Source: Phycisphaerae bacterium
GTDB lineage: Bacteria > Planctomycetota > Phycisphaerae > SM23-33
Assembly (NCBI GenBank): GCA_009783465.1
Contig: WRDM01000005.1
Coordinates: 1 to 64,000 of the forward strand
Direction of reading: 5' to 3'
Length of the DNA stretch: 64,000 nucleotides
The notes beneath the pieces were generated by a model. That model saw nothing but the letters and a program-made list of their open reading frames with translations. It ran no database searches and was not told the origin of the DNA. Below are positions 1-64,000 of the stretch, in pieces. Every line of letters begins with the position of its first letter. Position 1 is the stretch's first letter. A program made the translations under genes and the position numbers.

Positions 1-1572
1 AAAGCGGGCGTTGACGAACCGCTGCGGCAGCGGCTGGCTGACGTCGCCGGTGTAGAGATACTCCACCGTGTCCACGGCCGTCCGCTTGCCGGCGATGGTG
101 CAGTCCCACGCCAGGTTCGGCCACACACCGTCAATTCCCTGTTCGATGTAGCTGCTGGAGTTGTTTGCGCAGTGATAATACAGGCTGCGGGCCGTGATGG
201 TCATGCTGCCGGTGGACCAGTCGTAGAAAATCAGCGGGCTGCCCTGGAGGCTGTCGTGTGTCGGGTGGTAACCGTAGCCCTGTCGGGGCGGCTTGGGACC
301 CTGGAAAACCACGCCGATATTTTTGTCGCCCGAGAAATCCACGATCTCTCTGCCGGGGTTTCGGAAGCCCGCGCCGTAACTGGTCACGCCCTTGCGCGAT
401 CCGTTGGGGCCAAACCCGTTATTGAGCATCACCTGGTAGCCGTCCTTGAGCGATTCGAGCATCTCGACCTCGACCAGCCGGGCCAGGCCCCGCCACGTCG
501 TGCCGTGCCGCTCACGCTGGATCGGCCACCAGGTTTCCCACACCTGCACGTAGGTCCAGTAGCGGTAGCCCCTCGCCTGGATGGGCAGCCAGTAATGGAA
601 GGTAACGCGGTCGCCGTCGATTTGCGGCTCGAACCACCGCATGGGGGCGCCGTGGTTGTCGCGGTCCTGCGGCAGGGTCATCGGGTCGGTGATCCACGGG
701 TGGAGCATGTCCCACTGGACGTCGCGATAGGCGGCGGTCTGCTCCGCCGGCACGTAGGCTGCGTCGGTGTGGGCGCTGCCTTCGGGGCGCGGGCCCTTCA
801 TGCCTTCGGGCGGGATCATCATGGGCAGGCCTCGCATGTCGAACTGCCCAATGTCCAGCCCGTTACCGAAATGCAGCGGGTACATCAAGTACATGCCATC
901 GGCGGCCTTCCAGGAAATCGGGCGGTAGCGATCGTAAATCAGCTCCTGGCCGTCGGGAAAAACGATTTTGGCCGACTCCGACCCGATGGGCCGATGCACC
1001 TTGGCCGAGTCGGCGCCGACGAGGATGTCCTTGAATTCGCCGAAGGAAAGCCGCTCGCCGCCGACGATCTCGCCGTCGCGCCGCTCCGCGGGCGGCAGCG
1101 CCACGATCGTCGCCACGCCCACGTCGCGCGGTGTGATGGTGACGCTATTGCTGGGCGGCGTGACCGAGCCGTCCTTGAGCACCCCGACCACCGCGAACGT
1201 GCAGGCCATGCCGTTGGTCAACTCGCGAACCACCATCGCCGGATCGGTGAGCGGCTTGTCGTTGTGTTGGCGTTTTTCCGGCGCGGTCTGAAGCACGCGC
1301 CACCCAACGACGCGTTCGTCCTCCAGTTGAAGGTTCCATCGCAAATAGACGCGCCCGTCGCCAGCATCGCCGGTCAAGGCCGTCGGCGACAAAATCGGCA
1401 ACGGTGGCGGCTGAAGTTCCTTCGACACCTCGGCCATCGTAGGCGCTCCTTTCGTGGACATCCCGTCCGTACCAGCACACCCCGCGACGACGAACGCCGC
1501 CACCAGACAGAAAATGAAGAGGAATGCTTTTACGGTAGTGAAAATGAACGTTTTTACGGTGGTGAACATCGT
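1..1572 (-). CDS. Predicted lipoprotein with fibronectin-III-like N-terminal part, 3' end beyond window
   Basis: The reading frame is open from an ATG at 1572 to the left edge (524 codons, no stop reached), so the C terminus lies outside the window. The N terminus is a lipoprotein signal: a hydrophobic stretch ending in a lipobox-like VVAGC. Residues about 50-150 (GDGRVYLRWN, PPSNSVTITP) resemble a fibronectin type III fold. The rest is rich in Trp, Tyr and Gly (YWTYVQVWETWW) and fits an extracellular beta-rich protein. An AGGAGA ribosome site lies just upstream of the ATG. A long open frame on the opposite strand is its antisense shadow. Function is unknown; a cell-surface or periplasmic role is inferred from the signal only. 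Confidence 0.8.
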
Positions 1573-1625
1573 TTGTCTCCTTCGACGGCTCGACAGTCCG
1601 TCCGTGCCGTTCCGTGCTCTCCGAA

Positions 1626-1796
1626 TTATGGACCATTCACCAGCAGGAGGTCAAGTTCTTCCTCCGTGCATTCATGGAGCCGCCGATCGAGCACCACGAA
1701 CCCCATGCGCTCCCAGGAGCCATCGGTAAGAGCGGCGACGGCGGGGTCGACGGCATCAACAAAGAAGGGGGAAATTTTGATACGATTGGCCTGCCG
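1626..1796 (-). other. Short open frame without a usual start codon, possible gene remnant
   Basis: A 56-codon stretch reads as a plausible protein end (FFVDAVDPAVAALTDGSW, then WERMGFVVLDRR and CTEEELDLLLVNGP). It has no ATG, GTG or TTG after the in-frame stop at 1797-1799. It could be the end of a decayed gene, a gene with a rare start, or chance. The rest of 1573-2000 holds nothing I recognise beyond AT-richer sequence. Confidence 0.25.
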
Positions 1797-2000
1797 TTAC
1801 GGCATACTGAGGCACCATGATACCACGTTGAAATTCCGGTCTGTTGACACGCCAAACGTTGCGAGTATAAAGGACGTTGTAAACAGTAAAGACGTTGCAT
1901 GCATAAAATTACCACCTCCGAGCGATCCTTCGTCGTCCGGAGGTCGGCAGGGTAAAACGTTATAAAGGACGGTCCCGGAATCTCACAAGGCAGGGCCAGA

Positions 2001-2156
2001 TCACGGGCCATGGTCAGAAGACGCAGCCGGAGCCGCCTTGACGATAGCGACGGTCCCGACCTTGGCGGCTTCCGATAGCGACTCCCACGCCGCCAGCACA
2101 GCAGCAAGGTGCGGATCGGTCGCCGCGACGACCGCCGCCAACACGGTGAGTTTCAC
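2001..2156 (-). CDS. Small hypothetical protein, start uncertain
   Basis: About 51 residues from a possible GTG at 2156, preceded by GGAG at about nine bases. The sequence (LAAVLAAWESLSEAAKVGTV, then AIVKAAP) has the amphipathic helical look of small proteins that are common and uncharacterised in planctomycetes. The frame stays open upstream to 2336, but that part overlaps the next gene and does not look coding. No function can be given. Confidence 0.3.
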   Translation of the reverse strand: MKLTVLAAVVAATDPHLAAVLAAWESLSEAAKVGTVAIVKAAPAASSDHGP

Positions 2157-2269
2157 GGTGAGCGGCTCCGGCGATAATTCGCAAGTGTTCGATTGATCGG
2201 CGCTTGCGAAAGTATCACACGGTCTTCGCGAAGTCGAACGGACGACATGCCTGCAACGATGCAATCGTA

Positions 2270-2455
2270 TCATTTCTTCACATGTTCGGCGTGTTTGATC
2301 GCGATCCGGGTGGCTTCGGCGCCCAGTTCGTACCATTCGGTCTTTTGGGAACCGTCGTCCTTTTTGGCGGAGTAGTGCAGGAGATAGTCCTCCACCGACT
2401 GAAACGTCCGGGTGGGTTCCTCGGGCTCCGGCGTTGGCGAATGTTTACTGGTCAT
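2270..2455 (-). CDS. Small hypothetical protein (61 aa) coupled to the Ntn hydrolase
   Basis: Starts with ATG at 2455, inside the last codons of the upstream Ntn-hydrolase gene (11-base overlap), with GGAG seven bases before the start. The overlap suggests translational coupling. The protein is charged, with a Pro/Glu-rich N terminus and a helical C-terminal half (EWYELGAEATRIAIKHAEHV). No signal peptide or membrane segment. I do not recognise a family. The arrangement suggests it is made with the hydrolase, perhaps as a partner or regulator, which is inference. Confidence 0.6.
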   Translation of the reverse strand: MTSKHSPTPEPEEPTRTFQSVEDYLLHYSAKKDDGSQKTEWYELGAEATRIAIKHAEHVKK

Positions 2456-3761
2456 CGTGGTCTCCGTGATCGAAATAGTTTCGGAAGAAGTGGTGATTCA
2501 ACTCCGCCGAGAAATAGCTTTTTCGCTTGATCCAGACAAACCCGTCGCCCTTGGTGATCACCACGACGTCGATCGGCCCGCCGACCGTCTCGGCTTCCAT
2601 CGTCACCTGTTTGCGGAACGACACCAGGTTCACCAGCGTCTCGGCCATCATGGCCAATTCGTTTTTCTGTAAAAACCTCGTGGCCTGCAGGACGGGGTTG
2701 ATGTAGCGATTGTACTTCAATTCCTTCAGTTTACGGGTCATTTCGTCGTACGCGCCGTTGCCGATCTCCTGGGCGATGTGGAGGATGTTGTCGGCGAGTT
2801 TGTCGTCGATCGACTGGGTTTTCCGCAGCGCCTCGACCAGTTTTCCGGGAACGCCCTTGCGGGCGATTTCCGAAATCGTCGTGTCGAAAAATTCGGAGAT
2901 GTCCCGGCCCATGCCTTCCATGAACGTGCGGACGTCGCTGGACTGGGCGAAGGGGGCGATCACGGAGTCGTTCGTGTCGTCGACGGACTGGCTCTCCTGG
3001 AGTCGGGCGATGACGCGGCCCTGGATGACGCCGGAAATCTCGTAGTCGTAGTAGGACGGATAGAGTTCGTCCTCGCCGAACCCGGCAATGACGACGCCCG
3101 AATGCAGCCGTGAGCCGATCAGGGCGACGTCGACTACCGTTTGCACGAATTCTGCGTAGTCAGCCGCCGCCAGCGGCAGGTTTTCAAAAATCTGCCGGGC
3201 CACCTCGACGATCCGCGACTCGTACTTCGTGCACAGTTGCCGCTTCTGCTCGTCCGAAAAACTGCTGTCACGCGCCAACTCGTGGAAATGTCGCGACTGC
3301 TCCATGATCAAGTCGCTGAGCTTTGCCTTGATCTCCACTTCGGTGATCCGGCCAGTGATTTTGATCGTCAGGGCCACGAACTGATCCAGGTTACCGCGGA
3401 TATCGCCCGACAGCGCGTACGCGCCCTGGCGGATGTAGGAACTTTCGGCCTCCTCACTGATCGGCAAGGTGCTCAGGAAACGCAGAAATTCGTCGCCGTA
3501 CTGCTTGAGCGTCGGGTAGCGTTTCTTCGCCAGGCCGTTGCGGAACTGCTTGATGATGGTTTCCCAGGGAATTTCCATCAACTGCGAGTTGTCGTAAATC
3601 ATGGCCGCCACGGGCGCGTGCTTGGAGAGGGCGAAGACTTTATTCGCCGTGTTGTGGATTTTCCGGTCCTGCCCGCCGGGGCCATGAATGGTGACGGTCA
3701 TGGCGCTGTCGGCCGCCAAGGCCATCCCGGACTTGTTCATAATCGCGATTTCGGTTGTCAT
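2445..3761 (-). CDS. Proteasome/HslV-like N-terminal-nucleophile hydrolase, single large chain
   Basis: 438 residues. The first 60 match the proteasome beta/HslV start: after Met removal the chain begins TTEIAIMNKSGMALAADSAM, with Thr1 as candidate nucleophile and Asp17 in the AADS position of HslV GGDG. NKVFAL follows, aligning with HslV KKVRRL, so Lys40 of the processed chain is the likely counterpart of HslV Lys33. It is over twice the length of HslV (about 175) or a proteasome beta subunit. The second half is helical and I do not recognise it. No signal peptide or membrane segment. Residue roles are inferred from the family alignment; no partner ATPase is in the window. Confidence 0.75.
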   Translation of the reverse strand: MTTEIAIMNKSGMALAADSAMTVTIHGPGGQDRKIHNTANKVFALSKHAPVAAMIYDNSQLMEIPWETIIKQFRNGLAKKRYPTLKQYGDEFLRFLSTLPISEEAESSYIRQGAYALSGDIRGNLDQFVALTIKITGRITEVEIKAKLSDLIMEQSRHFHELARDSSFSDEQKRQLCTKYESRIVEVARQIFENLPLAAADYAEFVQTVVDVALIGSRLHSGVVIAGFGEDELYPSYYDYEISGVIQGRVIARLQESQSVDDTNDSVIAPFAQSSDVRTFMEGMGRDISEFFDTTISEIARKGVPGKLVEALRKTQSIDDKLADNILHIAQEIGNGAYDEMTRKLKELKYNRYINPVLQATRFLQKNELAMMAETLVNLVSFRKQVTMEAETVGGPIDVVVITKGDGFVWIKRKSYFSAELNHHFFRNYFDHGDHDDQ

Positions 3762-3858
3762 GCGTGCACCCTGCCGGAGTTATCGGGAAAAAACACGGTC
3801 ACGGACGAATAGACTACCAGAGTGGACGGCTCGGCTTCAAGCGCGGGGTGGAAAAAGC

Positions 3859-3923
3859 CAGGGCGAACGCATGTACCGTGGCGAGGGCATCTTGCCCGCG
3901 TCACGGTACATGCGTTTGCCCTG
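3859..3923. repeat. Inverted repeat with 22-base arms
   Basis: Arms 3859-3880 and 3902-3923 are complementary with one mismatch. The loop carries a GGGCATCTTGCCC mini-hairpin like those in family A. It sits between the Ntn hydrolase start and the end of purL. The right arm recurs at about 50445-50466. The rest of 3762-4021 shows nothing else. Confidence 0.85.
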
Positions 3924-4021
3924 ACGCCGTTGGCCCACGGGCACATCGTCAAACGGAGTTTTGTCCACGCGTATTACGTCTTCGTTGTTCGTCATCTTGT
4001 GCGTTTCTTCGCGTCTGGTCG

Positions 4022-7000
4022 TCAGAATCCCTGGAACGTTTTCTGCCAGGCCGCCTTCGCGTTGGCGATGGACACGTCGAGGACCGTTTTGTTCCCGTGT
4101 GTCATCGCGATTCTTCCGGTATCGGTCACTCTGCCGATTTCGCCGTGGGGGATGTTGGCGACGTGGCGGAGGAAGGCGTCGTAGCGGTCGGGGGCGACTT
4201 CGACGAGGAATCGGCCTGCGGATTCGTTGAACAGGGCGACGGCGGGGTCGAGGGTCGCGCCGCCCGCGGTGGGCAGGGCGTCGAGATTCAGGCTGACGCC
4301 GAGTCCGCCGGCGAAGGCCATTTCGGCGGCCGCGACGGCGAGTCCGCCTTCGGAGAGGTCGTGCGCCGCCCGCACCGCGCCGTCGGCGATGGCGGCCTGC
4401 AATGCCCGCATCCCGCGCAGGTTGGTGGGCATGTCGACGGGAGGCACGTCGGCGCCGCTGGCGAGGCCGTTGGCAAGCAGGTAGTGGCTGCCGCCCATTT
4501 CCGCGCCGGTTCGGCCCAGGATAAACAGGGTGTTTCCGGCGGACTTCGCGTCGGCGGTGACGCATCGGTTCACGTCGTCGATGACGCTGATGGCCGAGAT
4601 CAGCAGCGTCGGCGGAATGGCGATGGTTTGCCCGTCCTCGGTGACGAATTCGTTGTTGAGGCTGTCCTTGCCGGAGATGAACGGCACGGAGTACGCTTTG
4701 GCGGCGTCGTAGCAGGCCTTGGCCGACAGCAGGAGCGCGCCCATGCGGTCGGGCTTGTTGCAGTTGCCCCAGCAGAAGTTGTCGAGAATGGCGGTGCGTT
4801 CGAGGTCGCCGCCGACGGCGACGGCGTTGCGCAGGGCTTCGTCCACCGCGTGCAGGGCGGAGTTGTACGGATCGAGGTCGCCCAGCCGCGGATTCATGCC
4901 GCAGGAAACGACCACGCCTTTGCGGCTGCCCAGCACGGGGCGGATGACCGACGCGTCGCCGGGGCCGTCCTCGCCGATGCCCACCAGCGGCTTGATCGCG
5001 CTGCCACCTTGCACCTCGTGATCGTACTGCCGGATGATCCATTCCTTGCTGGCGACGTTGGGCTGCGAGAGCACGCCCAGCAGCGATTGATTGAGACTTG
5101 GCGTCTGGCGGGGCAGGGCGGTGCGGGCGTCGGACTGACGCCACCGCGCGTGCTTGGTCGGGCGGGGCAGCCCGCCGTGAAGGAAGCTCACGTCCAACTC
5201 GCCGACGAGCGTTTGGCCGTAAAACAGGCGTAGTTTACGTGACGCGGGCGTCTCGCCCGCGTTGTGCGTTCCATGAGTCTTGTCGGCGGAGGACGCTAAG
5301 CCGCCTTCGCCAGACGCGGGCAAGATGCCCGCGAGACACGAGGGCGAGCCGCCCTCGTCACGTGAGACGCCCGTGCTCCCGAACGTCCCGATCACCGTCG
5401 CTTCGACGTCCTCGCTCTGGAACAGCGCCAGGATGCGTTCGACGTTTTCCGGCGGGACGGAGAAGACCATGCGTTCCTGGGCTTCGCTGATCCAGATTTC
5501 GCTGTACGACAGGCCGGCGTATTTCAGCGGCACGCGGTCGAGGTGGACCGTCGCGCCGAGTTCCTCGCCCATCTCGCCGACGGCCGAACTCAGCCCGCCC
5601 GCGCCGCAGTCCGTCACCGCGGTGTACAGCCCCGCGTCGCGGGCCTGCACCATCGTGTCGAGCATCTTCTTTTCCGTGATCGCGTTGCCGATCTGCACGG
5701 CGTGGCTGAATTCGGTCTCGTGGCTGTGCGTCAGTTCGCCGCTGGAGAACGTCGCGCCGTGAATGCCGTCGCGCCCGGTCCGCCCGCCGACCACCACGAT
5801 CGCGTCGCCTTCGCCCACCTGCTTGAAGCATTTTTCGCGAGGCAGCACGCCCACCGTGCCGCAGAAGACCAGCGGATTGCCGAGATATCGGCTGTCGAAA
5901 TAGACGGCCCCGTTGACCGTCGGGATGCCCATGCGGTTGCCGTAATCGCGCACGCCCGCCACCACGCCGCGCATCACGCGACGCGGATGCAGCACGCCCT
6001 TGGGCACGTCGTCGGGCGGCATGTCGTTCGGGCCGAAACAAAACACGTCCGTGTTCGCCACCGGGCGGGCGCCCATGCCCGTGCCCATCGGGTCGCGAAT
6101 CACGCCGCCGATGCCCGTGCTCGCGCCGCCGTACGGCTCGATCGCCGAGGGATGATTGTGCGTCTCGACCTTGAAGCACACAGCCGTCTCCTCGTCGAAT
6201 TCGATCACGCCGGCGTTGTCCTTGAAGACGCTGATCGTCCAGGGCTTGGCCAATTCGCGCGTCGCGCGGAAGACGGTGTTTTTGATCAGATTCGGAATGA
6301 ACACATTCACCTGCCCCTTGTCGCCGGCGGGGGCGGCGAAGCGGAAAATTTCCTCGCCGTTCACGCGGAAGCGATACGACACGCCCGCGTCCTGCTCCAG
6401 CGTGCAGGTGACGTTGCAACGTGACGCGGGCGTCTCGCCCGCGTTGTGCGCTCCATTGGCCTGACCACTGGAAGATGTCAAGCCGTCTTCGCCATCCGCC
6501 GCGGGCAAGATGCCCGCGGGACGCGAGGGCGGGACGCCCGTGCCACGGTCCAGTGCCGCCAACACGGCGGTTTCCATGGCCCCCAGGTGAGTTTCCGCGT
6601 GCGTGCCCGCGTAGCCGGCGTTGGTCAGCAGCGAGGCCAACTCGGTTTTCAAACTCGCCCATTCCTCCGCCGACGCGACGGGCCAGGCCAATTCCCACTC
6701 GCCCGGCAGCGGCGTGCCCTCGTACCACACGTCGCTGCGGAAGGTTTTGTGGACGCAGTGTTCGCTCCAGGTCTGCGCGATCATTTCCAGTTCCACGTCG
6801 CGCGGCTCGCGGCCTAGCGAGCGGTAGTAGTCCTGAATCGCCTTCATTTCCGTGAGGTTGAGGAACAGGTGGCCGTTTTTGGAGAGCGTCGTCAGCCCGG
6901 CGTCGTCGAGGTCCAGGAGGGGCACCTCGGTGACGTGGAGCTGGTAGGAATGGCCTTGCATTTCCGCGGGGGTGTGGGCGTGGAAGTAGACGTCCTCGAT

Positions 7001-7444
7001 CACGCCGTTGGCGAGCAGTCGGCGGGCGATGGCGTCGCGCTGGGCGTCGGAGACGGCGCCGTCGAATTCGTACCGCCGCCCCGTGCGGACGGACGAGACG
7101 GCCAGCCCCATGTCGCGAATGGCCTGCTCGGTGGACGCGGCCACCGGATCCATCACGCCGGGCTTGAGGTGGACTTCGATCAGGCCGGCCTGTGTCCGGG
7201 CATCGCCTTGCGTGGCGTCTTCAGAACGTTCGACGGAGTACTCTTCGACGACGGGGTCGATGAGGAGTTCACGCGCGACGCGGTCGGCGGCGGTGGCGTC
7301 GAGGTCGCCGTAGAGGAAAAACAGCCGCCCGGAGCGGACGGCGGTGGCGGCGTCGATGCCCAGCTCGCGCACCTGATGGAACACCCCGGCGGCATGGGGA
7401 TCGCCAAACGCCTGCCTCGGCCTCACGTCAATGCGATGAATCAT
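4022..7444 (-). CDS. purL: Phosphoribosylformylglycinamidine synthase, PurS-PurS-PurL fusion with two repeat-encoded insertions
   Basis: Catalyses the ATP-dependent conversion of FGAR to FGAM in purine synthesis. 1140 residues from ATG 7444, chosen because GGAG lies six bases upstream; in-frame ATGs at 7459 and 7486 would add 5 or 14 residues. Two PurS-like modules (residues about 1-75 and 85-160) precede the PurL core with WSEHC near 225, FKVETHNHPSAI and DCGAGGLSSA. There is no C-terminal glutaminase, so a separate PurQ is expected. Two insertions of about 42 residues ending GTHNAGETPASR or GAHNAGETPASR come from in-frame family A repeats, near residue 300 and in the second half. Both fall in places that look like surface linkers. 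Confidence 0.93.
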   Translation of the reverse strand: MIHRIDVRPRQAFGDPHAAGVFHQVRELGIDAATAVRSGRLFFLYGDLDATAADRVARELLIDPVVEEYSVERSEDATQGDARTQAGLIEVHLKPGVMDPVAASTEQAIRDMGLAVSSVRTGRRYEFDGAVSDAQRDAIARRLLANGVIEDVYFHAHTPAEMQGHSYQLHVTEVPLLDLDDAGLTTLSKNGHLFLNLTEMKAIQDYYRSLGREPRDVELEMIAQTWSEHCVHKTFRSDVWYEGTPLPGEWELAWPVASAEEWASLKTELASLLTNAGYAGTHAETHLGAMETAVLAALDRGTGVPPSRPAGILPAADGEDGLTSSSGQANGAHNAGETPASRCNVTCTLEQDAGVSYRFRVNGEEIFRFAAPAGDKGQVNVFIPNLIKNTVFRATRELAKPWTISVFKDNAGVIEFDEETAVCFKVETHNHPSAIEPYGGASTGIGGVIRDPMGTGMGARPVANTDVFCFGPNDMPPDDVPKGVLHPRRVMRGVVAGVRDYGNRMGIPTVNGAVYFDSRYLGNPLVFCGTVGVLPREKCFKQVGEGDAIVVVGGRTGRDGIHGATFSSGELTHSHETEFSHAVQIGNAITEKKMLDTMVQARDAGLYTAVTDCGAGGLSSAVGEMGEELGATVHLDRVPLKYAGLSYSEIWISEAQERMVFSVPPENVERILALFQSEDVEATVIGTFGSTGVSRDEGGSPSCLAGILPASGEGGLASSADKTHGTHNAGETPASRKLRLFYGQTLVGELDVSFLHGGLPRPTKHARWRQSDARTALPRQTPSLNQSLLGVLSQPNVASKEWIIRQYDHEVQGGSAIKPLVGIGEDGPGDASVIRPVLGSRKGVVVSCGMNPRLGDLDPYNSALHAVDEALRNAVAVGGDLERTAILDNFCWGNCNKPDRMGALLLSAKACYDAAKAYSVPFISGKDSLNNEFVTEDGQTIAIPPTLLISAISVIDDVNRCVTADAKSAGNTLFILGRTGAEMGGSHYLLANGLASGADVPPVDMPTNLRGMRALQAAIADGAVRAAHDLSEGGLAVAAAEMAFAGGLGVSLNLDALPTAGGATLDPAVALFNESAGRFLVEVAPDRYDAFLRHVANIPHGEIGRVTDTGRIAMTHGNKTVLDVSIANAKAAWQKTFQGF
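5237..5363. repeat. Family A palindromic repeat inside purL
   Basis: Copy of the GC-rich family A2, built of mini-hairpins such as CGGGCG-tct-CGCCCG and CGGGCA-aga-TGCCCG. It is read in frame within purL and encodes a segment ending in GTHNAGETPASR. Confidence 0.85.
6418..6547. repeat. Family A palindromic repeat inside purL, second copy
   Basis: Same A2 element, same orientation and same frame relative to purL as the copy at 5237-5363. Encodes PAGILPAADGEDGL and GAHNAGETPASR. Confidence 0.85.
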
Positions 7445-7515
7445 TCGAATCTCCGTCATGGTTTGGAAAGCGGGGATTTTATCCAATGCGGGCGCGTGGA
7501 GCGACGGAAAACCCG

Positions 7516-7673
7516 AAATCCGAAGCCCGAAATCCGAAACAAATCACAAACGACAAATCAGAAACCCCAAACGGCAAAGCCATGCCATGTGTCACGCGCG
7601 TGGCGTAGCGATAGCGTTTGGGTTTTAGCATTTGCTGGTTTGGAATTTGTTTCGTATTTTGTGCTTCGGATTT
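7516..7673. repeat. Family F imperfect inverted repeat in the purL / TPR-gene gap
   Basis: AT-richer arms about 58 bases long (7516-7573 and 7615-7673), made of CGAAATCCGAAAC-like sequence and its complement GTTTCGTATTTTGTGCTTCG. It fills most of the 7445-7825 gap between divergently read genes. The rest of the gap (7680-7825) has a GC-rich hairpin-like CCCCCTTGCGGGGAG but no clear promoter. Confidence 0.75.
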
Positions 7674-7825
7674 CAAATTTTGCCGCTGCTTTTTCTCCGC
7701 CCCCTTGCGGGGAGAGGGCTTCTATAGTAATAATGTAAGATTACGGCCCGCGCCGACCGTGGCGTACGCCGTTTGATATCGTTTCATAGTCCCGGCCTGG
7801 CCGGGCGAGCAGGAAGGGTATTCGC

Positions 7826-8533
7826 ATGAAAGCCGAACGTCGTCACGAGTTGCATCAGAATGATTTGGCCCAGTGGCTTGGCAAGGCCTTGGAGTGGATC
7901 AAGGCGCATCGCAATCACATCACGACCACGGTGCTGGCGGTGGCGATTGTGTTTCTCGTGTGGGTGCTGGTGGCCAAGCACCTTCGGGCGCGGGAGGCCG
8001 CCGTGTACGAGGAGTATCGCCTGGCGGTGAATCCGGTGAGCGAGGCGGATCGGCTGGAGCGGTTGAATGCCGTCGCCGATCAGACCCGCAACCTGTTCCT
8101 GTCGGCCAAGGCCAATCTGGAACTGGGCGATCTGTTTGCCCTCAAGCTGGCCACCGGCACGGACACCGTCGATGCCGCGCAGCAGGCGGCGTGGTTGGCC
8201 GCGGCGAAGGAACATTACACGCGCCTGACGCAGCCGAAGTTTGCCAACCTCAAGCCGCTCGTCGCGATGGCGTACCTGGGGCTGGGGAACCTGGCCGCCA
8301 ACGAACGGAATTTCGACGAGGCCGAGGCGTGGTTCAAAAAGGCACAGGACACGGCGCCGGAAGGCTATCCCGTGCACACGTCCGCCGCGATCGCGCTGGA
8401 CTCGCTGCCGCAGGTTCGCGCCGTACGGGAGCAATTCGCGGCCGCGGCGCCGGCGGACATGACGCCCTCGACCGATCCGGCGGACGTCGACTCACTGCTG
8501 CGGAACATGATGCTTCCTGGCGCGGCCGAGTAG
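7826..8533 (+). CDS. Membrane-anchored tetratricopeptide-like protein
   Basis: 235 residues from ATG 7826, with GAAGGG upstream. A cytoplasmic N terminus is followed by one transmembrane helix (TTTVLAVAIVFLVWVLVAKH, residues about 33-52), then helical repeats of TPR type (AMAYLGLGNLAANERNFDEA, AEAWFKKAQDTAPE). The layout resembles YfgM-like ancillary TPR proteins: a single anchor and a TPR domain outside the membrane. The exact role is unknown. It is followed by the corrinoid gene after a 172-base gap. Confidence 0.8.
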   Translation: MKAERRHELHQNDLAQWLGKALEWIKAHRNHITTTVLAVAIVFLVWVLVAKHLRAREAAVYEEYRLAVNPVSEADRLERLNAVADQTRNLFLSAKANLELGDLFALKLATGTDTVDAAQQAAWLAAAKEHYTRLTQPKFANLKPLVAMAYLGLGNLAANERNFDEAEAWFKKAQDTAPEGYPVHTSAAIALDSLPQVRAVREQFAAAAPADMTPSTDPADVDSLLRNMMLPGAAE

Positions 8534-8583
8534 GCGGCGCCGTCGATCGGGATGTACGTGGGTGAAGAATTTCAAGATTCTTG

Positions 8584-8611
8584 TTGCAAAATACCGATCA
8601 ATTCCTACGAT
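8584..8611 (+). promoter_or_regulatory. Possible sigma-70-type promoter upstream of the corrinoid protein gene
   Basis: TTGCAA (8584-8589) and TACGAT (8606-8611) are 16 bases apart, about 95 bases before the start at 8706. The leader contains a small GCCGC/GCGGC hairpin and an AACC...GGTT stem just before GGAGG. I saw no recognisable cobalamin riboswitch. Confidence 0.3.
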
Positions 8612-8705
8612 ACTGCTGTTTGACGACGCCGCCTGCGGAAAAGCGGCGCAACCGGGTATAGAGTTTTTGCTTCACAACAACCTGTAAGGTTGGAGGTACT
8701 TAGGC

Positions 8706-9335
8706 ATGGCAGATCTGCAAGCGTTGGCGGAAGCGTTGATCAAGGGTGATCGCAACAAGGTCGTCGAGATGACCAAGCAGGCACTGGCCGACAAGATGGC
8801 GCCGGCGGCGATTCTCAACGACGGGCTGATCGCGGGCATGAGCGTCGTTGGCAAGCGATTCAAAGCCAACGAAGTGTACGTCCCCGAAGTCCTCATCGCC
8901 GCTCGCGCGATGAAGGGCGGCATGGAAATCCTTCAGCCGGCCCTGGTGGCCGCGGGCGTGCAGCCGGTCGCGACGATCGTGCTGGGCACCGTCAAGGGCG
9001 ACCTGCATGACATTGGCAAGAACCTCGTCGGCATGATGCTCACCGGTGGCGGATTCAAGGTCGTTGACATCGGCACCGACGTGCCGGCTGAGAAGTTCGT
9101 CGAAGCCTGCAAGACCAACAACGCGGCCATCTGCGCGATGTCGGCCCTGCTGACCACGACCATGCCGCAAATGGCCGAAGTGGTCAAGGCCATGAAGGCC
9201 GCCGGTCTGAAGACCAAGGCCATCATCGGCGGCGCGCCCGTCACGCAGAGCTTCTGCGACGAAATCGGCGCCGACGGCTATTCGCCCGACGCCGCCTCCG
9301 CGGTCGACACCAGCAAGGCGCTGCTGGGCCTGTAA
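8706..9335 (+). CDS. Corrinoid protein of methyltransferase system (MtbC/MttC/MtaC type)
   Basis: 209 residues, the usual size. An N-terminal helical cap (residues 1-85, LIAGMSVVGKRF) is followed by a Rossmann-like B12-binding domain. The cobalt-ligand motif DxHxxG is present as D99-L-H101-DI-G104 (GTVKGDLHDIGKN), then SALLTTTM and GGAPV. It carries a methyl group on cobalamin between two methyltransferases. GGAGG precedes the ATG by about nine bases. A hairpin terminator and a family G palindrome separate it from the next gene, a UroD-like methyltransferase that could be its partner. No dedicated substrate methyltransferase is adjacent, so the methyl donor is unknown. Confidence 0.93.
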   Translation: MADLQALAEALIKGDRNKVVEMTKQALADKMAPAAILNDGLIAGMSVVGKRFKANEVYVPEVLIAARAMKGGMEILQPALVAAGVQPVATIVLGTVKGDLHDIGKNLVGMMLTGGGFKVVDIGTDVPAEKFVEACKTNNAAICAMSALLTTTMPQMAEVVKAMKAAGLKTKAIIGGAPVTQSFCDEIGADGYSPDAASAVDTSKALLGL

Positions 9336-9395
9336 ATGACCTGTGACGTAACCCGAGCAAGCGGCTCGCGTCACGTCAGGTTGATTGACAACATC

Positions 9396-9445
9396 AAGCC
9401 TACAGGGTGCGTTCAACACAATGCAACCCTGTGGGCTTTATTTTC
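9396..9445 (+). terminator. Intrinsic terminator of the corrinoid protein gene
   Basis: Arms 9396-9408 (AAGCCTACAGGGT) and 9426-9438 (ACCCTGTGGGCTT) form a 13-base stem with one mismatch, followed by TATTTTC. It lies 60 bases after the stop. Confidence 0.8.
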
Positions 9446-9470
9446 AGGACGGGCGCGTGAAGTAACGTGA

Positions 9471-9600
9471 CGCAAGTGGCGTGACCGGCCTCAGGCCCTG
9501 CCATTTTGCGTTGTAAAACGTGGTAAAATCGAAACGATTAGCCCTTGGTGGCGTTCGAAACGCAAAATGGCAGGGCCTGAGGCCGGTCACGCCACTTGCG
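9471..9600. repeat. Family G perfect inverted repeat, 40-base arms
   Basis: Arms 9471-9510 and 9561-9600 are exactly complementary over 40 bases, with a 50-base loop containing GTTGTAAAACG. It fills the gap before the methyltransferase gene. The same family recurs at 42442-42571 with a different outer arm but the same GGCCCTGCCA core and GTTGTAAAACGT loop start. Confidence 0.95.
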
Positions 9601-9637
9601 GAGGTCAACGAACGGTTTTTTGCGAGGCGATAGGGTG

Positions 9638-10753
9638 ATGAACACGAACAATCTTACAGGCCTGGAGAAGTGGAACCTGCTCGTCAGCGGGCAGGACGCG
9701 CCAAAGATGGTCAGTCCGTTGTGTGACGACTGGTCGCTGGACGTGCCATACTATTGGCCGTTCGAGGGAGCCGATCCGTGTCCGCCGGGGCATCGGTTGC
9801 ATGGGATCGGCCAGCAGATCGCGATGGCGGGCGCGTGCGGGTACGATCCGACGTTTTTATGCGGCGTGCCGTTTCCCGCCCGGCGGGCGGAGGCGAATCC
9901 GCGCGTCACGACAACGGCCATCGACGGCGGAACGGAAGTCACCACCGTCTACGACACGCCTTACGGCGAACTGAAAAGTATCGTGCAGAAGAAAACCTCC
10001 CTGCACGAGGTGAAGCCTTTCTTCGAGACCGAAGACGATTATCGCCGCATGGCCTGGGTTATCCGCCAGCAGATCGACTACGACGAAGACGCCGCCGTCG
10101 CTGCCGGGCTGGAACAGAAAAAAATCTTCGGCCAGCACGGGCCGATGGGCACCTGGTGGAACCCGCCTTGCCAGATCGCCTTCAGCGAACAGGGCATCTA
10201 CCACCTGGCCGATTGGCCCGATGCGGTGGCCGAGTGCGTCGCCGCTCACCGTGAATTGGGGACCAAACAAATCGCCACGCTTCGCAAAGCCGGGTTTGAT
10301 TACCTGTTCTATTGTGTCTCTTCGACGGAGATGATTTCGCCCGCGTTTTTCGAGAAGTACTGTGCCCATGACGTCGAGGAGACGCTCGCGCAATGGCGCG
10401 GGCTGGGCGGGTGGATTCTATGGCACAGTTGTGGCCGAATTTCGGCGTTCATCGAACGCGGCTATTACAATCGCTACAAACCGGAAGTGTTCGAAACGAT
10501 GTCCGAGCCGCCCGTGGGCGACCTGCCGAGCCTTGCCTGGGGGCGGCAGCGGCTTGACCGCGCCATCGTCACTAAGGGCAACGTGCCGCTGAACATCATG
10601 CTCTACGGCACGCCACAGGACGTCCGTAACGACGTCGCCCGCATCCGCCAGCAGACGCAAGGCTACCGCCACGTCGTGGGCCTGAGCGACGACATCCTGA
10701 AGAACACCCCGCTGGCGAACATGCGGGCGTTCGTCGACGCGTCGCGGGAGTGA
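9638..10753 (+). CDS. Uroporphyrinogen decarboxylase-family methyltransferase (MtaA/MtbA/CmuA-like)
   Basis: 371 residues. Start at ATG 9638 (MNTNNLTGLEKW); the longer frame back to 9596 is rejected because it runs into the family G palindrome. Family members are zinc enzymes moving methyl groups from corrinoid proteins to coenzyme M or tetrahydrofolate. The His-x-Cys zinc motif is visible as WHSCGR. MVSPLCDDW near the N terminus and VVGLSDDILKNTP near the end fit the UroD fold. Beside a corrinoid protein it could be the demethylating or methyl-accepting partner, but substrate and acceptor cannot be told from sequence. Confidence 0.8.
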   Translation: MNTNNLTGLEKWNLLVSGQDAPKMVSPLCDDWSLDVPYYWPFEGADPCPPGHRLHGIGQQIAMAGACGYDPTFLCGVPFPARRAEANPRVTTTAIDGGTEVTTVYDTPYGELKSIVQKKTSLHEVKPFFETEDDYRRMAWVIRQQIDYDEDAAVAAGLEQKKIFGQHGPMGTWWNPPCQIAFSEQGIYHLADWPDAVAECVAAHRELGTKQIATLRKAGFDYLFYCVSSTEMISPAFFEKYCAHDVEETLAQWRGLGGWILWHSCGRISAFIERGYYNRYKPEVFETMSEPPVGDLPSLAWGRQRLDRAIVTKGNVPLNIMLYGTPQDVRNDVARIRQQTQGYRHVVGLSDDILKNTPLANMRAFVDASRE

Positions 10754-10782
10754 CGGTTGGTAGTCGAGAAATGGTTCGGGTT

Positions 10783-11006
10783 GGCTTGCCGGTTTGCGCT
10801 GTAGGGCGTTCCTGTCGGCGAAGCGTACATGGTTCCGACTTCACGAAGACCGAGCGGGATTACACGGAGTAAAGGATTTGAGGATTTTTCGTTCCATACG
10901 GCAATCCTTTTCATCCGTTAATCCGCGTAATCCCGCTCGGTCTTCGTGAAGTCGCATAAACACATGTTTATCGCCAGGAACGCCTTACATCGCAAACTGG
11001 CAAGCC
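10783..11006. repeat. Composite palindrome: family P nested in a family C-like element
   Basis: Outer arms 10783-10815 (GGCTTGCCGGTTTGCGCTGT and on) and 10974-11006 are imperfectly complementary. Inside sits another palindrome, 10836-10954, with CGACTTCACGAAGACCGAGC arms and an ATTACACGGA/ATCCGCGTAAT core. The same nested pair occurs at 40637-40859. Confidence 0.85.
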
Positions 11007-11026
11007 ATATTTACGTCCGGGCGATT

Positions 11027-12325
11027 CTAGAAAATCATATCCTTTCCGAACAATTTCTCCGCTTCTTCGACGATGGCTTTTGCGGATTTCATGTAGTCGC
11101 CGAAGGGGGCCAGTTGGATGGCGCGGATGAGCATGTCGCGGTCGCGGGCGATGCAGGCCTGGGCGGCCATGCGGAAGACGGCCTGGTGCCGCCGCGCGAC
11201 TTCGGCGAGGTGTTCGGGCAGGGGCGGGCTTTGCACGGGCGAGATGCCTCGACCGTCGATATAGCATTCGACGTCGGGGACGGCCCAGTCGGGCAGATTG
11301 GGCACCGCGCCGTTGTTGACGCGGTTGACGGTGAAGTGGCGTTCGTCGGTCAAGCCACACAGCGCGTCCAGCCAGGGGATGGGGTAGTCCACGTCGGCGG
11401 GCGGCTGCCATGGGCTGTCTTTGCCGGCGGCGTAGGCTTCGAGGTACTCCAGGAAGTTTTCGCTGCCTTCGATGCGTGCGCTGGCTTCGCGTGTGGCGAG
11501 TATTTCGGGCGAGGGGGGCGTCCACGTGCCCTGGATCATCGGGTAGATGTCGCTACAGTGTCCGCCGGCGACGAGGTAGCCGGTTATCTTCAGCAGGTCC
11601 AGTTCCACGGTGGAGCGGCCCCAGATGCCCAGATCGTAGTAGCCGTGTTCCTGAACCATGCGGATGGCCTGCGGGTAGGCGTCCTGGCCGTCGACGAGGA
11701 TCTGTGTGAAGAACGTGCAGTGGTTGGTTCCGCCGACGCGGACGGTGACGCGCGACGGGTCGACGCCTAGATTGCGGGCGGCGTCGCGGCGGTACCACAG
11801 CATCGCGCCGCAGTGGCCCATGACGCGGTTGGAATCATGGCCGGCCAGGATGGATACCATCACCATCGTCGGCAGCGGGTTAATGCCGTTAATCAGCACC
11901 GCGTCCGGGCAATGTTGCTGCATCAGGCGGACCAGCGAGATGAGGGGCTTGCTCTGCACGGCCGCGTAAATGGCCGCCCCAGGCCCGGCGGTGTAGCAGT
12001 TCTGGTGGCTGCCGAAGGTTTTCATCATGGCGTCGATGCGGTGTTCGGTGTCGTGCCCGCCGTTGCGGAAAACGGTAAACACCACATCCGTGCCGGGAAG
12101 GGCGTCGGCGAGGTTGGCCTGGGCGCGCACGCGCATGTTGGTGCCGTACGCGCGGGCGACCATACGGGTGCAGGTGTCCGCCAGCTTGACGGCGCGATCA
12201 TGCGCGACGTCCACAAGCACAACTTCGGCGTCGCGGGCGGACTTCGACAAGGCCAGGGATGCAATGTTCCGAGGCGTCCAGAGCGGACTGGCGCCGCCGA
12301 CGATCACGATCTTCTTAATGGTCAC
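11027..12325 (-). CDS. Glycoside hydrolase family 4 (alpha-galactosidase/alpha-glucosidase type)
   Basis: 432 residues, typical for GH4, which uses NAD and a divalent metal to cleave glycosides by an oxidation-elimination route. Near the N terminus is a dinucleotide-binding stretch (KKIVIVGGASPLWTP), then FTVFRNGGHDTEHRID, NGINPLPT, and candidate metal ligands in VMGHCGAM (Cys) and GGTNHCTFF (His). The nucleotide loop is not the canonical GSGS type, so this is a divergent member and the sugar is uncertain. It lies downstream of, and overlaps by four bases (ATGA), the GH42 gene ending at 12322, so the two are almost certainly co-translated. Its own start ATG is at 12325. Confidence 0.85.
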   Translation of the reverse strand: MTIKKIVIVGGASPLWTPRNIASLALSKSARDAEVVLVDVAHDRAVKLADTCTRMVARAYGTNMRVRAQANLADALPGTDVVFTVFRNGGHDTEHRIDAMMKTFGSHQNCYTAGPGAAIYAAVQSKPLISLVRLMQQHCPDAVLINGINPLPTMVMVSILAGHDSNRVMGHCGAMLWYRRDAARNLGVDPSRVTVRVGGTNHCTFFTQILVDGQDAYPQAIRMVQEHGYYDLGIWGRSTVELDLLKITGYLVAGGHCSDIYPMIQGTWTPPSPEILATREASARIEGSENFLEYLEAYAAGKDSPWQPPADVDYPIPWLDALCGLTDERHFTVNRVNNGAVPNLPDWAVPDVECYIDGRGISPVQSPPLPEHLAEVARRHQAVFRMAAQACIARDRDMLIRAIQLAPFGDYMKSAKAIVEEAEKLFGKDMIF

Positions 12326-14370
12326 GATGGATTCTCCTTATATTTTCTTTTTACCACACACACGTCATACGCTTCAAGCGTTGTCACGCCGTCTTTGACT
12401 TCGCCGACGAGGGGTTTTCCCGTCGGCATGGTTACTCGCGTGGTGGTTCGGCTGTGGTTGATGGCGACGGTGAAGTCGCCGACGGTGAGCACTTCGACCC
12501 ATGGGTCGGTGCGGGGGCCTTGTTTCACGCCGGCGCGGGTCAGGGCCAGGTCGATGATGTGGCCTGTCAGTGTTTTGTCGAGGAACGCGCCGAGGTAGAA
12601 GGCCTCGCCGTGGCCGAACGGGTTGACGGCGGCGGCGGGGCGGGAGGCGTAGAGGTTGTCGCGATAGACCGCCAGCGGCGAGGCCGTGGTGAGGACGAGG
12701 TCTTCCATGTAGCGTTCGCACAGGCCGGAGGGGCCTTGGAGGCACTGCACGGCGGGGGTTTCGGCGACCATGGTTTGCACGGGGGTGGCGAGGGTCTGGT
12801 CGGCTTCGCAGGCGTTTTCGAGGTAGTTGTGGCTGTCGACGTGCAGGCCGAAGACGTCCTGCAGGCCGTCGGGGGCGACGCGGGGGACGTAGTTGTTGTT
12901 GGCGTCGCGGGTGGCCAGTTGCGGTGTGGCGAGCACGACGCCGCCGGCGTTGACGAACGCCCGGAGTCGCCTTGCGAGGTCGTCGGTGACGAGGCAGATC
13001 GTCGGCAGCACGACCAGTTTGTAGGGCGACAGATCGCGGCCGGGCGGAATGTAGTCGACCTGTACGTTGCGGTCGAAGAAGTGCTGGTGGGTTTCGCAGT
13101 GGTGGGGCATGTATCGTACGGACCGCCCGATGACCGTGGTGTCGTAGGCGATGACGGACTCGAAGCTGTTGATGAACGCCACCTCGGGCGCCGGCAGCGG
13201 CAGCGAGGCGAGCGGTTTTTCCAGGGCGGCCAACTCGGTGAAGAGGTCCTTGACGGCGCGGTAGCGATAACTCGGCAGGCCGCTGTGTTCGAGGATGCCC
13301 TGGAGGTCCTGTTCGTGCCCGGCCAGGCAGGTCCGCCAGCGGAAGAAGATGTGGGCTTTGCATCCGTGGGCCAGGGCGCTGAAGGCCCAGGCGCGGAGTT
13401 GTTTCGGGTACGGGCCTTTCTGGTGGGTCAAGCCCGCCGAGCCGGTTTCGGTGATCCAGAACGGCTTGGGCGGGGCCATGCCGCGGAAGACGTCCATCGC
13501 CAGCACGTCCACGGACATCGTGCCCAGGTCGAAGTAGAGATCGTCGGCGACGTAATCGAACAGCTCAGCCATTTTGTAATAGTCGATGGACTGAAAGAGC
13601 GGCCCCATCATGTTTGTGCCGACCATCGAGCCGGGATGCAGCCGGCGGAGGATTTGCGTCTGGTGGGCGGCGAAATCGACGAACGTGTCGCTGAAGAAAC
13701 GGCGGATGTCGAACTCGATGCTGGGATAGCCGTTTCGTCCGCTGAAGCCGTCGCCGCCGTAGTTGGCGTGGGGCATGATGCCCAGGCCGACCTGATCCCA
13801 TTCGGTGAAATCCATGGACCAGAACCGCGTCTGCCATGCGGCATTGAGGGCGTCGAGGGTGACGTAGCGATCGCGGCACCAGCGTCGGAAGGCGGCGGAG
13901 CAGTCGTTGCAGAAGCAGAACGTGCACTCGGGGCCGAGTTCGTTGTCGAGCTGCCAGGCGATCACGTTATCGTATGGGGCGAACTCGGTGGCGAGTTTTT
14001 CGGTGACGCGGGCCGAGTGCCGGCGGAAGGTGGCGTTGGTGGGGCAGTAGTGCCGCCGCGAACCGTGCGCGACGCGTTGCCCGCCGCGGCGAACGGCGAG
14101 CGTTTCGGGATAGGTCCTCGTCAGCCAGATCGGCGGGGCCGCCGTCGGCGTGCAGAGGAGCACGTTGATTTTCTCCTTTTGCAATTTGCCGACGACGGTA
14201 TGCAGCCAGTCGAGCGTAAACGTCCCCTCGGCCGGCTCCATCGCGGTCCACGCAAACTCGCCAATGCGGACCAGATTCATCCTGGCCTCCTTCATGAGAC
14301 GAATGTCTTCATCCCACCGCTCAGGCGGCCAAAATTCGGGGTAATACGCCACGCCACGATGGTGGATCAT
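12322..14370 (-). CDS. Beta-galactosidase, glycoside hydrolase family 42
   Basis: 682 residues, cytoplasmic (no signal peptide). The (beta/alpha)8 catalytic domain has acid/base E144 in WQLDNELG and nucleophile E308 in PFWITETGS. Zinc-type cysteines are C109 and the CxCxxC at 152-157, as in the Thermus A4 enzyme. A GATase-like trimerisation domain follows (YKLVVLPTICLVTDD). The protein is closely similar to the next GH42 along its whole length, consistent with tandem duplication. It overlaps the GH4 gene, suggesting a joint role in breaking down galactosides. Confidence 0.93.
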   Translation of the reverse strand: MIHHRGVAYYPEFWPPERWDEDIRLMKEARMNLVRIGEFAWTAMEPAEGTFTLDWLHTVVGKLQKEKINVLLCTPTAAPPIWLTRTYPETLAVRRGGQRVAHGSRRHYCPTNATFRRHSARVTEKLATEFAPYDNVIAWQLDNELGPECTFCFCNDCSAAFRRWCRDRYVTLDALNAAWQTRFWSMDFTEWDQVGLGIMPHANYGGDGFSGRNGYPSIEFDIRRFFSDTFVDFAAHQTQILRRLHPGSMVGTNMMGPLFQSIDYYKMAELFDYVADDLYFDLGTMSVDVLAMDVFRGMAPPKPFWITETGSAGLTHQKGPYPKQLRAWAFSALAHGCKAHIFFRWRTCLAGHEQDLQGILEHSGLPSYRYRAVKDLFTELAALEKPLASLPLPAPEVAFINSFESVIAYDTTVIGRSVRYMPHHCETHQHFFDRNVQVDYIPPGRDLSPYKLVVLPTICLVTDDLARRLRAFVNAGGVVLATPQLATRDANNNYVPRVAPDGLQDVFGLHVDSHNYLENACEADQTLATPVQTMVAETPAVQCLQGPSGLCERYMEDLVLTTASPLAVYRDNLYASRPAAAVNPFGHGEAFYLGAFLDKTLTGHIIDLALTRAGVKQGPRTDPWVEVLTVGDFTVAINHSRTTTRVTMPTGKPLVGEVKDGVTTLEAYDVCVVKRKYKENPS

Positions 14371-14380
14371 GGGAGCCTTT

Positions 14381-14457
14381 CGTTGACTCGTTGATTCGTT
14401 GACTCGTTAATTCGTGCCCTGATCCACGAATTAACGAGTCAATGATTCAACGAGTCG
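14381..14457. repeat. Family H palindrome between the two GH42 genes
   Basis: Left arm 14381-14415 is a tandem array of an 8-base unit like TTGACTCG. The right arm 14425-14457 is its imperfect complement. The unit contains TGA or TAA, so the array closes all three frames. It lies in the 143-base gap between the two beta-galactosidase genes. Confidence 0.85.
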
Positions 14458-14513
14458 TTTCCCTCGAACGTACGACACATTTTCACTCATGCGCTACGCG
14501 GAACCAATCGGAG

Positions 14514-16529
14514 TCACTTCCGTTTCACCACGCACACCTCGTATGCGTCGAGCGTCGTCACGCCGTCGTTGACTTTGCCGACGATGGTTTTTCCGGCGGG
14601 CATGTCAACATCCGTCGTGTTTTTGCTGTGGTTGATGGCGAAGGTGAAGTCGCCGGCGGTGATGACTTCGACCCATGGGTCGGTATGGACGCCGCAGGCG
14701 ATGCCAGCGCGGTCGAGGGCTTTTTCGATCAGGTGGCCCAGCAGGGATTCGTCGAGGAACGCGCCCATGTAGAAGGCCGCGCCCTTGCCGAATTTGTTGA
14801 CGGTGGCCGCCGGCATGCCTGCATACATGTTGTCGCGGTAGGTCGCCAGGGCGGTGGCCGTCGTGAGCGTCATGTCCTCCATGTACCGCTCGCCGACGCC
14901 CGACGGGCCTTCGGTGAACTGCACGGCGGTGGTTTCGGTCTTCATGTTGGCGACGGGCACCCACAGGGCCTGGTCGGCCTCGGTGGCGTTTTCGAGATAA
15001 TTATGGCCGTCGACCTGGAGGCCCATGACGTCGAGCAGTCCGTCGGGCGCCAGGCGTGGCACGTAGTTGTTGTTCGCGTCGCGCGTGCCGAGCTGCGGCG
15101 TGGCGAGCACGACGCCGCCGGCCTTGACGTACGCCCGCAGCCGCTTGGCGAGATCTTCCGACACCATGCACTGCGTCGGCAGAATCACCAGTTTGTAGGC
15201 GGAAAAATCGCGATCGGGCGGGATCACGTCGACGGTCACGTTGCGGTCGAAGAGTTGCTTGTGCACCAGGCAGTAGTGCGGGATGTCCTGTACCGGCTGC
15301 CCGATGCGGGTGGCGATGTAGGCCCAGTGGACGTCGTAGTTGTTGATCATCGCGACCTGGGCGGTCGGCAGGGGCATGGGGGCGAGCGTTTTTTCCAGCG
15401 ATGCCAGTTCGGTGAAGAGGTCCTTGACGGCCTGGTATCGCCGGTGCGGTCGGCCGCTGGTTTCGATGACGCCCTGCAAATCCTGTTCGTGCCCGGCCAG
15501 GCAGGTCCGCCAGCGGAAGAACAAGTGGGCTTCGCTCCCGTGGGCCAGGGCGCTGAACGCCCAGGCGCGCATTTGTTTGGGGTAGGGGCCTTTGTGGTGG
15601 CTGAGGGCGCCGCTGCCGGTTTCGGTGATCCAGAACGGTTTGCCCGGCGCCTTGCAGCGGAAGACGTCCATCGCCAGCGCGCCGGCGGCCATGTCGCCGA
15701 TGTCGAAGTACAGGTCGTCGGCGACGTAATCGAACAGCGGGGCCATCTTATAGTAGTTGATGTGGACGAAGATCGGCCCCATCATGTTCGTGCCGACGAG
15801 CGCGCCGGGGTGGAGTTGGCGGAGGATCTGCGTCTGGTGGGCGGCGAAATCGACCCAGGTGTCGCTGAAGAATCGCCATCGGTCCAGTTCGATGCTGGGA
15901 TAGCCGTCCGCGCCGTTGGGGCCTCCGCCGGCCTGGGTGTCCAGGCCGACCTGGTTCCACTCGGTGAACTCCATGGACCAGAATCGCGTCTGCCAGGCGG
16001 CGTTGAGGGCGTCGAGGCTGCCGTAGCGGTCGCGGCACCATTGGCGGAACGAGGCCGAGCAGTCGTTGCAGTGGCAGGCCGTGCACTCGGGGCCGAACTC
16101 GTTGTCGAGCTGCCAGGCGATGACGTTGTCATACCGGGCGAACTCGGTGGCGAGTTTTTCGGTGATGCGGGCCGAGTGTCGGCGGAATGTGGCGTTGGTG
16201 GGGCAGTAGTGTCGCCGCGTGCCGTGGCTGGTGCGTTTGCCGTCGCGTCGAACGGCCAGCGTGTCAGGGTAGGCCTTGGTCAGCCAGATCGGCGGCGTCG
16301 CGGTCGGCGTGCAGAGGAGGACGTTGATTTTGGCCTTCTGAAATTTGGCGACGATCGTGTGCAGCCAGTCGAGCGTGAAGATGCCCTCGGCCGGCTCCAT
16401 CGCGGTCCACGCGAACTCGCCGATGCGGACGAAATTGATCTTCGCCTCCTTCATGAGACGGATATCCTCGTCCCACCGCTCCTGAGGCCAAAACTCCGGA
16501 TAATACGCCACGCCACGGTGCTTGATCAT
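14514..16529 (-). CDS. Beta-galactosidase, glycoside hydrolase family 42 (paralogue)
   Basis: 671 residues from ATG 16529 (MIKHRGVAYYPEFW), chosen because AAGGAG lies six bases upstream and the start aligns with the neighbouring paralogue; the longer frame to 16658 has an unrelated N terminus. Acid/base E144 (WQLDNEFG), nucleophile E303 (FWITETGS), and cysteines C109, C152, C154 and C157 match the neighbouring copy. The two differ mainly in the 195-215 loop (QAGGGPNGADG here) and the C-terminal third, which may reflect different substrates. Upstream is a divergent promoter region shared with the zinc-ribbon gene. Confidence 0.93.
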   Translation of the reverse strand: MIKHRGVAYYPEFWPQERWDEDIRLMKEAKINFVRIGEFAWTAMEPAEGIFTLDWLHTIVAKFQKAKINVLLCTPTATPPIWLTKAYPDTLAVRRDGKRTSHGTRRHYCPTNATFRRHSARITEKLATEFARYDNVIAWQLDNEFGPECTACHCNDCSASFRQWCRDRYGSLDALNAAWQTRFWSMEFTEWNQVGLDTQAGGGPNGADGYPSIELDRWRFFSDTWVDFAAHQTQILRQLHPGALVGTNMMGPIFVHINYYKMAPLFDYVADDLYFDIGDMAAGALAMDVFRCKAPGKPFWITETGSGALSHHKGPYPKQMRAWAFSALAHGSEAHLFFRWRTCLAGHEQDLQGVIETSGRPHRRYQAVKDLFTELASLEKTLAPMPLPTAQVAMINNYDVHWAYIATRIGQPVQDIPHYCLVHKQLFDRNVTVDVIPPDRDFSAYKLVILPTQCMVSEDLAKRLRAYVKAGGVVLATPQLGTRDANNNYVPRLAPDGLLDVMGLQVDGHNYLENATEADQALWVPVANMKTETTAVQFTEGPSGVGERYMEDMTLTTATALATYRDNMYAGMPAATVNKFGKGAAFYMGAFLDESLLGHLIEKALDRAGIACGVHTDPWVEVITAGDFTFAINHSKNTTDVDMPAGKTIVGKVNDGVTTLDAYEVCVVKRK

Positions 16530-16701
16530 CGCAGACTCCTTGTGAGGTTGATTGCGAAGGACTTTACCACAGGAACGCGGAAAACACAGGAAAATTTCAC
16601 TTGCGGGCCGACTGGATGATGGTACAGTAATGCGTAGTCGAGGCCGGCGGGCCTCCATATCTGGTTGGATTGGCGACGCTCATTTAGTGCGAGGCAGGAT
16701 C

Positions 16702-17823
16702 ATGGCGACCATTGAAATGTCCTGTCCGGGTTGCAAGTCACCGCTTCGGTTGCCGGAAGCCGCCGTGGGGCGGAAAGGTCGCTGCAACGGATGCGGGCTG
16801 GTATTCCTGATCGACGAACCGTCCATCCGCCGTCGCGACGCGATGGAGGATGCGATCTGCGATTGGCTCAGCGACGGCGCGGACGAGCCCCAGGAGGCCC
16901 CGCCGCCAAGGCAGCCCGCCGAGGCGGTCGTATACAAAAAACCGCCGGAACCGGCCTCGCCGCCACCACCGCCGCCCGCGAAGACGTTTCACATCCATCT
17001 GGATCACGTCGACGAGATGGGCGCGTTTTTCCGATTCAGCCCCGCGCTGCTTTGCGACGAACATTTCCGTCTGATTTTCCCGAGGCAGTGCCTCATTTGC
17101 GGCCAACCGACGCATCTGATGGTGCACGTGGTGGCCTGGTCGAATCCGTCGCATCGTGCCCAGAAACGCGTGGACGAGCAGCGCAGCGTGCGGCGGCTTG
17201 ACCAACTCGCCGACGTCGACGGGGCCAATCTGCTCAAGCACCTGCCGAGGCAGGACCACCTCGACGAACCGTACAACCTGCCGATGCCGTACTACGTGTG
17301 CGACGGGTGTTCGAGTGTCGGGGCGGTGATGTCGGTCGTTCAGCCGGCCGCCAACGGCAGCGGCGACGACTGCATGCTGGGCATCGCCTCGCTGGTGCAG
17401 GCCGAAGCCTTCGCCACCGCCGCCCGAGGTCCCGACTGGCCCGCCCTGGCCGACATCCGCTCGCGACGCGGTCAATTCGCCGATCCGTGGAACAACCTCC
17501 CCCTGGCCATCCGAATCCGCCTGGGACAGTGGTACAAACCCCAGCCGGGCGAACAATTCCAGATGTACCTGCGGGACATGGAATTCTCCCGCGCCGAAGC
17601 GGGCCTGGCCGGCCTAGTCGCGACCGACCGCCGCATCATCCACCGCCGTGGCGTGTCCTTGACCGACCTGCCGTACAGGGAGCACATCACGCTCCAGTTC
17701 AAAAAAACCGGCGACAACGTGGAACTGCTCCTGCGAGCCGCCGAAAAAAACATCCGCCTGCTGGCCATGGAATCCCAAGTCAAACAACTGCGGGAGGTCA
17801 TGACAAAATTCCGGAACGCGTGA
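16702..17823 (+). CDS. Zinc-ribbon protein of unknown function
   Basis: 373 residues from ATG 16702, with GAGG nearby; the frame is open to 16552 but that part looks non-coding. The N terminus has a four-cysteine zinc ribbon (CPGCKSPLRLP, then GRCNGCGLVF) of the MJ0042-like type. A Pro-rich linker (PPPPPPAKTF) leads to a second Cys cluster (CLICGQPTHLMVH) and a third partial one (YVCDGCSSVG). The C-terminal part contains DRRIIHRRGVSLTDLPY, resembling a small PH-like fold, but I cannot assign it firmly. No membrane segment. Such proteins are widespread and uncharacterised in planctomycetes. Confidence 0.7.
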   Translation: MATIEMSCPGCKSPLRLPEAAVGRKGRCNGCGLVFLIDEPSIRRRDAMEDAICDWLSDGADEPQEAPPPRQPAEAVVYKKPPEPASPPPPPPAKTFHIHLDHVDEMGAFFRFSPALLCDEHFRLIFPRQCLICGQPTHLMVHVVAWSNPSHRAQKRVDEQRSVRRLDQLADVDGANLLKHLPRQDHLDEPYNLPMPYYVCDGCSSVGAVMSVVQPAANGSGDDCMLGIASLVQAEAFATAARGPDWPALADIRSRRGQFADPWNNLPLAIRIRLGQWYKPQPGEQFQMYLRDMEFSRAEAGLAGLVATDRRIIHRRGVSLTDLPYREHITLQFKKTGDNVELLLRAAEKNIRLLAMESQVKQLREVMTKFRNA

Positions 17824-17912
17824 GGGCAGACGATATCCCGAAATGGTCTCTGTTGCATCGAAGGCAGAAATACGATATGCAAAACCGACGGGGCAATGAA
17901 CGAGTCAACCAG

Positions 17913-18419
17913 TTAACGAAGTAGCGAAGTGTCTTCCTCATCCTCACCGCCATTCTCATGGAACAGCGTCGGGGCGATGTCGGGCAGGTCTCTGGCGTCG
18001 ATGCCACCAGCCTTGGCCAGTTTCCGGCAGGCGGCGTCGTGGGAGTAGAAGACCGTCGCTTTGGCGGCGCAGGCGGTAGCCACGATCTGGATGTCGGCCT
18101 TGAGCGCGGTGCGTCTCTTTTCGTAGTCGTCCATCGACGCGACGTTGGGGTACAACTCCGCGGCGACAATGGCCGACAGCATGTCGAACCCCATGACGAC
18201 AAAGGCCTGTTGCAAAAACGCGGCCTGCTCGGCTTGCTGATGCGGCGACGATCCGCGAAGAAACTCGGCCAGGGAAACCGTGGAGATCATTACGGTGGCC
18301 TTCTGCTGTTCGAGCGACTCCATCAGCCACTGCGAGCGGACGATCATGTCGGATTGTCCGGGAGAGGATTCCTTCCGCACCCACCAGGCGAGGATCATCG
18401 TGTCAATGAACGCGAGCAA
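17913..18419 (-). CDS. PIN-domain protein (VapC-like ribonuclease)
   Basis: 168 residues read from a TTG at 18419, which has an AGAGGA ribosome site eight bases before it (18428-18433). The frame stays open upstream to 18551 but has no fitting start. PIN acidic residues are visible: Asp in LAFIDTMILAWW, Glu in STVSLAEFLRG, Asp in LKADIQIVATACAAK, and Asp in FYSHDAACRKLA. It overlaps the upstream 257-residue gene by 17 bases, so the two are coupled. PIN proteins usually act as Mg-dependent RNases in toxin-antitoxin pairs, but the partner here is much larger than a normal VapB antitoxin, so the role is open. Confidence 0.75.
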   Translation of the reverse strand: MLAFIDTMILAWWVRKESSPGQSDMIVRSQWLMESLEQQKATVMISTVSLAEFLRGSSPHQQAEQAAFLQQAFVVMGFDMLSAIVAAELYPNVASMDDYEKRRTALKADIQIVATACAAKATVFYSHDAACRKLAKAGGIDARDLPDIAPTLFHENGGEDEEDTSLLR

Positions 18420-19176
18420 GGGGTTCGTCCTCTTTGTCGAGTTTTTGATGATCCCAGCGGCTGGCGCCAGCGGCCCGCAGCTTCTGGCGAATTTCCGCGA
18501 AGGAGGTTCGCTGGTAGGGCAGGATATTCGACACGTCGAAATACAGCACATCGCGGGTGGACTTCAGCCAGACGGCCCGGCCTTCCAGCGCGACGGTTTC
18601 GTACAGCCGCGTCGCCAGATGGCGGGCCTGTTCCACGCTGATCGTGCAGAATACGGCGGTTTTCTGGTTCAAAATCCGCACCATGCACCGGGGTTCGGTG
18701 GAGCCTCCGACGCGCAGAACCTTTCCCACGATCGTGGTGGCGCCGGCTACCGTGTGATACTCTTTGAGTTGTTCGAACGTGTCTGGCGACACGCGAAGAA
18801 TGACCGGGCCGTTCTTATCGGCCCCCTCGCGAATTTCCACGTCGGTCTGAATTCGCCGAGCGGCCTCGCTGAGGCGGCTGATGTACGGAAACACCTCGCC
18901 GAGAACCCGGTCGGTATGCTCGCTTTGAATACATTTTCCGACCAGGCGAAACCGCGGAATTGCCACGTCCGGGTTCGAGATGGTACACTGATAGGCGGCG
19001 GAGCCTCGCTTGATGTCGAACACGCTCACCGATGGAGGCTGGTCCTTGGGGGACACCGGCTCGAGGATGCCCTGCAACGCAGCCACGACGTCCGCCAGCG
19101 CATGCGTGGGCACATCCTCGGGGAATCTCCGCCGAAGGTAGATCACCAGGTCAGGCTTTGGCTTTCCACGTTTCAC
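18403..19176 (-). CDS. Unknown protein upstream of and overlapping the PIN gene
   Basis: 257 residues starting MKRGKPKPDLVIYLRRRFP. No signal peptide or membrane segment; mixed alpha/beta composition. Segments such as HALADVVAALQGILEPV and SPDTFEQLKEYHTVAGA look like a structured domain, and RCMVRILNQKTAVFCTIS is beta-rich. I do not recognise the family. Its 17-base overlap with the PIN gene implies joint expression, so it could be an unusual antitoxin or an RNA-binding partner; that is inference from context only. Confidence 0.65.
   Translation of the reverse strand: MKRGKPKPDLVIYLRRRFPEDVPTHALADVVAALQGILEPVSPKDQPPSVSVFDIKRGSAAYQCTISNPDVAIPRFRLVGKCIQSEHTDRVLGEVFPYISRLSEAARRIQTDVEIREGADKNGPVILRVSPDTFEQLKEYHTVAGATTIVGKVLRVGGSTEPRCMVRILNQKTAVFCTISVEQARHLATRLYETVALEGRAVWLKSTRDVLYFDVSNILPYQRTSFAEIRQKLRAAGASRWDHQKLDKEDEPLARVH
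18428..18433 (-). promoter_or_regulatory. Ribosome binding site deciding the TTG start of the PIN gene
   Basis: AGAGGA on the minus strand, eight bases before TTG 18419. It is the only good ribosome site for this frame and lies within the upstream coding region. Confidence 0.55.
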
Positions 19177-19389
19177 GGCTGTCTCATCATACTCCTATTC
19201 CCATCATAAGTATCGGCCATGTTTCCGTCAATCATGACGGCGTTATTTTCAGCCGCCGCTTCAATTCTTTAATCACGGCGTCGACGTCGTCCGTCAAAAA
19301 TTGCAAAAAGACGCTTGCTCGCGCGGGTGGCGTCCTACAATCACTCATGTGCGTATCTGGATTGCGGTGCGTATCGAAGGGGAGTGGTT

Positions 19390-21063
19390 ATGGAACCCAT
19401 CACGGGCCCGCGCGATTTGTTGCGGATGTTGCGGCGGCGGATTGTGTTGTTTCTGGTGACGGCGGGCGTGTCGGGGATTGCGATGTTGCTGGCGTCGCAG
19501 GGATTGCCGCTTCGATACACGGGCACGACGGAGTTTGAGCGGCGCGTCGACGCGGCGGCGGAAGAGGTGATGAAGAGCAAGTCGCAGTCCTTTGCCGCCT
19601 GGAAGCTGACGCTGGAGAAGGAACTCACCAGCGAGGCCCGCATCGTCGACGTGCTGGTGAAGCTCAAGCGGCTCGAGCCTCGCGACGCGGCTGTGCCGCT
19701 GTCGCGCGAGGAGTCGATGGCGAGGCAGAAACTGTTGTCGCGCGTGCGGGAGAATCTCCGCATCGACTGGCGCGTCGGCAACGAGCAGGTGGACCGGCTG
19801 GCGCTGAGTTACACCGACAGCGACCCCGAGTTGGCCTGGCAGGTGCCGCAAGGCCTGGTCGAGGAATACGGCACGTACGTCAGCCGGCAAATTCGCGATC
19901 ATCTCACGGAGAGCTGCAACTACTACACCGACCGCATCCGCGACGCGAACGAGACGCTCAAACGCGTCCGGGCCGACCGCGTGGCCTTCCAGGCCGCCAA
20001 CAGCGACAAGTATCCCGAGCCGGGCGCGTATTCGCAACGGGTCAACACGTTGCTGGCCGAGGCGCAGTCGTTGGGGCCCGCGCTGGAGTTGGCCAATCAG
20101 CGGGAGGCGCAGTTGCTGCTGTTGATGGATCCACCGGCCGACGGCGTGCAGCCGACGTCGATGCCGTCGCGCGAGGTGGTCGGGCCCAATCCCGAGTACG
20201 CCCGGCTGACGGAGGAGTTGCGTCGCACAAAGCAGAGTTGCAGCGACGCGATCACGTTCAGCGGGTGGACGGAGAAGCACCCGACGATGCTGGCGTTGCG
20301 GAAGAAGATTGTCGAGTTGGAGACCTCGTTGGAGCAGACGCCCCGGACGAATACGTTCCATCAGATGATGGAGACGCCGGCGTCGGGGCTGCTTCAGTTG
20401 GAGTTTGATTTGGCCGCCACGCGGTCGCTGATTGTGCAGACCACGCAGCGGCTGGAGCGGGTGCAGCGGGAGCTGGACGGCCTGCAAAAAAATGTGGCCA
20501 TGTATACGCGGGTGGCGCAGGAGTACTCCGACAAGGTCAAGGAAGAGAACGACTGGTCGGAGAAGATCAAGTATTTTCAGGGGCGGCACAACGATTTGCA
20601 GTTGCAGCTCAACGCGGAGATGTCGCAGCGGGGCACGCGTCAGGACACGTTGCGTTATGCGGTCAAGCCGTACACGCCGTCGTCGCCGAAGTTGTGGATG
20701 ATCGTGTCGGGCACGGGGCTTGGTTCGTTGGCGTTGGCGGCGGTTGCGGTGTTTCTGGCGAGTTTTTTCGATCGCACGGTGACGCATCCCGAGTTGGCGG
20801 CGGTGCAGTTTGACGTGCCGGTTCACGGGGTGATTGGCGAGATTCTTACGGCGAGCGAGCGGCGGAAGCGTCGGGCGCGTCGGCTGCTGGTGACGCCGCT
20901 GGTGGCGTTGCTGTTGGTGGCGGGGTTGTTGGCGAGCGCCTGGCTGGCGGCGACCCGCGTGATGGACAACGACGCGTACCGGCGGTTCTGGGGCAATCCG
21001 TCGGGGGTGGTGAAGGATGCGTTTTACGGCGACCGCGCGACGCCCGTGGCGCAGGGGGAGTAA
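19390..21063 (+). CDS. Wzz/GumC-like polysaccharide co-polymerase
   Basis: 557 residues from ATG 19390, with AAGGGGAG just upstream; the frame is open to 19315 without support. One transmembrane helix lies near residue 20 (LFLVTAGVSGIAMLLASQG). Then comes a long periplasmic part with coiled-coil stretches (ANETLKRVRADRVAFQAANS) and a second helix near 460 (GLGSLALAAVAVFLASFF). A third hydrophobic segment near the end (LLVTPLVALLLVAGLLASAW) is unusual for Wzz. It sets polymer length or export together with the BY-kinase encoded next, separated by a family A repeat. First gene of the exopolysaccharide cluster. Confidence 0.85.
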   Translation: MEPITGPRDLLRMLRRRIVLFLVTAGVSGIAMLLASQGLPLRYTGTTEFERRVDAAAEEVMKSKSQSFAAWKLTLEKELTSEARIVDVLVKLKRLEPRDAAVPLSREESMARQKLLSRVRENLRIDWRVGNEQVDRLALSYTDSDPELAWQVPQGLVEEYGTYVSRQIRDHLTESCNYYTDRIRDANETLKRVRADRVAFQAANSDKYPEPGAYSQRVNTLLAEAQSLGPALELANQREAQLLLLMDPPADGVQPTSMPSREVVGPNPEYARLTEELRRTKQSCSDAITFSGWTEKHPTMLALRKKIVELETSLEQTPRTNTFHQMMETPASGLLQLEFDLAATRSLIVQTTQRLERVQRELDGLQKNVAMYTRVAQEYSDKVKEENDWSEKIKYFQGRHNDLQLQLNAEMSQRGTRQDTLRYAVKPYTPSSPKLWMIVSGTGLGSLALAAVAVFLASFFDRTVTHPELAAVQFDVPVHGVIGEILTASERRKRRARRLLVTPLVALLLVAGLLASAWLAATRVMDNDAYRRFWGNPSGVVKDAFYGDRATPVAQGE

Positions 21064-21066
21064 GAA

Positions 21067-21230
21067 CGTGACGCGGGCGTCTGGCCCGCGTGTGGCGAGG
21101 GCATCTTGCCCTCGCGAACCATTCCGTACGGTTGACGCGGTGAAAAAAACAAGGCTTTCGCACAGCCAGACGCGGGCAAGATGCCCGCGGGACGCGAGGG
21201 CGAGACGCCCGCGTCACGGCATCGCCGCTA
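21067..21230. repeat. Family A repeat between wzz-like and kinase genes
   Basis: Intergenic copy of the GC-rich element: GACGCGGGCGTC-type and CGGGCAAGATGCCCG mini-hairpins at both ends around an AAAAAACAAGG-containing loop. It fills the gap between the two genes without disrupting either. Confidence 0.85.
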
Positions 21231-21245
21231 CGGCAAGGAGTTTTC

Positions 21246-22136
21246 GTGGCCAATGTATGGGACGCGTTGAAAAAGCATCAATCCGAACCGGTTCAGGCGG
21301 AGTCGACGACGGCCTCGCCGGGCGCGGTGCCGTTGGCGGTGCCCGCCGATGTTGCCGTCACGCCGCATCCGGCCGGGGCGGCGGCTTCGTCGGTTTCGGC
21401 GCCGACGAATGCGCCACCGTTGACCGCACCGCTGCCGAGTACGTCGGTCGTGCCCGTGACGTCGCCGACGGCGCGAAAACCGGCGGCGTATTCCGAGGAG
21501 TTGCGGCCTCACTTTGATCGCGGCGGGCGCATCGCCGACGCGTACCGCGCGTTGCGGACGAACCTGTTGGCCAAGTGCGGCGAGAAGGGATTTTGTTATC
21601 TCGTCACGTCGGCCCGTGGCGGCGAGGGCAAGACGATCACGTCGGTGAATCTTGCGTTGGTGCTGGCCGAGTGCGTCACGAAGAACACGCTGTTAATTGA
21701 CGCGGATTTACGTCGCCCTCGCGTCGCGGGATTGATGGGGCTGTCGGCGGCGCCGGGCCTGGCGGAGTTGATCCGCGGCGAGGCGGCGATGAAGCAGGTC
21801 CTTCAGCCGACGACGTATCCGAATCTCTCGGTGATTTCGGCAGGGGGGGCGACGCCGGAGTCGGTCGCCGAGTTGCTCGCGCGTCCGCCGGTGGCGTCGC
21901 TGCTGGCCGAGGCGAAACGCATGTTCGACTACGTGCTCATCGACACGCCGCCGATCAACCACGTCAGCGACGTCGGCACGCTGGGGCCGTTCTGCCGCGG
22001 GGCGCTGCTGGTCGTCCGATCGGGAAAAACCCGCCAGGAGGACGTCGACCGCGCTGTCGCCCTGCTCCACGCGGCCAACATTCAACCGGCGGGCATGGTG
22101 CTGACCGGAAGTCGGGGTTTCGCGGCGAATGGGTGA
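21246..22136 (+). CDS. BY-kinase-like ATPase (CpsD/CapB/Wzc kinase domain), no tyrosine tail
   Basis: 296 residues. Residues 1-85 are a low-complexity Ala/Pro/Thr linker. The ATPase domain has Walker A SARGGEGKT (122-130), Walker A' LLIDADLRRP (149-158) and Walker B VLIDTPP (230-236), as in bacterial tyrosine kinases that regulate Wzz-type co-polymerases. The C terminus (GMVLTGSRGFAANG) has no tyrosine cluster, so autophosphorylation of the classic type is doubtful; it may act mainly as the ATPase partner of the preceding protein. The stop lies 13 bases before a family B palindrome. Confidence 0.88.
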   Translation: MANVWDALKKHQSEPVQAESTTASPGAVPLAVPADVAVTPHPAGAAASSVSAPTNAPPLTAPLPSTSVVPVTSPTARKPAAYSEELRPHFDRGGRIADAYRALRTNLLAKCGEKGFCYLVTSARGGEGKTITSVNLALVLAECVTKNTLLIDADLRRPRVAGLMGLSAAPGLAELIRGEAAMKQVLQPTTYPNLSVISAGGATPESVAELLARPPVASLLAEAKRMFDYVLIDTPPINHVSDVGTLGPFCRGALLVVRSGKTRQEDVDRAVALLHAANIQPAGMVLTGSRGFAANG

Positions 22137-22149
22137 ATGGGGAGTGCGA

Positions 22150-22398
22150 GTTCGAGGGAACAAAGCCACCAGCCACAAGCCACCAGGGCTTTCGGGACGC
22201 GATGGTGAAATCGTTCTTCTCGGTGGCGAGAGTGGTCTCAAGGCTTCGCAGACACGAAGATCGGTTGACACGCGAGTGGTTCACCGGCCTTGGAGTTTGC
22301 GAAGCCACGAGACCATTCTCTCGAACAAACGGATCATTTTTACATTTGCGCACCGAAAGCCCTGGTGGCTGGTGGCTAGTGGCTTTGTTCCCTCGAAC
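22150..22398. repeat. Family B palindrome with long loop
   Basis: Arms 22150-22194 and 22354-22398 are complementary over 45 bases with two mismatches. They start with GTTCGAGGGAACAAAGCCA. The 159-base loop contains GAGACCATTCTCTCGAAC, also found in the loop of the copy at 34933-35128. It fills the gap before the GT2-GT4 gene. Confidence 0.9.
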
Positions 22399-22435
22399 CG
22401 ACGACACGTTTTCACCAACAAGCAGGGAATATCTA

Positions 22436-24994
22436 ATGGCAACAATCATCCTGGCCGCGTTGACCTGGCTGGCGCTGGGCGTGCTGGCGTATGCGTACGT
22501 GGTGTATCCGTGGGTGGTGTCGGCGGCGGCCCGGCTGTGGGCGAAGCCTTGCGCCGCGGCGGACATCGAGCCAACCGTTACGCTGTTGATTCCCGCGCAC
22601 AACGAGGAGGCCGTCATCGAGGCGAAGATTCGCAACGCGCTGTCGTTGGATTATCCCGCGGGGAAGTTGCAGATTCGCGTCGTCAGCGACGGCAGCACGG
22701 ACTCCACCGACGCGGTCGCGCGGCGGTTTGCGCCCTCGGTGGAGTATCAGCGGATCAGTCCTCGCGGCGGCAAGCCCAACGCGGTGAATCAGGCGGTGCC
22801 GTTCGCGCGCGGGGAGATTTTGCTGTTGTGCGACGCCAACACGATGTTCGCCGCCGACGCGGTGCGGAGGCTGGTGCGGCATTTCGCGGATGAACGGGTC
22901 GGGGCGGTCAGCGGCGACGTTCGGCTGGCGAGCCAGACGGTGACGTACGGGCGGGGCGAAAGTTTGTTCTGGCGGCTGGAGCGGCGGATGCAGGCCGCCG
23001 AGGCCGCGTTGGGGTCAAGCATCGGTGTTGACGGCGGAATGTACGCGGTGCGGCGGTCGTTGTACGTGGCCAATCGGGTCGACACGCTGATTGACGATTT
23101 CGTGATCGCGATGAACGTGGCCAAGTCGGGCCGACGTGTGCTGCTGGACGGTTCGGCGTGGGCGACGGAGGACGCGGTGGCGGACCCGAGTCAGGAGTTT
23201 CGTCGGCGTGCGCGGACGGTGGCGGGCGGGTTCCAGACGTTGTTCGAGGGGCGAGGGCGGCCTGGGCTGCGGCGACCCGGCTTGTGGGCGGCGTACGTGT
23301 CGCACAAGGTGTTACGCTGGCTGGGCCCGGTGTGGTTGGCGGCGGCATTTGTCGGCTCGGCCGGCGCGGCGGTTTTGGGATGGCTTGCGGATTGGCCCAC
23401 GTGGCCGATTTATGCCGGTCTCGCGGCGGCGCAGATGTCGATGTACGCGCTGGCGGCGGCCGGCCATGCGATGCGACGCCGTCACCTGCCACGTCTGTTG
23501 TGCCTGCCGTATTATTTTTGTTTAGCCAACGCGGCGGCGGCGGCGGGGTTCTGGCGCTGGCTTCGCAAACGCCAACCCGTCACATGGGCACAGGCGGATC
23601 GTTCCGTGGCGACGACAACCGACGTGGTGGCCGAACGTGACGCGGGCGTCTCGCCCGCGTGTCTCGCGGGCATCTTGCCCGCGTCGGGCGGCGAAGTGAG
23701 GTTGATGTTTTCCAGTGGCCATGCCTATGGAACGCACAACGCGGGCGGGACGCCCGCGTCACGTTCGGCCCCAGCATCGGTCGCGATGCTGGTGACCAAT
23801 CGCGGGATTGACGATCCGCGCGTTCGGCTGGAAGCGGCGGCGTTGTGTGCGGCGGGGCGGTATCGCGTGACGGTGGTTGGGTGGGATCGCGACACGGACC
23901 GCGACATGCACGAGACGCGTGACGGCGTGGAGTTTCGCCGTCTGGCGTTGCGGTCCACGCATGCGCGGGGCGCGTGGCAGGCGGTGTTTCTTGGCGGGTT
24001 TTTCCTTCGCGCCTGGCCGCACCTGCGCGCCCTCAAGCCAGCGGCGATTCACTGTCACGACTTTGACACGCTGCCGCTGGGCTACGCGGCCGCGCGGACG
24101 TGGCGGGCGAAACTGGTCTTCGACGCGCACGAAAATTATCCCGACATGATGCTTGGCCATCTGCCCGACGCGCTGGTTGGGCGGCTGCGGCAGGCGGAGC
24201 GGTTTTTCGTGCCACGGGCGGATGCGTTGATCACGGTCGGCGGTCGGCTGGCGGAGTTTTATTCGCGGCTTGGCGCGCGTCGCGTGACGATCGTCGGCAA
24301 CTGGAAGGATGACGGCACGTATCGCATTTCGCCGTCGCGCCGGGCGGAGATTCGGCGGCGGCTGGGGCTGAATCACCACATCGCCATCGCGTACATCGCG
24401 GTGTTGGGGCGCGATCGCCATCTCGAGCCGCTGCTGCGGGCCGTCGCTGCCGACGAACGGTTCGCGTGCGTGATCGGCGGCGACGGGCACCTCGCGGGTG
24501 TGGCCGCCGCGTACGCCCGCGAGCATGCCAACGTGCGGTATCTCGGCGCGGTGCCCTCGGCGGACGTGCCCGCCCTGACGGCCTCGTGCGACGTCGTTTA
24601 TTACGGCATGGATCGCGACAATCCCAATTCGCGCTGGAGCGCGCCGAACAAATTGTACGAAGCCATCGCCGCCGGCATGCCGATGCTCGCGGGCGATTTC
24701 GGCGAGGTCGGTCCGACGATCCGACAGCACGGCTGCGGCGTGCTGGCCGCCACCGAATCCGCCGCCGCCGTCGCCGCCGCACTTGACCAACTCGCCGACC
24801 GCCACGCCCTGGCTTCCATGGCCCAGGCCGCCAAAGCACTCGCGCCACACTACTCCGCTACATCCGCACAAGCCGCCGTCGTCGACGCATACGATCGATT
24901 ATTTTCGTGGCATGTGGGTGAACAGAAACCTCCGGTTCAAGGGAACCAAGCCACTAGCCACCAGCCACTAGCCACCAGGGGTTGCGCCGCATGA
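22436..24994 (+). CDS. Fused glycosyltransferase: membrane GT2 joined to GT4 through a repeat-encoded linker
   Basis: 852 residues from ATG 22436; the frame continues upstream only through a repeat. Residues 1-395 are a processive-type GT2: an N-terminal helix (LALGVLAYAYVVYPWVV), LIPAHNEEAV, SDGSTDST, the DxD-like CDANTMF, GGMYAVRRSLY, EFRRRARTV and C-terminal helices. Residues about 400-443 are encoded by a family A repeat (AGILPASG, GTHNAGGTPASR). Residues about 446-825 are a complete GT4 (FDAHENYPDMM, then SAPNKLYEAIAAGMPML). The last 27 residues are encoded by a half family B element. It is either one bifunctional enzyme or two genes fused by repeat insertion. Overlaps the flippase gene by four bases. 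Confidence 0.85.
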   Translation: MATIILAALTWLALGVLAYAYVVYPWVVSAAARLWAKPCAAADIEPTVTLLIPAHNEEAVIEAKIRNALSLDYPAGKLQIRVVSDGSTDSTDAVARRFAPSVEYQRISPRGGKPNAVNQAVPFARGEILLLCDANTMFAADAVRRLVRHFADERVGAVSGDVRLASQTVTYGRGESLFWRLERRMQAAEAALGSSIGVDGGMYAVRRSLYVANRVDTLIDDFVIAMNVAKSGRRVLLDGSAWATEDAVADPSQEFRRRARTVAGGFQTLFEGRGRPGLRRPGLWAAYVSHKVLRWLGPVWLAAAFVGSAGAAVLGWLADWPTWPIYAGLAAAQMSMYALAAAGHAMRRRHLPRLLCLPYYFCLANAAAAAGFWRWLRKRQPVTWAQADRSVATTTDVVAERDAGVSPACLAGILPASGGEVRLMFSSGHAYGTHNAGGTPASRSAPASVAMLVTNRGIDDPRVRLEAAALCAAGRYRVTVVGWDRDTDRDMHETRDGVEFRRLALRSTHARGAWQAVFLGGFFLRAWPHLRALKPAAIHCHDFDTLPLGYAAARTWRAKLVFDAHENYPDMMLGHLPDALVGRLRQAERFFVPRADALITVGGRLAEFYSRLGARRVTIVGNWKDDGTYRISPSRRAEIRRRLGLNHHIAIAYIAVLGRDRHLEPLLRAVAADERFACVIGGDGHLAGVAAAYAREHANVRYLGAVPSADVPALTASCDVVYYGMDRDNPNSRWSAPNKLYEAIAAGMPMLAGDFGEVGPTIRQHGCGVLAATESAAAVAAALDQLADRHALASMAQAAKALAPHYSATSAQAAVVDAYDRLFSWHVGEQKPPVQGNQATSHQPLATRGCAA
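23635..23764. repeat. Family A repeat forming the GT2-GT4 linker
   Basis: A2 element read in frame, in the same orientation and frame as in purL. It joins two otherwise complete glycosyltransferase domains. Confidence 0.88.
24918..24980. repeat. Half family B element at the GT fusion / flippase junction
   Basis: Only the AGCCACT/AGCCACC heptamer arm is present, preceded by GGTTCAAGGGAACC. The right arm is missing. The GT fusion frame passes through it, using the frame that avoids its two TAG triplets, and ends 14 bases later. Confidence 0.8.
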
Positions 24995-26640
24995 GCCTCG
25001 GCCACGTCAAAAGCCTGCTCGCCAGTTGGACGGGGTACGGCGCGAACATCGTCGTGATGTTCTTCCTCAGCCCGTTCGTCGTGCACGAACTCGGGCACGC
25101 GACGTTCGGCCTGTGGTCGCTGCTGATGTCCGTGACGGGCTATCTCGGGCTGGTCGAAATCGGCGTCCGCGCGAGCACGGGGCGGTACGTCAACTACTAC
25201 CTCGGCCAGGGCCGCCGCGACCGCGTCGACGCCGTCGTCAACACGTCGCTGGTGTTTTACTGTTTTGCGGGGCTGGCCGTGCTGGCACTGTCGGCGGCGC
25301 TCGGGGCGGCGTTTCCGGTTGTGTTTGCGAAAATTCCCGCGGAATTGTCCGCCCAGGCGCCGGGCGTGCTGCTGCTGATGGCGGCGAATGTCTGGCTGGG
25401 GTTATGGAGTTCAACCTTTGGGCAACTGCTGTTGGCGCGGAACCGTTTTGATCTGGTCAACGTCTCGCAGATTGCCGCGCTGCTCGTCCGGGCTGGCGTG
25501 ACCGTGGCGGTGCTTTGGGCCGGCGGATCGTTGGCGGCGATGTCCGGCGCGATCGTGCTCGCCAGTGTGGTGCAACTGCTCCTCAACGCCACGCTGGCCC
25601 GGCGATACGGCGTCCGCGTGACGTTCAGCCGCCGCCTGGCGTCGTGGGCGTGCCTTCGCGAAATGTTCGGCTTCGGCGTCTGGTCGTTCCTGGGCAACAC
25701 GTCCACGCGAGTGATCTTCTACGCCAGCGCCACCATCATCGGCGTGATGCTTGGCGAACGCGAGATCGCGTATTACTCCGTCGGTCTCATACTGATCGAC
25801 ACCGGCCGCGAACTCGTCGCGTTCGTCTGCCGCGTGCTTACGCCGGACCTGCAAAAACAGGCGGGCCGCTCGCCGGGCGACATGGGCGGTCGGATGATCG
25901 CTGCCGCCAACACGACGATGCTCGTGGCGGTGGGGCTGCTGGGCGGGCTGGTCGCGATCGGCCCGGCCTTTCTGCGGCAGTGGATGGGGCCTGATTTCGC
26001 CCGCAGCGGCGACGTGCTCGTGATCGTCAGCCTCAGCCAACTGGGCGTGATGGCGAACTTCGCGTGCAACACGACGCTCAACGCGATGGGGCACGTTCGG
26101 CTGGTGGCGGGCATTTTCGCGGTGGAGGCGGTGTTGAATGTGGCCGTGAGCGTGCTGCTGGTGTCGCTGGGGTGGGGGATCGTCGGCGTGGCGTGCGGCA
26201 CGGCCGGCCCGGCGGTGATGTGCAGCGGGCTGGTGACGATGGTTTTCGCCTGCCGCCGCACGGGCATGCCGATCGGCCGATACGCCGCCGCGACGGCAGC
26301 GAGGTGGCTTCCCGCGGCGATCCTGTACGTGCCACTGTGTTGCGGCGTGCATTATGGACTGGGATTTGAATGGATCGATGGCGCGCGGATGCCCATGCTC
26401 GGTTGGGGAGTTCTTCTCATGCAAATCGCGTTGTGTGGCCTGCTGTACGTGCCCATCGCCGCGACGTTCCTGATCTCGCGCGAGCAGCGAGCGGCGGTAT
26501 GGAAAGGGCTTGCCTCTTTGCGCTGTCGGGTGTTGTGTCAAGCGAAACGTTTTTTGACGCCGAGCATCTTACCGCGCAAAGAGGCACGCCGTCGCGAAAC
26601 ATTTTTCGATCCGCCACATCGCGGCTCGCGGCGTGCATAG
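24991..26640 (+). CDS. Wzx-type polysaccharide flippase
   Basis: 549 residues from ATG 24991, overlapping the preceding stop (ATGA); an ATG at 24982 is also in frame. Multiple hydrophobic segments (12-14 helices by eye) and the N-terminal pattern of the polysaccharide transport family (ANIVVMFFLSPFVVHELGH, then TFGLWSLLMSVTGYLGLVEI). It would flip lipid-linked repeat units across the inner membrane. The last 40 or so residues (GLASLRCRVL and on to KEARRRETFF) are charged, unlike any flippase tail, and are encoded by a family C repeat, so the original C terminus was probably replaced or extended. Confidence 0.88.
   Translation: MSLGHVKSLLASWTGYGANIVVMFFLSPFVVHELGHATFGLWSLLMSVTGYLGLVEIGVRASTGRYVNYYLGQGRRDRVDAVVNTSLVFYCFAGLAVLALSAALGAAFPVVFAKIPAELSAQAPGVLLLMAANVWLGLWSSTFGQLLLARNRFDLVNVSQIAALLVRAGVTVAVLWAGGSLAAMSGAIVLASVVQLLLNATLARRYGVRVTFSRRLASWACLREMFGFGVWSFLGNTSTRVIFYASATIIGVMLGEREIAYYSVGLILIDTGRELVAFVCRVLTPDLQKQAGRSPGDMGGRMIAAANTTMLVAVGLLGGLVAIGPAFLRQWMGPDFARSGDVLVIVSLSQLGVMANFACNTTLNAMGHVRLVAGIFAVEAVLNVAVSVLLVSLGWGIVGVACGTAGPAVMCSGLVTMVFACRRTGMPIGRYAAATAARWLPAAILYVPLCCGVHYGLGFEWIDGARMPMLGWGVLLMQIALCGLLYVPIAATFLISREQRAAVWKGLASLRCRVLCQAKRFLTPSILPRKEARRRETFFDPPHRGSRRA
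26506..26603. repeat. Family C palindrome inside the flippase 3' end
   Basis: Arms GGGCTTGCCTCTTTGCGCTG and CGCGCAAAGAGGCACGCC around a loop with AAACGTTTTTTGACG. It encodes the tail of the flippase. Other copies lie at 37624, 53318 and 53769, plus two nested ones. Confidence 0.8.
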
Positions 26641-26684
26641 AATGCAGCGTTTGTTTGTGAAATTCGGGGCCTTTTCGAGGGGCT

Positions 26685-27620
26685 ATGCCAATGTCTCGCG
26701 TCGCGTGGATGGAGCCAGGTCGGATCAAGGTTCGTGTCGGCGGTATGCCGCGGTGGAATCGGGTGCTGGTGGCGTTGCTTCGGGGCGTGGGCGTGGACGC
26801 GTTTGAGACGCGCGACTGGCGAGGGCGGTCGCGGGTGCGGCGGTGGTGGGGCACGTGGCATGAGGTGTCGGGGCTGAAGATCGAGCACGTGATTTTTCCC
26901 GGCCCGCCGCAGCGGATGGAACGTTGGTCGCGGGCGTTGGGCGTGCGGGTGGTGTATCACTTTATCGGCAGCGACGTGTTGGCGTTGCAGCGGCTGTCCG
27001 CGCCGGATCGCGCGCGTCGGTTGGCGGAACTCAAGCGGTACGGCGCGGCGTTTGTCGCCGACGGGCCTTATTTGCAGGCGGAATTGACCGAGTTGGGTTT
27101 GCGGGCGGAGATTTTACGATGCCTGCCGCCGGGACTGCTGGGCGAGGTTTCGCCGCTGCCGGAGCGGTTCACGGTGTTGAGTTACTGGGCGGATCGGCCG
27201 GAGTTTTACCGCGCGCCGCTCGTGCTGAAGCTGGCGGCGGCGATGCGTGACGTGGACTTTCTCGTCGTCGGTACGGATGGCGCGGGGCTGTTGGCGACGC
27301 CCAATGTGCGGTTTCACGGCGAGACGCGCGACATGGAGGCCGTGTATCGGAAGAGTTCGGTGCTGTTGCGGCTTCCGTTGCACGACGGCCTGCCGAAAAT
27401 GGTGCTTGAGGCCCAGGCGCGAGGCCGACGCGTCATCTGCTCGCATCCGCTGCCGCACGCGGCGCACGCGGAGGATTTCGACGTCGCCCAGGCCACCCTG
27501 ACGCGATTTCGCGAGCACACACAGCCGGACCACGAGGCCGCCGCGTATATCCGTCAAACGTACGACCCCGCCGCCGAAGCCCGGCGCGCATTGCGGATGT
27601 ATCAGGAGTTGCTGGCGTGA
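26685..27620 (+). CDS. Glycosyltransferase of GT-B fold, probably GT4
   Basis: 311 residues from ATG 26685, with GAGGGG upstream; ATG 26691 is also possible. It is shorter than a typical GT4 (about 370). It has the C-terminal sugar-nucleotide half (LHDGLPKMVLEAQARGRRVI, an E-x7-E-like motif variant) and a short N-terminal half (VRVVYHFIGSDVLALQRLSA). No signal peptide. Probably adds one sugar to the growing repeat unit; donor and acceptor unknown. A family A repeat follows it. Confidence 0.75.
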   Translation: MPMSRVAWMEPGRIKVRVGGMPRWNRVLVALLRGVGVDAFETRDWRGRSRVRRWWGTWHEVSGLKIEHVIFPGPPQRMERWSRALGVRVVYHFIGSDVLALQRLSAPDRARRLAELKRYGAAFVADGPYLQAELTELGLRAEILRCLPPGLLGEVSPLPERFTVLSYWADRPEFYRAPLVLKLAAAMRDVDFLVVGTDGAGLLATPNVRFHGETRDMEAVYRKSSVLLRLPLHDGLPKMVLEAQARGRRVICSHPLPHAAHAEDFDVAQATLTRFREHTQPDHEAAAYIRQTYDPAAEARRALRMYQELLA

Positions 27621-27625
27621 AGATG

Positions 27626-27757
27626 TAGCACGGGCGTCTCGCCCGTGAGCCCCACGGGCATCTTGCCCGTGGCGAGGTCGACTGGACGCTTTGTTTCTTG
27701 TTACGGTTGCATGGACGAGACGCCCATGCGACTGGCGGGCGAGACGCCCGTGCTACG
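27626..27757. repeat. Family A repeat directly upstream of a GT4 start
   Basis: Begins with TAGCACGGGCGTCTCGCCCG and ends with GAGACGCCCGTGCTACG, one base before ATG 27759. It therefore supplies the whole leader of the next gene, and no ordinary ribosome site is visible. Confidence 0.88.
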
Positions 27758-27758
27758 T

Positions 27759-29111
27759 ATGAAGCGAATTCTCTTCATCACAACCTGCTTTCCTCCGACG
27801 AACGCGACGGGGATTCACCGGGGCGTCGCGTTGGTGCGTCATCTGGCCGCGTGCGGGTATGAGGTGATGGTGCTGACCATGCCGCCCGCGCCGGACATGG
27901 ACAGCGACGCGGGGCTGCTGAGCAAAATCCCCGCCGGCGTGCAGGTGCTTCGCGTGCCGATGCTCGACGTGACGCGCACAGTGAAACGCTGGCTGGGGCA
28001 CCGTGACGCGTGCGGGCCTCGTGACGCGGGCGACCCGTCTTCGCTGCGCTTCGTCGCGGCAAGGACGCCCGCGTCACGAGGCGCGGGGTGGGTCGACTGG
28101 TGCAGCGCCTGGTTGCAGTTTCCCGACAGCCGCGTCGGTTGGTGCGTGAAGAGTCTGATGACGCATCGCGGCGCGGTGCGGCGGTTCAGGCCTGACGTGG
28201 TGTACAGCACCGCGCCGATGTGGTCGAGCCACCTGCTGGCGATGGCACTGCGTCGCACGATCCGCCGCCCGTGGGTTGCCGACTGCCGCGACCCGTGGCG
28301 GGCCAATCCGTTTCGCGTGTTTCGCCACCGCAGCCACGCGTGGATGGACGCGAATCTCGAGGGCATGATGGTTCGTCGGGCGTCGGCGGTGATTTGCAAC
28401 ACGCCGGGCGTGCGTCGGGATTTCGTGACGCGGTATCCGCGTGCGGCGGACAAATTTGTCGCCATTCCCAACGGGTTTGACGCGTCCGAGGTGTCGGAGG
28501 TTCGCGCGTCGCCGCGGCCTGCGAATGGGCATTTGCGACTGGTGCATGCGGGCGTGTTTTACGGCACGCGGTCGCCGGCGGCGTTGCTGGAGGCGTTGGC
28601 GGCGCTGGCGGCGGAGGATGCGGCCGCGAGGAATGAGGTGCGGTTGATGCAGGTGGGGCCCGCGGATTTCGAGGGTCGGCCTTTGGCGGAGTTGGCGGGG
28701 CGTTTCGGCGTGGCGGACATGCTGGAGTTGACCGGGCCTTTGTCGCATCGCGCGGCGTTGCGTGCGGTGTATGAGGGCGACGTGGCGGTGGCGGTCAGCC
28801 AGACGGGCGCTCACGGCGATTTGCAGGTGCCGCGGAAGTTTTACGAGTACTACGGGCTAGGCCGACGTGTGCTGGCGACGGGCGGGTGCTGCGGGGCGAT
28901 CCGCGAGTTGTTCGACGGCGTGCCGCCGGCGGGCGTGCGGCTGATCGACGAGCCGACCGTGCCGGCGCTGACGTCGGCGTTGCGGGAGACGCTCGGCCAA
29001 TGGCGCCGCGGCGAGTTGCGCGACGCGGCGGAGGCGACGATGGATTTCAGCGAGACCCGCATGACGCGGGACATCGAGCGGACGTTGGAGACGGCAGCCA
29101 ATAGCCAATAG
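27759..29111 (+). CDS. Glycosyltransferase family 4
   Basis: 450 residues from ATG 27759 (MKRILFITTCFPPTNATG); the longer frame to 27645 is repeat sequence. GT4 features: GIHRGVALVRHLAACGYEV, YSTAPMWSSHLLAM, DCRDPWR, CNTPGVRRDFV, IPNGFD, and a C-terminal donor domain (VPRKFYEYYGLGRRVLATGG). This resembles the subgroup acting on exopolysaccharide repeat units. Residues about 84-108 (RDAGDPSS, AARTPASRG) are a shortened family A insertion. The C terminus ANSQ and the TAG stop come from a family B repeat. No canonical ribosome site. Confidence 0.85.
   Translation: MKRILFITTCFPPTNATGIHRGVALVRHLAACGYEVMVLTMPPAPDMDSDAGLLSKIPAGVQVLRVPMLDVTRTVKRWLGHRDACGPRDAGDPSSLRFVAARTPASRGAGWVDWCSAWLQFPDSRVGWCVKSLMTHRGAVRRFRPDVVYSTAPMWSSHLLAMALRRTIRRPWVADCRDPWRANPFRVFRHRSHAWMDANLEGMMVRRASAVICNTPGVRRDFVTRYPRAADKFVAIPNGFDASEVSEVRASPRPANGHLRLVHAGVFYGTRSPAALLEALAALAAEDAAARNEVRLMQVGPADFEGRPLAELAGRFGVADMLELTGPLSHRAALRAVYEGDVAVAVSQTGAHGDLQVPRKFYEYYGLGRRVLATGGCCGAIRELFDGVPPAGVRLIDEPTVPALTSALRETLGQWRRGELRDAAEATMDFSETRMTRDIERTLETAANSQ
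28008..28082. repeat. Shortened family A repeat inside the GT4 gene
   Basis: CGTGACGCG...GACGCCCGCGTCACG ends with only a short loop. Read in frame, it gives ARTPASR, matching the end of the other A2 insertions. Confidence 0.7.
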
Positions 29112-29284
29112 CCAGTAGCCAGCAGGTATGGAAAAGTCAGTCAATCATCAGGGCATGCTGTCGGTGTGATATGAAACAGAACAAGGTGTCCGCGAAGCAT
29201 TGGGATCACTCTCTCGAACGGCGGGAGCGATTTTACCGTGGTGCGGCGAAAACCCTGATGGCTATTGGCTACTGGCTATTGGCT
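29097..29284. repeat. Family B palindrome with long loop, overlapping a gene end
   Basis: Left arm of AGCCAAT/AGCCAGT heptamers from 29097, ending GGTATGGAAAA. The right arm 29249-29284 reads GATGGCTATTGGCTACTGG. The loop contains ATGAAACAGAACA and ACTCTCTCGAACG, shared with the copy at 34933. The TAG stop of the upstream GT4 lies in the left arm. Confidence 0.9.
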
Positions 29285-29330
29285 GATGATTATGGCTGGT
29301 TTTCCGCGTCGGAGGGTCAAGGATAGACGT

Positions 29331-30869
29331 ATGTTAGGAATTCGCGCCATCCTCATCGCGGTTGTCGGGCTGTCGGCCAGCGGGGCGTCGTTATTTCGGC
29401 CTTACTGGGGCATGCTGATGTTGGCGGTGTTGTATTTTTTTCGGCCTGACTTGTACGGCGCGGAGGAGTACGTCACGCCGGTGAAATGGCTGACGATCAG
29501 CGTGCTGCTGGGGTATTTGTTCACGGGCCTGTCGACGCGGAAGGGCCGTAGCACGGGCATCTTGCCCGTGAGTCGCACGGGCGTCTCGCCCATGCAAAGC
29601 GGCCTTGAAAACAACGTGTTGGAGTCGGCGCGAGCGGTAACGTCTTCGCGGCGCAGGGTTCCAGCCAACCGCAACCACGGGCGAGACGCCCGTGGGACTC
29701 ACGGGCAAGATGCCCGTGCTACGCCGGAGGGCGTATTCGCCGGCACGGGCTGGATGATGGTGATTTTGGGCGTGTATGTGGTATCGAGCATTTTCGCGCC
29801 GATGACGGACGCGGTCAGTTGGTCGCGGCTGTGGCTGATCGTGAAAATTTTCATCGCCGTGTTTTTGATCCAGAAGGTCTGCGACACGCCGGCCCGGCTG
29901 GCGGGGTTCGTGGCGGCGATGCTTCTGGGTTCGTGCTGGTTTCTCAAGGTGACGGTTGTCGGCTGGGCGGCGTACGGCTGGGGTGACGTTCGCATCGACG
30001 CGGCGGCGGGGCAGGGCGGCGGCGCCAACTACATCGCCTGGGTGCTCGCGGCGATGACGGGATTCGTGCTCTATAAGGTCGTCCGAGGCCGGGGGTGGCA
30101 GCGGTGGACGGCGGTCGTGCTGGTGCCTCTGTTCGTGGTCGGCAACATGGCGACGGGATCCCGTGGCGGGTTGTTGTGCCTGGTGGCCGCCGGCGTGACG
30201 TTTGTGCTGATGATGCGTCGCAAGTTGTGGCTGCTGTTGCCGGCGGGCGCGATCGGCGTGTGGCTGCTGGTGAGTCTGGCGCCCGCGTCGTACATGAATC
30301 GCATGGCCACCATCACCAGCGACCCGGCGAAGATGGACGCGTCGTCGTTGACGCGGTATCAGAACGTGCAGATCGGCAAGCGGATCATCGCCGATTATCC
30401 GGTGTTCGGCACGGGCCTGGAGACGTTCCCGCGGGCCAAGCGGGCGTATCTGACGCCCGAGTACGTTGGCGGGATGTATCACGTGGCCCACAACACGTTG
30501 ATTCAATTGGGCAGCGAGTGCGGCGTGCCGATGCTGATGGCGTTCGCGGGCGTGACGGGGCTGGCGACGTGGCGGCTGTTGCGGCGGCGGCCGATTGCCG
30601 ACGCCGTCGCCGACGACCACATGGAATGGCTTCGGATCGGCACGCTGTGCGCGTTGGCGGCGACGTGGGCGGAGATGATCAAGGGCGACGTGGCCCACAT
30701 GGACGTGTTCTGGTGGTTCTACGGTTTGGCGTTTGCGTACCATCGGGTCAGCCGGCGGTGGGCGAGTGGCGGTGGCGGGCGTCGTAGCACGGGCATCTTG
30801 CCCGTGCGTCGCATGGGCGTCTCGTCCATGCAGAGCGGCCTTGGAAATGGAGCGTTGAAGTTGGCGTGA
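29331..30869 (+). CDS. O-antigen polymerase/ligase-like membrane protein (Wzy type) with two repeat-encoded segments
   Basis: 512 residues from ATG 29331 (MLGIRAILIAVVGLSASG). About ten transmembrane helices. The family signature region is the large loop and C-terminal half (ATGSRGGLLCLVAAGV, VFGTGLETFPRAKR, HNTLIQLGSECGVPML), as in Wzy_C/exosortase-linked polymerases. Residues about 73-131 (STGILPVSRTGVSP, GRDARGTHGQDARAT) are a family A1 insertion between two helices. The last 28 residues are another A1 copy that also covers the gap to the next gene. It would polymerise or ligate the exported repeat units. Confidence 0.85.
   Translation: MLGIRAILIAVVGLSASGASLFRPYWGMLMLAVLYFFRPDLYGAEEYVTPVKWLTISVLLGYLFTGLSTRKGRSTGILPVSRTGVSPMQSGLENNVLESARAVTSSRRRVPANRNHGRDARGTHGQDARATPEGVFAGTGWMMVILGVYVVSSIFAPMTDAVSWSRLWLIVKIFIAVFLIQKVCDTPARLAGFVAAMLLGSCWFLKVTVVGWAAYGWGDVRIDAAAGQGGGANYIAWVLAAMTGFVLYKVVRGRGWQRWTAVVLVPLFVVGNMATGSRGGLLCLVAAGVTFVLMMRRKLWLLLPAGAIGVWLLVSLAPASYMNRMATITSDPAKMDASSLTRYQNVQIGKRIIADYPVFGTGLETFPRAKRAYLTPEYVGGMYHVAHNTLIQLGSECGVPMLMAFAGVTGLATWRLLRRRPIADAVADDHMEWLRIGTLCALAATWAEMIKGDVAHMDVFWWFYGLAFAYHRVSRRWASGGGGRRSTGILPVRRMGVSSMQSGLGNGALKLA
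29548..29723. repeat. Family A1 repeat inside the first polymerase gene
   Basis: Begins CGTAGCACGGGCATCTTGCC and ends GCAAGATGCCCGTGCTACG. The loop (GCGGCCTTGAAA and on) resembles those at 30783 and 36562. Read in frame with no stop. Confidence 0.88.
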
Positions 30870-30960
30870 GCGGGCCGTAGTTTCGTTGAGCAAAATTTTT
30901 GCCAGCCTCACCACGGGCGAGACGCCCGTGGGACTCACGGGCAAGATGCCCGTGCTACAT
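30783..30960. repeat. Family A1 repeat spanning the polymerase end and next gene's leader
   Basis: Left arm encodes the polymerase C terminus; the loop holds its TGA stop. The right arm ends CAAGATGCCCGTGCTACATG, 22 bases before the next start. Confidence 0.88.
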
Positions 30961-30982
30961 GGAAGAACTGGGGAGACATGAC

Positions 30983-32377
30983 ATGGTCGACATGCGGACG
31001 ATGTTGTCCAGGGCGGTGATGAACGGCGTGATCAGTCGCGTGGGGCGTGGATTTACTGCGCAGGTGCGGCGTGAGTTGCGGGCGTTTGGCCGCGCGCAAT
31101 GGCGGCCTTACGCGCAGTTGCGGGAACTGCAACTGGAGGGCGTGAATCGGTTGTTGTCGCATTGCGTCCGCACCGTGCCGTACTATCGGCGGATGCACGT
31201 GCAGGGGCTGCTGCCCGACCGCATCGGTCGGCTGGAGGAGCTGTCGCAGGTGCCGACGCTGAGCAAGGAGACGCTGGTCGCGCAAGGCGAGGAGTTCGTG
31301 TCGTCGACGGTGGCGCCCGGCGCGCTGCTGCCGCGTCGCAGCGGCGGATCGACGGGTGAGCCGCTGCATTTTTTCATCACGCCGCACGCGGCGGCGGTGA
31401 TGGCGGCGTGCGAGCACTACGGCAATTCGCTCGCGGGGCATTGCGTGGGCGATCCCATCGCGACGCTGTGGGGGTCGCGGTTCGACAACGCGCCGCCGAC
31501 GTTTCGTCAGCGGGCGGCCCGATATTTGTCGAACATCACGCAGTGCGTCGTGGATCGCATGGACGAGGCGGTGTGTCGCGACATCGTGCGGCGGTTGGAG
31601 CGACAGAAACCGACGGTGCTGGTGGGCTACACGGCGGCGTTGATGGAGATGGCGGCGTTTCTCGAAGATCGTGGGCTTCGTCCGAATTTTCCGAAGCGGA
31701 GTGTGATTTCCGCGGCCGAGCCGCTCACGCCGTCGCAGCGGCAGACGCTCGAGCGCGTATTTGGTCGCTCCGTGTTCAACCGCTACGGCACGCGCGAGGT
31801 CGGCCTGGTGGCGATGGAATGTTCCTATCACCGGGGCCTGCACCTGAACGGCCACTCGCTGTACGTGGAGTTCGAGCCGGTCGCAGGCTTGGGCGACGCG
31901 CGGCGAGTGATTGTCACCAAGTTGTTTGAGATGGGCATGCCGTTCATCCGCTACGACCTGGGCGACTACATCCTCGGCGACGTCTCCGCCTGTCCGTGTG
32001 GGCGGGGCTTTCCGATCATCCAAGCCGTGCGAGGCCGCGTGGTGTCGAACCTGCGCCTGCCTAACGGCGCGTTCATCGCGCCGGAGGTGTTCATCGTGTT
32101 ACTGGACCGCCAGTCGGTGCGGGAGTACCGCGTCGTGCAGGCGGCGGATTATTCGGCTCGCGTGGAGATCGTGCCAGGCCCGCACTGGGACGACACGATG
32201 GCGCAGCACGTGTTGCGAACGCTGCACGGCGTCACGCTGGGCTTGGTGGAATTTCGGATCGAACTGCGCGAACGGGTCGAGCGCACGCCGTCGGGCAAAC
32301 TATTGCCGATCGTCAGCCACGTGCCCTCGCCAGTGGAAACGGCGCCGCTGGCATGGGAAGCGATCCGCGCGGCGTGA
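30983..32377 (+). CDS. PaaK/CapK-like adenylate-forming enzyme
   Basis: 464 residues from ATG 30983 (MVDMRTMLSRAVM), with GGGGAG nearby; ATG at 30992 is an alternative. Family motifs: P-loop-like RRSGGSTGEPLHFFI, aromatic YGTREVGLVAMEC, and RYDLGDYILGDVSAC with CPCGRGFP (possible metal site), all as in phenylacetate-CoA ligase and capsule CapK proteins. In polysaccharide clusters CapK-like proteins are common, and their acyl-activating substrate is generally unknown. It lies between the polymerase and CapA, so modification of the polysaccharide with an acid is a fair guess. Confidence 0.85.
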   Translation: MVDMRTMLSRAVMNGVISRVGRGFTAQVRRELRAFGRAQWRPYAQLRELQLEGVNRLLSHCVRTVPYYRRMHVQGLLPDRIGRLEELSQVPTLSKETLVAQGEEFVSSTVAPGALLPRRSGGSTGEPLHFFITPHAAAVMAACEHYGNSLAGHCVGDPIATLWGSRFDNAPPTFRQRAARYLSNITQCVVDRMDEAVCRDIVRRLERQKPTVLVGYTAALMEMAAFLEDRGLRPNFPKRSVISAAEPLTPSQRQTLERVFGRSVFNRYGTREVGLVAMECSYHRGLHLNGHSLYVEFEPVAGLGDARRVIVTKLFEMGMPFIRYDLGDYILGDVSACPCGRGFPIIQAVRGRVVSNLRLPNGAFIAPEVFIVLLDRQSVREYRVVQAADYSARVEIVPGPHWDDTMAQHVLRTLHGVTLGLVEFRIELRERVERTPSGKLLPIVSHVPSPVETAPLAWEAIRAA

Positions 32378-32384
32378 GGAAACG

Positions 32385-32556
32385 AGCCAGTAGCCAATAG
32401 CCAGTAGCCAATAGGTACGGAACGGTATTGGCGAAAAGACAACAAAAGCGGGAATGACTATGGAAGGATTGCGAAATCATGATCGGATGAATTGTGACAA
32501 GATTGGCCATACCTGATGGCTATTGGCTACTGGCTATTGGCTTGGTTCCCTCGGGC
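32385..32556. repeat. Family B palindrome with short loop
   Basis: Left arm AGCCAGT/AGCCAAT heptamers with GGTACGG. Right arm 32506-32556 has CCATACCTGATGGCTATTGG and ends GGTTCCCTCGGGC. The loop has GGCGAAAAGACAACAAAAGC, matching the other short-loop copies. It fills the gap before the CapA gene. Confidence 0.9.
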
Positions 32557-32576
32557 AAACGACGATAAAGGTGGGA

Positions 32577-33752
32577 ATGTTGTTGGGGAAATTGACATTT
32601 GTCGGCGACTGTATGCCAGGCCGGCTGGTGGGGCGGTCGTTGGAGCGGATGGGTTTGTCGGCGTCGGCGCGGCGTGTGCGGGCGTCGGCGCGCGGCGCGG
32701 AGGATGCATCTTCGCCGCGCGCGGTGGTCGTGGCGAATCTGGAGTGTGCGTTGGACGCCGCCGGGCCCGCAAGGCCTTACAAGGACGACGGCGGGCCGAA
32801 TCTGCACGCGTCACCGGCGATGGCGGATTGGCTGCGGCAGGCGGGGGTTGACGTGCTGGTGTTGGCCAACAATCACGCGGGCGATTGCGGGCGGGCGGGG
32901 ATTGTATCGACGTGTCGGGCGATCCGTTCGGCGGGGCTGGCGTGCGTTGGCGCGGGGGATGATTACGACCGCGCCATCGCGCCGTTGGTGGTGCGGGCGG
33001 GCGACGCGCGGGTGGCGATCGTGGCGGTCGGCAACGGGCTGGCGGCGGACGGCGGTCGGCCTGGTGTGAGTCCGCTTCGCACGGCGACGTTGCGGCAGGC
33101 GTTGGCCCGCGTGGAGAGCGATGTGGACGCGACCGTCGTTGTGCTGCACGGAGGCATCGAGTTTCTGTCGACGCCCGAGTCGTGGCTGCGCGACCTGGCC
33201 GCCGAGGCGGTGCGCGGCGGCGCGGATCTGGTGGTCGGCGGACATCCGCATTGCCTTCGCGGCTTGGCGAGTGTCGGCGGCAGGCCCGTGTTTTACAGCC
33301 TGGGCGATTTTCTGGCGGACACGCGGCACGAGGCGACGTTGGCGGATCACGTGCGGCGGACGGCGTTGACGGCGTTGGGGTTCGGCGTGGCGGATCCGTC
33401 GGTGTGCCGCTGGTCGATGGCGTTGGACGTGACGGTCCAGTCGCGGCGTCGGCTGACGTGGAGCGTCCGGCCGCTGGTGATCGACGAGGATTTTCTGCCG
33501 CGTCCAGCCACGCCGCAGGAGTCGACGGAATTCGATCGACGGATGGCGGCGTTGTGCGAGGCCGCGAGCGGGCAGGACCGCGCCGCCCTGCGGTTCGTCC
33601 GCGCGGTGGAAAAAGCGTACGCCCGCCGCTACGGCACCGGCCGCACAACACGCCAATGGCTGACGCTGCCGTTCCGCGTGCGAGGCCGGCATTTACGTTC
33701 GCTATGGCGCCGCGCGCGGGAGTTGGTGGGAACAACAGGCTGTAGGCTGTAG
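32577..33752 (+). CDS. CapA-family poly-gamma-glutamate synthesis-type protein
   Basis: 391 residues from ATG 32577 (MLLGKLTFVGDCMPGR). Metallophosphatase-like motifs of the PGA_cap family: FVGDCMPG, NLECAL, LANNHAGDCG, LHGGIEF, GGHPHCLRG and FYSLGDFLAD. CapA proteins occur in capsule and exopolysaccharide clusters; their biochemical activity is not firmly known. No signal peptide, so it is probably cytoplasmic or peripheral. The last residues (GCRL) and the TAG stop are provided by a family D repeat, so the native end may have been changed. Confidence 0.88.
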   Translation: MLLGKLTFVGDCMPGRLVGRSLERMGLSASARRVRASARGAEDASSPRAVVVANLECALDAAGPARPYKDDGGPNLHASPAMADWLRQAGVDVLVLANNHAGDCGRAGIVSTCRAIRSAGLACVGAGDDYDRAIAPLVVRAGDARVAIVAVGNGLAADGGRPGVSPLRTATLRQALARVESDVDATVVVLHGGIEFLSTPESWLRDLAAEAVRGGADLVVGGHPHCLRGLASVGGRPVFYSLGDFLADTRHEATLADHVRRTALTALGFGVADPSVCRWSMALDVTVQSRRRLTWSVRPLVIDEDFLPRPATPQESTEFDRRMAALCEAASGQDRAALRFVRAVEKAYARRYGTGRTTRQWLTLPFRVRGRHLRSLWRRARELVGTTGCRL

Positions 33753-33802
33753 GTCGATGGTACGGCAGGCGTGTCGCGCCTACAGCCTACGGCCCACAGC
33801 CT
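33737..33802. repeat. Family D palindrome overlapping the CapA stop
   Basis: Left arm is the heptamer GGCTGTA repeated. The right arm has GCCTACAGCCTACGGCCCAC. TAG falls at each unit junction, and the CapA stop is one of these. Confidence 0.9.
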
Positions 33803-33840
33803 GCCGCCGATGATTGCAATTTGGAGTTGGGGGTAAACCG

Positions 33841-34956
33841 ATGACAACCGAAGAACCGCTTCACGTCATGCATGTGTTGCCGCAGTTGGGTGCGGGCGGC
33901 ATTGAGTTGGCGTTGGCGCGCGTGCTGACGGAGTGGCCGCTGTGCGAGATGCGGCATACGGTCGTGGCGGTGCGGGGCGAGAATCTCATCGTCGACCGCC
34001 TGCCGCCGCGCGTACGCGTGTGCCTGTTGCGGGCCAGGCCCAACGAACTGCGGGCGGGATGGCGGCTGCGGAATCTCATCGCCGCCGTCCGACCCGACGT
34101 GATTCATGCGCGGAATTTCGGCGGTTGGGACGTGGCTGTGCTGGCGCGCGGGTTGTCGTGGCGGCGCGTGCCGCTGGTGTACAGTTTTCATGGCCTGAGC
34201 GAGCCGAATCCGCCTCGGCGGCGGCGATGGATCAGTCGGCTGTTGGCGCAATTCACCGCCGGGCTGTTCACGGTGACCCGCGACACGCGCGATGCGCTGG
34301 CGGACGAGCTCCACCTGCCGCCGCGACGAATCGCCGTGATTCCCAACGGCGTTCGCACGCCGCCGCGATTGGCCGTGCCCGGCGGACGCGGGCCGTTCAC
34401 CGTCGGCACGGTCGGCAATCTCACGTCCGTGAAAAACCACGACCTGCTGCTGCGGGCGTTTGCGACATTTCGCCAGGCTGCCCCCGCGGTCGACGCCCAA
34501 CTGCGTCTCGCGGGCGACGGGCCTTTGCGGGGCGAACTCCAGGGGCGCGCGAGGCAACTGGGCATCGCGCCACGCTGCCAGTTCGTCGGGCGAATCCACG
34601 CCGTGGGCGATTTCCTGGCCGAGCTGGACGTCTTCGCGTTGCCCAGTCGGAGCGAGGCGCATCCGAATGCGTTGCTGGAGGCGATGGCGGCGGGGCTGCC
34701 GTGCGTGGCGACGGCCGTCGGCGGCGTGCCGGAAGTCCTCGGCGCGGGCCGATGCGGCCTGCTCGTACCCGCCGGCGACGCCGACGCGCTGGCCCGCGCG
34801 CTGCTCGACCTGGCCGCCAACCCCGCCGAACGCCGCCGACTCGGCGAGGCCGCCTGGCAACGCGCCGCCGAAACGTACAGCCTGGAAGGCATGGCGCGGG
34901 CGTATGCGGATCTGTATAGGAAAACGGCGGAAAAGCCAGTAGCCAATAGCCAGTAG
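33841..34956 (+). CDS. Glycosyltransferase family 4
   Basis: 371 residues, typical GT4 size. The first domain has HVMHVLPQLGAGGIELALAR and VYSFHGLSEPNPP. The second has VGTVGNLTSVKNHDLLLRAF, LAGDGPLRGELQ and the E-x7-E motif SRSEAHPNALLEAMAAG. It belongs to the WaaG/PimA-like GT4 group acting on lipid-linked or polymeric sugars; the sugar is unknown. ATG at 33841 is preferred over 33814, which lies near the family D repeat. The stop is a TAG within the family B array, giving the end VANSQ. Confidence 0.9.
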   Translation: MTTEEPLHVMHVLPQLGAGGIELALARVLTEWPLCEMRHTVVAVRGENLIVDRLPPRVRVCLLRARPNELRAGWRLRNLIAAVRPDVIHARNFGGWDVAVLARGLSWRRVPLVYSFHGLSEPNPPRRRRWISRLLAQFTAGLFTVTRDTRDALADELHLPPRRIAVIPNGVRTPPRLAVPGGRGPFTVGTVGNLTSVKNHDLLLRAFATFRQAAPAVDAQLRLAGDGPLRGELQGRARQLGIAPRCQFVGRIHAVGDFLAELDVFALPSRSEAHPNALLEAMAAGLPCVATAVGGVPEVLGAGRCGLLVPAGDADALARALLDLAANPAERRRLGEAAWQRAAETYSLEGMARAYADLYRKTAEKPVANSQ

Positions 34957-35128
34957 CCAATAGGTATGGAAAGGCCTGTCATAAACCAGAACATACTGCC
35001 GGTGTGACGATGAAACAGAACATTAAGTCTGCGAAGCCGCGAGACCATTCTCTCGAACGAGAGTCTTGTGTTTACCAAAACGTAACGAAAATCCTATTGG
35101 CTACTGGCTGTTGGCTATTGGCTTTTCA
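34933..35128. repeat. Family B palindrome with long loop, overlapping a GT4 stop
   Basis: Left arm AGCCAGT/AGCCAAT heptamers (34933-34973). Right arm 35090-35128 reads CTATTGGCTACTGGCTGTTG. The loop has ATGAAACAGAACATTAAG and GAGACCATTCTCTCGAAC, shared with copies at 29097 and 22150. Confidence 0.9.
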
Positions 35129-35176
35129 CCCCTGGAGACCACAACCCGAATACGAATGACTTTCGGAGATCCAACC

Positions 35177-36388
35177 ATGAGCCTTTTCGTTCCTCGCATT
35201 CTCGTGTTGACGCAGATGTTTCCCAACAGCGCGTATCCGCATCGCGGCAGTTTTGTCAGCGAACGGGTTCGCGTCCTTTGCGACGACGCGGAGATTCGCG
35301 TGATCAATCCGGTGCCGTATTTTCCGCCCGTGCCGGGCCTGGGCCGATACAGTCGGCTGGCGCGCGTCGGGCTTCGCGGCGAGACGTCCGAGGGCTGTCA
35401 CGTGCTGCATCCGCGGTACGCGGTGCTGCCGAGGGTGGCGACGTTTTATCAAGGCCTGTCGATGGCCCGCGCGGTCCGGCGGCAGTGCGAGCGCGACCCG
35501 TGGAAGCCTGACATCATCGACGCCCACTTCGCCTTCCCCGACGGCTACGCCGCGGTTCGATTGGGGCGGGAGTTGGGTTGCCCGGTCGTCGTGACCTGTC
35601 ATGGCAGCGACCTGGCGACGTATCCGCGACGGTTTGGCGTGCGGCGGATGATGCGATGGACGATGACGCATGCCACGCGCGTGCTGGCCGTCGCGCCGCA
35701 TCTGCGGGAGGCGGCGCTCCAACTTGGCGGCGCGCCGCACCACGTCGAGGTGCTGCCCGGCGGCGTGGATTGCGACATCTTTTTCCCGCGAAACCGCCTG
35801 CGATGCCGCACGAATCTGGGCCTGCCGATCGACCGCCCCGTGGCGCTTTGCGTGGCCGGGCTTGACGATAACAAAAACCAGGCTGTGCTTTTGCATGCCC
35901 TGGCCGAGGTGATCCGTCGAGGCGGCAAGTTGCATCTGGCGTTGGTTGGCGACGGGCCGACGCGGGCATCGCTGGAGAAGCAGGCCGCCGAATTGGGCGT
36001 TACGGAGTGCGTGACGCTGGCCGGGTCGAGGCCTTACGTCGAGGTGCCGCAATGGATCTCGGCGGCGGACTGGCTGGTGTTGGCCAGCCGTCGCGAGGGT
36101 TGGCCGACGGTGTACTGCGAGGCGATGGCGTGCGGCAGGCCGGTGCTGACCGCGAACGTCGCCGTCGCGCGGACGGCCATCGACCGCGACGAACTCGGCA
36201 TGGTGCTGGACGAAAATTCGCCGCGCGCGTGGGCCGACGCCTTCGAAGCCGCCCGCGCGCGAAAGTGGGACGAGCAGGCCATCCGCCGGCTGGCGCTGAA
36301 TCACAGTTGGAAACAATGGGCGTCGCATTACCTCGCGCTGGTCCGCGAGGTGCTGGGACGCCGCCAAATCATCGGAGCCGCCGCATGA
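35177..36388 (+). CDS. Glycosyltransferase family 4
   Basis: 403 residues from ATG 35177 (MSLFVPRILVLTQMFPN), with GGAG upstream; the frame before it is repeat. N-terminal domain: RGSFVSERVRVL, YFPPVPGLGRY, DAHFAFPDGYAAVRLGREL, TCHGSDLATYP. Donor domain: LPGGVDCDIFFP, LDDNKNQAVLLHALAE, LVGDGPTRASLE, REGWPTVYCEAMACGRPVL. This resembles GT4 enzymes of teichuronic or exopolysaccharide synthesis (TuaC-like). Its stop overlaps the start of the FemAB gene (ATGA). Confidence 0.9.
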   Translation: MSLFVPRILVLTQMFPNSAYPHRGSFVSERVRVLCDDAEIRVINPVPYFPPVPGLGRYSRLARVGLRGETSEGCHVLHPRYAVLPRVATFYQGLSMARAVRRQCERDPWKPDIIDAHFAFPDGYAAVRLGRELGCPVVVTCHGSDLATYPRRFGVRRMMRWTMTHATRVLAVAPHLREAALQLGGAPHHVEVLPGGVDCDIFFPRNRLRCRTNLGLPIDRPVALCVAGLDDNKNQAVLLHALAEVIRRGGKLHLALVGDGPTRASLEKQAAELGVTECVTLAGSRPYVEVPQWISAADWLVLASRREGWPTVYCEAMACGRPVLTANVAVARTAIDRDELGMVLDENSPRAWADAFEAARARKWDEQAIRRLALNHSWKQWASHYLALVREVLGRRQIIGAAA

Positions 36389-37608
36389 ACGACACCACCG
36401 CAACGGAACGGACGATTCGCTGCCGCGTGGACGACGATCCGCCGGCGGACTGGGCCGACTACGTGCTTCGACACGCCGATGCCACCGTGTTTCACGACCC
36501 GCGATGGGCGACGCTCATGCGCGACGTCTACGGCAACGCGTGCTTTTACCTCACTGCGCGGCGTAGCACGGGCGTCCCGCCCGTGAGTCGCATGGGCGTC
36601 TCGCCCATGCATCGTGGCCTTGAAAGGAGCGCTTTGGAGTCAACACGGGCGGCAACGTCGCGACATGAGAATCCAGCCAATCACACCACGGGCGAGACGC
36701 CCGTGGGACTCATGGGCGAGACGCCCATGCTACGGTCTGAACGATGCGTCGGCGTGCTCGCGCTGGTGCTTCAGCGCAGTTGGCTGATGGGCGACCGGCT
36801 GTGCAGCCTGCCGTACCTCGACGCCAGCGGCGTGCTTGCCGACGACGACACCGCGGCGGCGGCCCTGCTGAGCCAGGCCTGCGACGTGATGCGCGAACGC
36901 CACGCCAAGTGGATCGAACTCCGCCAGGAGCATCCGCTGGGCGACCTGCCCACGCGGAACGACAAGCTCACGATGCGGCTGGCGCTGCCGGCGGGACAGG
37001 CTGAGCTGATGGAAAATTTTCGTGGCAAAACGCGGAACCAGATCCGCAAGGCGTTGAGCGTCGGCATGACCGCCGACGTCGGCGGGCCCGAGCGGCTGGC
37101 GGATTTTCACCACGTGTACGAGCGGACGATGCGCGATCTGGGCAGCCCGCCGCACAGCCTGGAATTTTTCCGCCGGCTGATGGAAACGTTCGGCCGTCAG
37201 GCGGGCGTGCACACGATCCGCGACGGCCAGCGGCTGGTGGGGGCCTCGCTGGTTCTGGAGGACGCCCGCCGCGTCTACGTGCCGTGGTCCGGCAGCGACT
37301 GGCGGCACGGCAGCGGGCAGGCCAACACGATGCTGTTCTGGTCGATGCTCGCCGCGTGCAGCGACCGCGGCGTGAAGGAGTTCGACTTCGGCCGAAGCAC
37401 GCGCGGCGGCGGCACGCACGTCTTCAAACAAAAATGGGGCGCCGCCGAAGTGCCACTGCACTGGCACTACATCCTCCGCCCCGGCCAATCGCCGCCCACG
37501 CCGCACCTCGACACCGGCGTACTGAAACTGGCGGGCACGTGCTGGCGAAAACTGCCGATCTGCGCCGTTCGCGTCCTGGGGCCGAGGATTATTCGGAAAG
37601 TGTCCTAG
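36385..37608 (+). CDS. FemAB-like acyltransferase (exosortase-associated type) with repeat insertion
   Basis: 407 residues from ATG 36385. The fold is GNAT-like FemAB: FHDPRWATLMRDVYGN at the start, then MGDRLCSLPYLDASGVL, ENFRGKTRNQIRKALSVGM, TIRDGQRLVGASLVLED and VKEFDFGRSTRGGGTHVFKQ in the second half. Relatives occur in exosortase/PEP-CTERM polysaccharide clusters and probably transfer amino acids to a polymer or lipid precursor, though no exosortase is in the window. Residues about 60-116 (STGVPPVSRMGVSP, then TTGETPVGLMGETPM) are a family A1 insertion interrupting the N-terminal domain. Confidence 0.85.
   Translation: MNDTTATERTIRCRVDDDPPADWADYVLRHADATVFHDPRWATLMRDVYGNACFYLTARRSTGVPPVSRMGVSPMHRGLERSALESTRAATSRHENPANHTTGETPVGLMGETPMLRSERCVGVLALVLQRSWLMGDRLCSLPYLDASGVLADDDTAAAALLSQACDVMRERHAKWIELRQEHPLGDLPTRNDKLTMRLALPAGQAELMENFRGKTRNQIRKALSVGMTADVGGPERLADFHHVYERTMRDLGSPPHSLEFFRRLMETFGRQAGVHTIRDGQRLVGASLVLEDARRVYVPWSGSDWRHGSGQANTMLFWSMLAACSDRGVKEFDFGRSTRGGGTHVFKQKWGAAEVPLHWHYILRPGQSPPTPHLDTGVLKLAGTCWRKLPICAVRVLGPRIIRKVS
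36562..36733. repeat. Family A1 repeat inside the FemAB-like gene
   Basis: Arms with CGTAGCACGGGCGTCCCGCC and GAGACGCCCATGCTACGG. Loop GTGGCCTTGAAAGGAGCG resembles the loops in the polymerase gene copies. In frame, no stop. Confidence 0.88.
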
Positions 37609-37623
37609 AGGCGCTCGGGTGAA

Positions 37624-37742
37624 TGTTTTCAGCGGCTTGCCTCTTTGCGCTGTAGGATGATCCTGTCTCCGAACAGACGCACGTTTCGTCGATGAGATCG
37701 TTCTGCAGCGCAAAGAGGCAAGCCCTTGCGAAACGTTTTGCG
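37624..37742. repeat. Family C palindrome between FemAB and sugar kinase genes
   Basis: TGTTTTCAGCGGCTTGCCTC and its complement GAGGCAAGCCCTTGCGAAACG with the CTTTGCGCTGTAGG core. The loop has GCACGTTTCGTCGATGAG. Confidence 0.85.
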
Positions 37743-37776
37743 TAACACATCGTTTTCCGGTACGCTGGCACGCACT

Positions 37777-39165
37777 ATGGATCAATCGGTTGAGAGCGTG
37801 GTGGCGGGGCATATTTGTTTGGATGTCACGCCGGCGTTTCGTGTCGGCGGGCGGAGCGTTGGCGACATCCTTCGCCCGGGCTGCCTGGTGCAGGTGGGCG
37901 GGGCGGTCGTGTCCACCGGCGGGCCTGTGTCCAACACGGGCTTCCCGATGCGACGCATGGGTGTCAACGTGCGGCTGATGGGCAAATGCGGCGACGACAT
38001 GTTCGGGCGGGCGCTGCTGGAGAAAATCCGGGCCGAGGCCCCCGGTGCCGAGAGCGGCATGCGCATCGTTCCCGGCGAAGAGACCAGCTACACCGTCGTG
38101 GTGAATCCGCCGGGAATCGACCGCATTTTTCTGCACTGCCACGGCGCGAATGACACCTTCGCCGCCGCCGACATCGACCTGGCCACCGTCGCGCAGGCCA
38201 GGCTGTTCCACTTCGGCTACCCGCCGCTGATGGCCCGCATGTACGGCGACGGCGGACGCGAACTCGTCGAAATCTTCCGACAGGTCAAAGCCACCGGCGC
38301 GACGACGAGCCTCGACATGGCCTATCCCGACCCGCGAAGCCCCGCCGGGGCGGCCGACTGGACGTCCATTCTGGAACGCACGTTGCCGTTCGTCGACGTG
38401 TTCACGCCCAGCGTGGAGGAGTTGATCTTCATGCTGCGGCGGGAAAAATTTGACGAACTGTCCGCCAGGGCGGGCGACCTCGACCTCGAACTGCTCTCGC
38501 TGATCGACGGCGAGTTGCTGAGCGACCTCGGCCAACAGTGTTTGAAAATGGGCGCCGCCGTGGTGTTGATCAAGTGCGGCTGGTACGGCATGTACATCGC
38601 GTCGGCGGGCGCGGAGCGGTTCGCGCGCGGCGTCGGTCGAGGAATGAACGCGTCGTCAGCCGCGAGTAGCACGGGCGTCCCGCCCGTGAGTCGCATGGGC
38701 GTCTCGCCCATGCAAACGTTGCCAACAGAACAGACTTCCACGTTACGGCAGGATGCAAACGAACCGGCTACGCCATGCGACCACCACGGGCAAGATGCCC
38801 GTGGGACTCACGGGCGAGACGCCCGTGCTACGGGCGCCGCGTCGTGGATTGGCCGGGAGTTGTTCGAGCCGGGCTATCGCGTGGAGAACGTGGTCAGCGC
38901 GACGGGCGCCGGCGACTGCGCGATCGCGGCCTTCCTCACCAGTTGCCTCCGCGACTGCCGCCTGGAAGACGCCGTGCGCAACGCCTGCGCCGTCGGCGCG
39001 CAGAACGTCACCGTCGCCGATACCATCAGCGGCGTCAAAACCTGGGAACAAACGTTAGCCCAGGTGGCCAGCCGGCCGGAGAAATACCAGGTTCCGCTGC
39101 CGTTGATAAGATTCCGTTACGATGAAGCCGAAGAACACTACGTCGGCCCCAACGATAAACGGTAG
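37777..39165 (+). CDS. PfkB-family carbohydrate kinase with repeat insertion
   Basis: 462 residues from ATG 37777 (MDQSVESVVAGHICLD). Ribokinase-fold markers: VGGAVVSTGGPVSNTG, KCGDDMFGRALLEKI, SYTVVVNPPGIDRIF, FTPSVEELIFML, VLIKCGWYGMYI and the catalytic DTGAGD-like signature ATGAGDCAIAAFLTS. It phosphorylates a sugar or sugar acid; relatives act on ribose, fructose or keto-deoxygluconate, so the substrate is open. Residues about 297-352 (STGVPPVSRMGVSP, GQDARGTHGRDARAT) are a family A1 insertion just before the nucleotide-binding part; without it the length is near 405. Confidence 0.9.
   Translation: MDQSVESVVAGHICLDVTPAFRVGGRSVGDILRPGCLVQVGGAVVSTGGPVSNTGFPMRRMGVNVRLMGKCGDDMFGRALLEKIRAEAPGAESGMRIVPGEETSYTVVVNPPGIDRIFLHCHGANDTFAAADIDLATVAQARLFHFGYPPLMARMYGDGGRELVEIFRQVKATGATTSLDMAYPDPRSPAGAADWTSILERTLPFVDVFTPSVEELIFMLRREKFDELSARAGDLDLELLSLIDGELLSDLGQQCLKMGAAVVLIKCGWYGMYIASAGAERFARGVGRGMNASSAASSTGVPPVSRMGVSPMQTLPTEQTSTLRQDANEPATPCDHHGQDARGTHGRDARATGAASWIGRELFEPGYRVENVVSATGAGDCAIAAFLTSCLRDCRLEDAVRNACAVGAQNVTVADTISGVKTWEQTLAQVASRPEKYQVPLPLIRFRYDEAEEHYVGPNDKR
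38667..38832. repeat. Family A1 repeat inside the sugar kinase gene
   Basis: Arms GTAGCACGGGCGTCCCGCCC and GAGACGCCCGTGCTACGG. The loop has ACAGAACAGACTTCC. Read in frame. Confidence 0.88.
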
Positions 39166-39244
39166 TCGCGAGTTACGGCACGATAGCAACGTTACATGGA
39201 AGTGAATGGGCTGGCCTTCCCGGTCTCGCACGGAATCGCCGGGC

Positions 39245-39551
39245 CACAGCCCCAACGGGGCGTCTTGGGTAGCCCAGGGTGAGCGGTACTCCGCGAACCC
39301 TGGGTCGCGTGTTTTTCGGAGTTCATTGATCGTGCCTGACGCCACTGGCCGAGGTCGCGCACGCGGGCCTGTGTGGCTTCGGACGACGCGTACAAGGGAA
39401 CGTGCGAGTCGTTCGATGCCGCCTTCACGCGACGGTGCGCCATCGGCCAGTGGCGTCAGGCACGATGGGGAGAAGAAAAAAGGCCTTTGTTCCCAGGGTT
39501 CGCGGCGTACCGCTCACCCTGGGCTACCCAAGACGCCCCGTTGGGGCTGTG
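39245..39551. repeat. Family E double palindrome with 60-base outer arms
   Basis: Outer arms 39245-39304 and 39492-39551 are complementary over 60 bases with one mismatch. Inner arms 39329-39352 and 39443-39466 are exactly complementary over 24 bases. It fills most of the 39166-39644 gap between convergent genes. Read as protein it gives YRSPWATQDAPLG, but there is no real gene here. Confidence 0.93.
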
Positions 39552-39644
39552 TGCCGGCACTTCATCGCGAGGCTGGGGAGGCCGCTCTGCTCTTTTCCAT
39601 GCCCCGATGCTATCGTGTCCGAATTCCGCGAAATCCCGTCGTTT

Positions 39645-40625
39645 TCACCGATAGATCCACAGCATCGGCGGCAGCACCACGAGTAAATACAGGATGGTGT
39701 TGGTGATGAACAGCGCGCTGGCTTCGGCGGGGCGGAGATTGAACATGTTGGTCAGGGCGACCGCGGTGACGGCCGTCGAGACGCACGATTGAATGATCGC
39801 CACCGACAGCGTTTGCCCCTGGATCGGCCAGGGGGTCAGCCACGTCACGCCGATCAGCAGCAGGCCGGTCGCCAGCCCCAGCGCGAACCGCGTGCACGCC
39901 AGGCCCGCGATCAGTCCGCGCAGCTTCGGCACGTGCGAAACCTGCAATCGCAGGCCGATGGAAAAATAGGCCGAGATGTTGATGGCGTACACGAGCACGT
40001 CGACGACGTGGAGCTCGTCCACCGCCGTAGGGATGGGCACGCGTCCCAGCGACAGCCCCACGCCCGCCAGGCTGATCGGCAGCGCCAGGCTCCGCCAGTC
40101 CGTCAGGCTTTTGAGTAACAGCCGGCCCAGTGATTGCGTCGGTCCGTGCGAGCCGTAGTGCCTCGCGACCGGATAGCCCAGCAGCACCACGATGGTCGGG
40201 AAGAGCAGGAAAAACAGGCTGGCCAGGCCCAGCGCGGCATCGCCGAACAGGATGAAAATGACGAACCCGCCCATCGTCAGCCCGTTGTTGCCGAACGCGC
40301 TGAGCAGCACAAACGCGCCCCGCTCGCCGCGGTCCTTCGTCAGCCTGCCCGCGATCGGGGCCGACAACGCCGCCAGCATCATCACCTGCACGCATGCCAT
40401 CAACGGCAGCCAGAGATGTTCCCATTCCAACTGAATTTTCCAGATCGCCAGCAGGCTGACCGACGGATATCCCAGCACGGTAATCACGGTCATCAACGCG
40501 TTGGCGGACCGGTCGCCCGCCAGTCGAAATCGTCTGGCCAGGTACCCAGCCGACATCGACAGCAAAATCACCGCGAAAATGGGGACGAATTTTTCCACGC
40601 CGGACAGGATACTCGGGAACGGCAA
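39645..40625 (-). CDS. AEC-family permease (auxin efflux carrier-like)
   Basis: 326 residues with about ten transmembrane helices, the normal size. Family features: an N-terminal half with VPIFAVILLSMSAGYLARRF and LGYPSVSLLAIWKIQ, a central soluble loop (HYGSHGPTQSLGRLLLKS), then a second half with LALPISLAGVGLSLGR and the Asn/Pro-rich helices typical of BASS/AEC transporters (FGNNGLTMGGFVIFIL). It probably moves small organic acids or amino acids across the inner membrane; the substrate cannot be inferred. It is transcribed opposite to both neighbours and isolated by repeats on both sides. Confidence 0.85.
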   Translation of the reverse strand: MPFPSILSGVEKFVPIFAVILLSMSAGYLARRFRLAGDRSANALMTVITVLGYPSVSLLAIWKIQLEWEHLWLPLMACVQVMMLAALSAPIAGRLTKDRGERGAFVLLSAFGNNGLTMGGFVIFILFGDAALGLASLFFLLFPTIVVLLGYPVARHYGSHGPTQSLGRLLLKSLTDWRSLALPISLAGVGLSLGRVPIPTAVDELHVVDVLVYAINISAYFSIGLRLQVSHVPKLRGLIAGLACTRFALGLATGLLLIGVTWLTPWPIQGQTLSVAIIQSCVSTAVTAVALTNMFNLRPAEASALFITNTILYLLVVLPPMLWIYR

Positions 40626-40636
40626 ATGTTTTCAAC

Positions 40637-40859
40637 GGCTTGCCTCTTTGCGCTGTGGGACATTCCAGGCGCCAAGCGTTACATTTTTCGACTTCGTAAA
40701 AACCGAGCAGGATTACACGGATTGAAGGATTCAAGGATTGCCGTATGGAACGCGAAATCTTTTCATCCGTTAATCCGCGTAATCCCGCTCGGTCTTTACG
40801 AAGTCGGACTGGTGCTTAATGGGCGACAGGATCACCCTACAGCGCAAACAGGCAGAGCC
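40637..40859. repeat. Composite palindrome: family P nested in family C, second copy
   Basis: Outer arms GGCTTGCCTCTTTGCGCTGT (40637) and CCTACAGCGCAAACAGGC (to 40859). Inner palindrome 40689-40806 with arms CGACTTCGTAAAAACCGAGC and GCTCGGTCTTTACGAAGTCG. Same architecture as 10783-11006. It fills most of the 40626-41002 gap. Confidence 0.88.
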
Positions 40860-40990
40860 ATATCCACGCGTACTCAACAAATTCGCTCCGCATGAAATGG
40901 CAATGAAAAAAGCCCAATCTGCGCCTTCGGCCTTCGGTCTATAGACTCCCCGCCCCGCATGCCGATATAGTTTCAACAGAGATACGCGCG

Positions 40991-40996
40991 AAGGAG
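40991..40996 (+). promoter_or_regulatory. Ribosome binding site deciding the GTG start of the phosphohexomutase
   Basis: AAGGAG six bases before GTG 41003. No ATG in this frame is as well placed; ATG at 41018 is too far. Confidence 0.6.
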
Positions 40997-41002
40997 ACCT
41001 CC

Positions 41003-42424
41003 GTGGAAGACCGATTGATGGTAAGCGTCAGTGGCGTTCGTGGCACGATTGGCGGGACGTTGACGCCGCACGTGGCGATGGAGTTCGGGCTGGCGTACGG
41101 CACGATGTTGCATCGACGCGGCGGTGTGGCGGGGGGGAACGCGTCCGCGGGCGGCGCGGCTTCGACGAAAAAACCGTCCGTCGTCATCGGTCGCGACACC
41201 AGGCCTTCGGGCGCGATGATCGCGTCGGCCGTCGCCGCCGGACTGCTCGCGACGGGCATCGACGTCATCGACCTGGGCATCGTCACCACGCCGGGCACGG
41301 CGTTCATGGCCTCGCGTCTGGGCTGTGCCGGCGGCGTGATCATCACCGCCAGTCACAACCCGCCGCCGTATAACGGCATCAAGTTTCTCCAACCCAACGG
41401 CTGCTGCCTGCCCGCCGCCGAAGCCAACGAGTTGGCCGATATCTGGCGACAAGGCCAGTTCGACGTCAAAGACTTCGCTGGCGTCGGGTCGCAAACGCGC
41501 AACGGCACGACGCATGGCCTGCACGCCGACGCGGTGGCCGCCATCGTCGACGTCAAGCTCATCGCGTCCAAACGATTCAAGGTCGTCCTCGACAGCATCA
41601 ACGGCGCCGGCTGCGTTGTCTCGCCTATGCTGCTGGGGCGGCTTGGCGCCGAACTGGCCCACCTCAACGCCGAACCCAACGGGCAGTTCGCCCACGAACC
41701 CGAACCGATTCAGAAAAACCTCACCAGCCTGTGCGAGGCCGTCCGGCGGCACAAGGCGGCCGTCGGATTCGCCCAGGACCCCGATGCCGACCGCCTTGTC
41801 GTTGTGGACGAATTGGGCAATTTCATCGGCGAGGAGTACACGCTCGCCCTCGCGACGGCCTTCGTGTTGCGGCACCGCAAGGGTGACGTCGCCACCAATC
41901 TCGCCACCAGCCGCATGATCGACGAGATCGCGGCCGCCGCCGGCGTGGCCGTCCGCCGCGCGCCGACCGGCGAAGCCAACGTCGTCGAGACGATGCTCCG
42001 CGACGGCTGTATCTTCGGCGGCGAGGGCAACGGCGGCGTCATCGAACCCCGCGTCGTCCTCACGCGCTCGAGCCTGGTGGGCATGGCGTACATCCTGCAA
42101 TCCATGGCCGAGACGGGCAAACCGCTGAGCGAACTGGCCGCCGAAATTCCGTCGTACGTGTTCCTGAAAACAAAATTCCCCTGCCCCGCCGGCGTGGCGC
42201 CCGCGGTGGCTGAGCGCGCCAAAGCATTGTTCACGAATCACCCCGCGGCCATGTTCGACGAACGCGACGGCCTGCGCGTCGACCTCCCCGAAGGCTGGGT
42301 CAGCGTCCGCGCCAGCAACACCGAACCCATCATGCGCATCATGGCTGAAGCCAGGACAGAGGACGTTGCTCAAGGATTAGTCGATCGCGTGCGAAAAGTG
42401 GCCGACGAGGTGATCGGGCAATAA
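41003..42424 (+). CDS. glmM: Phosphohexomutase (phosphoglucosamine mutase / phosphomannomutase)
   Basis: 473 residues from a GTG at 41003. Four-domain alpha-D-phosphohexomutase with the active-site serine in ITASHNPPPYNGIKF, magnesium loop DPDADRL, sugar-binding GEGNGGVI and phosphate-binding RASNTEPIMRI. It interconverts 1- and 6-phosphates of glucosamine, mannose or glucose to feed nucleotide-sugar synthesis. The GEGNGG sugar loop fits phosphoglucosamine or phosphomannose mutases better than strict phosphoglucomutases, but the substrate is not certain; the gene symbol is therefore tentative. There is a short Gly/Ala-rich insert near residue 45. Confidence 0.88.
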   Translation: MEDRLMVSVSGVRGTIGGTLTPHVAMEFGLAYGTMLHRRGGVAGGNASAGGAASTKKPSVVIGRDTRPSGAMIASAVAAGLLATGIDVIDLGIVTTPGTAFMASRLGCAGGVIITASHNPPPYNGIKFLQPNGCCLPAAEANELADIWRQGQFDVKDFAGVGSQTRNGTTHGLHADAVAAIVDVKLIASKRFKVVLDSINGAGCVVSPMLLGRLGAELAHLNAEPNGQFAHEPEPIQKNLTSLCEAVRRHKAAVGFAQDPDADRLVVVDELGNFIGEEYTLALATAFVLRHRKGDVATNLATSRMIDEIAAAAGVAVRRAPTGEANVVETMLRDGCIFGGEGNGGVIEPRVVLTRSSLVGMAYILQSMAETGKPLSELAAEIPSYVFLKTKFPCPAGVAPAVAERAKALFTNHPAAMFDERDGLRVDLPEGWVSVRASNTEPIMRIMAEARTEDVAQGLVDRVRKVADEVIGQ

Positions 42425-42441
42425 CTTTCGTGTGACCTTTA

Positions 42442-42571
42442 TATTCCGGCGCCACTGGCCACAGGCCCTGCCAGTTTGCGTTGTAAAACGTCGTGAGCGA
42501 CAGAACGCTTCGGTTGTCACAACGATCTACAACGCAAACTGGCAGGGCCTGTGGCCAGTGGCGCCGGAATA
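42442..42571. repeat. Family G perfect inverted repeat, 44-base arms
   Basis: Arms 42442-42485 and 42528-42571 are exactly complementary over 44 bases, with a 42-base loop. Core GGCCCTGCCA and GTTGTAAAACG are shared with 9471-9600. Confidence 0.95.
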
Positions 42572-42672
42572 CGAATCCCGTACGCAGAAGAGGAGTGTAT
42601 GCGCGATTGCCTTGGAATATCGCGGGCAAGCCGTATCGCATCGTGGGGGCATTCGTTTACAATGCACGCTTC

Positions 42673-43179
42673 ATGGCGTCGCGAATCCATCGTGAGTTGG
42701 AGCGGGTGTACTGGGAGCATCGGCAGGGGTTGTTTACGTTGGCCTTGTCGATTACCCGGTGTTCGTCGCGCGCCGAGGACGCGGTACAGGACGCGTTTGG
42801 GCGGCTGTGGCGGCTTCGCAAGCCGCCGCGGGGGGAGTTGACGCCGTACGTTTTCGCGGCCGTTCGCAATGCGGCCATCGACCAGATGCGTCGCAACGCG
42901 GGCATGATTCAGCCTCCGGAGGAGGTGTCGATTTTCGACGCCAAGGCGGAGGACCCCGCCGCCAGCGTGCTCGAGGCCGAGCGGCAGGAGTTGGTGCGGC
43001 AGGCGGTGGAAGCGTTGCCCGACGATCAGCGGCAGGCGATTATTTTGCACGTCTACGGCGGGTTGACGTTCGACGAGGTGGCCACGATGCTCGCCGAACC
43101 GCTGCCGACCATCGCCAGCCGCTACCGGCGGGCGCTGGAGAAACTCAAGCAGGCGCTGGAGAAGGTCAAAAGCCAATAG
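42673..43179 (+). CDS. ECF-type RNA polymerase sigma factor
   Basis: 168 residues from ATG 42673 (MASRIHRELERVYWEH); the frame extends upstream only through the family G repeat. Region 2 is visible as LSITRCSSRAEDAVQDAFGR, with RNAAIDQMRRN at 2.4. Region 4 is visible as LPDDQRQAIILHVYGGLTFDEV, then PLPTIASRYRRALEKLK. No N-terminal region 1, so it is a group 4 sigma factor. The stop is the first TAG of a family B palindrome (end VKSQ). The downstream gene encodes a one-helix membrane protein, in the usual anti-sigma position. Confidence 0.9.
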   Translation: MASRIHRELERVYWEHRQGLFTLALSITRCSSRAEDAVQDAFGRLWRLRKPPRGELTPYVFAAVRNAAIDQMRRNAGMIQPPEEVSIFDAKAEDPAASVLEAERQELVRQAVEALPDDQRQAIILHVYGGLTFDEVATMLAEPLPTIASRYRRALEKLKQALEKVKSQ

Positions 43180-43318
43180 CCAGTAGCCAATAGGTATGGA
43201 AAGATAAGGGCGAAAAAACAATGAGAGCGGAAATAGTCAGGGATGTGGCGAATTGTTTTGATCGTGTGATAAACAACAAGCTCTGCCATACCTGATGGCT
43301 ATTGGCTATTGGCTTTTG
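43167..43318. repeat. Family B palindrome with short loop, between sigma and anti-sigma genes
   Basis: Left arm AGCCAAT/AGCCAGT from 43167 holds the sigma stop. Right arm CCATACCTGATGGCTATTGG (43287 on). Loop has GGGCGAAAAAACAATGAG and GATCGTGTGATAAACAAC, conserved with copies at 43862, 49382, 50351 and 51766. Confidence 0.92.
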
Positions 43319-43381
43319 GGAAAGAATTTTGCATAAACCCACGTGTGCGTGTCGTGTGACGATTGGGAGGCTGTGACGACG

Positions 43382-43828
43382 ATGGACGATCGTGAAATGG
43401 AAGCCTTGTTGCGGCGGATGCCGCTGGCCCGGCCTGGCGATTCGATGGATGCCAACGTGCTGGCCCGTCGGCCTCGGCGGGTCGTGCCGCTGGCGATTGC
43501 GGGCGGCGGGACGCTCGCGGCGGCGGCGACGCTTGTGCTGGCGTTCACACTGGGTTGGCTCGGCCAACACGCTGCGCCGGCGCCGCACGCCCCGACCGCG
43601 CCAAGTCCTGCCCACGTGGGCTATGACGATCAACTCATGCCCACCGAACGCGCCAACGGCCGAACGCCGCTGGCCAAACCTGGCGACATGACCAATCCCA
43701 GCCCAACCGTCAAAGTCCGCGACGCCGGCGACAAAACCACCTGGACAGGCCTCGACGACAGCGTCCACGTCGAGGACGCGACCAAGCCGCACGACGAAGA
43801 AATCCATATCAATGTGGTCGTGGACTAA
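43382..43828 (+). CDS. Probable anti-sigma factor, single-pass membrane protein
   Basis: 148 residues from ATG 43382 (MDDREMEALLRRMPLARPG). A short cytoplasmic N terminus is followed by one transmembrane helix (PLAIAGGGTLAAAATLVLAF), then a Pro-rich, acidic extracellular tail (EDATKPHDEEIHINVVVD). The position after an ECF sigma gene and the topology fit an anti-sigma factor. No zinc HxxxCxxC motif is seen, so it would be of the non-ZAS type. The link is positional inference. Confidence 0.55.
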   Translation: MDDREMEALLRRMPLARPGDSMDANVLARRPRRVVPLAIAGGGTLAAAATLVLAFTLGWLGQHAAPAPHAPTAPSPAHVGYDDQLMPTERANGRTPLAKPGDMTNPSPTVKVRDAGDKTTWTGLDDSVHVEDATKPHDEEIHINVVVD

Positions 43829-43861
43829 GGGGTTTCCTGTTCTCGTGGCGTGAACGAACGA

Positions 43862-44048
43862 TTCGTTCGAGGGAACCGTTCAGCCAGTAGCCAGTAGCCA
43901 TCAGGTATGATGGAGCTTACTGTTGCTCACACGATCCACGGGTTTCGCTATACGACAATACGTTGCCGCTCTCATTGTTTTTTCGCCTTCGCTTTTCCAT
44001 ACCTATTGGCTACTGGCTATTGGCTACTGGCTGAGCGGTTCCCTCGAC
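43862..44048. repeat. Family B palindrome with short loop, loop in reverse orientation
   Basis: Arms from GTTCGAGGGAACCGTTCAGC to GCGGTTCCCTCGAC. The loop reads CATTGTTTTTTCGCCTTCGC, i.e. the complement of the loop in the other short-loop copies. The 43829-44151 gap is otherwise empty. Confidence 0.9.
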
Positions 44049-44151
44049 CAGGCGGTTCCTTTGCGACACGAGAATGGAAAGCCCCTGCGTTTGCCCCGAC
44101 TGCCCACGCGAAACGTTTGCTTTTTCCATATTCTATCACGACAATGCACGC

Positions 44152-44700
44152 ATGGCTGCGATGGCCACACCGCCGACGGTTCTTCTGATTTGCGGCATGA
44201 TTTCCGCAAGGGTTGACCTGTTCGCGCAGACCGCCGAGGAATTGGAGCGGCTCTTCGGGCCTGTCGAAATTCGCAGCGACGTGATGCCGTTCGATTTCAC
44301 GCACTATTACGACCGTCAGATGGGCAGCCCGTTGTGGCGGCAGTTCGTGAGTTTCGCCCAGCCGATCACGGGCGACGCCCTCGCGGCGGCCAAGCGGGCG
44401 ACCAACGAACTCGAAGAACAGTTCGCCCAACGCCTCCAGGCCCCCGACGCGCCCGCCCGGCCTATCAATCTCGATCCCGGTTACGTCGATCTTTCCAAAC
44501 TCGTCCTGGCCAGTTGCAAGGATTTTTCGCATCGCGTGTATCTGGGCGGCGGAGTGTTCGGCGAGATCACGTTGATGTATCACAAGGACCGCTGGGACGC
44601 GTTGGGGTGGACGTTTCCCGACTACGCCAGCGGGCGGTATCACGGGTTTTTGTCCGCCGTTCGCGCGAGGCTTCGCCAGCGGGGAGGTCGAGCATGTTGA
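44152..44700 (+). CDS. DUF4416-family protein
   Basis: 182 residues from ATG 44152; ATG 44161 is also possible. The family signature is plain: LLICGMISARVDLFAQTAEE, RLFGPVEIRSDVMPFDFTHY, YYDRQMGSPLWRQFVSF, INLDPGYVDLSKLVLASCKD and RWDALGWTFPDYASG. Function is unknown. It is widely conserved in planctomycetes and other deep lineages, usually as a single cytoplasmic domain. The gene overlaps the next (WecA-like) by seven bases, so it may be translationally coupled to cell-envelope synthesis. Confidence 0.85.
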   Translation: MAAMATPPTVLLICGMISARVDLFAQTAEELERLFGPVEIRSDVMPFDFTHYYDRQMGSPLWRQFVSFAQPITGDALAAAKRATNELEEQFAQRLQAPDAPARPINLDPGYVDLSKLVLASCKDFSHRVYLGGGVFGEITLMYHKDRWDALGWTFPDYASGRYHGFLSAVRARLRQRGGRAC

Positions 44701-45797
44701 TGTGGGCGGGTCTGGCCGCGGTGGCGGTGGCGTTTGCGGTGTCGGTGGTGGCGACGGCGTTGGCCAAGCGGGTCGCGCGGCGCGTGGGGTTTTTGGACGT
44801 GCCCCAGGGCAGGAAGGCGCACGCGGTCGCGACGCCGCTGCTGGGCGGATCGGGCATCTTGTTGGCGGTGCTGCTGCCGAGCCTGGCGGCGTTGGCGGCG
44901 GTGAGCGTCTGGTCGGCGCACGGCGTGCCGGAGTGGTTGACTCGGCTGGCGCCGCAGTTGGCGATCCATGTTGACGGGGCGGCGTCGCGAGTGGGGCAGG
45001 CGTTGGGCGTGCTGGCGGCGGCGGTGGCGCTGCACGTGCTGGGGCTTGTCGACGACAAAAAGCATTTGGCCGCGTGGCCGAAGTTGATCGCGCAGATGGC
45101 CATCATCAGCGCGGCGGTGATCGTGTGTGACATTCGCATTCTCACGTTGCTGGGGGATTGGCCCAGTGGCGTGGTGACGATTTTGTGGCTGACGGTGCTG
45201 ACGAATTCGTTCAATTTTCTGGACAACATGGACGGTTTGTCGGCGGGCGTGGCGGCGATCTGCGCGGCGGCGTTGCTGGCGGCGTCGGCGTCGATCGGTC
45301 AGATTTTCGTATCGGCCTGGGCGTGTTTGTTGCTTGGCGCGTTGCTGGGATTCCTGCCGTACAATTTTTCGCCGGCGTCGATTTACATGGGCGACGCGGG
45401 CAGCCTGGTGGTGGGATTTCTGGTGGGTGTGATCAGTTGCCTCACTACGTACGTGCATGAGTCGCTGGCGCCGTATGCCATGCTGGTGCCGCTGGTGGTG
45501 ATGGCGGTGCCGCTGTACGACACATGCAGCGTGGTGGCGTTGCGGCTGCGGGCGGGGGTCAATCCGATGGTCGGCGATCGGCGACATTTTTCGCACCGGC
45601 TGGTCAAGCGGGGCATGAGCACGCGGAAGGCGGTGCTGACGATTTACCTGTGCACGGCGGGCACAGCGATCGCCGCGACGCTGCTGCCGCGTGTGGACGC
45701 GGCCGGCGCGGTGCTGATTCTCGTGCAGACGCTCGCGATGTTGACGATCGTGGCCATACTCGAAAGCGACGATGCCCAGCAAGCCCCCAAAGCCTGA
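44694..45797 (+). CDS. Undecaprenyl-phosphate sugar-1-phosphate transferase (WecA/TagO/MraY superfamily)
   Basis: 367 residues with about ten transmembrane helices. Family motifs: GRKAHAVATPLLGGSGILLA, LVDDKKHL (metal-binding Asp pair), NSFNFLDNMDGLSAG, IYMGDAGSLVVG and the cytoplasmic loop GDRRHFSHRLVKRG. It transfers GlcNAc-1-phosphate or a similar sugar-1-phosphate onto undecaprenyl phosphate to start a polysaccharide repeat unit. The His-rich loop fits WecA-type enzymes better than MraY. The ATG at 44694 overlaps the DUF4416 gene, and its end overlaps the next gene by 26 bases. Confidence 0.9.
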   Translation: MLMWAGLAAVAVAFAVSVVATALAKRVARRVGFLDVPQGRKAHAVATPLLGGSGILLAVLLPSLAALAAVSVWSAHGVPEWLTRLAPQLAIHVDGAASRVGQALGVLAAAVALHVLGLVDDKKHLAAWPKLIAQMAIISAAVIVCDIRILTLLGDWPSGVVTILWLTVLTNSFNFLDNMDGLSAGVAAICAAALLAASASIGQIFVSAWACLLLGALLGFLPYNFSPASIYMGDAGSLVVGFLVGVISCLTTYVHESLAPYAMLVPLVVMAVPLYDTCSVVALRLRAGVNPMVGDRRHFSHRLVKRGMSTRKAVLTIYLCTAGTAIAATLLPRVDAAGAVLILVQTLAMLTIVAILESDDAQQAPKA

Positions 45798-48537
45798 TCC
45801 GGCGCCGCGGAAGCTACGCAGGGCAAGCCCTGATCGCGGCGGCGCGGCCTTGTCATCTGGGCGTGCCGGTACGGAGACTTGGGGCGTGCGGTTGCAGACC
45901 GTCGCGTTTTTTTTGTTGCTGGCGTGTGTGGTCGCGAGGCCTTTCATGGCGGAGATGACGTACGAGCCGTCGTCGTCGGTCAAGGGGTTGTTCGCGGCGG
46001 AGATGAAGGCGGATCAACGTCAGCCGGACCGCACCGATTTGTCGCGGTCGGTTTTCGCCATGCTCACGCTGCTGTCGGCGGGGCTGTGGGCGCTGGGCGC
46101 GGGCTTGGAGGCGGTGCGCCACCGTAGCACGGGCGTCCCGCCCGTGAGTCGCATGGGCGTCTCGCCCATGCAAGATCAATCGGTAAGTGACATATCTCCC
46201 GTACGGCAAGACGGCCACGGGCGAGACGCCCGTGGGACTCACGGGCAAGATGCCCGTGCTACTGGAGGCGCGCGTTGGCTGGGCGTTCTACTGGCGGCGT
46301 TTGTCGTGTTGTCGGCGTTCAGCGTGGCGGTTGCGTCCAACAAGCGGCTGGCGATGACAGGGTGGCTGGAACAGTCGACGTTGCTGCTGGCGGGGTTTCT
46401 CGCGATGCAACTGTGCCGCGTGCGATGGCGGTTTGTCGTGGTGTTGGTGGTGTTGGCGGCGCTGGCGTTTACGATGTCGGCCAAGGGGTTGTGGGAGTTT
46501 TTTGTCGAGGCGCCGATCAAGGTCGCGCAGTGGGAGGAGAATTCCGCGGAGATATTGCGTCGGCTGGACGTGCCGCCGGATTCGCCGCAGGCGATCGCCG
46601 TGAAGTCCCGCGCGACGGAGTCGACGCCGGCGGGGTTCATCGTGATGGCCAATGTGTTCGCGTCGCTGCTGGGGGTGTTGTTGTTGGCGGTGGTGGGCTT
46701 GGCGGCGGCGAAGTTTCTCCAGGCCAGGCGGGCGCTGCCGGCGTTTCTGGCGACACGGAAGCGGGGCGAGTTGCCGGTTGGCGTCGTGGTGGCGTCGGCG
46801 GTGGCGGTGCTGGCGGTTCCGCTGGCGGCGGTGCTGACGTTGACGCGGAGCCGCGGGGGCATCGTGTCGACCGTTCTTGCGCTGGCGGCCTTCGCGGTGA
46901 TTTTTCGTTATCGTAACGCGTTGGCGGCGCGGTGGAAAAAAGCGGTGCTCGCGGCTGGCGTTGTGTTTTTGGCGTTGCTGGCTGCGGTCGTGGCGTTTGG
47001 GTTGACGTACGATCGGTTGCCGACGAAGACGATGGAATTTCGCTGGCTGTATTGGACGGCCAGTGCGCGGATGATCGCGGAAACGCCGCTGACGGGCGTG
47101 GGTGCGGGCAATTTCGGGGCGGCGTATTTGACGGTTCGCGACGTTCGCGGCGAGGAGGCCGTCAAGAATCCGCATAATGTGATCGTGCATGCGTTGGCGG
47201 AATTCGGCGTGCCGGCGGGCGTGGCGTTTCTGGGGATTCTCGGCGTGATGCTGGTGCGGAGCGCGAGGCCCGCCAGAGGTGGCATGGGCATCCCTGCCAC
47301 GACGAAGCGCAGCGGAGACGGGTTGTCCGCGTCTGGCATTGGAGATGATTTGTCGTCTTCCACTCGCCTGTTGTATGGAGCGCACAACGCGGGCGAGACG
47401 CCCGCGTCACGTTGCCCGCCCGTGCTGGCTTGGCTGCTCGTGGCCACGGTGCCGGCGGTGGGATTGGCGCGGGCATATTTTTCGTTTTCGTCCGGCCTGG
47501 GTGATGCGGTGGCGTGGGTGGTCGTTTTCGCTCTTGGCGTGGTGTTGGCGTTTTTCGCGTTGCGTTCGCTGGCGGAGCCGGACGCGGATTTGTCGCCGGT
47601 CCGCATCGCGTTGGGCGTGGCAGGGGCGGCGTTTGTGCTGCATGATTTGATTAATTTCGCGTTCTTCCAGCCGGCGACGGCGGCGGTGTTCTGGCTGATG
47701 CTCGGCGCGTCGGCCAGTCGCGTCGGGCCACGTGGCGTATTACGTCTCGCGGGCGTCCCGCCCGCGTCCGGTGGTTTGGCGTCTTCCAACGACCATGCAC
47801 AAGGAACGCACAACGTGGGCGAGACGCCCGCGTCACGTGCTACGGCCTTGCGGGCGTTGTCGGTTTTGTTTCTGGCGGCTGCGGTGGCGGTGGGGGTGGT
47901 GCAGGTTTTGCCCGTGGCGAGGCGGACGGCGGCGACCGTGGACATGTTGCATGCGTTGTATGATCGCGATGTGCAGCGGGCGTTGGCCGCGGCGGAGCGG
48001 GCGGCGGAGGCGGATGCGTGGGATCCCGTCGCCGCCGCCGATGCGGCCCGGCTGGTGGTTCATACTGCCGCGGGGCCTGATGCGGCGCGGCGGGCGCGAG
48101 CGTTTGTCGACCAGGCCGTCGCGCGGGATCCGCGTCATGCGAAATATTATCTGCTGCGGGCGGGCGTGCTGGGCGAGGATCCCGCCGCGCTGGCCGACTG
48201 GCAGCGGGCCGTCGAGTTGGATCCGCAAAACATGCGGGCGCGGATTGATTTCGCGCTGCGGCTGTCCTGGGCCGATCCGGCCGAGTTAACGCGGGCGCTG
48301 GAGCAACTCGAGCAGGCCGACCGCGTGGACGCGGGCCTGTTCGCCGAGAGCAACGAGCGTCTCAACAAGCCCGACCGCGCCCGACTGACTGCGCTACTCA
48401 CCGCCGCCCGCGGGGCCATACTGGGTGTGGAACATCACGCCGCGCAGGCCGTCAACGTGGTGGCGGAGGCGCTAAAACCGATCGCGCCGCGCCAGAGCGA
48501 ACAGCTGCGGGCGTTGGCGAAAACGATGGGGACGTAG
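45772..48537 (+). CDS. O-antigen polymerase/ligase-like membrane protein with TPR tail and three repeat insertions
   Basis: 921 residues. The N-terminal 650 residues hold many transmembrane helices with Wzy-type motifs (LTRSRGGIVSTVLALAAF, PLTGVGAGNFGAAY, KNPHNVIVHALAEFGVPAG). The C-terminal 220 residues are TPR-like helices (ALAAAERAAEADAWDPVAA, ADWQRAVELDPQNMRARID). Three family A copies are in frame at residues about 117-163 (GRDARGTHGQDARATG), 500-547 and 654-690 (both ending in GETPASR). It probably polymerises or ligates a glycan. The TPR tail suggests assembly with other proteins. Overlaps wecA-like by 26 bases. Confidence 0.83.
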   Translation: MPSKPPKPDPAPRKLRRASPDRGGAALSSGRAGTETWGVRLQTVAFFLLLACVVARPFMAEMTYEPSSSVKGLFAAEMKADQRQPDRTDLSRSVFAMLTLLSAGLWALGAGLEAVRHRSTGVPPVSRMGVSPMQDQSVSDISPVRQDGHGRDARGTHGQDARATGGARWLGVLLAAFVVLSAFSVAVASNKRLAMTGWLEQSTLLLAGFLAMQLCRVRWRFVVVLVVLAALAFTMSAKGLWEFFVEAPIKVAQWEENSAEILRRLDVPPDSPQAIAVKSRATESTPAGFIVMANVFASLLGVLLLAVVGLAAAKFLQARRALPAFLATRKRGELPVGVVVASAVAVLAVPLAAVLTLTRSRGGIVSTVLALAAFAVIFRYRNALAARWKKAVLAAGVVFLALLAAVVAFGLTYDRLPTKTMEFRWLYWTASARMIAETPLTGVGAGNFGAAYLTVRDVRGEEAVKNPHNVIVHALAEFGVPAGVAFLGILGVMLVRSARPARGGMGIPATTKRSGDGLSASGIGDDLSSSTRLLYGAHNAGETPASRCPPVLAWLLVATVPAVGLARAYFSFSSGLGDAVAWVVVFALGVVLAFFALRSLAEPDADLSPVRIALGVAGAAFVLHDLINFAFFQPATAAVFWLMLGASASRVGPRGVLRLAGVPPASGGLASSNDHAQGTHNVGETPASRATALRALSVLFLAAAVAVGVVQVLPVARRTAATVDMLHALYDRDVQRALAAAERAAEADAWDPVAAADAARLVVHTAAGPDAARRARAFVDQAVARDPRHAKYYLLRAGVLGEDPAALADWQRAVELDPQNMRARIDFALRLSWADPAELTRALEQLEQADRVDAGLFAESNERLNKPDRARLTALLTAARGAILGVEHHAAQAVNVVAEALKPIAPRQSEQLRALAKTMGT
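46123..46262. repeat. Family A1 repeat inside the second polymerase gene
   Basis: Arms CGTAGCACGGGCGTCCCGCC and CAAGATGCCCGTGCTACTGG. In frame, short loop. Confidence 0.88.
47271..47412. repeat. Family A2 repeat inside the second polymerase gene
   Basis: Degenerate left end (GGTGGCATGGGCATCCCTGC), clear right end GAGACGCCCGCGTCACG. In frame, gives GETPASR. Confidence 0.8.
47734..47840. repeat. Short family A2 repeat inside the second polymerase gene
   Basis: GCGGGCGTCCCGCCCGC at the left and GAGACGCCCGCGTCACG at the right, with a shortened loop. In frame, gives GTHNVGETPASR. Confidence 0.82.
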
Positions 48538-48539
48538 AC

Positions 48540-48662
48540 GCGAAATTCGAAACAAAAAGGCTGTAGACTACAAGCTGTAGGCTGTAGGCATGACATGCCT
48601 GCCATGCGGTCAACCTACAGTCTTCAGCCTTCAGCCTACAGCCTTTTTGTTTCGAATTTCGT
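48540..48662. repeat. Family D palindrome with AAATTCG flanks, between convergent genes
   Basis: Arms run from CGAAATTCGAAACAAAAAGG through GGCTGTA heptamers, with their complement ending TTTTTGTTTCGAATTTCG. The 48538-48678 gap contains nothing else. The A-tract before and T-tract after the stem mean it could act as a terminator in both directions. Confidence 0.88.
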
Positions 48663-48678
48663 GCTTCGTGCTTCGGAT

Positions 48679-49314
48679 TTACTTCTTCGCCGCCCACAGG
48701 AAGCCGCGGATCGTCATTGCCAGCACGGCGGGGTATTTCACGAGTTCCTCGTGGCTGTGGCCCAGTGCGGAGTAGAACACGCGGCCTTTGCCCCATTGCT
48801 TGGTCCAGATCACCGGCATGACGGTGATCTGGCCGTCATAGTCGTACGGCGTGTTGGCGAGCACGCGGATGCCGGGGTCGGTCATCATGTAATACTGTTC
48901 GCTCTTGTAGGGGAAGGTCGGCGGCAGGCCTTCGGTGATGGAGTCCGTGCAGGTCAACTGTACCGCGTATTCGTCGACGAACGGATGCCCGACGAAATGT
49001 CCGCCGACCATCCACTGGTACTCCAGGTTCGCGCGGAACGCGTCGCCCGTGCCGCCGTGGCAGCCCGCGAACCCCACGCCGAACTCCCGCACGGCCTTGT
49101 TCAGATTCGCCCAGTGCTCGTCGCTGATCGTGCCCATCGTCCACTGCGGAATGATCACGTCGAACGTCTTGAGCGTCTCCAGGTCGCCGAGGCAATCCTG
49201 CGAGTTGGCGACGACGACATCGACACCCTTGGCCCGAAGCTCGCTGGCCAACAACTGCGACGTCTGCTCAGGCGTGTGGCCATCCCAGCCACCCCAGAAA
49301 ATCAGTGCTTTCAT
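48679..49314 (-). CDS. ThuA-like (trehalose utilisation-type) domain protein
   Basis: 211 residues from ATG 49314 (MKALIFWGGWDGHTPEQT), with AAGGAA upstream; the longer frame to 49389 is unsupported. The class I glutamine amidotransferase-like ThuA fold shows FDVIIPQWTMGTISDE, GVGFAGCHGGTGDAFR, PFVDEYAVQL and GRVFYSALGHSHEEL. ThuA relatives occur in disaccharide utilisation clusters of planctomycetes beside Gfo/Idh oxidoreductases; the reaction is uncertain. It is convergent with the polymerase gene and separated from it by a repeat. Confidence 0.88.
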   Translation of the reverse strand: MKALIFWGGWDGHTPEQTSQLLASELRAKGVDVVVANSQDCLGDLETLKTFDVIIPQWTMGTISDEHWANLNKAVREFGVGFAGCHGGTGDAFRANLEYQWMVGGHFVGHPFVDEYAVQLTCTDSITEGLPPTFPYKSEQYYMMTDPGIRVLANTPYDYDGQITVMPVIWTKQWGKGRVFYSALGHSHEELVKYPAVLAMTIRGFLWAAKK

Positions 49315-49381
49315 CTGCGTTTCCTTTTTGGTTGAACCGTTCGGATCGAACACGGGCGGGATTATACGGCAAGGAAGACGC

Positions 49382-49669
49382 AGTGGCAAGCGACAGGATC
49401 TTTCAGCTTTCGTGCGCGAACGAACGATTCGTTCGAGGGAACCGCCCAGCCAGTAGCCAATAGCCAGTAGTCAATAGGTATGGAAGAGCGATGGCGAAAA
49501 ACAACGAGAGCGGCAACGGTTATCACGTAGTGAAACCTCCGGATCGTGTAAGAAATAACAAACTTCGCCATACCTGATGGCTACTGGCTAGTGGCTACTG
49601 GCTGAACGATTCCCTCGAACGAATCGTTCGTTCGCGCACGAAAGCTGAAAGATCCTGTCGCTTGCCACT
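49382..49669. repeat. Longest family B palindrome (288 bases)
   Basis: Arms start AGTGGCAAGCGACAGGATCT (49382) and end AGATCCTGTCGCTTGCCACT (49669). They are nearly perfect over about 60 bases, then continue with AGCCAGT/AGCCAAT heptamers. Short loop with GGCGAAAAACAACGAGAG and GATCGTGTAAGAAATAAC. It occupies the 400-base gap between divergent genes, where no promoter is obvious. Confidence 0.93.
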
Positions 49670-49714
49670 TTCTCCTCGGCCGGTTCTATGATGTACGAGG
49701 GGGATGTTGTCGCC

Positions 49715-50380
49715 ATGAATATGTCGTCGGTGAACGTGTGGGGGCGGTTGAACTGGCCGAATCGGATCAGCGTGTTGCGGCTGATGCTGGTGGTGCCGTT
49801 TGTCGTGTTGTTGTTGAATCTGCACGATCCCGCGGCGGCGTGGAGCCGGTACGCCGCGCTGGGGATTTTCGTCGTGATGGCCTTCAGTGATTTTCTCGAC
49901 GGCCTGCTGGCGAGGCGGTACAACCTTCGCACGCGGCTGGGGGCGTTTCTCGATCCGCTGGCGGACAAAATTATCATCGTTTGTTCCGTCGTGCTGCTGT
50001 CGATTCCTGCCTTGGCGCCGCGGGAGTTTCACATTCCCGCTTACGTGGCCGCCGCCGTGGTCGGCAAGGATTTGTGGGTCGCCATCGGATCGTTGGTGAT
50101 GTATCGTGTCACGGGAAAGCTGACCATCCGCCCCAGCCGGCTTGGTAAACTGTCCACGGCCGTGCAACTGACAACGGTGATTTGTGTGTTGTTGGTGCCC
50201 GACCTCGAGCGTCTCCGCGCCGGCCTGGGCGTCCATATCGCCTGGGGCCTGACGATCGCCACATTCGTCGTGAGCCTCCTGGCGATCCTCGGTTACACGC
50301 GGACGGGGCTGGATAGGGTCTTCAATGCCCGTGGCGCGAATGGGAGGTCCGTTCGAGGGAGACAAGCCAGTAGCCAGTAG
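49715..50380 (+). CDS. pgsA: CDP-alcohol phosphatidyltransferase (PgsA-like)
   Basis: 221 residues from ATG 49715; ATG 49688 is in frame but has a poorer upstream. The CDP-alcohol phosphotransferase motif D-G-x2-A-R-x8-G-x3-D-x3-D is present in DFLDGLLARR and GAFLDPLADK. Four to six transmembrane helices. The family makes phosphatidylglycerol phosphate, or another phospholipid head group, from CDP-diacylglycerol. The C-terminal residues (VRGRQASSQ) and the TAG stop are encoded by a family B palindrome beginning near 50351. Confidence 0.88.
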   Translation: MNMSSVNVWGRLNWPNRISVLRLMLVVPFVVLLLNLHDPAAAWSRYAALGIFVVMAFSDFLDGLLARRYNLRTRLGAFLDPLADKIIIVCSVVLLSIPALAPREFHIPAYVAAAVVGKDLWVAIGSLVMYRVTGKLTIRPSRLGKLSTAVQLTTVICVLLVPDLERLRAGLGVHIAWGLTIATFVVSLLAILGYTRTGLDRVFNARGANGRSVRGRQASSQ

Positions 50381-50580
50381 CCAGCAGGTATGGAAAAGCG
50401 AGGGCGAAATGGCCGGGGCCTGCGACCGATCACGCCACTTGCGTCACGTTACATGCGTTTGCCCTGGCGAAACGGCAATGAAAACGGGAACGGGTGGCGA
50501 CGTGGCGAATATCTGGATCGTGTGACAGGCAACAAGCCCTGCCATACCTACTGGCTACTGGCTTGCTCCCCTCGAACGAA
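50351..50580. repeat. Family B palindrome carrying an inserted second element
   Basis: Left arm GTTCGAGGGAGACAAGCCAG, right arm ending TTGCTCCCCTCGAAC. Within the loop GGCGAAA occurs at 50403-50409 and again at 50466-50472. The 56 bases between them are absent from other copies and match half of a family G arm plus the 3902-3923 arm. The pgsA stop lies in the left arm. Confidence 0.9.
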
Positions 50581-50616
50581 TCGTTCATTCCTGCCACGAG
50601 TATGGAAAGTCCCACC

Positions 50617-51645
50617 TCACACCGACGCTTTCGCGGCGGCGTTGGCGCGGAGTTGGTCCATTTTGGCGAGCACTTCCTTGGCCATTCGGCTGTTGGGGAA
50701 ATTTCGGATGATGTCCTCGCCGACGGTGATGGCGTTGTTCCACTGGCCTTCGGCGACCTGGATGGCGAACTGCACGCCGAGGGTGTGGAGTTTGGCCCGG
50801 AAGACGCCGCGCGCGGAGTCCTGCAACGCGGCGGCCTCTTGCGGCGTGAGGTATGTGTCGAGTTGTTTGAGCAGGTCGATGCTCGCGTCGAGGTCATTGC
50901 GTCGGACGGCTTCGCCGTAGGCCTGGAGCAGGTCGCGTTTGTGTCTTGCCTTGGCGGACTCGATGCGTGAGGGCAGGGCGGTCACCTTGGCGTTGGTCGG
51001 GTAGGCCTGCACCAACGGAGCAACCTCTCGGGCCGCCCGTAGCCATTCGCGACGCTCGATGAGTTCCTCCACCCGCTTGACGGCCAGGTCCGTCCGGCCT
51101 TCGATGGTCGCCTGCCTCGTGGTGGCGACTTCCTTTCGCAGCGCGATCGCCTCCTGCGCGTACGCGGGCCGCTGCTCGACCGAACTGATGAGCTGCTCGG
51201 CGGCGGTGTAGTCCTGACGCACGAGCATCTGATGGACCATCTCGCGAATGGCGTCCACTTCGCGGTCGTGGTAGAGCAGCGTCTTGGCCTGCTCGCTGAG
51301 CGTCAGCAGGTCGGCGATTTTGCGGCTGTTGGCGGTTTGGTTTTCCAGCAGCGTTTCCAGCCGGCTGACCTGTTCGTTGAGTGAGGCCGAACTGGTCGCG
51401 TTGGCGACAAGCGCATGGACCGCGCCATGCGTTACGATCGCCCAGGCCGCCACCACCAACACCAGCAGCACGCCCAGGGCGGCCCCCCACGCGACGGGGC
51501 TGGTCCACGACGTGCCCTGGGAGATCACGAAAACCAATTGCGCGATCCCCGTCGCCAGCGCAACGGCCAAAACGGTCAATGTCAGAATCAAGGCCACCTT
51601 CGACAGGGACCCGACCCACGCAAATCGGCCTTTACGATCCGGCAT
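50617..51645 (-). CDS. Membrane-anchored coiled-coil/TPR-like protein of unknown function
   Basis: 342 residues. Two transmembrane helices near residues 15-40 (ALILTLTVLAVALATGIAQL) and 50-72 (ALGVLLVLVVAAWAIVTHG) are followed by a coiled coil (NEQVSRLETLLENQTANSRK) and helical repeats (EQLISSVEQRPAYAQEAIAL, NDLDASIDLLKQLDTYLT). The soluble part resembles TPR-like scaffolds. I know of no assigned function. It runs opposite to pgsA and is isolated by family B repeats at both ends. Confidence 0.75.
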   Translation of the reverse strand: MPDRKGRFAWVGSLSKVALILTLTVLAVALATGIAQLVFVISQGTSWTSPVAWGAALGVLLVLVVAAWAIVTHGAVHALVANATSSASLNEQVSRLETLLENQTANSRKIADLLTLSEQAKTLLYHDREVDAIREMVHQMLVRQDYTAAEQLISSVEQRPAYAQEAIALRKEVATTRQATIEGRTDLAVKRVEELIERREWLRAAREVAPLVQAYPTNAKVTALPSRIESAKARHKRDLLQAYGEAVRRNDLDASIDLLKQLDTYLTPQEAAALQDSARGVFRAKLHTLGVQFAIQVAEGQWNNAITVGEDIIRNFPNSRMAKEVLAKMDQLRANAAAKASV

Positions 51646-51765
51646 GACACGTTCCTTTCACGGGGCTTACGCCCCCGCGGCTCATGATGAAGAATACAGG
51701 AAACCACGGGGAATGTCTAGGGGGCGCAGGGGTTTTCAGCTCTCATGGCACGACGGAATCATCTG

Positions 51766-51936
51766 TTCGAGGGAGGCAAGCCAATAGCCAGTAGCCAGTA
51801 GGTATGGAAAGACAAGGGCGAAACGGCAATGAAAGTGGGAACGAGCGTTGGTGTGGCGACAATTGGGATCGTGTAATGATGAACAATCTTTGCCATACCT
51901 GATGGCTACTGGCTACTGGCTTGCCTCCCTCGAGCG
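51766..51936. repeat. Family B palindrome with short loop
   Basis: GTTCGAGGGAGGCAAGCCAA at the left and TTGCCTCCCTCGAGC at the right. The loop GGGCGAAACGGCAATGAAAG gives the uninterrupted version of the loop at 50401-50480. The rest of the 51646-52057 gap has no recognisable feature. Confidence 0.92.
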
Positions 51937-52057
51937 AGTCGTTCGTTCGCGCCGCGAGAATGGAAAAACCCTGCAGGGTCGCGTAGCGTTGCGTCGCGGA
52001 CTCACTATAATGTCGCTAGTGGCGGATCGTCGTGCGTTGGCCGATGTAGGGAGCAGC

Positions 52058-52969
52058 ATGGGACTGTACAATCGACCGTACTGGAAAGATTCCGACAACC
52101 CGTCCTCCTCGCCGGGGAGGGGGATCGGCTTGCCGCCGTTTGGGCGGGTGGTGAAGTGGCTGCTCATCATCAACGTCGCGGTGTATGTGCTGCAACTGTT
52201 CCTGAACTCCTGGCTGATTCCGGCGTTGGCGGTGTCGCCCTCGACGTGGTGGCAGCCGTGGCGGTACGTGACGTTTCAGTTTCTGCACGGCGGGACGTGG
52301 CACCTGCTGTTGAACATGCTGGGCGTGTGGTTCATCGGCACGCCGCTGGAGAAGCTTTGGGGCGGGCGGCGGTTTTTGGCGTTTTACCTGACGTGCGGCG
52401 TGGCGGCGGGCGTGTCGTATCTGGGGCTGTCGACGCTCACGTCGACCATCGCGTTCGACACGCCGCTGGTGGGCGCCAGCGGCGGCGTGTACGGGTTGCT
52501 GCTGGCGGCGGCGGTGCTGCTGCCGCACATGAACCTGATTTTCCTGTTCTTCCCCGTGCCGATCCGGCTGGCGGTGATCATATTGATGGTGTTGATTTTG
52601 TTGGATCTCGGCAGCGGCTTGAGTCATGGCGCGACGAGCCAGACGTACAGTCAGATGGCCCATTTCGGCGGCGCGGTGACGGGGGCGATCTGGATTCTGA
52701 TTCCGCGGCTGCGGCGTGGCGAAGGCGAGATGAGCGAATTCGCGCCCCAGCGCGAGCGAAAAAAAGGACGCCGCAACCGCTGGGCCGACAAACGCGCAAA
52801 GGAAGAGCAGCAGGAACTGGCCGAGCAGGCGGACGTGGACCGCATTCTCGAGAAAATCTCTCAGCACGGCCTGGCGAGCATCAGCCGCCGCGAACGAAAA
52901 ATCCTCAATGACGCCACCACCCGCCAACGTCAACGCGACCGCGAAAACGACCGTGAATTGCGGCTGTGA
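52058..52969 (+). CDS. Rhomboid-family intramembrane serine protease
   Basis: 303 residues from ATG 52058 (MGLYNRPYW), with GGGAGC upstream; the longer frame is repeat sequence. Six helices. Catalytic motifs: HLLLNM (HxxxN), GASGG with Ser141, and AHFGG with His202 in the last core helix. The C-terminal 80 residues are a charged cytoplasmic tail (RERKKGRRNRWADKRAKEEQ) typical of planctomycete rhomboids. It cleaves helices in the plane of the inner membrane; substrates unknown. Placed between the coiled-coil gene and a HicB-like gene, with no clear operon. Confidence 0.92.
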   Translation: MGLYNRPYWKDSDNPSSSPGRGIGLPPFGRVVKWLLIINVAVYVLQLFLNSWLIPALAVSPSTWWQPWRYVTFQFLHGGTWHLLLNMLGVWFIGTPLEKLWGGRRFLAFYLTCGVAAGVSYLGLSTLTSTIAFDTPLVGASGGVYGLLLAAAVLLPHMNLIFLFFPVPIRLAVIILMVLILLDLGSGLSHGATSQTYSQMAHFGGAVTGAIWILIPRLRRGEGEMSEFAPQRERKKGRRNRWADKRAKEEQQELAEQADVDRILEKISQHGLASISRRERKILNDATTRQRQRDRENDRELRL

Positions 52970-53005
52970 CGGACGGGAAGCCACGATGTGATACGTCGTG
53001 AATCG

Positions 53006-53203
53006 TTAATGCTCGACGACTTCGTTGTGCAGATTTTCGGGAACGAAGTTGTTCAGGGCGGCCATGTAGCAGCGAATGGCTTCGTCGAGTTTTTCCCTGG
53101 CCTCCTGACGGCTGTGGCCGCAGCTTTTGCAGCCGGGCAGGGCAGGGCACGTCGCCTGGAAAAACCCGTCCCGCGTCTGGCAGATGTGAATACAAAGTTT
53201 CAC
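53006..53203 (-). CDS. HicB-family antitoxin-like protein
   Basis: 65 residues from a GTG at 53203, with GGGGAGGT upstream. The HicB/UPF0150 partially degraded RNase H-like fold is visible: RDGFFQATCPALPGCKSCGH, then SRQEAREKLDEAIRCYMAAL. HicB proteins usually neutralise the mRNA interferase HicA, but no HicA-like gene (about 60-80 residues) is adjacent on either side. It may therefore be an orphan antitoxin, or a stand-alone regulator. No DNA-binding domain at the C terminus. Confidence 0.82.
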   Translation of the reverse strand: MKLCIHICQTRDGFFQATCPALPGCKSCGHSRQEAREKLDEAIRCYMAALNNFVPENLHNEVVEH

Positions 53204-53208
53204 GGTTC

Positions 53209-53216
53209 ACCTCCCC
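53209..53216 (-). promoter_or_regulatory. Ribosome binding site of the HicB-like gene
   Basis: GGGGAGGT on the minus strand a few bases before the GTG at 53203. It supports the GTG start. Confidence 0.65.
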
Positions 53217-53261
53217 GCCACGTGGCGGTCGCGTTGCTCTCTCCTCAATACTAGGCGTCGA

Positions 53262-53296
53262 AAAGGCTGTAGACTGTAGACCGAAGGCTGTAGGCG
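53262..53296. repeat. Half family D array
   Basis: GGCTGTAGACTGTAGACC-type heptamers without a right arm. Only one side of the palindrome is present. Confidence 0.6.
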
Positions 53297-53317
53297 CGGC
53301 GTTTTGTGTCCGAAAAA

Positions 53318-53422
53318 CGTTTTCAGCGGCTTGCCTCTTTGCGCGGTAGAACGTGGTGCCAAACGAAACGTTCTACGGTACACCACGTTCTACAGCGCAA
53401 AGAGGCAAGCCGCTGAAAACAT
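53318..53422. repeat. Family C near-perfect palindrome
   Basis: Arms AACGTTTTCAGCGGCTTGCC and GGCAAGCCGCTGAAAAC with a CTTTGCG core. The loop has CCAAACGAAACGTTC. Part of the 678-base gap 53204-53881. Confidence 0.9.
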
Positions 53423-53661
53423 GCCACGAGTACGGTTGTCGCGCCGAACAGTCTGATCATCTGATAGTCTAACCGTCTTTTTCGGAAAAGGGCGGTGCCC
53501 CGGGGAAAACCCTGTCCAATTTTTTTGTGCGTTGCCATTGATTCCCGAGGTGGACATGGACAATGATTAGTGTAGCAGCACGGAGCGACGTGGCCGGAAG
53601 TGGTTTCTGGGCCAGCGGCGCCGGGATCAATAATTGAGGGAACCCGACCTGTGCGCTAAAA

Positions 53662-53703
53662 AGCTACCCGCCGGATCTATTCGGCGGGTAGCTGTGTTTT
53701 TTT
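53662..53703 (+). terminator. Orphan intrinsic terminator, possible small RNA end
   Basis: A perfect 12-base stem (AGCTACCCGCCG at 53662-53673, CGGCGGGTAGCT at 53682-53693) followed by GTGTTTTTTT. No gene ends nearby on the plus strand: the nearest, rhomboid, ends 690 bases upstream with repeats and an opposite-strand gene between. The 53540-53661 stretch before it is not coding and does not belong to any repeat family, so it may be a short RNA gene. Confidence 0.75.
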
Positions 53704-53768
53704 AGGGGGAGGCGTTTTTTAACCACGGAGACGCAGAGGACACGGAGAGGGGGCTGGCAATTCATAGA

Positions 53769-53876
53769 AATGTTTTCACTGGCTTGCTTTTTTGCGCTGT
53801 AGGGTGTCGTGGACTATAAAACGTTTTGTAGTCCACAACACCCTACAGCGCAAAAGGGCAAGCCAGTGAAAACGAC
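53769..53876. repeat. Family C palindrome
   Basis: ATGTTTTCACTGGCTTGCTT and its complement AAGGGCAAGCCAGTGAAAAC with TGCGCTGTAGGGTG core arms. It abuts the end of the oxidoreductase gene. Confidence 0.88.
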
Positions 53877-53881
53877 GGTGT

Positions 53882-55075
53882 TTACTTCACGTCTTTCAGC
53901 TTCACCCAGGCCTTTTGTGCGGCGGAGATGGAGGCGGCCTCCAGGACTCGCTGGGTCTGATAGGCGTCCTCGAAGCTCGGGAGCGGGACGGTCGGCTTTT
54001 TGCCGGCCAGGTCGAGGATCATGTCGTAGGCCATGTTCGTGAAGGCGTGCTCGTAGCCGATGATGTGAGCGTCGGGCCACCAGGCATGGGCGTACGGATG
54101 GCTGCCGCCGTGCGTGCACATGATCTTGGTCCAGCCTTGGACTTCGCGCGGGGCGGTGGCGTCGTAGTATTCCAGCCAGTTCATGTCCTCGAAGTTGAAC
54201 CGCAGGCTGCCCTTGGTGCCGTTGATTTCGAAGCCGTTGCGGTTCTGGTTTCCGGTGGCCATGCGGGTGGCCTCGAAACTCGCGACCGCGCCGCCCTCGA
54301 ACCGGGCCAGGAACAGCACGGCGTCGTCGACGGTGACTTTGCCCTTCTTGGCCGACCCCTTCATGCCGGACGCCAGCCCGCCGCCGCTTTGCTGCGTGAG
54401 GATATCGCGTTCCTTGACGAACGTCTCCATGATCGAGCCGCAAATGTCCGTGACCTCCTCGCCGGTGACGAAGCGGGTCATGTCGATGATGTGGGCGCAC
54501 AGGTCGCCGTGGCTGCCCGAGCCGGCGAGTTTCTTGTCGAACCGCCAGGCCAGCGGAATGTCTGGCGTCGCCCAGTCCTGCAAGTAGGCTGCCCGGACGT
54601 GGCGGATGTCGCCGACCTTGCCGGCCTTGACCAACTGATGCGCCAGCGCCACCGCGGGCACGCGGCGGTAGTTGTACCAGACGTACGTTTTGGCTTTTTT
54701 CGCCTTGCGGGCGGCGTTGGCCATCAGTCGGGCGTCGTCCAGCGTGCCGGCCAGCGGTTTTTCGCAGGAGACGTTCTTGCCGCATTCGAGGGCGAAGACG
54801 GCCATCGGCATGTGCATGTTGTTGGGCGTGACGATGTCCACGAGGTCGATCTCGGGGTTGGAGGCGAGATCTTTCCAGTTGGTGGCGTACTGTTTCCAGT
54901 CCCAGCGTTTGGCGAAGGCGGCGAGATTTTTCTCGTCGTCCAGCGCGGTCGTCATGAGCTTGACGGGGCACAGCGGCAGCTCGAAGAACCGCGACACCTG
55001 CGACCACGCGTTGGAATGCGTCCGCCCCATAAACGCCTGACCAATCAAACCAATGTTCAGTTGTCCGTTTGCCAT
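53882..55075 (-). CDS. Gfo/Idh/MocA-family NAD(P)-dependent oxidoreductase
   Basis: 397 residues. The N-terminal Rossmann fold has NIGLIGQAFMGRTHSNAW and the family lysine motif in CEKPLAGTLDDA. The second domain has YNYRRVPAVALAHQLVKAGK, GSGSHGDLCAHIIDMTRFV and FEGGAVASFEATRMATGN. Members oxidise or epimerise sugars or inositols with NAD(P). AAGGAACG precedes the ATG, and there is no signal peptide. With the ThuA-like gene about 5 kb away it fits a planctomycete sugar-processing set, but the substrate is unknown. Confidence 0.92.
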   Translation of the reverse strand: MANGQLNIGLIGQAFMGRTHSNAWSQVSRFFELPLCPVKLMTTALDDEKNLAAFAKRWDWKQYATNWKDLASNPEIDLVDIVTPNNMHMPMAVFALECGKNVSCEKPLAGTLDDARLMANAARKAKKAKTYVWYNYRRVPAVALAHQLVKAGKVGDIRHVRAAYLQDWATPDIPLAWRFDKKLAGSGSHGDLCAHIIDMTRFVTGEEVTDICGSIMETFVKERDILTQQSGGGLASGMKGSAKKGKVTVDDAVLFLARFEGGAVASFEATRMATGNQNRNGFEINGTKGSLRFNFEDMNWLEYYDATAPREVQGWTKIMCTHGGSHPYAHAWWPDAHIIGYEHAFTNMAYDMILDLAGKKPTVPLPSFEDAYQTQRVLEAASISAAQKAWVKLKDVK

Positions 55076-55211
55076 GTCCGTTCCTTTCCTGAATTGTTGA
55101 AGAGTGGCTTCATCATAAACGCCGGTGGGCGCGTGTCAAGCGCGCATTCGGAGAGTTGGGTTTTCGTGGCGTGTGGGTGAATGGGACCGGGGGTGCGAGG
55201 AAGGCGCTGTA

Positions 55212-55296
55212 GTTAACAGGTTGACAGGTTAACTAGTTAACTGGTGGTTCTGTCCAGTCAACTAGTTAACCAGTTAACTAGTCAACCAGTTACAGC
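55212..55296. repeat. Family H palindrome of 8-base units
   Basis: Right part is a tandem of ACTAGTTA/ACCAGTTA units; the left part is its imperfect complement. TAA and TAG occur in the units in all frames. It fills the gap before aroB's stop, and the last bases overlap the aroB end. Confidence 0.85.
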
Positions 55297-56417
55297 ACCT
55301 CGACCGCCCTGGCCACGTTGTCGGGTGTGATGTCGTCGAAGATGGCGGCGGCGCCGAGCATGACGGGGAGGATCATCCTGACCTGGCCTGCCTGGGTTTT
55401 TTTGTCGCGTTGCATGACGTTCCAGATGTCCGTCGTCGTGGGGCGCGGGACATTTTCGAGGTCGTCGAATTTCGTCGGCAGGCCCAGCGTGGCCAACAGT
55501 TTGGTGACGCGCTGGCAGGCTTCGCGTTCGAGCAGGCCTCGCGAGCGGGCCAATTCGCAGGCGGCCGTCATGCCCAGCGAGACGGCGGCGCCGTGGCCGA
55601 TCCGCTCGTAACCGACGAGGGTTTCGACGGCGTGGCCGATGGTGTGGCCGAAGTTCAGCAGGGCGCGGTCGCCGGCTTCGCGTTCGTCGCCGGCGACGAT
55701 TTCGGCCTTGATGGCGACGTTTCGGGCGACGAGTTCGACGAGCGTTTCCTCGTCGCGTTGGATGATGGCGGCGGTGTGATCTTCCATGAATTCCAGCAGG
55801 GCGCGGTCGCGGATGACGGCGTGTTTGACGCACTCGGCCAGGCCGTCGACGAACTGCGGGTGCGGCAGCGTGGCGAATGTGTTCACGTCGATGAGCACAC
55901 CGCGTGGCTGATGGAACGCGCCGACGAGGTTCTTGCCGGCGGGGTGGTCGACGGCGGTTTTCCCGCCGACACTGGCGTCGACGGCGGCCAGCAGCGTGGT
56001 GGGACAGACCAGCCAGTCGAGGCCTCGCAGCGCGGTGGCGGCGACGAATCCGGCGATGTCGCTGGTGACGCCTCCGCCGAGGGCGACGATGAGCGTTCGT
56101 CGGTCGATGGGGGGTGTCAGTCGCAGCAGTCCGTCCATGAGCGAGGCGTAGGTGGTGAGCGTTTTGTTGGGTTCGCCGGCGGGGACGGTGAGCTGCCTCG
56201 TGGCGAAGTCAGCCTCCAGCAGCGAGGCGACGACCGATTGCGCATAGAGCGGCGCGACGGTAGCGTCGGCCAGCACGACAGCGCGCCGAGGCGGGGCGTC
56301 GCCGCCGAGATCGAGGGCCTGCCGCGCGAACGCGCCAAGGCCGGCCAGCAGGTTCGCGCCCACGTGCACGTCATATCGTCGGGCGCCCAGTTCAACGGGG
56401 ATTGCTTGGGTCGTCAT
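55290..56417 (-). CDS. aroB: 3-dehydroquinate synthase
   Basis: 375 residues, full family length. NAD-binding and active-site motifs: PAGEPNKTLTTYASLMDGLL, ALGGGVTSDIAGFVAATALRG (shown in part), PTTLLAAVDASVGGKTAVDH, GLAECVKHAVI and LNFGHTIGHAVETLVGYERI. It converts DAHP to 3-dehydroquinate, second step of the shikimate pathway, using NAD and a metal. Overlaps the upstream membrane-protein gene by 26 bases. Other shikimate genes are not in the window. Confidence 0.96.
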   Translation of the reverse strand: MTTQAIPVELGARRYDVHVGANLLAGLGAFARQALDLGGDAPPRRAVVLADATVAPLYAQSVVASLLEADFATRQLTVPAGEPNKTLTTYASLMDGLLRLTPPIDRRTLIVALGGGVTSDIAGFVAATALRGLDWLVCPTTLLAAVDASVGGKTAVDHPAGKNLVGAFHQPRGVLIDVNTFATLPHPQFVDGLAECVKHAVIRDRALLEFMEDHTAAIIQRDEETLVELVARNVAIKAEIVAGDEREAGDRALLNFGHTIGHAVETLVGYERIGHGAAVSLGMTAACELARSRGLLEREACQRVTKLLATLGLPTKFDDLENVPRPTTTDIWNVMQRDKKTQAGQVRMILPVMLGAAAIFDDITPDNVARAVEVL

Positions 56418-57603
56418 TCGGGGGTCTCTTTTCCTTTTTCCAGTCTTCGACGGCCTGCCGGAGGGCGGGGTCGACCGGGCCGTCCGCGGGGGGTGTCGGC
56501 GGCAGCCCTTTGGCCTGTTTGAAATCCTCGACCGCTCTTCGGAGTTCGGGATCGACGGCGTCGCACTCGCCGGCGACGGGCGCCGACGGCGCGGACGGGG
56601 CGGTGAAATGGATCGGCGCGCGGCGTCGCAGGCCCCTTCGCGCCGACAGCCACAGGGCGAATCCCGCCACGATGACGATGCCGATGATGATCGTCGGCCA
56701 GGGGATCGGCGACTTCGGCACGCCGGCCTGCCACAGGATGATGACGGGCGTGTCGTGCACGTTGCCGTCGGTGCCCATGGCGGCTCGCACGCGGTAGAAG
56801 ATGGCTGTCCCCTGGAGCGTTCGCGGCTCGAAGAAGCTGCTCCAGCCGTCTTTGACGTCGTCGGGCCTGCCCAGGAGCGGCATGGGGTTGATGGTGGTGT
56901 AGACGAAGACAGGGCTGCGGTCGGCGTCGTTGCCGGCGGCGCGGTCGGTGGCGAAGAGTTCCCAGACCGGCAGCGCGTCGGAGACGTACAGGTCGCCGGT
57001 GTCGGGGTTTTGGACGGCCTTCAGACCGCGGCCTGTGACTTGCCTCGCGCGGTAGACGTTCAGGTTGGCCAGGATCGGGTGGTAGCGGAAACTCTCGGGA
57101 TGGTCGCGGAGCGTGGCGACGCGGATGGGTTCGACGCGATGATAGTCGGCCTTGTCGAGCGGGCCTATGGAGGCGACGCGCGCGATCATGATCGGCAAGG
57201 CGGCGTCGGCGTCGCCCGGCTGCGTCGAGCGGTCCCTGACGCCGCTGAGGACGTGCTTTTCGTACTCCGAAAACGTCATGCCCTTGGCGACCTGCTCCGG
57301 CACGGATTTATTGGCCAGCGGAGCGAACCCCGTTTCCGCCGACGCCGCGGGCGCGGTCGCCTGCGCGGCGGCGGACAGTGTGCAGAACGTCGCGAGCACC
57401 GTCAGCAGGAATAAGGCTGTGGGCTGTAGGCTGTAGGCTGTAGGCGCGGACTTATGAATCCTCAGGCCAAATTTTTCATAAGCCTGCGCCCACAGCCTAC
57501 AGCCCACAACCCACAGCCGAAAAAGGGATACGTACGACACGACGGTCCAAAAGAACGCGGTGAAAGACTCCGACGACACGGAATGTCTTGGGTAGTATCT
57601 CAT
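56392..57603 (-). CDS. Exported membrane-anchored protein of unknown function, N terminus altered by a repeat
   Basis: 403 residues if started at ATG 57603. Residues about 30-60 (VVGCRLWAQAYEK, APTAYSLQPTA) are encoded by a family D repeat directly before a hydrophobic signal-like segment (LFLLTVLATFCTLSAAAQA). The rest is extracytoplasmic (MTFSEYEKHVLSGVRDR, YRVRAAMGTDGNVHDTPVI), then a transmembrane helix (PWPTIIIGIVIVAGFALWL). The tail has a duplicated motif (DPELRRAVEDFKQAKG, DPALRQAVEDWKKEK). I do not know the family. Start is uncertain: the repeat may have extended or broken the original signal peptide. Overlaps aroB by 26 bases. Confidence 0.65.
   Translation of the reverse strand: MRYYPRHSVSSESFTAFFWTVVSYVSLFRLWVVGCRLWAQAYEKFGLRIHKSAPTAYSLQPTALFLLTVLATFCTLSAAAQATAPAASAETGFAPLANKSVPEQVAKGMTFSEYEKHVLSGVRDRSTQPGDADAALPIMIARVASIGPLDKADYHRVEPIRVATLRDHPESFRYHPILANLNVYRARQVTGRGLKAVQNPDTGDLYVSDALPVWELFATDRAAGNDADRSPVFVYTTINPMPLLGRPDDVKDGWSSFFEPRTLQGTAIFYRVRAAMGTDGNVHDTPVIILWQAGVPKSPIPWPTIIIGIVIVAGFALWLSARRGLRRRAPIHFTAPSAPSAPVAGECDAVDPELRRAVEDFKQAKGLPPTPPADGPVDPALRQAVEDWKKEKRPPNDDPSNPR
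57413..57519. repeat. Family D palindrome within an N-terminal coding region
   Basis: GGCTGTA heptamers (57413-57447) and complement GCGCCCACAGCCTACAGCCC (57486-57519). On the coding minus strand it is read in the stop-free CCTACAG direction first. Confidence 0.9.
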
Positions 57604-57705
57604 ATTTCCATGGTATGATAAGCGGCCAGCGGGTTCAATGAAACCGCCTGGATTTGCCGAAAAAATCGTGTAGCCGTGTGGCGGACCGGAGAACAGGAGA
57701 CCATG

Positions 57706-59886
57706 ATGATTCGTATAGTACTGGCCATTCTTGTTGCGGCGACGGCGGGGGGTAGCTCGTGGGCGCAGGCGCCGACGTCTCGGCCCGCGCAGCCGGTGCG
57801 GCCCGCGGTGGCGGAACGGACGGGGGCGCTGCCGTTTCTGATCGGCGCGGATTGGCCCGTCGACGCGTCGGAGGCGGTGGAAAAACAGGCCGCCGACATG
57901 GGAATGAACTTCGCCCGCATCAACGGCGGCGGCGGGGCGTGGGCCATCGAGAGCCACTCCAAAAAAGCCAAACAACTCGAAGAACGCGGCGTCTTCGTGC
58001 TGCTTCAACTCGGCAGCCATTGGGTGCCCGCCAACTACTTCAAATACACCGACTACTACTTCGTCGACCACGCCGGCGGCACCGGCAAGGAAGACCGGAC
58101 CAGTTGGTCGATCAAAACCGGCGGCAACGATTGGCCGCAATTTTCCTACGCGGCCACCGGGGACGATTTCAAAAAAGAACTCTATATCGAGTACGAGAAG
58201 TACATCACGGAGTTTAGGGACCGCGGCAACGTGATCGGCGTGATTTTGCACAACGAGCCGGGGCTGTTCTGGCAGGACGACAAACTGTACGACTACAACC
58301 CGCGGTCGATCGCGCGGTTTCGTCAATGGCTCAAGTCGCGGCATGAGACGATCGAGACGCTCAACGAGCGGTGGGGCGGCAAGCACAAATCGTTCGACGA
58401 GATCTCGCCGCCGGCCAAACTGCCGCCGATCGAGGACCCCGCCGAAGTCGCCGCCATGATCGACTGGCGACGATTCCAGACGCAGATGATCGAGGACTGG
58501 CTGCGATGGGAAGTCACCGCCAGCATGAAAATTCAGCCGCGAATCAACTGGCGGACGACCACCAACATGGCCGGGCCTTTGGACAACTGGCATTTCTACC
58601 GCTGCGACAACATGGTCCGCTTCAGCCACGGCATGGACGCGCTGGGCATCGACATTTATCCCAACCAGTGGACGGGGAAACTCTTCGGCGAGTACACGAT
58701 GGCGATGGCCCGCGGCGCGGCGGCGGAGAAGACGCCCGGCATGACGTCGCCGTGGATTCGAGGCCCAAGGCCGGTGTGGGTGCTCGAAGCCCAGACCTAC
58801 GACGATTCGCACAAGGAGCTCACGCCCGAGCAACGAGGCGAGCTGCTGTATCGCGACCTGTGGACATACGCCGCCGGCGGGGCCAAGGCCATTGCCCTGT
58901 GGCGACTCAGCGACACCGGAGGCTACAGCCTGACCAAGGGCCAAGCCAATCCGCGAACCGCCGCCGTGAAAACCTTCGCCGCCCAGGCCAAGTGGTTACA
59001 GTTGGAACGGTTCAATCCCGTCCCGGCCGAGGTGGCCGTCGTCGTCGATCCCGACAGCCTGCTGTATATCGGCGCGACCTCGGAAAAACTGTCGCGAACC
59101 TCGGGAATTCACCACAATTTCCAAGGCTATTACGCCGCCGTGCGAAATCTCCAACTGGACGCCGACGTGCTCTTCGTCGAACAACTCCGCGACGAGGAAA
59201 TTTTCCCCAGGTACAAGACGCTGATCTTGCCGTCGATCTTCATGATGGACGAACCGTTGGCGGCCGTCCTGACAAAATTCGTAGATGCCGGTGGCCTGCT
59301 GATCGTCGACGAAGGGTTCGCCACCCTCGACCGCCACGGCAAACCGCTGACGAGCCCCGATGGCAAGTCGGTGGGCCAAACCCCCGGCTTCGGCCTGAAC
59401 AAGGTCGTCGGCGAGCCGCAGGAAGCCGGCGATAACGTCAAACTCACCCCATTCGGCAAAGGCCACGGCGTCATGCTGATCAAAAATCGAGGCCAGGGCT
59501 TCCTCGAAGGCTGGGCCAACCAACCGCTGGCCGGGGCCGTCCGCGACGCACTGCCCAAGGCAACGATCGCCGTGAAGCACGCCCCGAACACGCCGGACAA
59601 AACGCCCGCTCCATCGCGGACGATCGCCACCCGCCTGCACGACGACCGCGGCAACACACTGGTCGTCTTCACGCAACCCAACGAAAAAATGAAACCGCTG
59701 GAGGCGGATGGCCCCCTGAGCGTCTCCATGACAGGCATGCACGGTGTGAAACGTGTCCTGCTGCTAGCCCCCGGCGAAGCAACAGCCAAACCACTCGAGT
59801 TCACGTGCGGACAAGGCGTACTGATACTCCAGGTGAATGCAACATCCACCTTCGCCATCGCCATCGGCGACGACTTGCCGGAGTGA
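57706..59886 (+). CDS. Secreted GH42-like glycoside hydrolase
   Basis: 726 residues from ATG 57706 (the tandem ATG 57703 is also possible; GGAG is six bases from 57706). The signal peptide is IRIVLAILVAATAGGSSWAQA with AQA cleavage. The catalytic barrel has IGADWPVDASEAVEKQAADM, acid/base Glu in ILHNEPGLFW and nucleophile Glu in VWVLEAQTYDD. A GATase-like domain follows (TLILPSIFMMDEPLAAVLTK, DAGGLLIVDEGFATLDR). It is divergent from the two cytoplasmic GH42s and lacks their CxCxxC zinc cluster. It probably cleaves galactosides outside the cytoplasm. Confidence 0.85.
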   Translation: MIRIVLAILVAATAGGSSWAQAPTSRPAQPVRPAVAERTGALPFLIGADWPVDASEAVEKQAADMGMNFARINGGGGAWAIESHSKKAKQLEERGVFVLLQLGSHWVPANYFKYTDYYFVDHAGGTGKEDRTSWSIKTGGNDWPQFSYAATGDDFKKELYIEYEKYITEFRDRGNVIGVILHNEPGLFWQDDKLYDYNPRSIARFRQWLKSRHETIETLNERWGGKHKSFDEISPPAKLPPIEDPAEVAAMIDWRRFQTQMIEDWLRWEVTASMKIQPRINWRTTTNMAGPLDNWHFYRCDNMVRFSHGMDALGIDIYPNQWTGKLFGEYTMAMARGAAAEKTPGMTSPWIRGPRPVWVLEAQTYDDSHKELTPEQRGELLYRDLWTYAAGGAKAIALWRLSDTGGYSLTKGQANPRTAAVKTFAAQAKWLQLERFNPVPAEVAVVVDPDSLLYIGATSEKLSRTSGIHHNFQGYYAAVRNLQLDADVLFVEQLRDEEIFPRYKTLILPSIFMMDEPLAAVLTKFVDAGGLLIVDEGFATLDRHGKPLTSPDGKSVGQTPGFGLNKVVGEPQEAGDNVKLTPFGKGHGVMLIKNRGQGFLEGWANQPLAGAVRDALPKATIAVKHAPNTPDKTPAPSRTIATRLHDDRGNTLVVFTQPNEKMKPLEADGPLSVSMTGMHGVKRVLLLAPGEATAKPLEFTCGQGVLILQVNATSTFAIAIGDDLPE

Positions 59887-59935
59887 CATAACGTATTCGA
59901 CCGCGCACCGCTCGAGGCAGGCTGTTCGTGTTGCC

Positions 59936-61285
59936 CTACGTGGCGGGCTGTACGCGCCTCAGGTCCATCGGCGCCGACCACGCGCCCGGCGGCATTCCCG
60001 TATCCAGCCCCCCCGCGACCGGCTGCCTGACCAAGGTAAGCGAATGGCCCATCATGATCCCGAACAGTAACCATATTTCTTCGGTAAGGACATTATTGCC
60101 GCTGGAGTGTCGCATCAGAAATACCTGGAGGAATACGATCAACAACGGCGCGGCGAACAGCCGGGTTGGGGTGCGGCGAAAAGCGGCTATGCTCCATCGA
60201 AGAATGGTTGGAATCGCCGCGACGAGAAAGCAAAATAGCCCCACGATGCCAAGTTCCATCAATATCTGCACCGTGAGGTTATGTGAGGTGGCTCCCCCTC
60301 GTTGCTTGGCTGTGGCGGAGCCGAATCCTACGGGAGTTCCCCATACCGGGTTTTTCGCAGCGAATTGCAGGCCTCTCTCGATCAGAACGATTCGGGAAGA
60401 TGTTCCCGTTTCGGTACTCGATAATCGCTTCAGGGCGGTCTCTGGGAGCATTGTGTGTGTCGCCAACAGCAGCACGATGGCCACGCTCAAGCCAATCCCG
60501 ATCCGAATGCTGGTCCTTCCGCCCATCAACAGTAGAAAAACTACCGTAACCATCGCCAGAAAGAGCAACGGCGCGCGTGTGCCGGTCAGTGCGATGGCTA
60601 TCACCATCACGGCCAGACCGCCCCAGCAAACGATATCACGGAAAATATTCTTTCGGGTCTGATTGGCGATGAAGATATACGCCAGCATGGCCGAGGCACA
60701 GAGACCCAGCGTGATCGCAAAACTGAGACCGTGAAGACGGTCGGAAGCCGAATAACGCGTTGCTGCTTCATGAACCGTCCCTACATGGCCGGTCGCCCAG
60801 GATACTAACGTGGTCAAGGCGATCGCAATACCCATCCACACCATCGCACTGATAAATCGGCGAAGCCGGGGCAGCGAAAGTGGCCATGCCACCCCCATCC
60901 AAAACGGGATTATCCAGGTAAAAATGACATAGATCCACTTGGTTTGCTCCATTCCGGAGGCTTGGCCGGCGTACATGTAGAGGCGCAGTTCCATCAGGAT
61001 TCCCAGGAACCCGATCAACGCGACGGCAAGCGTGAACCGGCGAGGTAGTACCACAGCATCGCGGGAGTGGGCCAAAATCATCCAGCCGGCTGTCACGACA
61101 AAAGTCACACCATAGAACATCCCCGATTTCATGGTATCCCACCCTAGGCCGGCGAACTGAACGACCAATCCCATGGCCGCGAAACCACAGATGTACAGGG
61201 CCAGCATCCCCTCGAGTCGAAAGATGCGCAGGTAGACGATCAGGGCGATCAAGGCGATGACGATTACAGCGGCAGAAAAAAGCAC
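59936..61285 (-). CDS. O-antigen ligase/polymerase family membrane protein
   Basis: 449 residues from a GTG at 61285, where AAGGAG lies seven bases upstream; the frame is open to 61366 but lacks a better site. About eleven transmembrane helices. The Wzy_C-type loop shows TGTRAPLLFLAMVTVVFLLL, ERGLQFAAKNPVWGTPVG and GATSHNLTVQILMELGIVG, with the conserved His-Asn pair. It would ligate or polymerise lipid-linked glycans in the periplasm. It is the third protein of this type in the window, and codon use is less GC-rich than in the central cluster. Confidence 0.85.
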   Translation of the reverse strand: MLFSAAVIVIALIALIVYLRIFRLEGMLALYICGFAAMGLVVQFAGLGWDTMKSGMFYGVTFVVTAGWMILAHSRDAVVLPRRFTLAVALIGFLGILMELRLYMYAGQASGMEQTKWIYVIFTWIIPFWMGVAWPLSLPRLRRFISAMVWMGIAIALTTLVSWATGHVGTVHEAATRYSASDRLHGLSFAITLGLCASAMLAYIFIANQTRKNIFRDIVCWGGLAVMVIAIALTGTRAPLLFLAMVTVVFLLLMGGRTSIRIGIGLSVAIVLLLATHTMLPETALKRLSSTETGTSSRIVLIERGLQFAAKNPVWGTPVGFGSATAKQRGGATSHNLTVQILMELGIVGLFCFLVAAIPTILRWSIAAFRRTPTRLFAAPLLIVFLQVFLMRHSSGNNVLTEEIWLLFGIMMGHSLTLVRQPVAGGLDTGMPPGAWSAPMDLRRVQPAT

Positions 61286-61292
61286 GCGATAT

Positions 61293-61298
61293 CTCCTT
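61293..61298 (-). promoter_or_regulatory. Ribosome binding site deciding the GTG start of the ligase gene
   Basis: AAGGAG on the minus strand, seven bases before GTG 61285. The ATG further upstream has no comparable site. Confidence 0.65.
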
Positions 61299-61486
61299 GA
61301 GTCCGATGCATCCTTAAAACGGGCATTGTCATGTCCTTGGCCGTTCCGGCGGCCTCTACGGCGCACGAAACGGGAATCGTTTTACTCGGGAATCGCCGTC
61401 GCGCACTCACGTGTCGCCAGTCCGCACCTCATGAGCGTATTCTACCTTTACGGATGACGGCCTGTAAAGGATCGGCGGCGACGTAC

Positions 61487-62692
61487 TCAATTTTTTGCCT
61501 GCGAAAACAGGCTGTCGAATACGGCGAGCCATTTTCCGTAGATTTTCTCGGTGACGAATTCCTTGGATTTTTCCACGGCGTTGATGGCCATCTCGCGGCG
61601 ACGGGCGTCGTCCTTCATCAGGCTTGCCAGTTTTTTCGCATACAGGTCGCAGTCGAACGGCTTGACCAGGACACCGTTCTTTCCGTCGTCGATGATATCG
61701 ACGACGGAGGAAAAGGACTGAAAGGCCAACGGAACGCAGCCTGCGCCTTGTGATTCCACAAGCGTCATGGGAAATCCTTCGGACGTCGACGTCATCATGA
61801 GTAGGGAAGCTTTCGGGTAAAACTCCTCGGATTTCTTAAATCCTTCGAAGATCACGCGTTCCACCTTCAGTTTTTTCGCCAGCGTTACCGTATTGTTGAA
61901 TTCCGGGCCGTCGCCCAGCATGCGGAACGTCCAGTCGGGAAATTCCCGGAACAGTTTCGCCCAGATTCGGACGGCGAAGTCTGGCCTCTTGTAGGTGGAA
62001 TCGAACCGTCCGACAAATAAGATTTCTTTTTCCTTCGCCGACAAGTCGACCGTGCCGACGCCGGCGAACGGGTAGGGATTGTTTATGGCGATCACGTTGG
62101 ATGGGCATTGACCGAGATAGTCGGCGATCTCGGCTTTATGTTGTTCCGATAACACAATAAACCAATCGCTGTTGGCGCACACCTCCTGGAGGTGCCCCTT
62201 GAATTTTCGCTTATGAATCATTCGGACGATTTTTTGGGAAACTCCCAGCGACAACAGTGGCGCCAGGAATCCCACGTGATATTTTTTCAGCATTCCATAC
62301 CGGGTGTAGCGGGCGTGCTTGATGTGGCCGTTAATCGAACAACGGGGGACGGACAACAACTTGGCGCCGACGGACCGGGCATGGTAGGCAAGGCGACTGA
62401 CCTCTGGGTCCATGCCCATCTGGTTGATTACCACGTCGATGTTGTGTTCCTTCAGGAAATTCTTGAAAAATTCCACATTCTCCGGGATGGTGCTGACGAT
62501 TTCCCCAAGGGCAGGAAGATAGAATTGCCTTTTCGCGTCGGGCCGGTTGTTCGGATTCGAGGGCCGGGTTGCGAGGTACCACGTCGTGTGCCCCATCGTC
62601 TGCTCGAAATAATTGGCCTGCGTAGCCGTGTTTTTTTCAACGCCCCCCATCATGGGATCGACAATGCGATATGTTAAGTATACGATATTCAT
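61487..62692 (-). CDS. Glycosyltransferase family 4
   Basis: 401 residues from ATG 62692 (MNIVYLTYRIVDPMMGG), with a weak GGAAA before it. GT4 signature: GGVEKNTATQANYF, SVPRCSINGHIKH, VLSEQHKAEI, NNPYPFAG, ILFVGRFDSTYKRPDFAVRI, LGDGPEFN and the E-x7-E motif TSEGFPMTLVESQGAGCVP. Codon use is visibly more AT-rich, and the protein is rich in Lys, Asn and Ile compared with the GT4s at 27-36 kb, suggesting a different origin. It lies beside the ligase and GDP-mannose dehydratase genes. Confidence 0.9.
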   Translation of the reverse strand: MNIVYLTYRIVDPMMGGVEKNTATQANYFEQTMGHTTWYLATRPSNPNNRPDAKRQFYLPALGEIVSTIPENVEFFKNFLKEHNIDVVINQMGMDPEVSRLAYHARSVGAKLLSVPRCSINGHIKHARYTRYGMLKKYHVGFLAPLLSLGVSQKIVRMIHKRKFKGHLQEVCANSDWFIVLSEQHKAEIADYLGQCPSNVIAINNPYPFAGVGTVDLSAKEKEILFVGRFDSTYKRPDFAVRIWAKLFREFPDWTFRMLGDGPEFNNTVTLAKKLKVERVIFEGFKKSEEFYPKASLLMMTSTSEGFPMTLVESQGAGCVPLAFQSFSSVVDIIDDGKNGVLVKPFDCDLYAKKLASLMKDDARRREMAINAVEKSKEFVTEKIYGKWLAVFDSLFSQAKN

Positions 62693-62924
62693 GTATTTTT
62701 CCGGTTGCCAGCATCGAATGGTTGTCAAGTGGACGTTGGCGACGCAATCCCATGTACTTGCGGCATTTTACACAATCCTGGCCTTGCGGACAACCTCGTT
62801 TGCTTTATCGGCTTTACCGGATCTGAAATTAAGATTGCCGAAGCCGTTGGACGATGGTTTACTAAGTAGGGTTGCGGCATCACGTGGTTGGTGACGGGCT
62901 GTAACAGCAGGAGAATAGCTGAAC

Positions 62925-63947
62925 ATGGCAAAAAAAGCGTTGATTACGGGCATTACCGGGCAGGATGGGAGTTACCTGGCTGAGTTTTTGTTGGCGAAGG
63001 GGTATGAGGTGCATGGGATTGTGCGGCGGTCGAGTTCGTTCAGTACGGGGCGGCTGGACGCGATCTATCTGGATCCGCATAACCCTCAGAGCCGGCTGTT
63101 TTTGCATTACGGCGACCTGTCCGATTCGGCCGGCCTGCGGCAGATTCTCACCGCCTGCGGGCCTGACGAAGTGTATAACCTCGCCGCCCAGTCGCATGTC
63201 CGCGTCAGCTTCGATCAGCCGGTGTACACCGTTGACGTCGACGCCCTGGGTACCTTACGGCTGCTCGAAGCCATCCGCGACTGCCACCTGCCCACCCGCT
63301 TCTACCAGGCCTCCAGCAGCGAAATGTTCGGTAAAGTTCAGGAAGTGCCCCAGAAGGAGACTACGCCGTTTTATCCGCGAAGCCCTTACGGCTGCGCGAA
63401 GGTGTACAGCTACTGGCAGACCGTGAATTATCGCGAGAGTTATGGCACGTTCGCCTGCAACGGCATTCTGTTCAACCACGAAAGCCCTCGTCGCGGCGAG
63501 ACGTTTGTGACACGGAAGATCACGCGGGCGGCCACGCGGATCAAGGAAGGCCTCCAGGACAAACTGTACCTGGGCAACACCGACGCCCAGCGTGACTGGG
63601 GCTTCGCGGGCGACTACGTGGAGGCGATGTGGCTGATGCTTCAGCAGGAGCAGGCCGACGACTACGTCATCGCCACCGGCGAGATGCATTCGGTGCAGGA
63701 GTTTGCGGAGGCGGTGTTCGGTTCGCTGGGGCTGGACTGGCGGAAACACGTCGAGGTGGATCCGCGTTACTTCCGGCCTGCCGAGGTGGAGCAGTTGCTT
63801 GGCGACGCGTCGAAGGCCCGTAAGCAACTTGGTTGGGCGCCGAAGGTTACGTTTAAGCAGCTTGCGAAAATGATGACGGATCACGACTGGGCCCTGGCGA
63901 AAGAGGAACGCGTGCTGGCGGATCATCGGGCCAGGAGCGGGAAGTAG
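62925..63947 (+). CDS. gmd: GDP-mannose 4,6-dehydratase
   Basis: 340 residues. Short-chain dehydrogenase of the extended type: NADP loop [45 protein letters not shown] with the catalytic Ser/Glu, and [10 protein letters not shown] with the Tyr-x3-Lys pair. [19 protein letters not shown] and [13 protein letters not shown] follow as in GMD. It converts GDP-mannose to GDP-4-keto-6-deoxymannose, precursor of GDP-fucose or GDP-rhamnose. Divergent from the GT4 gene, so 62693-62924 holds both promoters. Another deoxysugar gene may follow beyond the right edge. Confidence 0.96.
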
Positions 63948-64000
63948 ACGTACCGAGGTGCTCTGTGATGGGCGTTCCGCTTGTCAGCAGGCGGGCGGCG

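Follow-up and report, generated by a model that had tools for sequence, protein, structure and literature searches.

The window, which is the whole 64,000-nt stretch of DNA analysed here, comes from a 2.48-Mb MAG that is 69.6% complete. Within it, one open frame runs from the ATG at 22436 to a stop codon ending at 24994, and would encode a protein of 852 residues. The parts of this frame, together with the repeat lying immediately upstream, are the following:

22362 to 22432, minus strand: inverted copy of the tail repeat, directly 5' of the GT2 start (inverted pair I18, 71 nt, 76%).
22436 to 23634, plus strand: membrane GT2 half (PF00535/PF13641), whose conserved part extends to about residue 391; standalone homologues end at about 385-397.
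23635 to 23764, plus strand: palindromic coding element ACGTGACG...CGTCACGT, the linker, residues 400-443 (from the genome copies, the copy alignment, the frame analysis and the fold).
23765 to 24907, plus strand: complete GT4 half (PF13579/PF00534) without a start of the ancestral type, 53-56% identical to the standalone genes of the genus g8.
24901 to 24994, plus strand: repeat-derived C-terminal tail (HVGEQKPPVQGNQATSHQPLATRGCAA) and stop codon; inverted copy of 22362-22432 and weak member of repeat family D4.

In the 852-residue frame, the Pfam matches were Glycos_transf_2 (PF00535) at residues 50-208, Glyco_tranf_2_3 (PF13641) at 46-260, Glyco_trans_4_4 (PF13579) at 462-623 and Glycos_transf_1 (PF00534) at 638-798. 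Both the N- and C-terminal domains of the GT4 are thus present (PF13579 plus PF00534, residues 462-798). As regards the GT2, the alignment revealed the conserved motifs DGSTDST, DANT, DDF and RRRAR, and hydrophobic segments occupy residues 4-30 and 296-317. The open frame, the Pfam domains and the limits of homology all agree with the preliminary description of this DNA, which had proposed a complete membrane GT2 and a complete GT4 joined by the repeat at 23635-23764. It had also considered the C-terminal end to be repeat-derived, and this was borne out: since the homology to GT4 proteins stops at approximately residue 823, and positions 24901-24971 are an inverted copy (71 nt, 76% identity) of 22362-22432, just 5' of the GT2 start, the last ~30 residues come from a repeat family other than that of the linker element.

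Both halves, whose separate existence in related genomes had been suggested as a check, were indeed found as genes of their own. Standalone GT2 homologues (30-44% identity) are present in many other families of the class and mostly end with a short tail past a conserved W, at query residues ~385-397, leaving a gap of a few residues to the element. Standalone genes with 53-56% identity to the GT4 occur in 4 of 4 genomes of the sister genus g8, and others in G076 (51%) and G214 (42%). Because the alignments with the g8 GT4 proteins start at query residue 443-446, immediately past the element, and the GT2 homologues end at ~385-397, the element constitutes almost the whole linker. The g8 GT4 locus also has homologues of the window's Wzc-like, kinase and Wzx-like genes and is a partly matching exopolysaccharide locus; in the pieces of it that were read, no GT2 homologue was detected.

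The linker element is 130 bp long and belongs to a multicopy, palindromic family of ~100-136 bp, with a predicted RNA fold of -105 kcal/mol (z -10). About 40 long copies, 77-87% identical to the one at 23635-23764, are present in the assembly. We took 42 copies with their flanks from the genome itself and assigned the coding frame on each side using a codon-usage model trained on the genome's long ORFs. Both flanks were clear in 25 copies: in 20 they were in the same frame without a stop and in 2 in the same frame with stops, in the remaining 3 they shared the strand but not the frame, and no copy had its flanks on opposite strands. The 22 same-frame copies out of 25, against an expected one third, correspond to a binomial P of about 2e-8. 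When host ORFs that have domains on at least one side of the element are counted, approximately 30 of the 42 copies are genic and in frame in coding ORFs. The hosts include PurL and FeoB (two copies each), MnmE, QueG, a Mur ligase, an SNF2 helicase, MetW, TrkH, a poly(A)-polymerase-type enzyme and a DHquinase/shikimate dehydrogenase. Further copies lie elsewhere in the window:

5237 to 5363, minus strand: copy in PurL, in frame; the site is empty in relatives, with a net gain of 43 codons.
6418 to 6550, minus strand: second copy in the same PurL ORF, in frame.
47744 to 47838, plus strand: shorter copy, in frame; the host ORF carries an O-antigen ligase (Wzy_C) domain.

Almost every coding copy uses one frame of the element, RDAGVSPA..AGILPASG...GTHNAGETPASR; the reversed element reads RDAGVSPAL...DAGKMPA.HEGETPASR, and the general peptide, of about 43-44 residues, is RDAGVSPA...GETPASR. 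In the fused frame, the linker peptide includes the stretches after WAQADR and before SAPASVAMLVTNR. A second forward frame is also open in 20 of the 34 full-length copies. Most length variants (97, 100, 124, 127, 130, 133 and 136 bp) differ by multiples of three, a rule that is broken by the apparently intergenic L082 copy. With the frame kept, stops avoided and lengths mostly differing by multiples of three, the possibility that the element is spliced out or bypassed is disfavoured. At the base of the hairpin, where REP/RAYT-type repeats have a GTAG or CGTC tag, the element reads GCGTCACGT on the right and ACGTGACGC on the left, and a half site resembling GTAGCACGGGCGTC comes before several copies. 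Note that a related repeat family starting with CGTAGCACGGGC... recurs between genes at 29547-46220 of the window (families D1-D3), and that a half copy of this family precedes several coding copies of the element. As in other coding palindromes, a short, palindromic and multicopy sequence is found in frame in unrelated genes, and from these sequence comparisons we consider the element to be a coding palindrome of the RPE or intragenic-REP kind.

Two Y1_Tnp matches were obtained in the genome. The valS frame (L111:2-2827, minus strand, G000:C1) contains both a RAYT/Y1_Tnp transposase, in frame at residues ~222-455, and a 130-bp element, at residues 657-701. This transposase carries an HVH motif, is similar to TnpA-REP 4er8 and is flanked by 48-nt inverted arms that match, with 96% identity, the left end of the 130-bp element of the same gene. 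Thus, valS contains what is expected of a REP/RAYT-type system, a RAYT gene flanked by the same repeats, and the shared ends suggest that the RAYT moves the element. Even with both inserts in it, the first part of valS reaches 692.6 bits, above the cut-off of 612.1. This is the only valS found in the genome, and it is split over two contigs, one of which, C30, holds the C-terminal part. The other RAYT-like transposase (87.8 bits; L110, around G000:C23:13560-13904, minus strand) is flanked by a different pair of inverted repeats, of 69 nt, and the genome may thus contain more than one RAYT/repeat system.

The best-known selfish palindromes that lie in frame are those of Rickettsia. A review (PMC10969869) presents these Rickettsia palindromic elements (RPE; Ogata et al. 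2000, 2002) as in-frame palindromes in protein genes; as far as that review describes them, they share with our element a palindrome of ~100-150 bp, many copies, an in-frame location in unrelated genes and a conserved encoded peptide. The planctomycete element differs from the RPE in its phylum and, apparently, its sequence, in having a RAYT-bearing relative and in the copies placed exactly between elsewhere-separate enzymes; the likeness drawn here concerns the way of working only. The intragenic GTAG/CGTC REP repeats (Di Nocera et al. 2013, PMC3733652), which reach their highest numbers in Opitutus terrae and R. conorii, are also similar, since they are REP-like hairpins found as dimers or clusters in coding regions, with a proposed link to RAYT and with tRNA synthetases among their hosts. 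However, these REPs are mostly intergenic, whereas the copies fetched here are mostly genic, use one reading frame and form a composite unit of ~130 bp. Neither gene-junction linkers made from such palindromes nor a RAYT in frame within valS was found in the limited range of literature searched. The element is a further, heavily genic example of an in-frame palindrome, in Planctomycetota, and the genome appears to carry several dozen of them in conserved enzymes, including the valyl-tRNA synthetase that also holds a transposase.

Two samples of the class (298 and 397 genomes) and one of the phylum (392 genomes) were searched, and none of the hits was a GT2-GT4 fusion; the long frames in other classes were inspected one by one for this architecture. 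A conserved bifunctional enzyme would be expected to have fused orthologues elsewhere, and none was found in these samples; fused orthologues with unrelated linkers, which had been named as counter-evidence to a fusion made by the element, were thus not found, and among the genomes searched the fusion was seen in this one only. The candidates proved to be other proteins: in L166, a GT4 follows a spurious G+C-rich upstream frame, whereas L170 is a tandem GT2-GT2, L168 a GT2 with a second GT2, and L169 a GT2 with a Bac_transf sugar transferase. L168, L169 and L170 do have a membrane GT2 extended C-terminally by a neighbouring enzyme, as in the window, but no palindromic element was noticed in their linkers and the partner is not a GT4. 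Homologous GT2s thus do become joined to adjacent enzymes at this end in the absence of the element. In L170 (G719:C53), the two tandem membrane GT2 genes form one 808-residue frame, and they are separate in G479 and G666.

The insert is absent from PurL, MnmE and FeoB of relatives, and the Thermus ValRS is gapped at both valS insert positions. Counted between conserved flanks, the 127-bp copies in PurL and MnmE add exactly 43 codons, which is the element length plus 2 nt; by this rule, a 130-bp copy would add 132 nt. Since exactly 43 codons were gained in both genes, insertion of the element is frame-neutral, and an insertion of this kind is unable to abolish a stop codon on its own. Note that the PurL site (5237-5363; L136, L137) is a hot spot, where the relatives G021 and G006 carry different inserts, one of which reads TGFQPV...TGCKPVP.

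The element is also present at other gene junctions of the same genome. In the DUF1638-element-hydantoinase frame (L084:1821-4826, plus strand, G000:C24) it lies within the linker of the fusion, and in the relatives G025 and G014 the DUF1638 and hydantoinase parts are fused by ordinary linkers that lack it. This rules out that the element made the DUF1638-hydantoinase fusion; here, the fusion came first and the element second. Where a FecCD gene meets an ABC-ATPase gene, the element shares the frame of the downstream gene, and the gene upstream keeps its stop. Finally, ActC and ActD, which are separate chains in the solved alternative complex III, are joined in one ActC-element-ActD frame (L080:1734-4976, plus strand, G000:C2), with ActC homology up to residue 867, the element at 871-915 and ActD homology from 917, which places the element at the boundary. 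In 1.7 Mb of the sister genome G007 there was no ActC match, and the ActC-ActD junction keeps element-driven fusion as a live rival. At least two copies of the element lie precisely where two enzymes meet that occur elsewhere as separate proteins, a testable system to learn how mobile repeats add loops and linkers to proteins, and whether multidomain enzymes arise with their help.

Our results suggest that the locus most likely encodes a single GT2-GT4 chain, the linker being a translated mobile coding palindrome of the REP/RAYT type. As for the order of events, we lean, with modest confidence, towards a chain in which the GT2 stop was lost first and the element inserted second. In this lineage, two co-oriented exopolysaccharide genes would have become one when the GT2 stop was lost in an ordinary way, by a short deletion or a frameshift where the genes closely adjoined; the element would then have entered the short linker frame-neutrally, and would have been tolerated there. 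When 129 or 132 nt are removed at the linker, GT2 and GT4 remain in one frame (...DVVAESAPASVAMLVTN or ...DVVAAAPASVAMLVTN). The preliminary description had instead proposed that the element fused the two enzymes by removing a stop codon. Of this proposal, the separate existence of the halves elsewhere and the nature of the linker, a mobile palindrome, hold; the removal of the stop is not supported, given the insertions of exactly 43 codons, the frame that stays open after a deletion of 129 or 132 nt, and the DUF1638-hydantoinase proteins fused without the element. Thus, the element alone probably did not remove the stop codon. Fusion before insertion predicts an element-free GT2-GT4 fusion in close relatives, and none was found, the own genus being represented by one genome in the set searched. 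The location of the element exactly at the gene boundary, both here and between ActC and ActD, is a further point against this order.

It is possible, though rather unlikely in our opinion, that the element made the fusion, either by recombination of two copies deleting the stop or by irregular insertion at overlapping genes. If copies had been present at the GT2 end and before the GT4, recombination between them would have eliminated the stop and the intervening DNA, leaving one copy as the joint; alternatively, an insertion that was not a multiple of three would have shifted the GT2 past its own stop and into the GT4 frame. A linker that is nearly all element, a GT4 that is standalone in the related g8 loci, the absence of element-free GT2-GT4 fusions from the sampled genomes and the second joint made precisely at a boundary, that of ActC and ActD, are in line with such an origin. 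Moreover, when 130 or 131 nt are removed at the linker, the GT2 ends at a stop a few codons into the GT4, and with 130 nt removed this would be a TGA overlapping the GT4 ATG at 23786, a common operon layout. Against this, the measured insertions are frame-neutral and the linker copy has the usual 130-bp length, the parallel DUF1638-hydantoinase linker was fused before the element arrived, and no second copy or remnant was seen at the GT2/GT4 junction. The more general proposal that this palindrome fuses genes repeatedly, turning operon neighbours (GT2 and GT4, ActC and ActD) into single chains by insertion or recombination and staying behind as their ready-made linker, is likewise doubtful.

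Finally, a functional fused protein might not exist at all, the GT4 being translated alone from an internal start, or the frame resulting from faulty assembly or sequencing of a MAG that is rich in repeats. There are in-frame starts at 23696, 23702, 23705 and 23786, G+C-rich DNA often has long stop-free frames, the fused frame is also open 5' of the GT2 start, and the MAG is incomplete. However, since there is no stop between the halves, translation of the GT2 must continue into the GT4. Furthermore, the g8 GT4 genes have a GTG start with GAGG before it, whereas inspection of the sequence found nothing GAGG-like preceding the ATG at 23786 of the fused frame, and the same element family is in frame in valS and purL, genes expected to be essential or important. 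The linker copy is at least 13% different from every other copy; as no other copy in the assembly exceeds 87% identity to it, a misassembly through the repeat is unlikely, although the MAG is 69.6% complete. We therefore regard the lack of a fused protein as improbable, and infer that the fused chain is made. In this chain, the membrane-anchored GT2 would tether the GT4 via a ~45-residue, probably unstructured linker, and the two enzymes would act in one exopolysaccharide pathway. This last proposal is based on the neighbouring proteins, whose matches exceed the cut-off of a tyrosine autokinase model for polysaccharide biosynthesis and stay below the cut-offs of XrtA-type models for chain-length and kinase proteins.

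Follow-up and report, generated by a model that had tools for sequence, protein, structure and literature searches.

Bacterial miniature inverted-repeat transposable elements (MITEs) are short and multi-copy, have terminal inverted repeats and target duplications, and carry no transposase (PMC10969869); that review makes no mention of ISAs1. All of these traits are common to the palindromic elements investigated here in an uncultured Phycisphaerae-related genome (metagenome-assembled genome, MAG, of 2.48 Mb, 69.6% complete), which differ from the MITEs reviewed in forming several families that use one end type and are nested in one another. ISAs1-family insertion sequences (NCBIfam NF033564; for example L081/L262 from the Phycisphaerae MAG JADHXQ01, and L263) have the same terminal sequence as our elements, CAGGGCAA(A/T)CGCATCTAAA, and likewise produce 10-bp target duplications; they are, however, ~1.2–1.3 kb long and encode a transposase, whereas the paired elements here are mostly 147–225 bp, with no transposase seen in them.

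Many short intergenic palindromes, as found here, are also typical of REP/BIME sequences (RAYT) and of IS200/IS605. To our knowledge, REP/BIME sequences moved by RAYT, and IS200/IS605, leave no target duplication, whereas the elements here leave 10 bp, and membership of either group was rejected on this ground. Shared terminal inverted repeats, a 10-bp duplication, short length, many copies and no transposase instead point to ISAs1-type MITEs, with ISAs1 as the putative mobiliser, judging from ends and duplication length. A literature search of partial coverage surfaced no report of ISAs1-type MITEs in planctomycetes. The assignment would tie the dense nested palindromic repeats of such a genome to a specific transposase family, and the fixed 10-bp footprint can be used to order insertions.

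ISAs1-type ends and the candidate mobiliser

An ISAs1-family transposase (NF033564, 416 bits) was found in a relative of the same family (G009), within an insertion sequence of 1.3 kb whose ends read CAGGGCAATCGCATCTAAATT. The right flank of this insertion sequence and the left flank of the corresponding end on L254 are both CCCGCGCCGC, which is therefore the 10-bp target duplication of the element, split across two contigs; the record of a protein identical to the G009 transposase is a Phycisphaerae MAG. A complete ISAs1 element on a Chitinophagaceae MAG contig (L263; transposase identity 49%) has CAGGGCAAACGCATCTAAAT at both ends and a 10/10 target duplication, TGGGGGCAAG. The family X end of our genome, CAGGGCAAACGCAT, matches both L263 ends over 14 bases without a difference, and the end types of related families differ from the ISAs1-type end by 1–2 bases. 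MITE-like pairs with 10-bp duplications, at 9/10 and 10/10, were also observed in the relatives G001 and G035.

Families B, X and X carrying a G palindrome, which had been labelled as separate, have one end type in common, and probably one common mobiliser. A search for the ISAs1 transposase in the genome itself found none; the incompleteness of the MAG or loss of the gene may account for this.

Insertion in the family B loop

The locus lies in a 64,000-nt window, the whole stretch of DNA analysed, and its features are collected in Table 1. The loop of the interrupted family B element measures 146 nt, against 82–86 nt in all other loops recovered from the genome in both orientations, and the element contains DNA without counterpart in the otherwise matching copy downstream, as had been noticed from the sequence alone. 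The gain of 63 bases consists of a 53-bp insert (50414–50466) and a 10-bp target duplication. The sequence-only reading had recognised an insertion with a duplication but divided it as 56 bases plus a 7-base repeat; these lengths and boundaries do not hold, as the terminal CCCTG of the insert ends at 50466 and the G at this position is an insert base.

Table 1 Features of the interrupted family B element and of the copies compared with it (window coordinates)
Feature	Position	Strand	Sequence	Basis or remark
Host family B element, loop interrupted	50314–50615	+	worn ISAs1-type ends TAGGG...CCCAC	paralogues
Left copy of 10-bp target duplication	50404–50413	+	GCGAAATGGC	uninterrupted B loops have one copy of the site
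Right part of G palindrome	50414–50443	+	CGGGGCCTGCGACCGATCACGCCACTTGCG	starts with the CAGGGCC motif from within the palindrome, here CGGGGCC; aligns gaplessly with full elements, L010 among them
Right terminal inverted repeat of family X	50444–50466	+	TCACGTTACATGCGTTTGCCCTG	exact ISAs1-type end pattern match, reverse strand, 50453–50466
Right copy of 10-bp target duplication	50467–50476	+	GCGAAACGGC	adjoins CCCTG
Empty family B paralogue	51727–51973	+	one GGGCGAAACGGCAATG	comparison with interrupted copy
Short family X element	3859–3923	+	both ends, CAGGGCGAACGCATGTACCG...GTACATGCGTTTGCCCTG	no target duplication recognisable

The two target copies are identical at 9/10 positions, one base being different. 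At a fixed register, agreement at 9/10 or better has a chance of 2.5e-4 for unrelated flank pairs and 2.3e-4 for random window positions 53 apart. The GGCGAAA that had been proposed as a 7-bp duplication does lie at 50403–50409 and 50466–50472, but each copy comprises six bases of the longer duplication and one adjoining G, which on the right is the terminal base of the element itself. The normal B loop already contains one GGCGAAA, and two uninterrupted loops contain the 7-mer twice, elsewhere; the 7-mer alone is consequently weak evidence. The concern that the repeat might be a normal part of the loop is thus justified for one GGCGAAA, whereas the 10-mer in register still stands and is the evidence for insertion. 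Mere variation in loop length combined with a chance 7-mer could draw on the same native occurrences, but is refuted by the length of 146 nt against 82–86 nt and by extra DNA that is a recognised element fragment beside a 10-bp near-repeat. The insertion is real, and is a genuine transposition footprint of 10 bp, not 7. The target duplication of the host B copy itself is no longer recognisable.

We examined empty sites by joining the flanks with one target copy and searching by BLAST for uninterrupted paralogues within the same genome, because same-family relatives share mainly gene sequence with it, at ~70% identity. The joined flanks of the interrupted B loop gave 68 hits, and three further nested sites, namely MITEs in H-type palindromes (L037 and L056) and in a G arm (L035), gave 18, 24 and 75 hits, respectively; overlapping loci make these counts redundant, and each of the four filled sites has several distinct empty paralogues.

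The 10-bp duplication across the genome

Element statistics were taken from targeted stretches and describe a sample of the genome. Within 205 kb of its sequence, five CAGGG...CCCTG pairs from three subfamilies were flanked by 10-bp duplications, and none of this length was present at 15 control end pairs. Among 64 sampled paired elements, the flanks of 23 agreed at eight or more positions when compared over exactly 10 bases (11 exact, 7 at 9/10 and 5 at 8/10), with fewer than 0.5 expected by chance (shuffled flanks: 0.16, 0.12 and 0.14, respectively); a minority had 9-bp duplications (5 exact). The end motif CAGGGCNANCGCAT occurred 144 times exactly genome-wide, against 0 for a reversed-pattern control. 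Better-kept family B elements, with CAGGG/CCCTG ends, also had 10-bp target duplications (L051 10/10, L006 9/10, L053 8/10).

These results bear on how the insert arrived. The sequence-only reading had allowed either a target-site duplication or microhomology-mediated insertion. The former agrees with the 9/10 match at the B loop and with the 23 of 64 elements, and the expected duplications at other filled and empty pairs were indeed found, at exactly 10 bp and at nested sites included. A transposase-free insertion, microhomology-mediated or by template switch and with GGCGAAA serving as the microhomology, could appeal to the left target copy, which resembles the G-arm sequence beside CAGGG (GCAAAATGGC, 9/10). 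We strongly disfavour this route, since the length is fixed at 10 bp at unrelated targets, the 23 duplicated elements having different target sequences; moreover, the B family itself varies at the target position (AAATGGCAATG in L042 and L066). The suspected footprint of element movement is accordingly one of transposition, by a 10-bp rule that many further copies in the genome follow. Transposition of this kind, by an enzyme family already known, is ordinary; the genome is unusually rich in repeats, with ISAs1-type MITEs of a Phycisphaerae-related MAG nested unusually densely inside each other.

A search for a strong target motif yielded only a weak preference, for G in the first position and C in the last, which the GCGAAAYGGC of the B loop fits. 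A preference for hairpin loops was considered and dropped: nested insertions lie in loops (the B loop and L013) and in arms (L037, L056 and L035), and no rule is claimed. At L013:1501-1695 (contig C6), an X element carrying G interrupts another palindrome (GGATTAAAAA...TTTTTAATCC) precisely at its midpoint, forming a three-level nest. At L102:1297-1704 (contig C2), there are three copies of TGAAGAAAT, one on either side of two successive MITEs and one between them, as if the same target had been used twice.

Identity and origin of the insert

A search of the genome recovered full-length elements on contigs C8 and C32, of a family with ends CAGGGCRAACGCATG...CATGCGTTYGCCCTG and a family G palindrome inside; in the C8 copy, the entire G palindrome is enclosed by ends CAGGGCGAACGCATG...ACATGCATTTGCCCTG. 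The 53-bp insert aligns with the right part of this copy (L010:1341-1536) without gaps at 45/53 identical positions, and the alignment starts precisely with the CAGGGCC inside the right arm of G. Some 50 instances of a G right arm leading into an X-type right end were present in the sampled genome sequence, the half form being seen once among them. The insert had been described as half a G palindrome with the right arm of the 3859–3923 palindrome attached; this composition is confirmed, and the gapless match with a full element shows that the join is not an ad hoc one. By its alignment, the insert is half of a standard composite element whose left part is missing, and did not arise as a fusion during insertion. 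Only the right end of the element is intact, and its GGGGCC is preceded by an extra C compared with the G arm, which reads GGCAGGGCC in nearly all copies.

We consider it most probable, at about 85%, that an X element carrying G inserted into an older B element through an ISAs1 transposase, and that its left half was deleted later. The host B element would itself be a MITE with ISAs1-like ends, into whose loop the ISAs1-type MITE moved. An ISAs1-family transposase acting in trans would have cut the element at CAGGG/CCCTG, and cuts staggered 10 bp apart would have duplicated GCGAAAYGGC, giving GCGAAAYGGC-CAGGGCRAACGC...CGCAAAATGG-CAGGGCCTGCGG. The left half would subsequently have been lost, the simplest route being a deletion between direct repeats of CAGGGC, one at the left end of the element and one the same motif inside the G right arm; the 53-bp remnant would have stayed behind, still flanked by both complete target copies. 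Such a deletion would yield the arrangement seen today, with its additional C in front of GGGGCC, given substitutions near the junction of one base in the target duplication and one in CAGGGC. Counting against this account, the search of the 69.6%-complete genome recovered no ISAs1 transposase, the two target copies differ at one base, the CAGGGC motif now reads CGGGGC, and the deletion step is drawn from one locus.

Alternatively, the half element may itself have transposed, with the CAGGGCC inside the right arm of G serving as a left pseudo-end together with the true right end, to give 53 bp and a 10-bp duplication. The target duplication abuts CGGGGCC, which differs from CAGGGCC by one change, the additional C compared with the G arm is accounted for, and the product is identical in sequence to that of the deletion model. 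We nevertheless regard this as unlikely: the pseudo-end has only ~6 conserved terminal bases, and no second half-element copy was found among the sampled right ends of X elements carrying G. Two orphan right ends with flanks resembling target duplications (L183 and L030) are open to the reading that they, too, lost an end by deletion at short homology. Given this reading and the single occurrence of the half form among the sampled right ends, we would favour deletion over direct transposition from the pseudo-end at roughly 3 to 1. If pseudo-ends were used, nesting itself would give rise to novel mobile elements that are shorter and have mixed ends.

Other palindromes accompany these elements. 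P-type palindromes, of the GCGGGCGTCTCGCCCGCG and GTAGCACGGGCGTCTCGCCCGTG types, recur in the window at 21067, 23618, 27625, 29547, 30784, 36562, 38661 and 46124. One (ACGTGACGCGGGCGTCTCGCCCGCG..., L010:2030-2144, contig C8) lies in frame inside an ispE-like gene, with a 373-aa frame running through it, which recalls the Rickettsia palindromic elements. The X-P composite pattern had no match in GTDB genome contigs. Near-identical X elements with P palindromes lie ~100 bases from the ends of contigs C15, C17, C20, C32, C33, C38, C43, C48, C52 and C59; because they are so close to many contig ends, they probably break the assembly, and may have been recently active. The C59 and C43 ends have TAGTATAACG in common, and may be two sides of one element.
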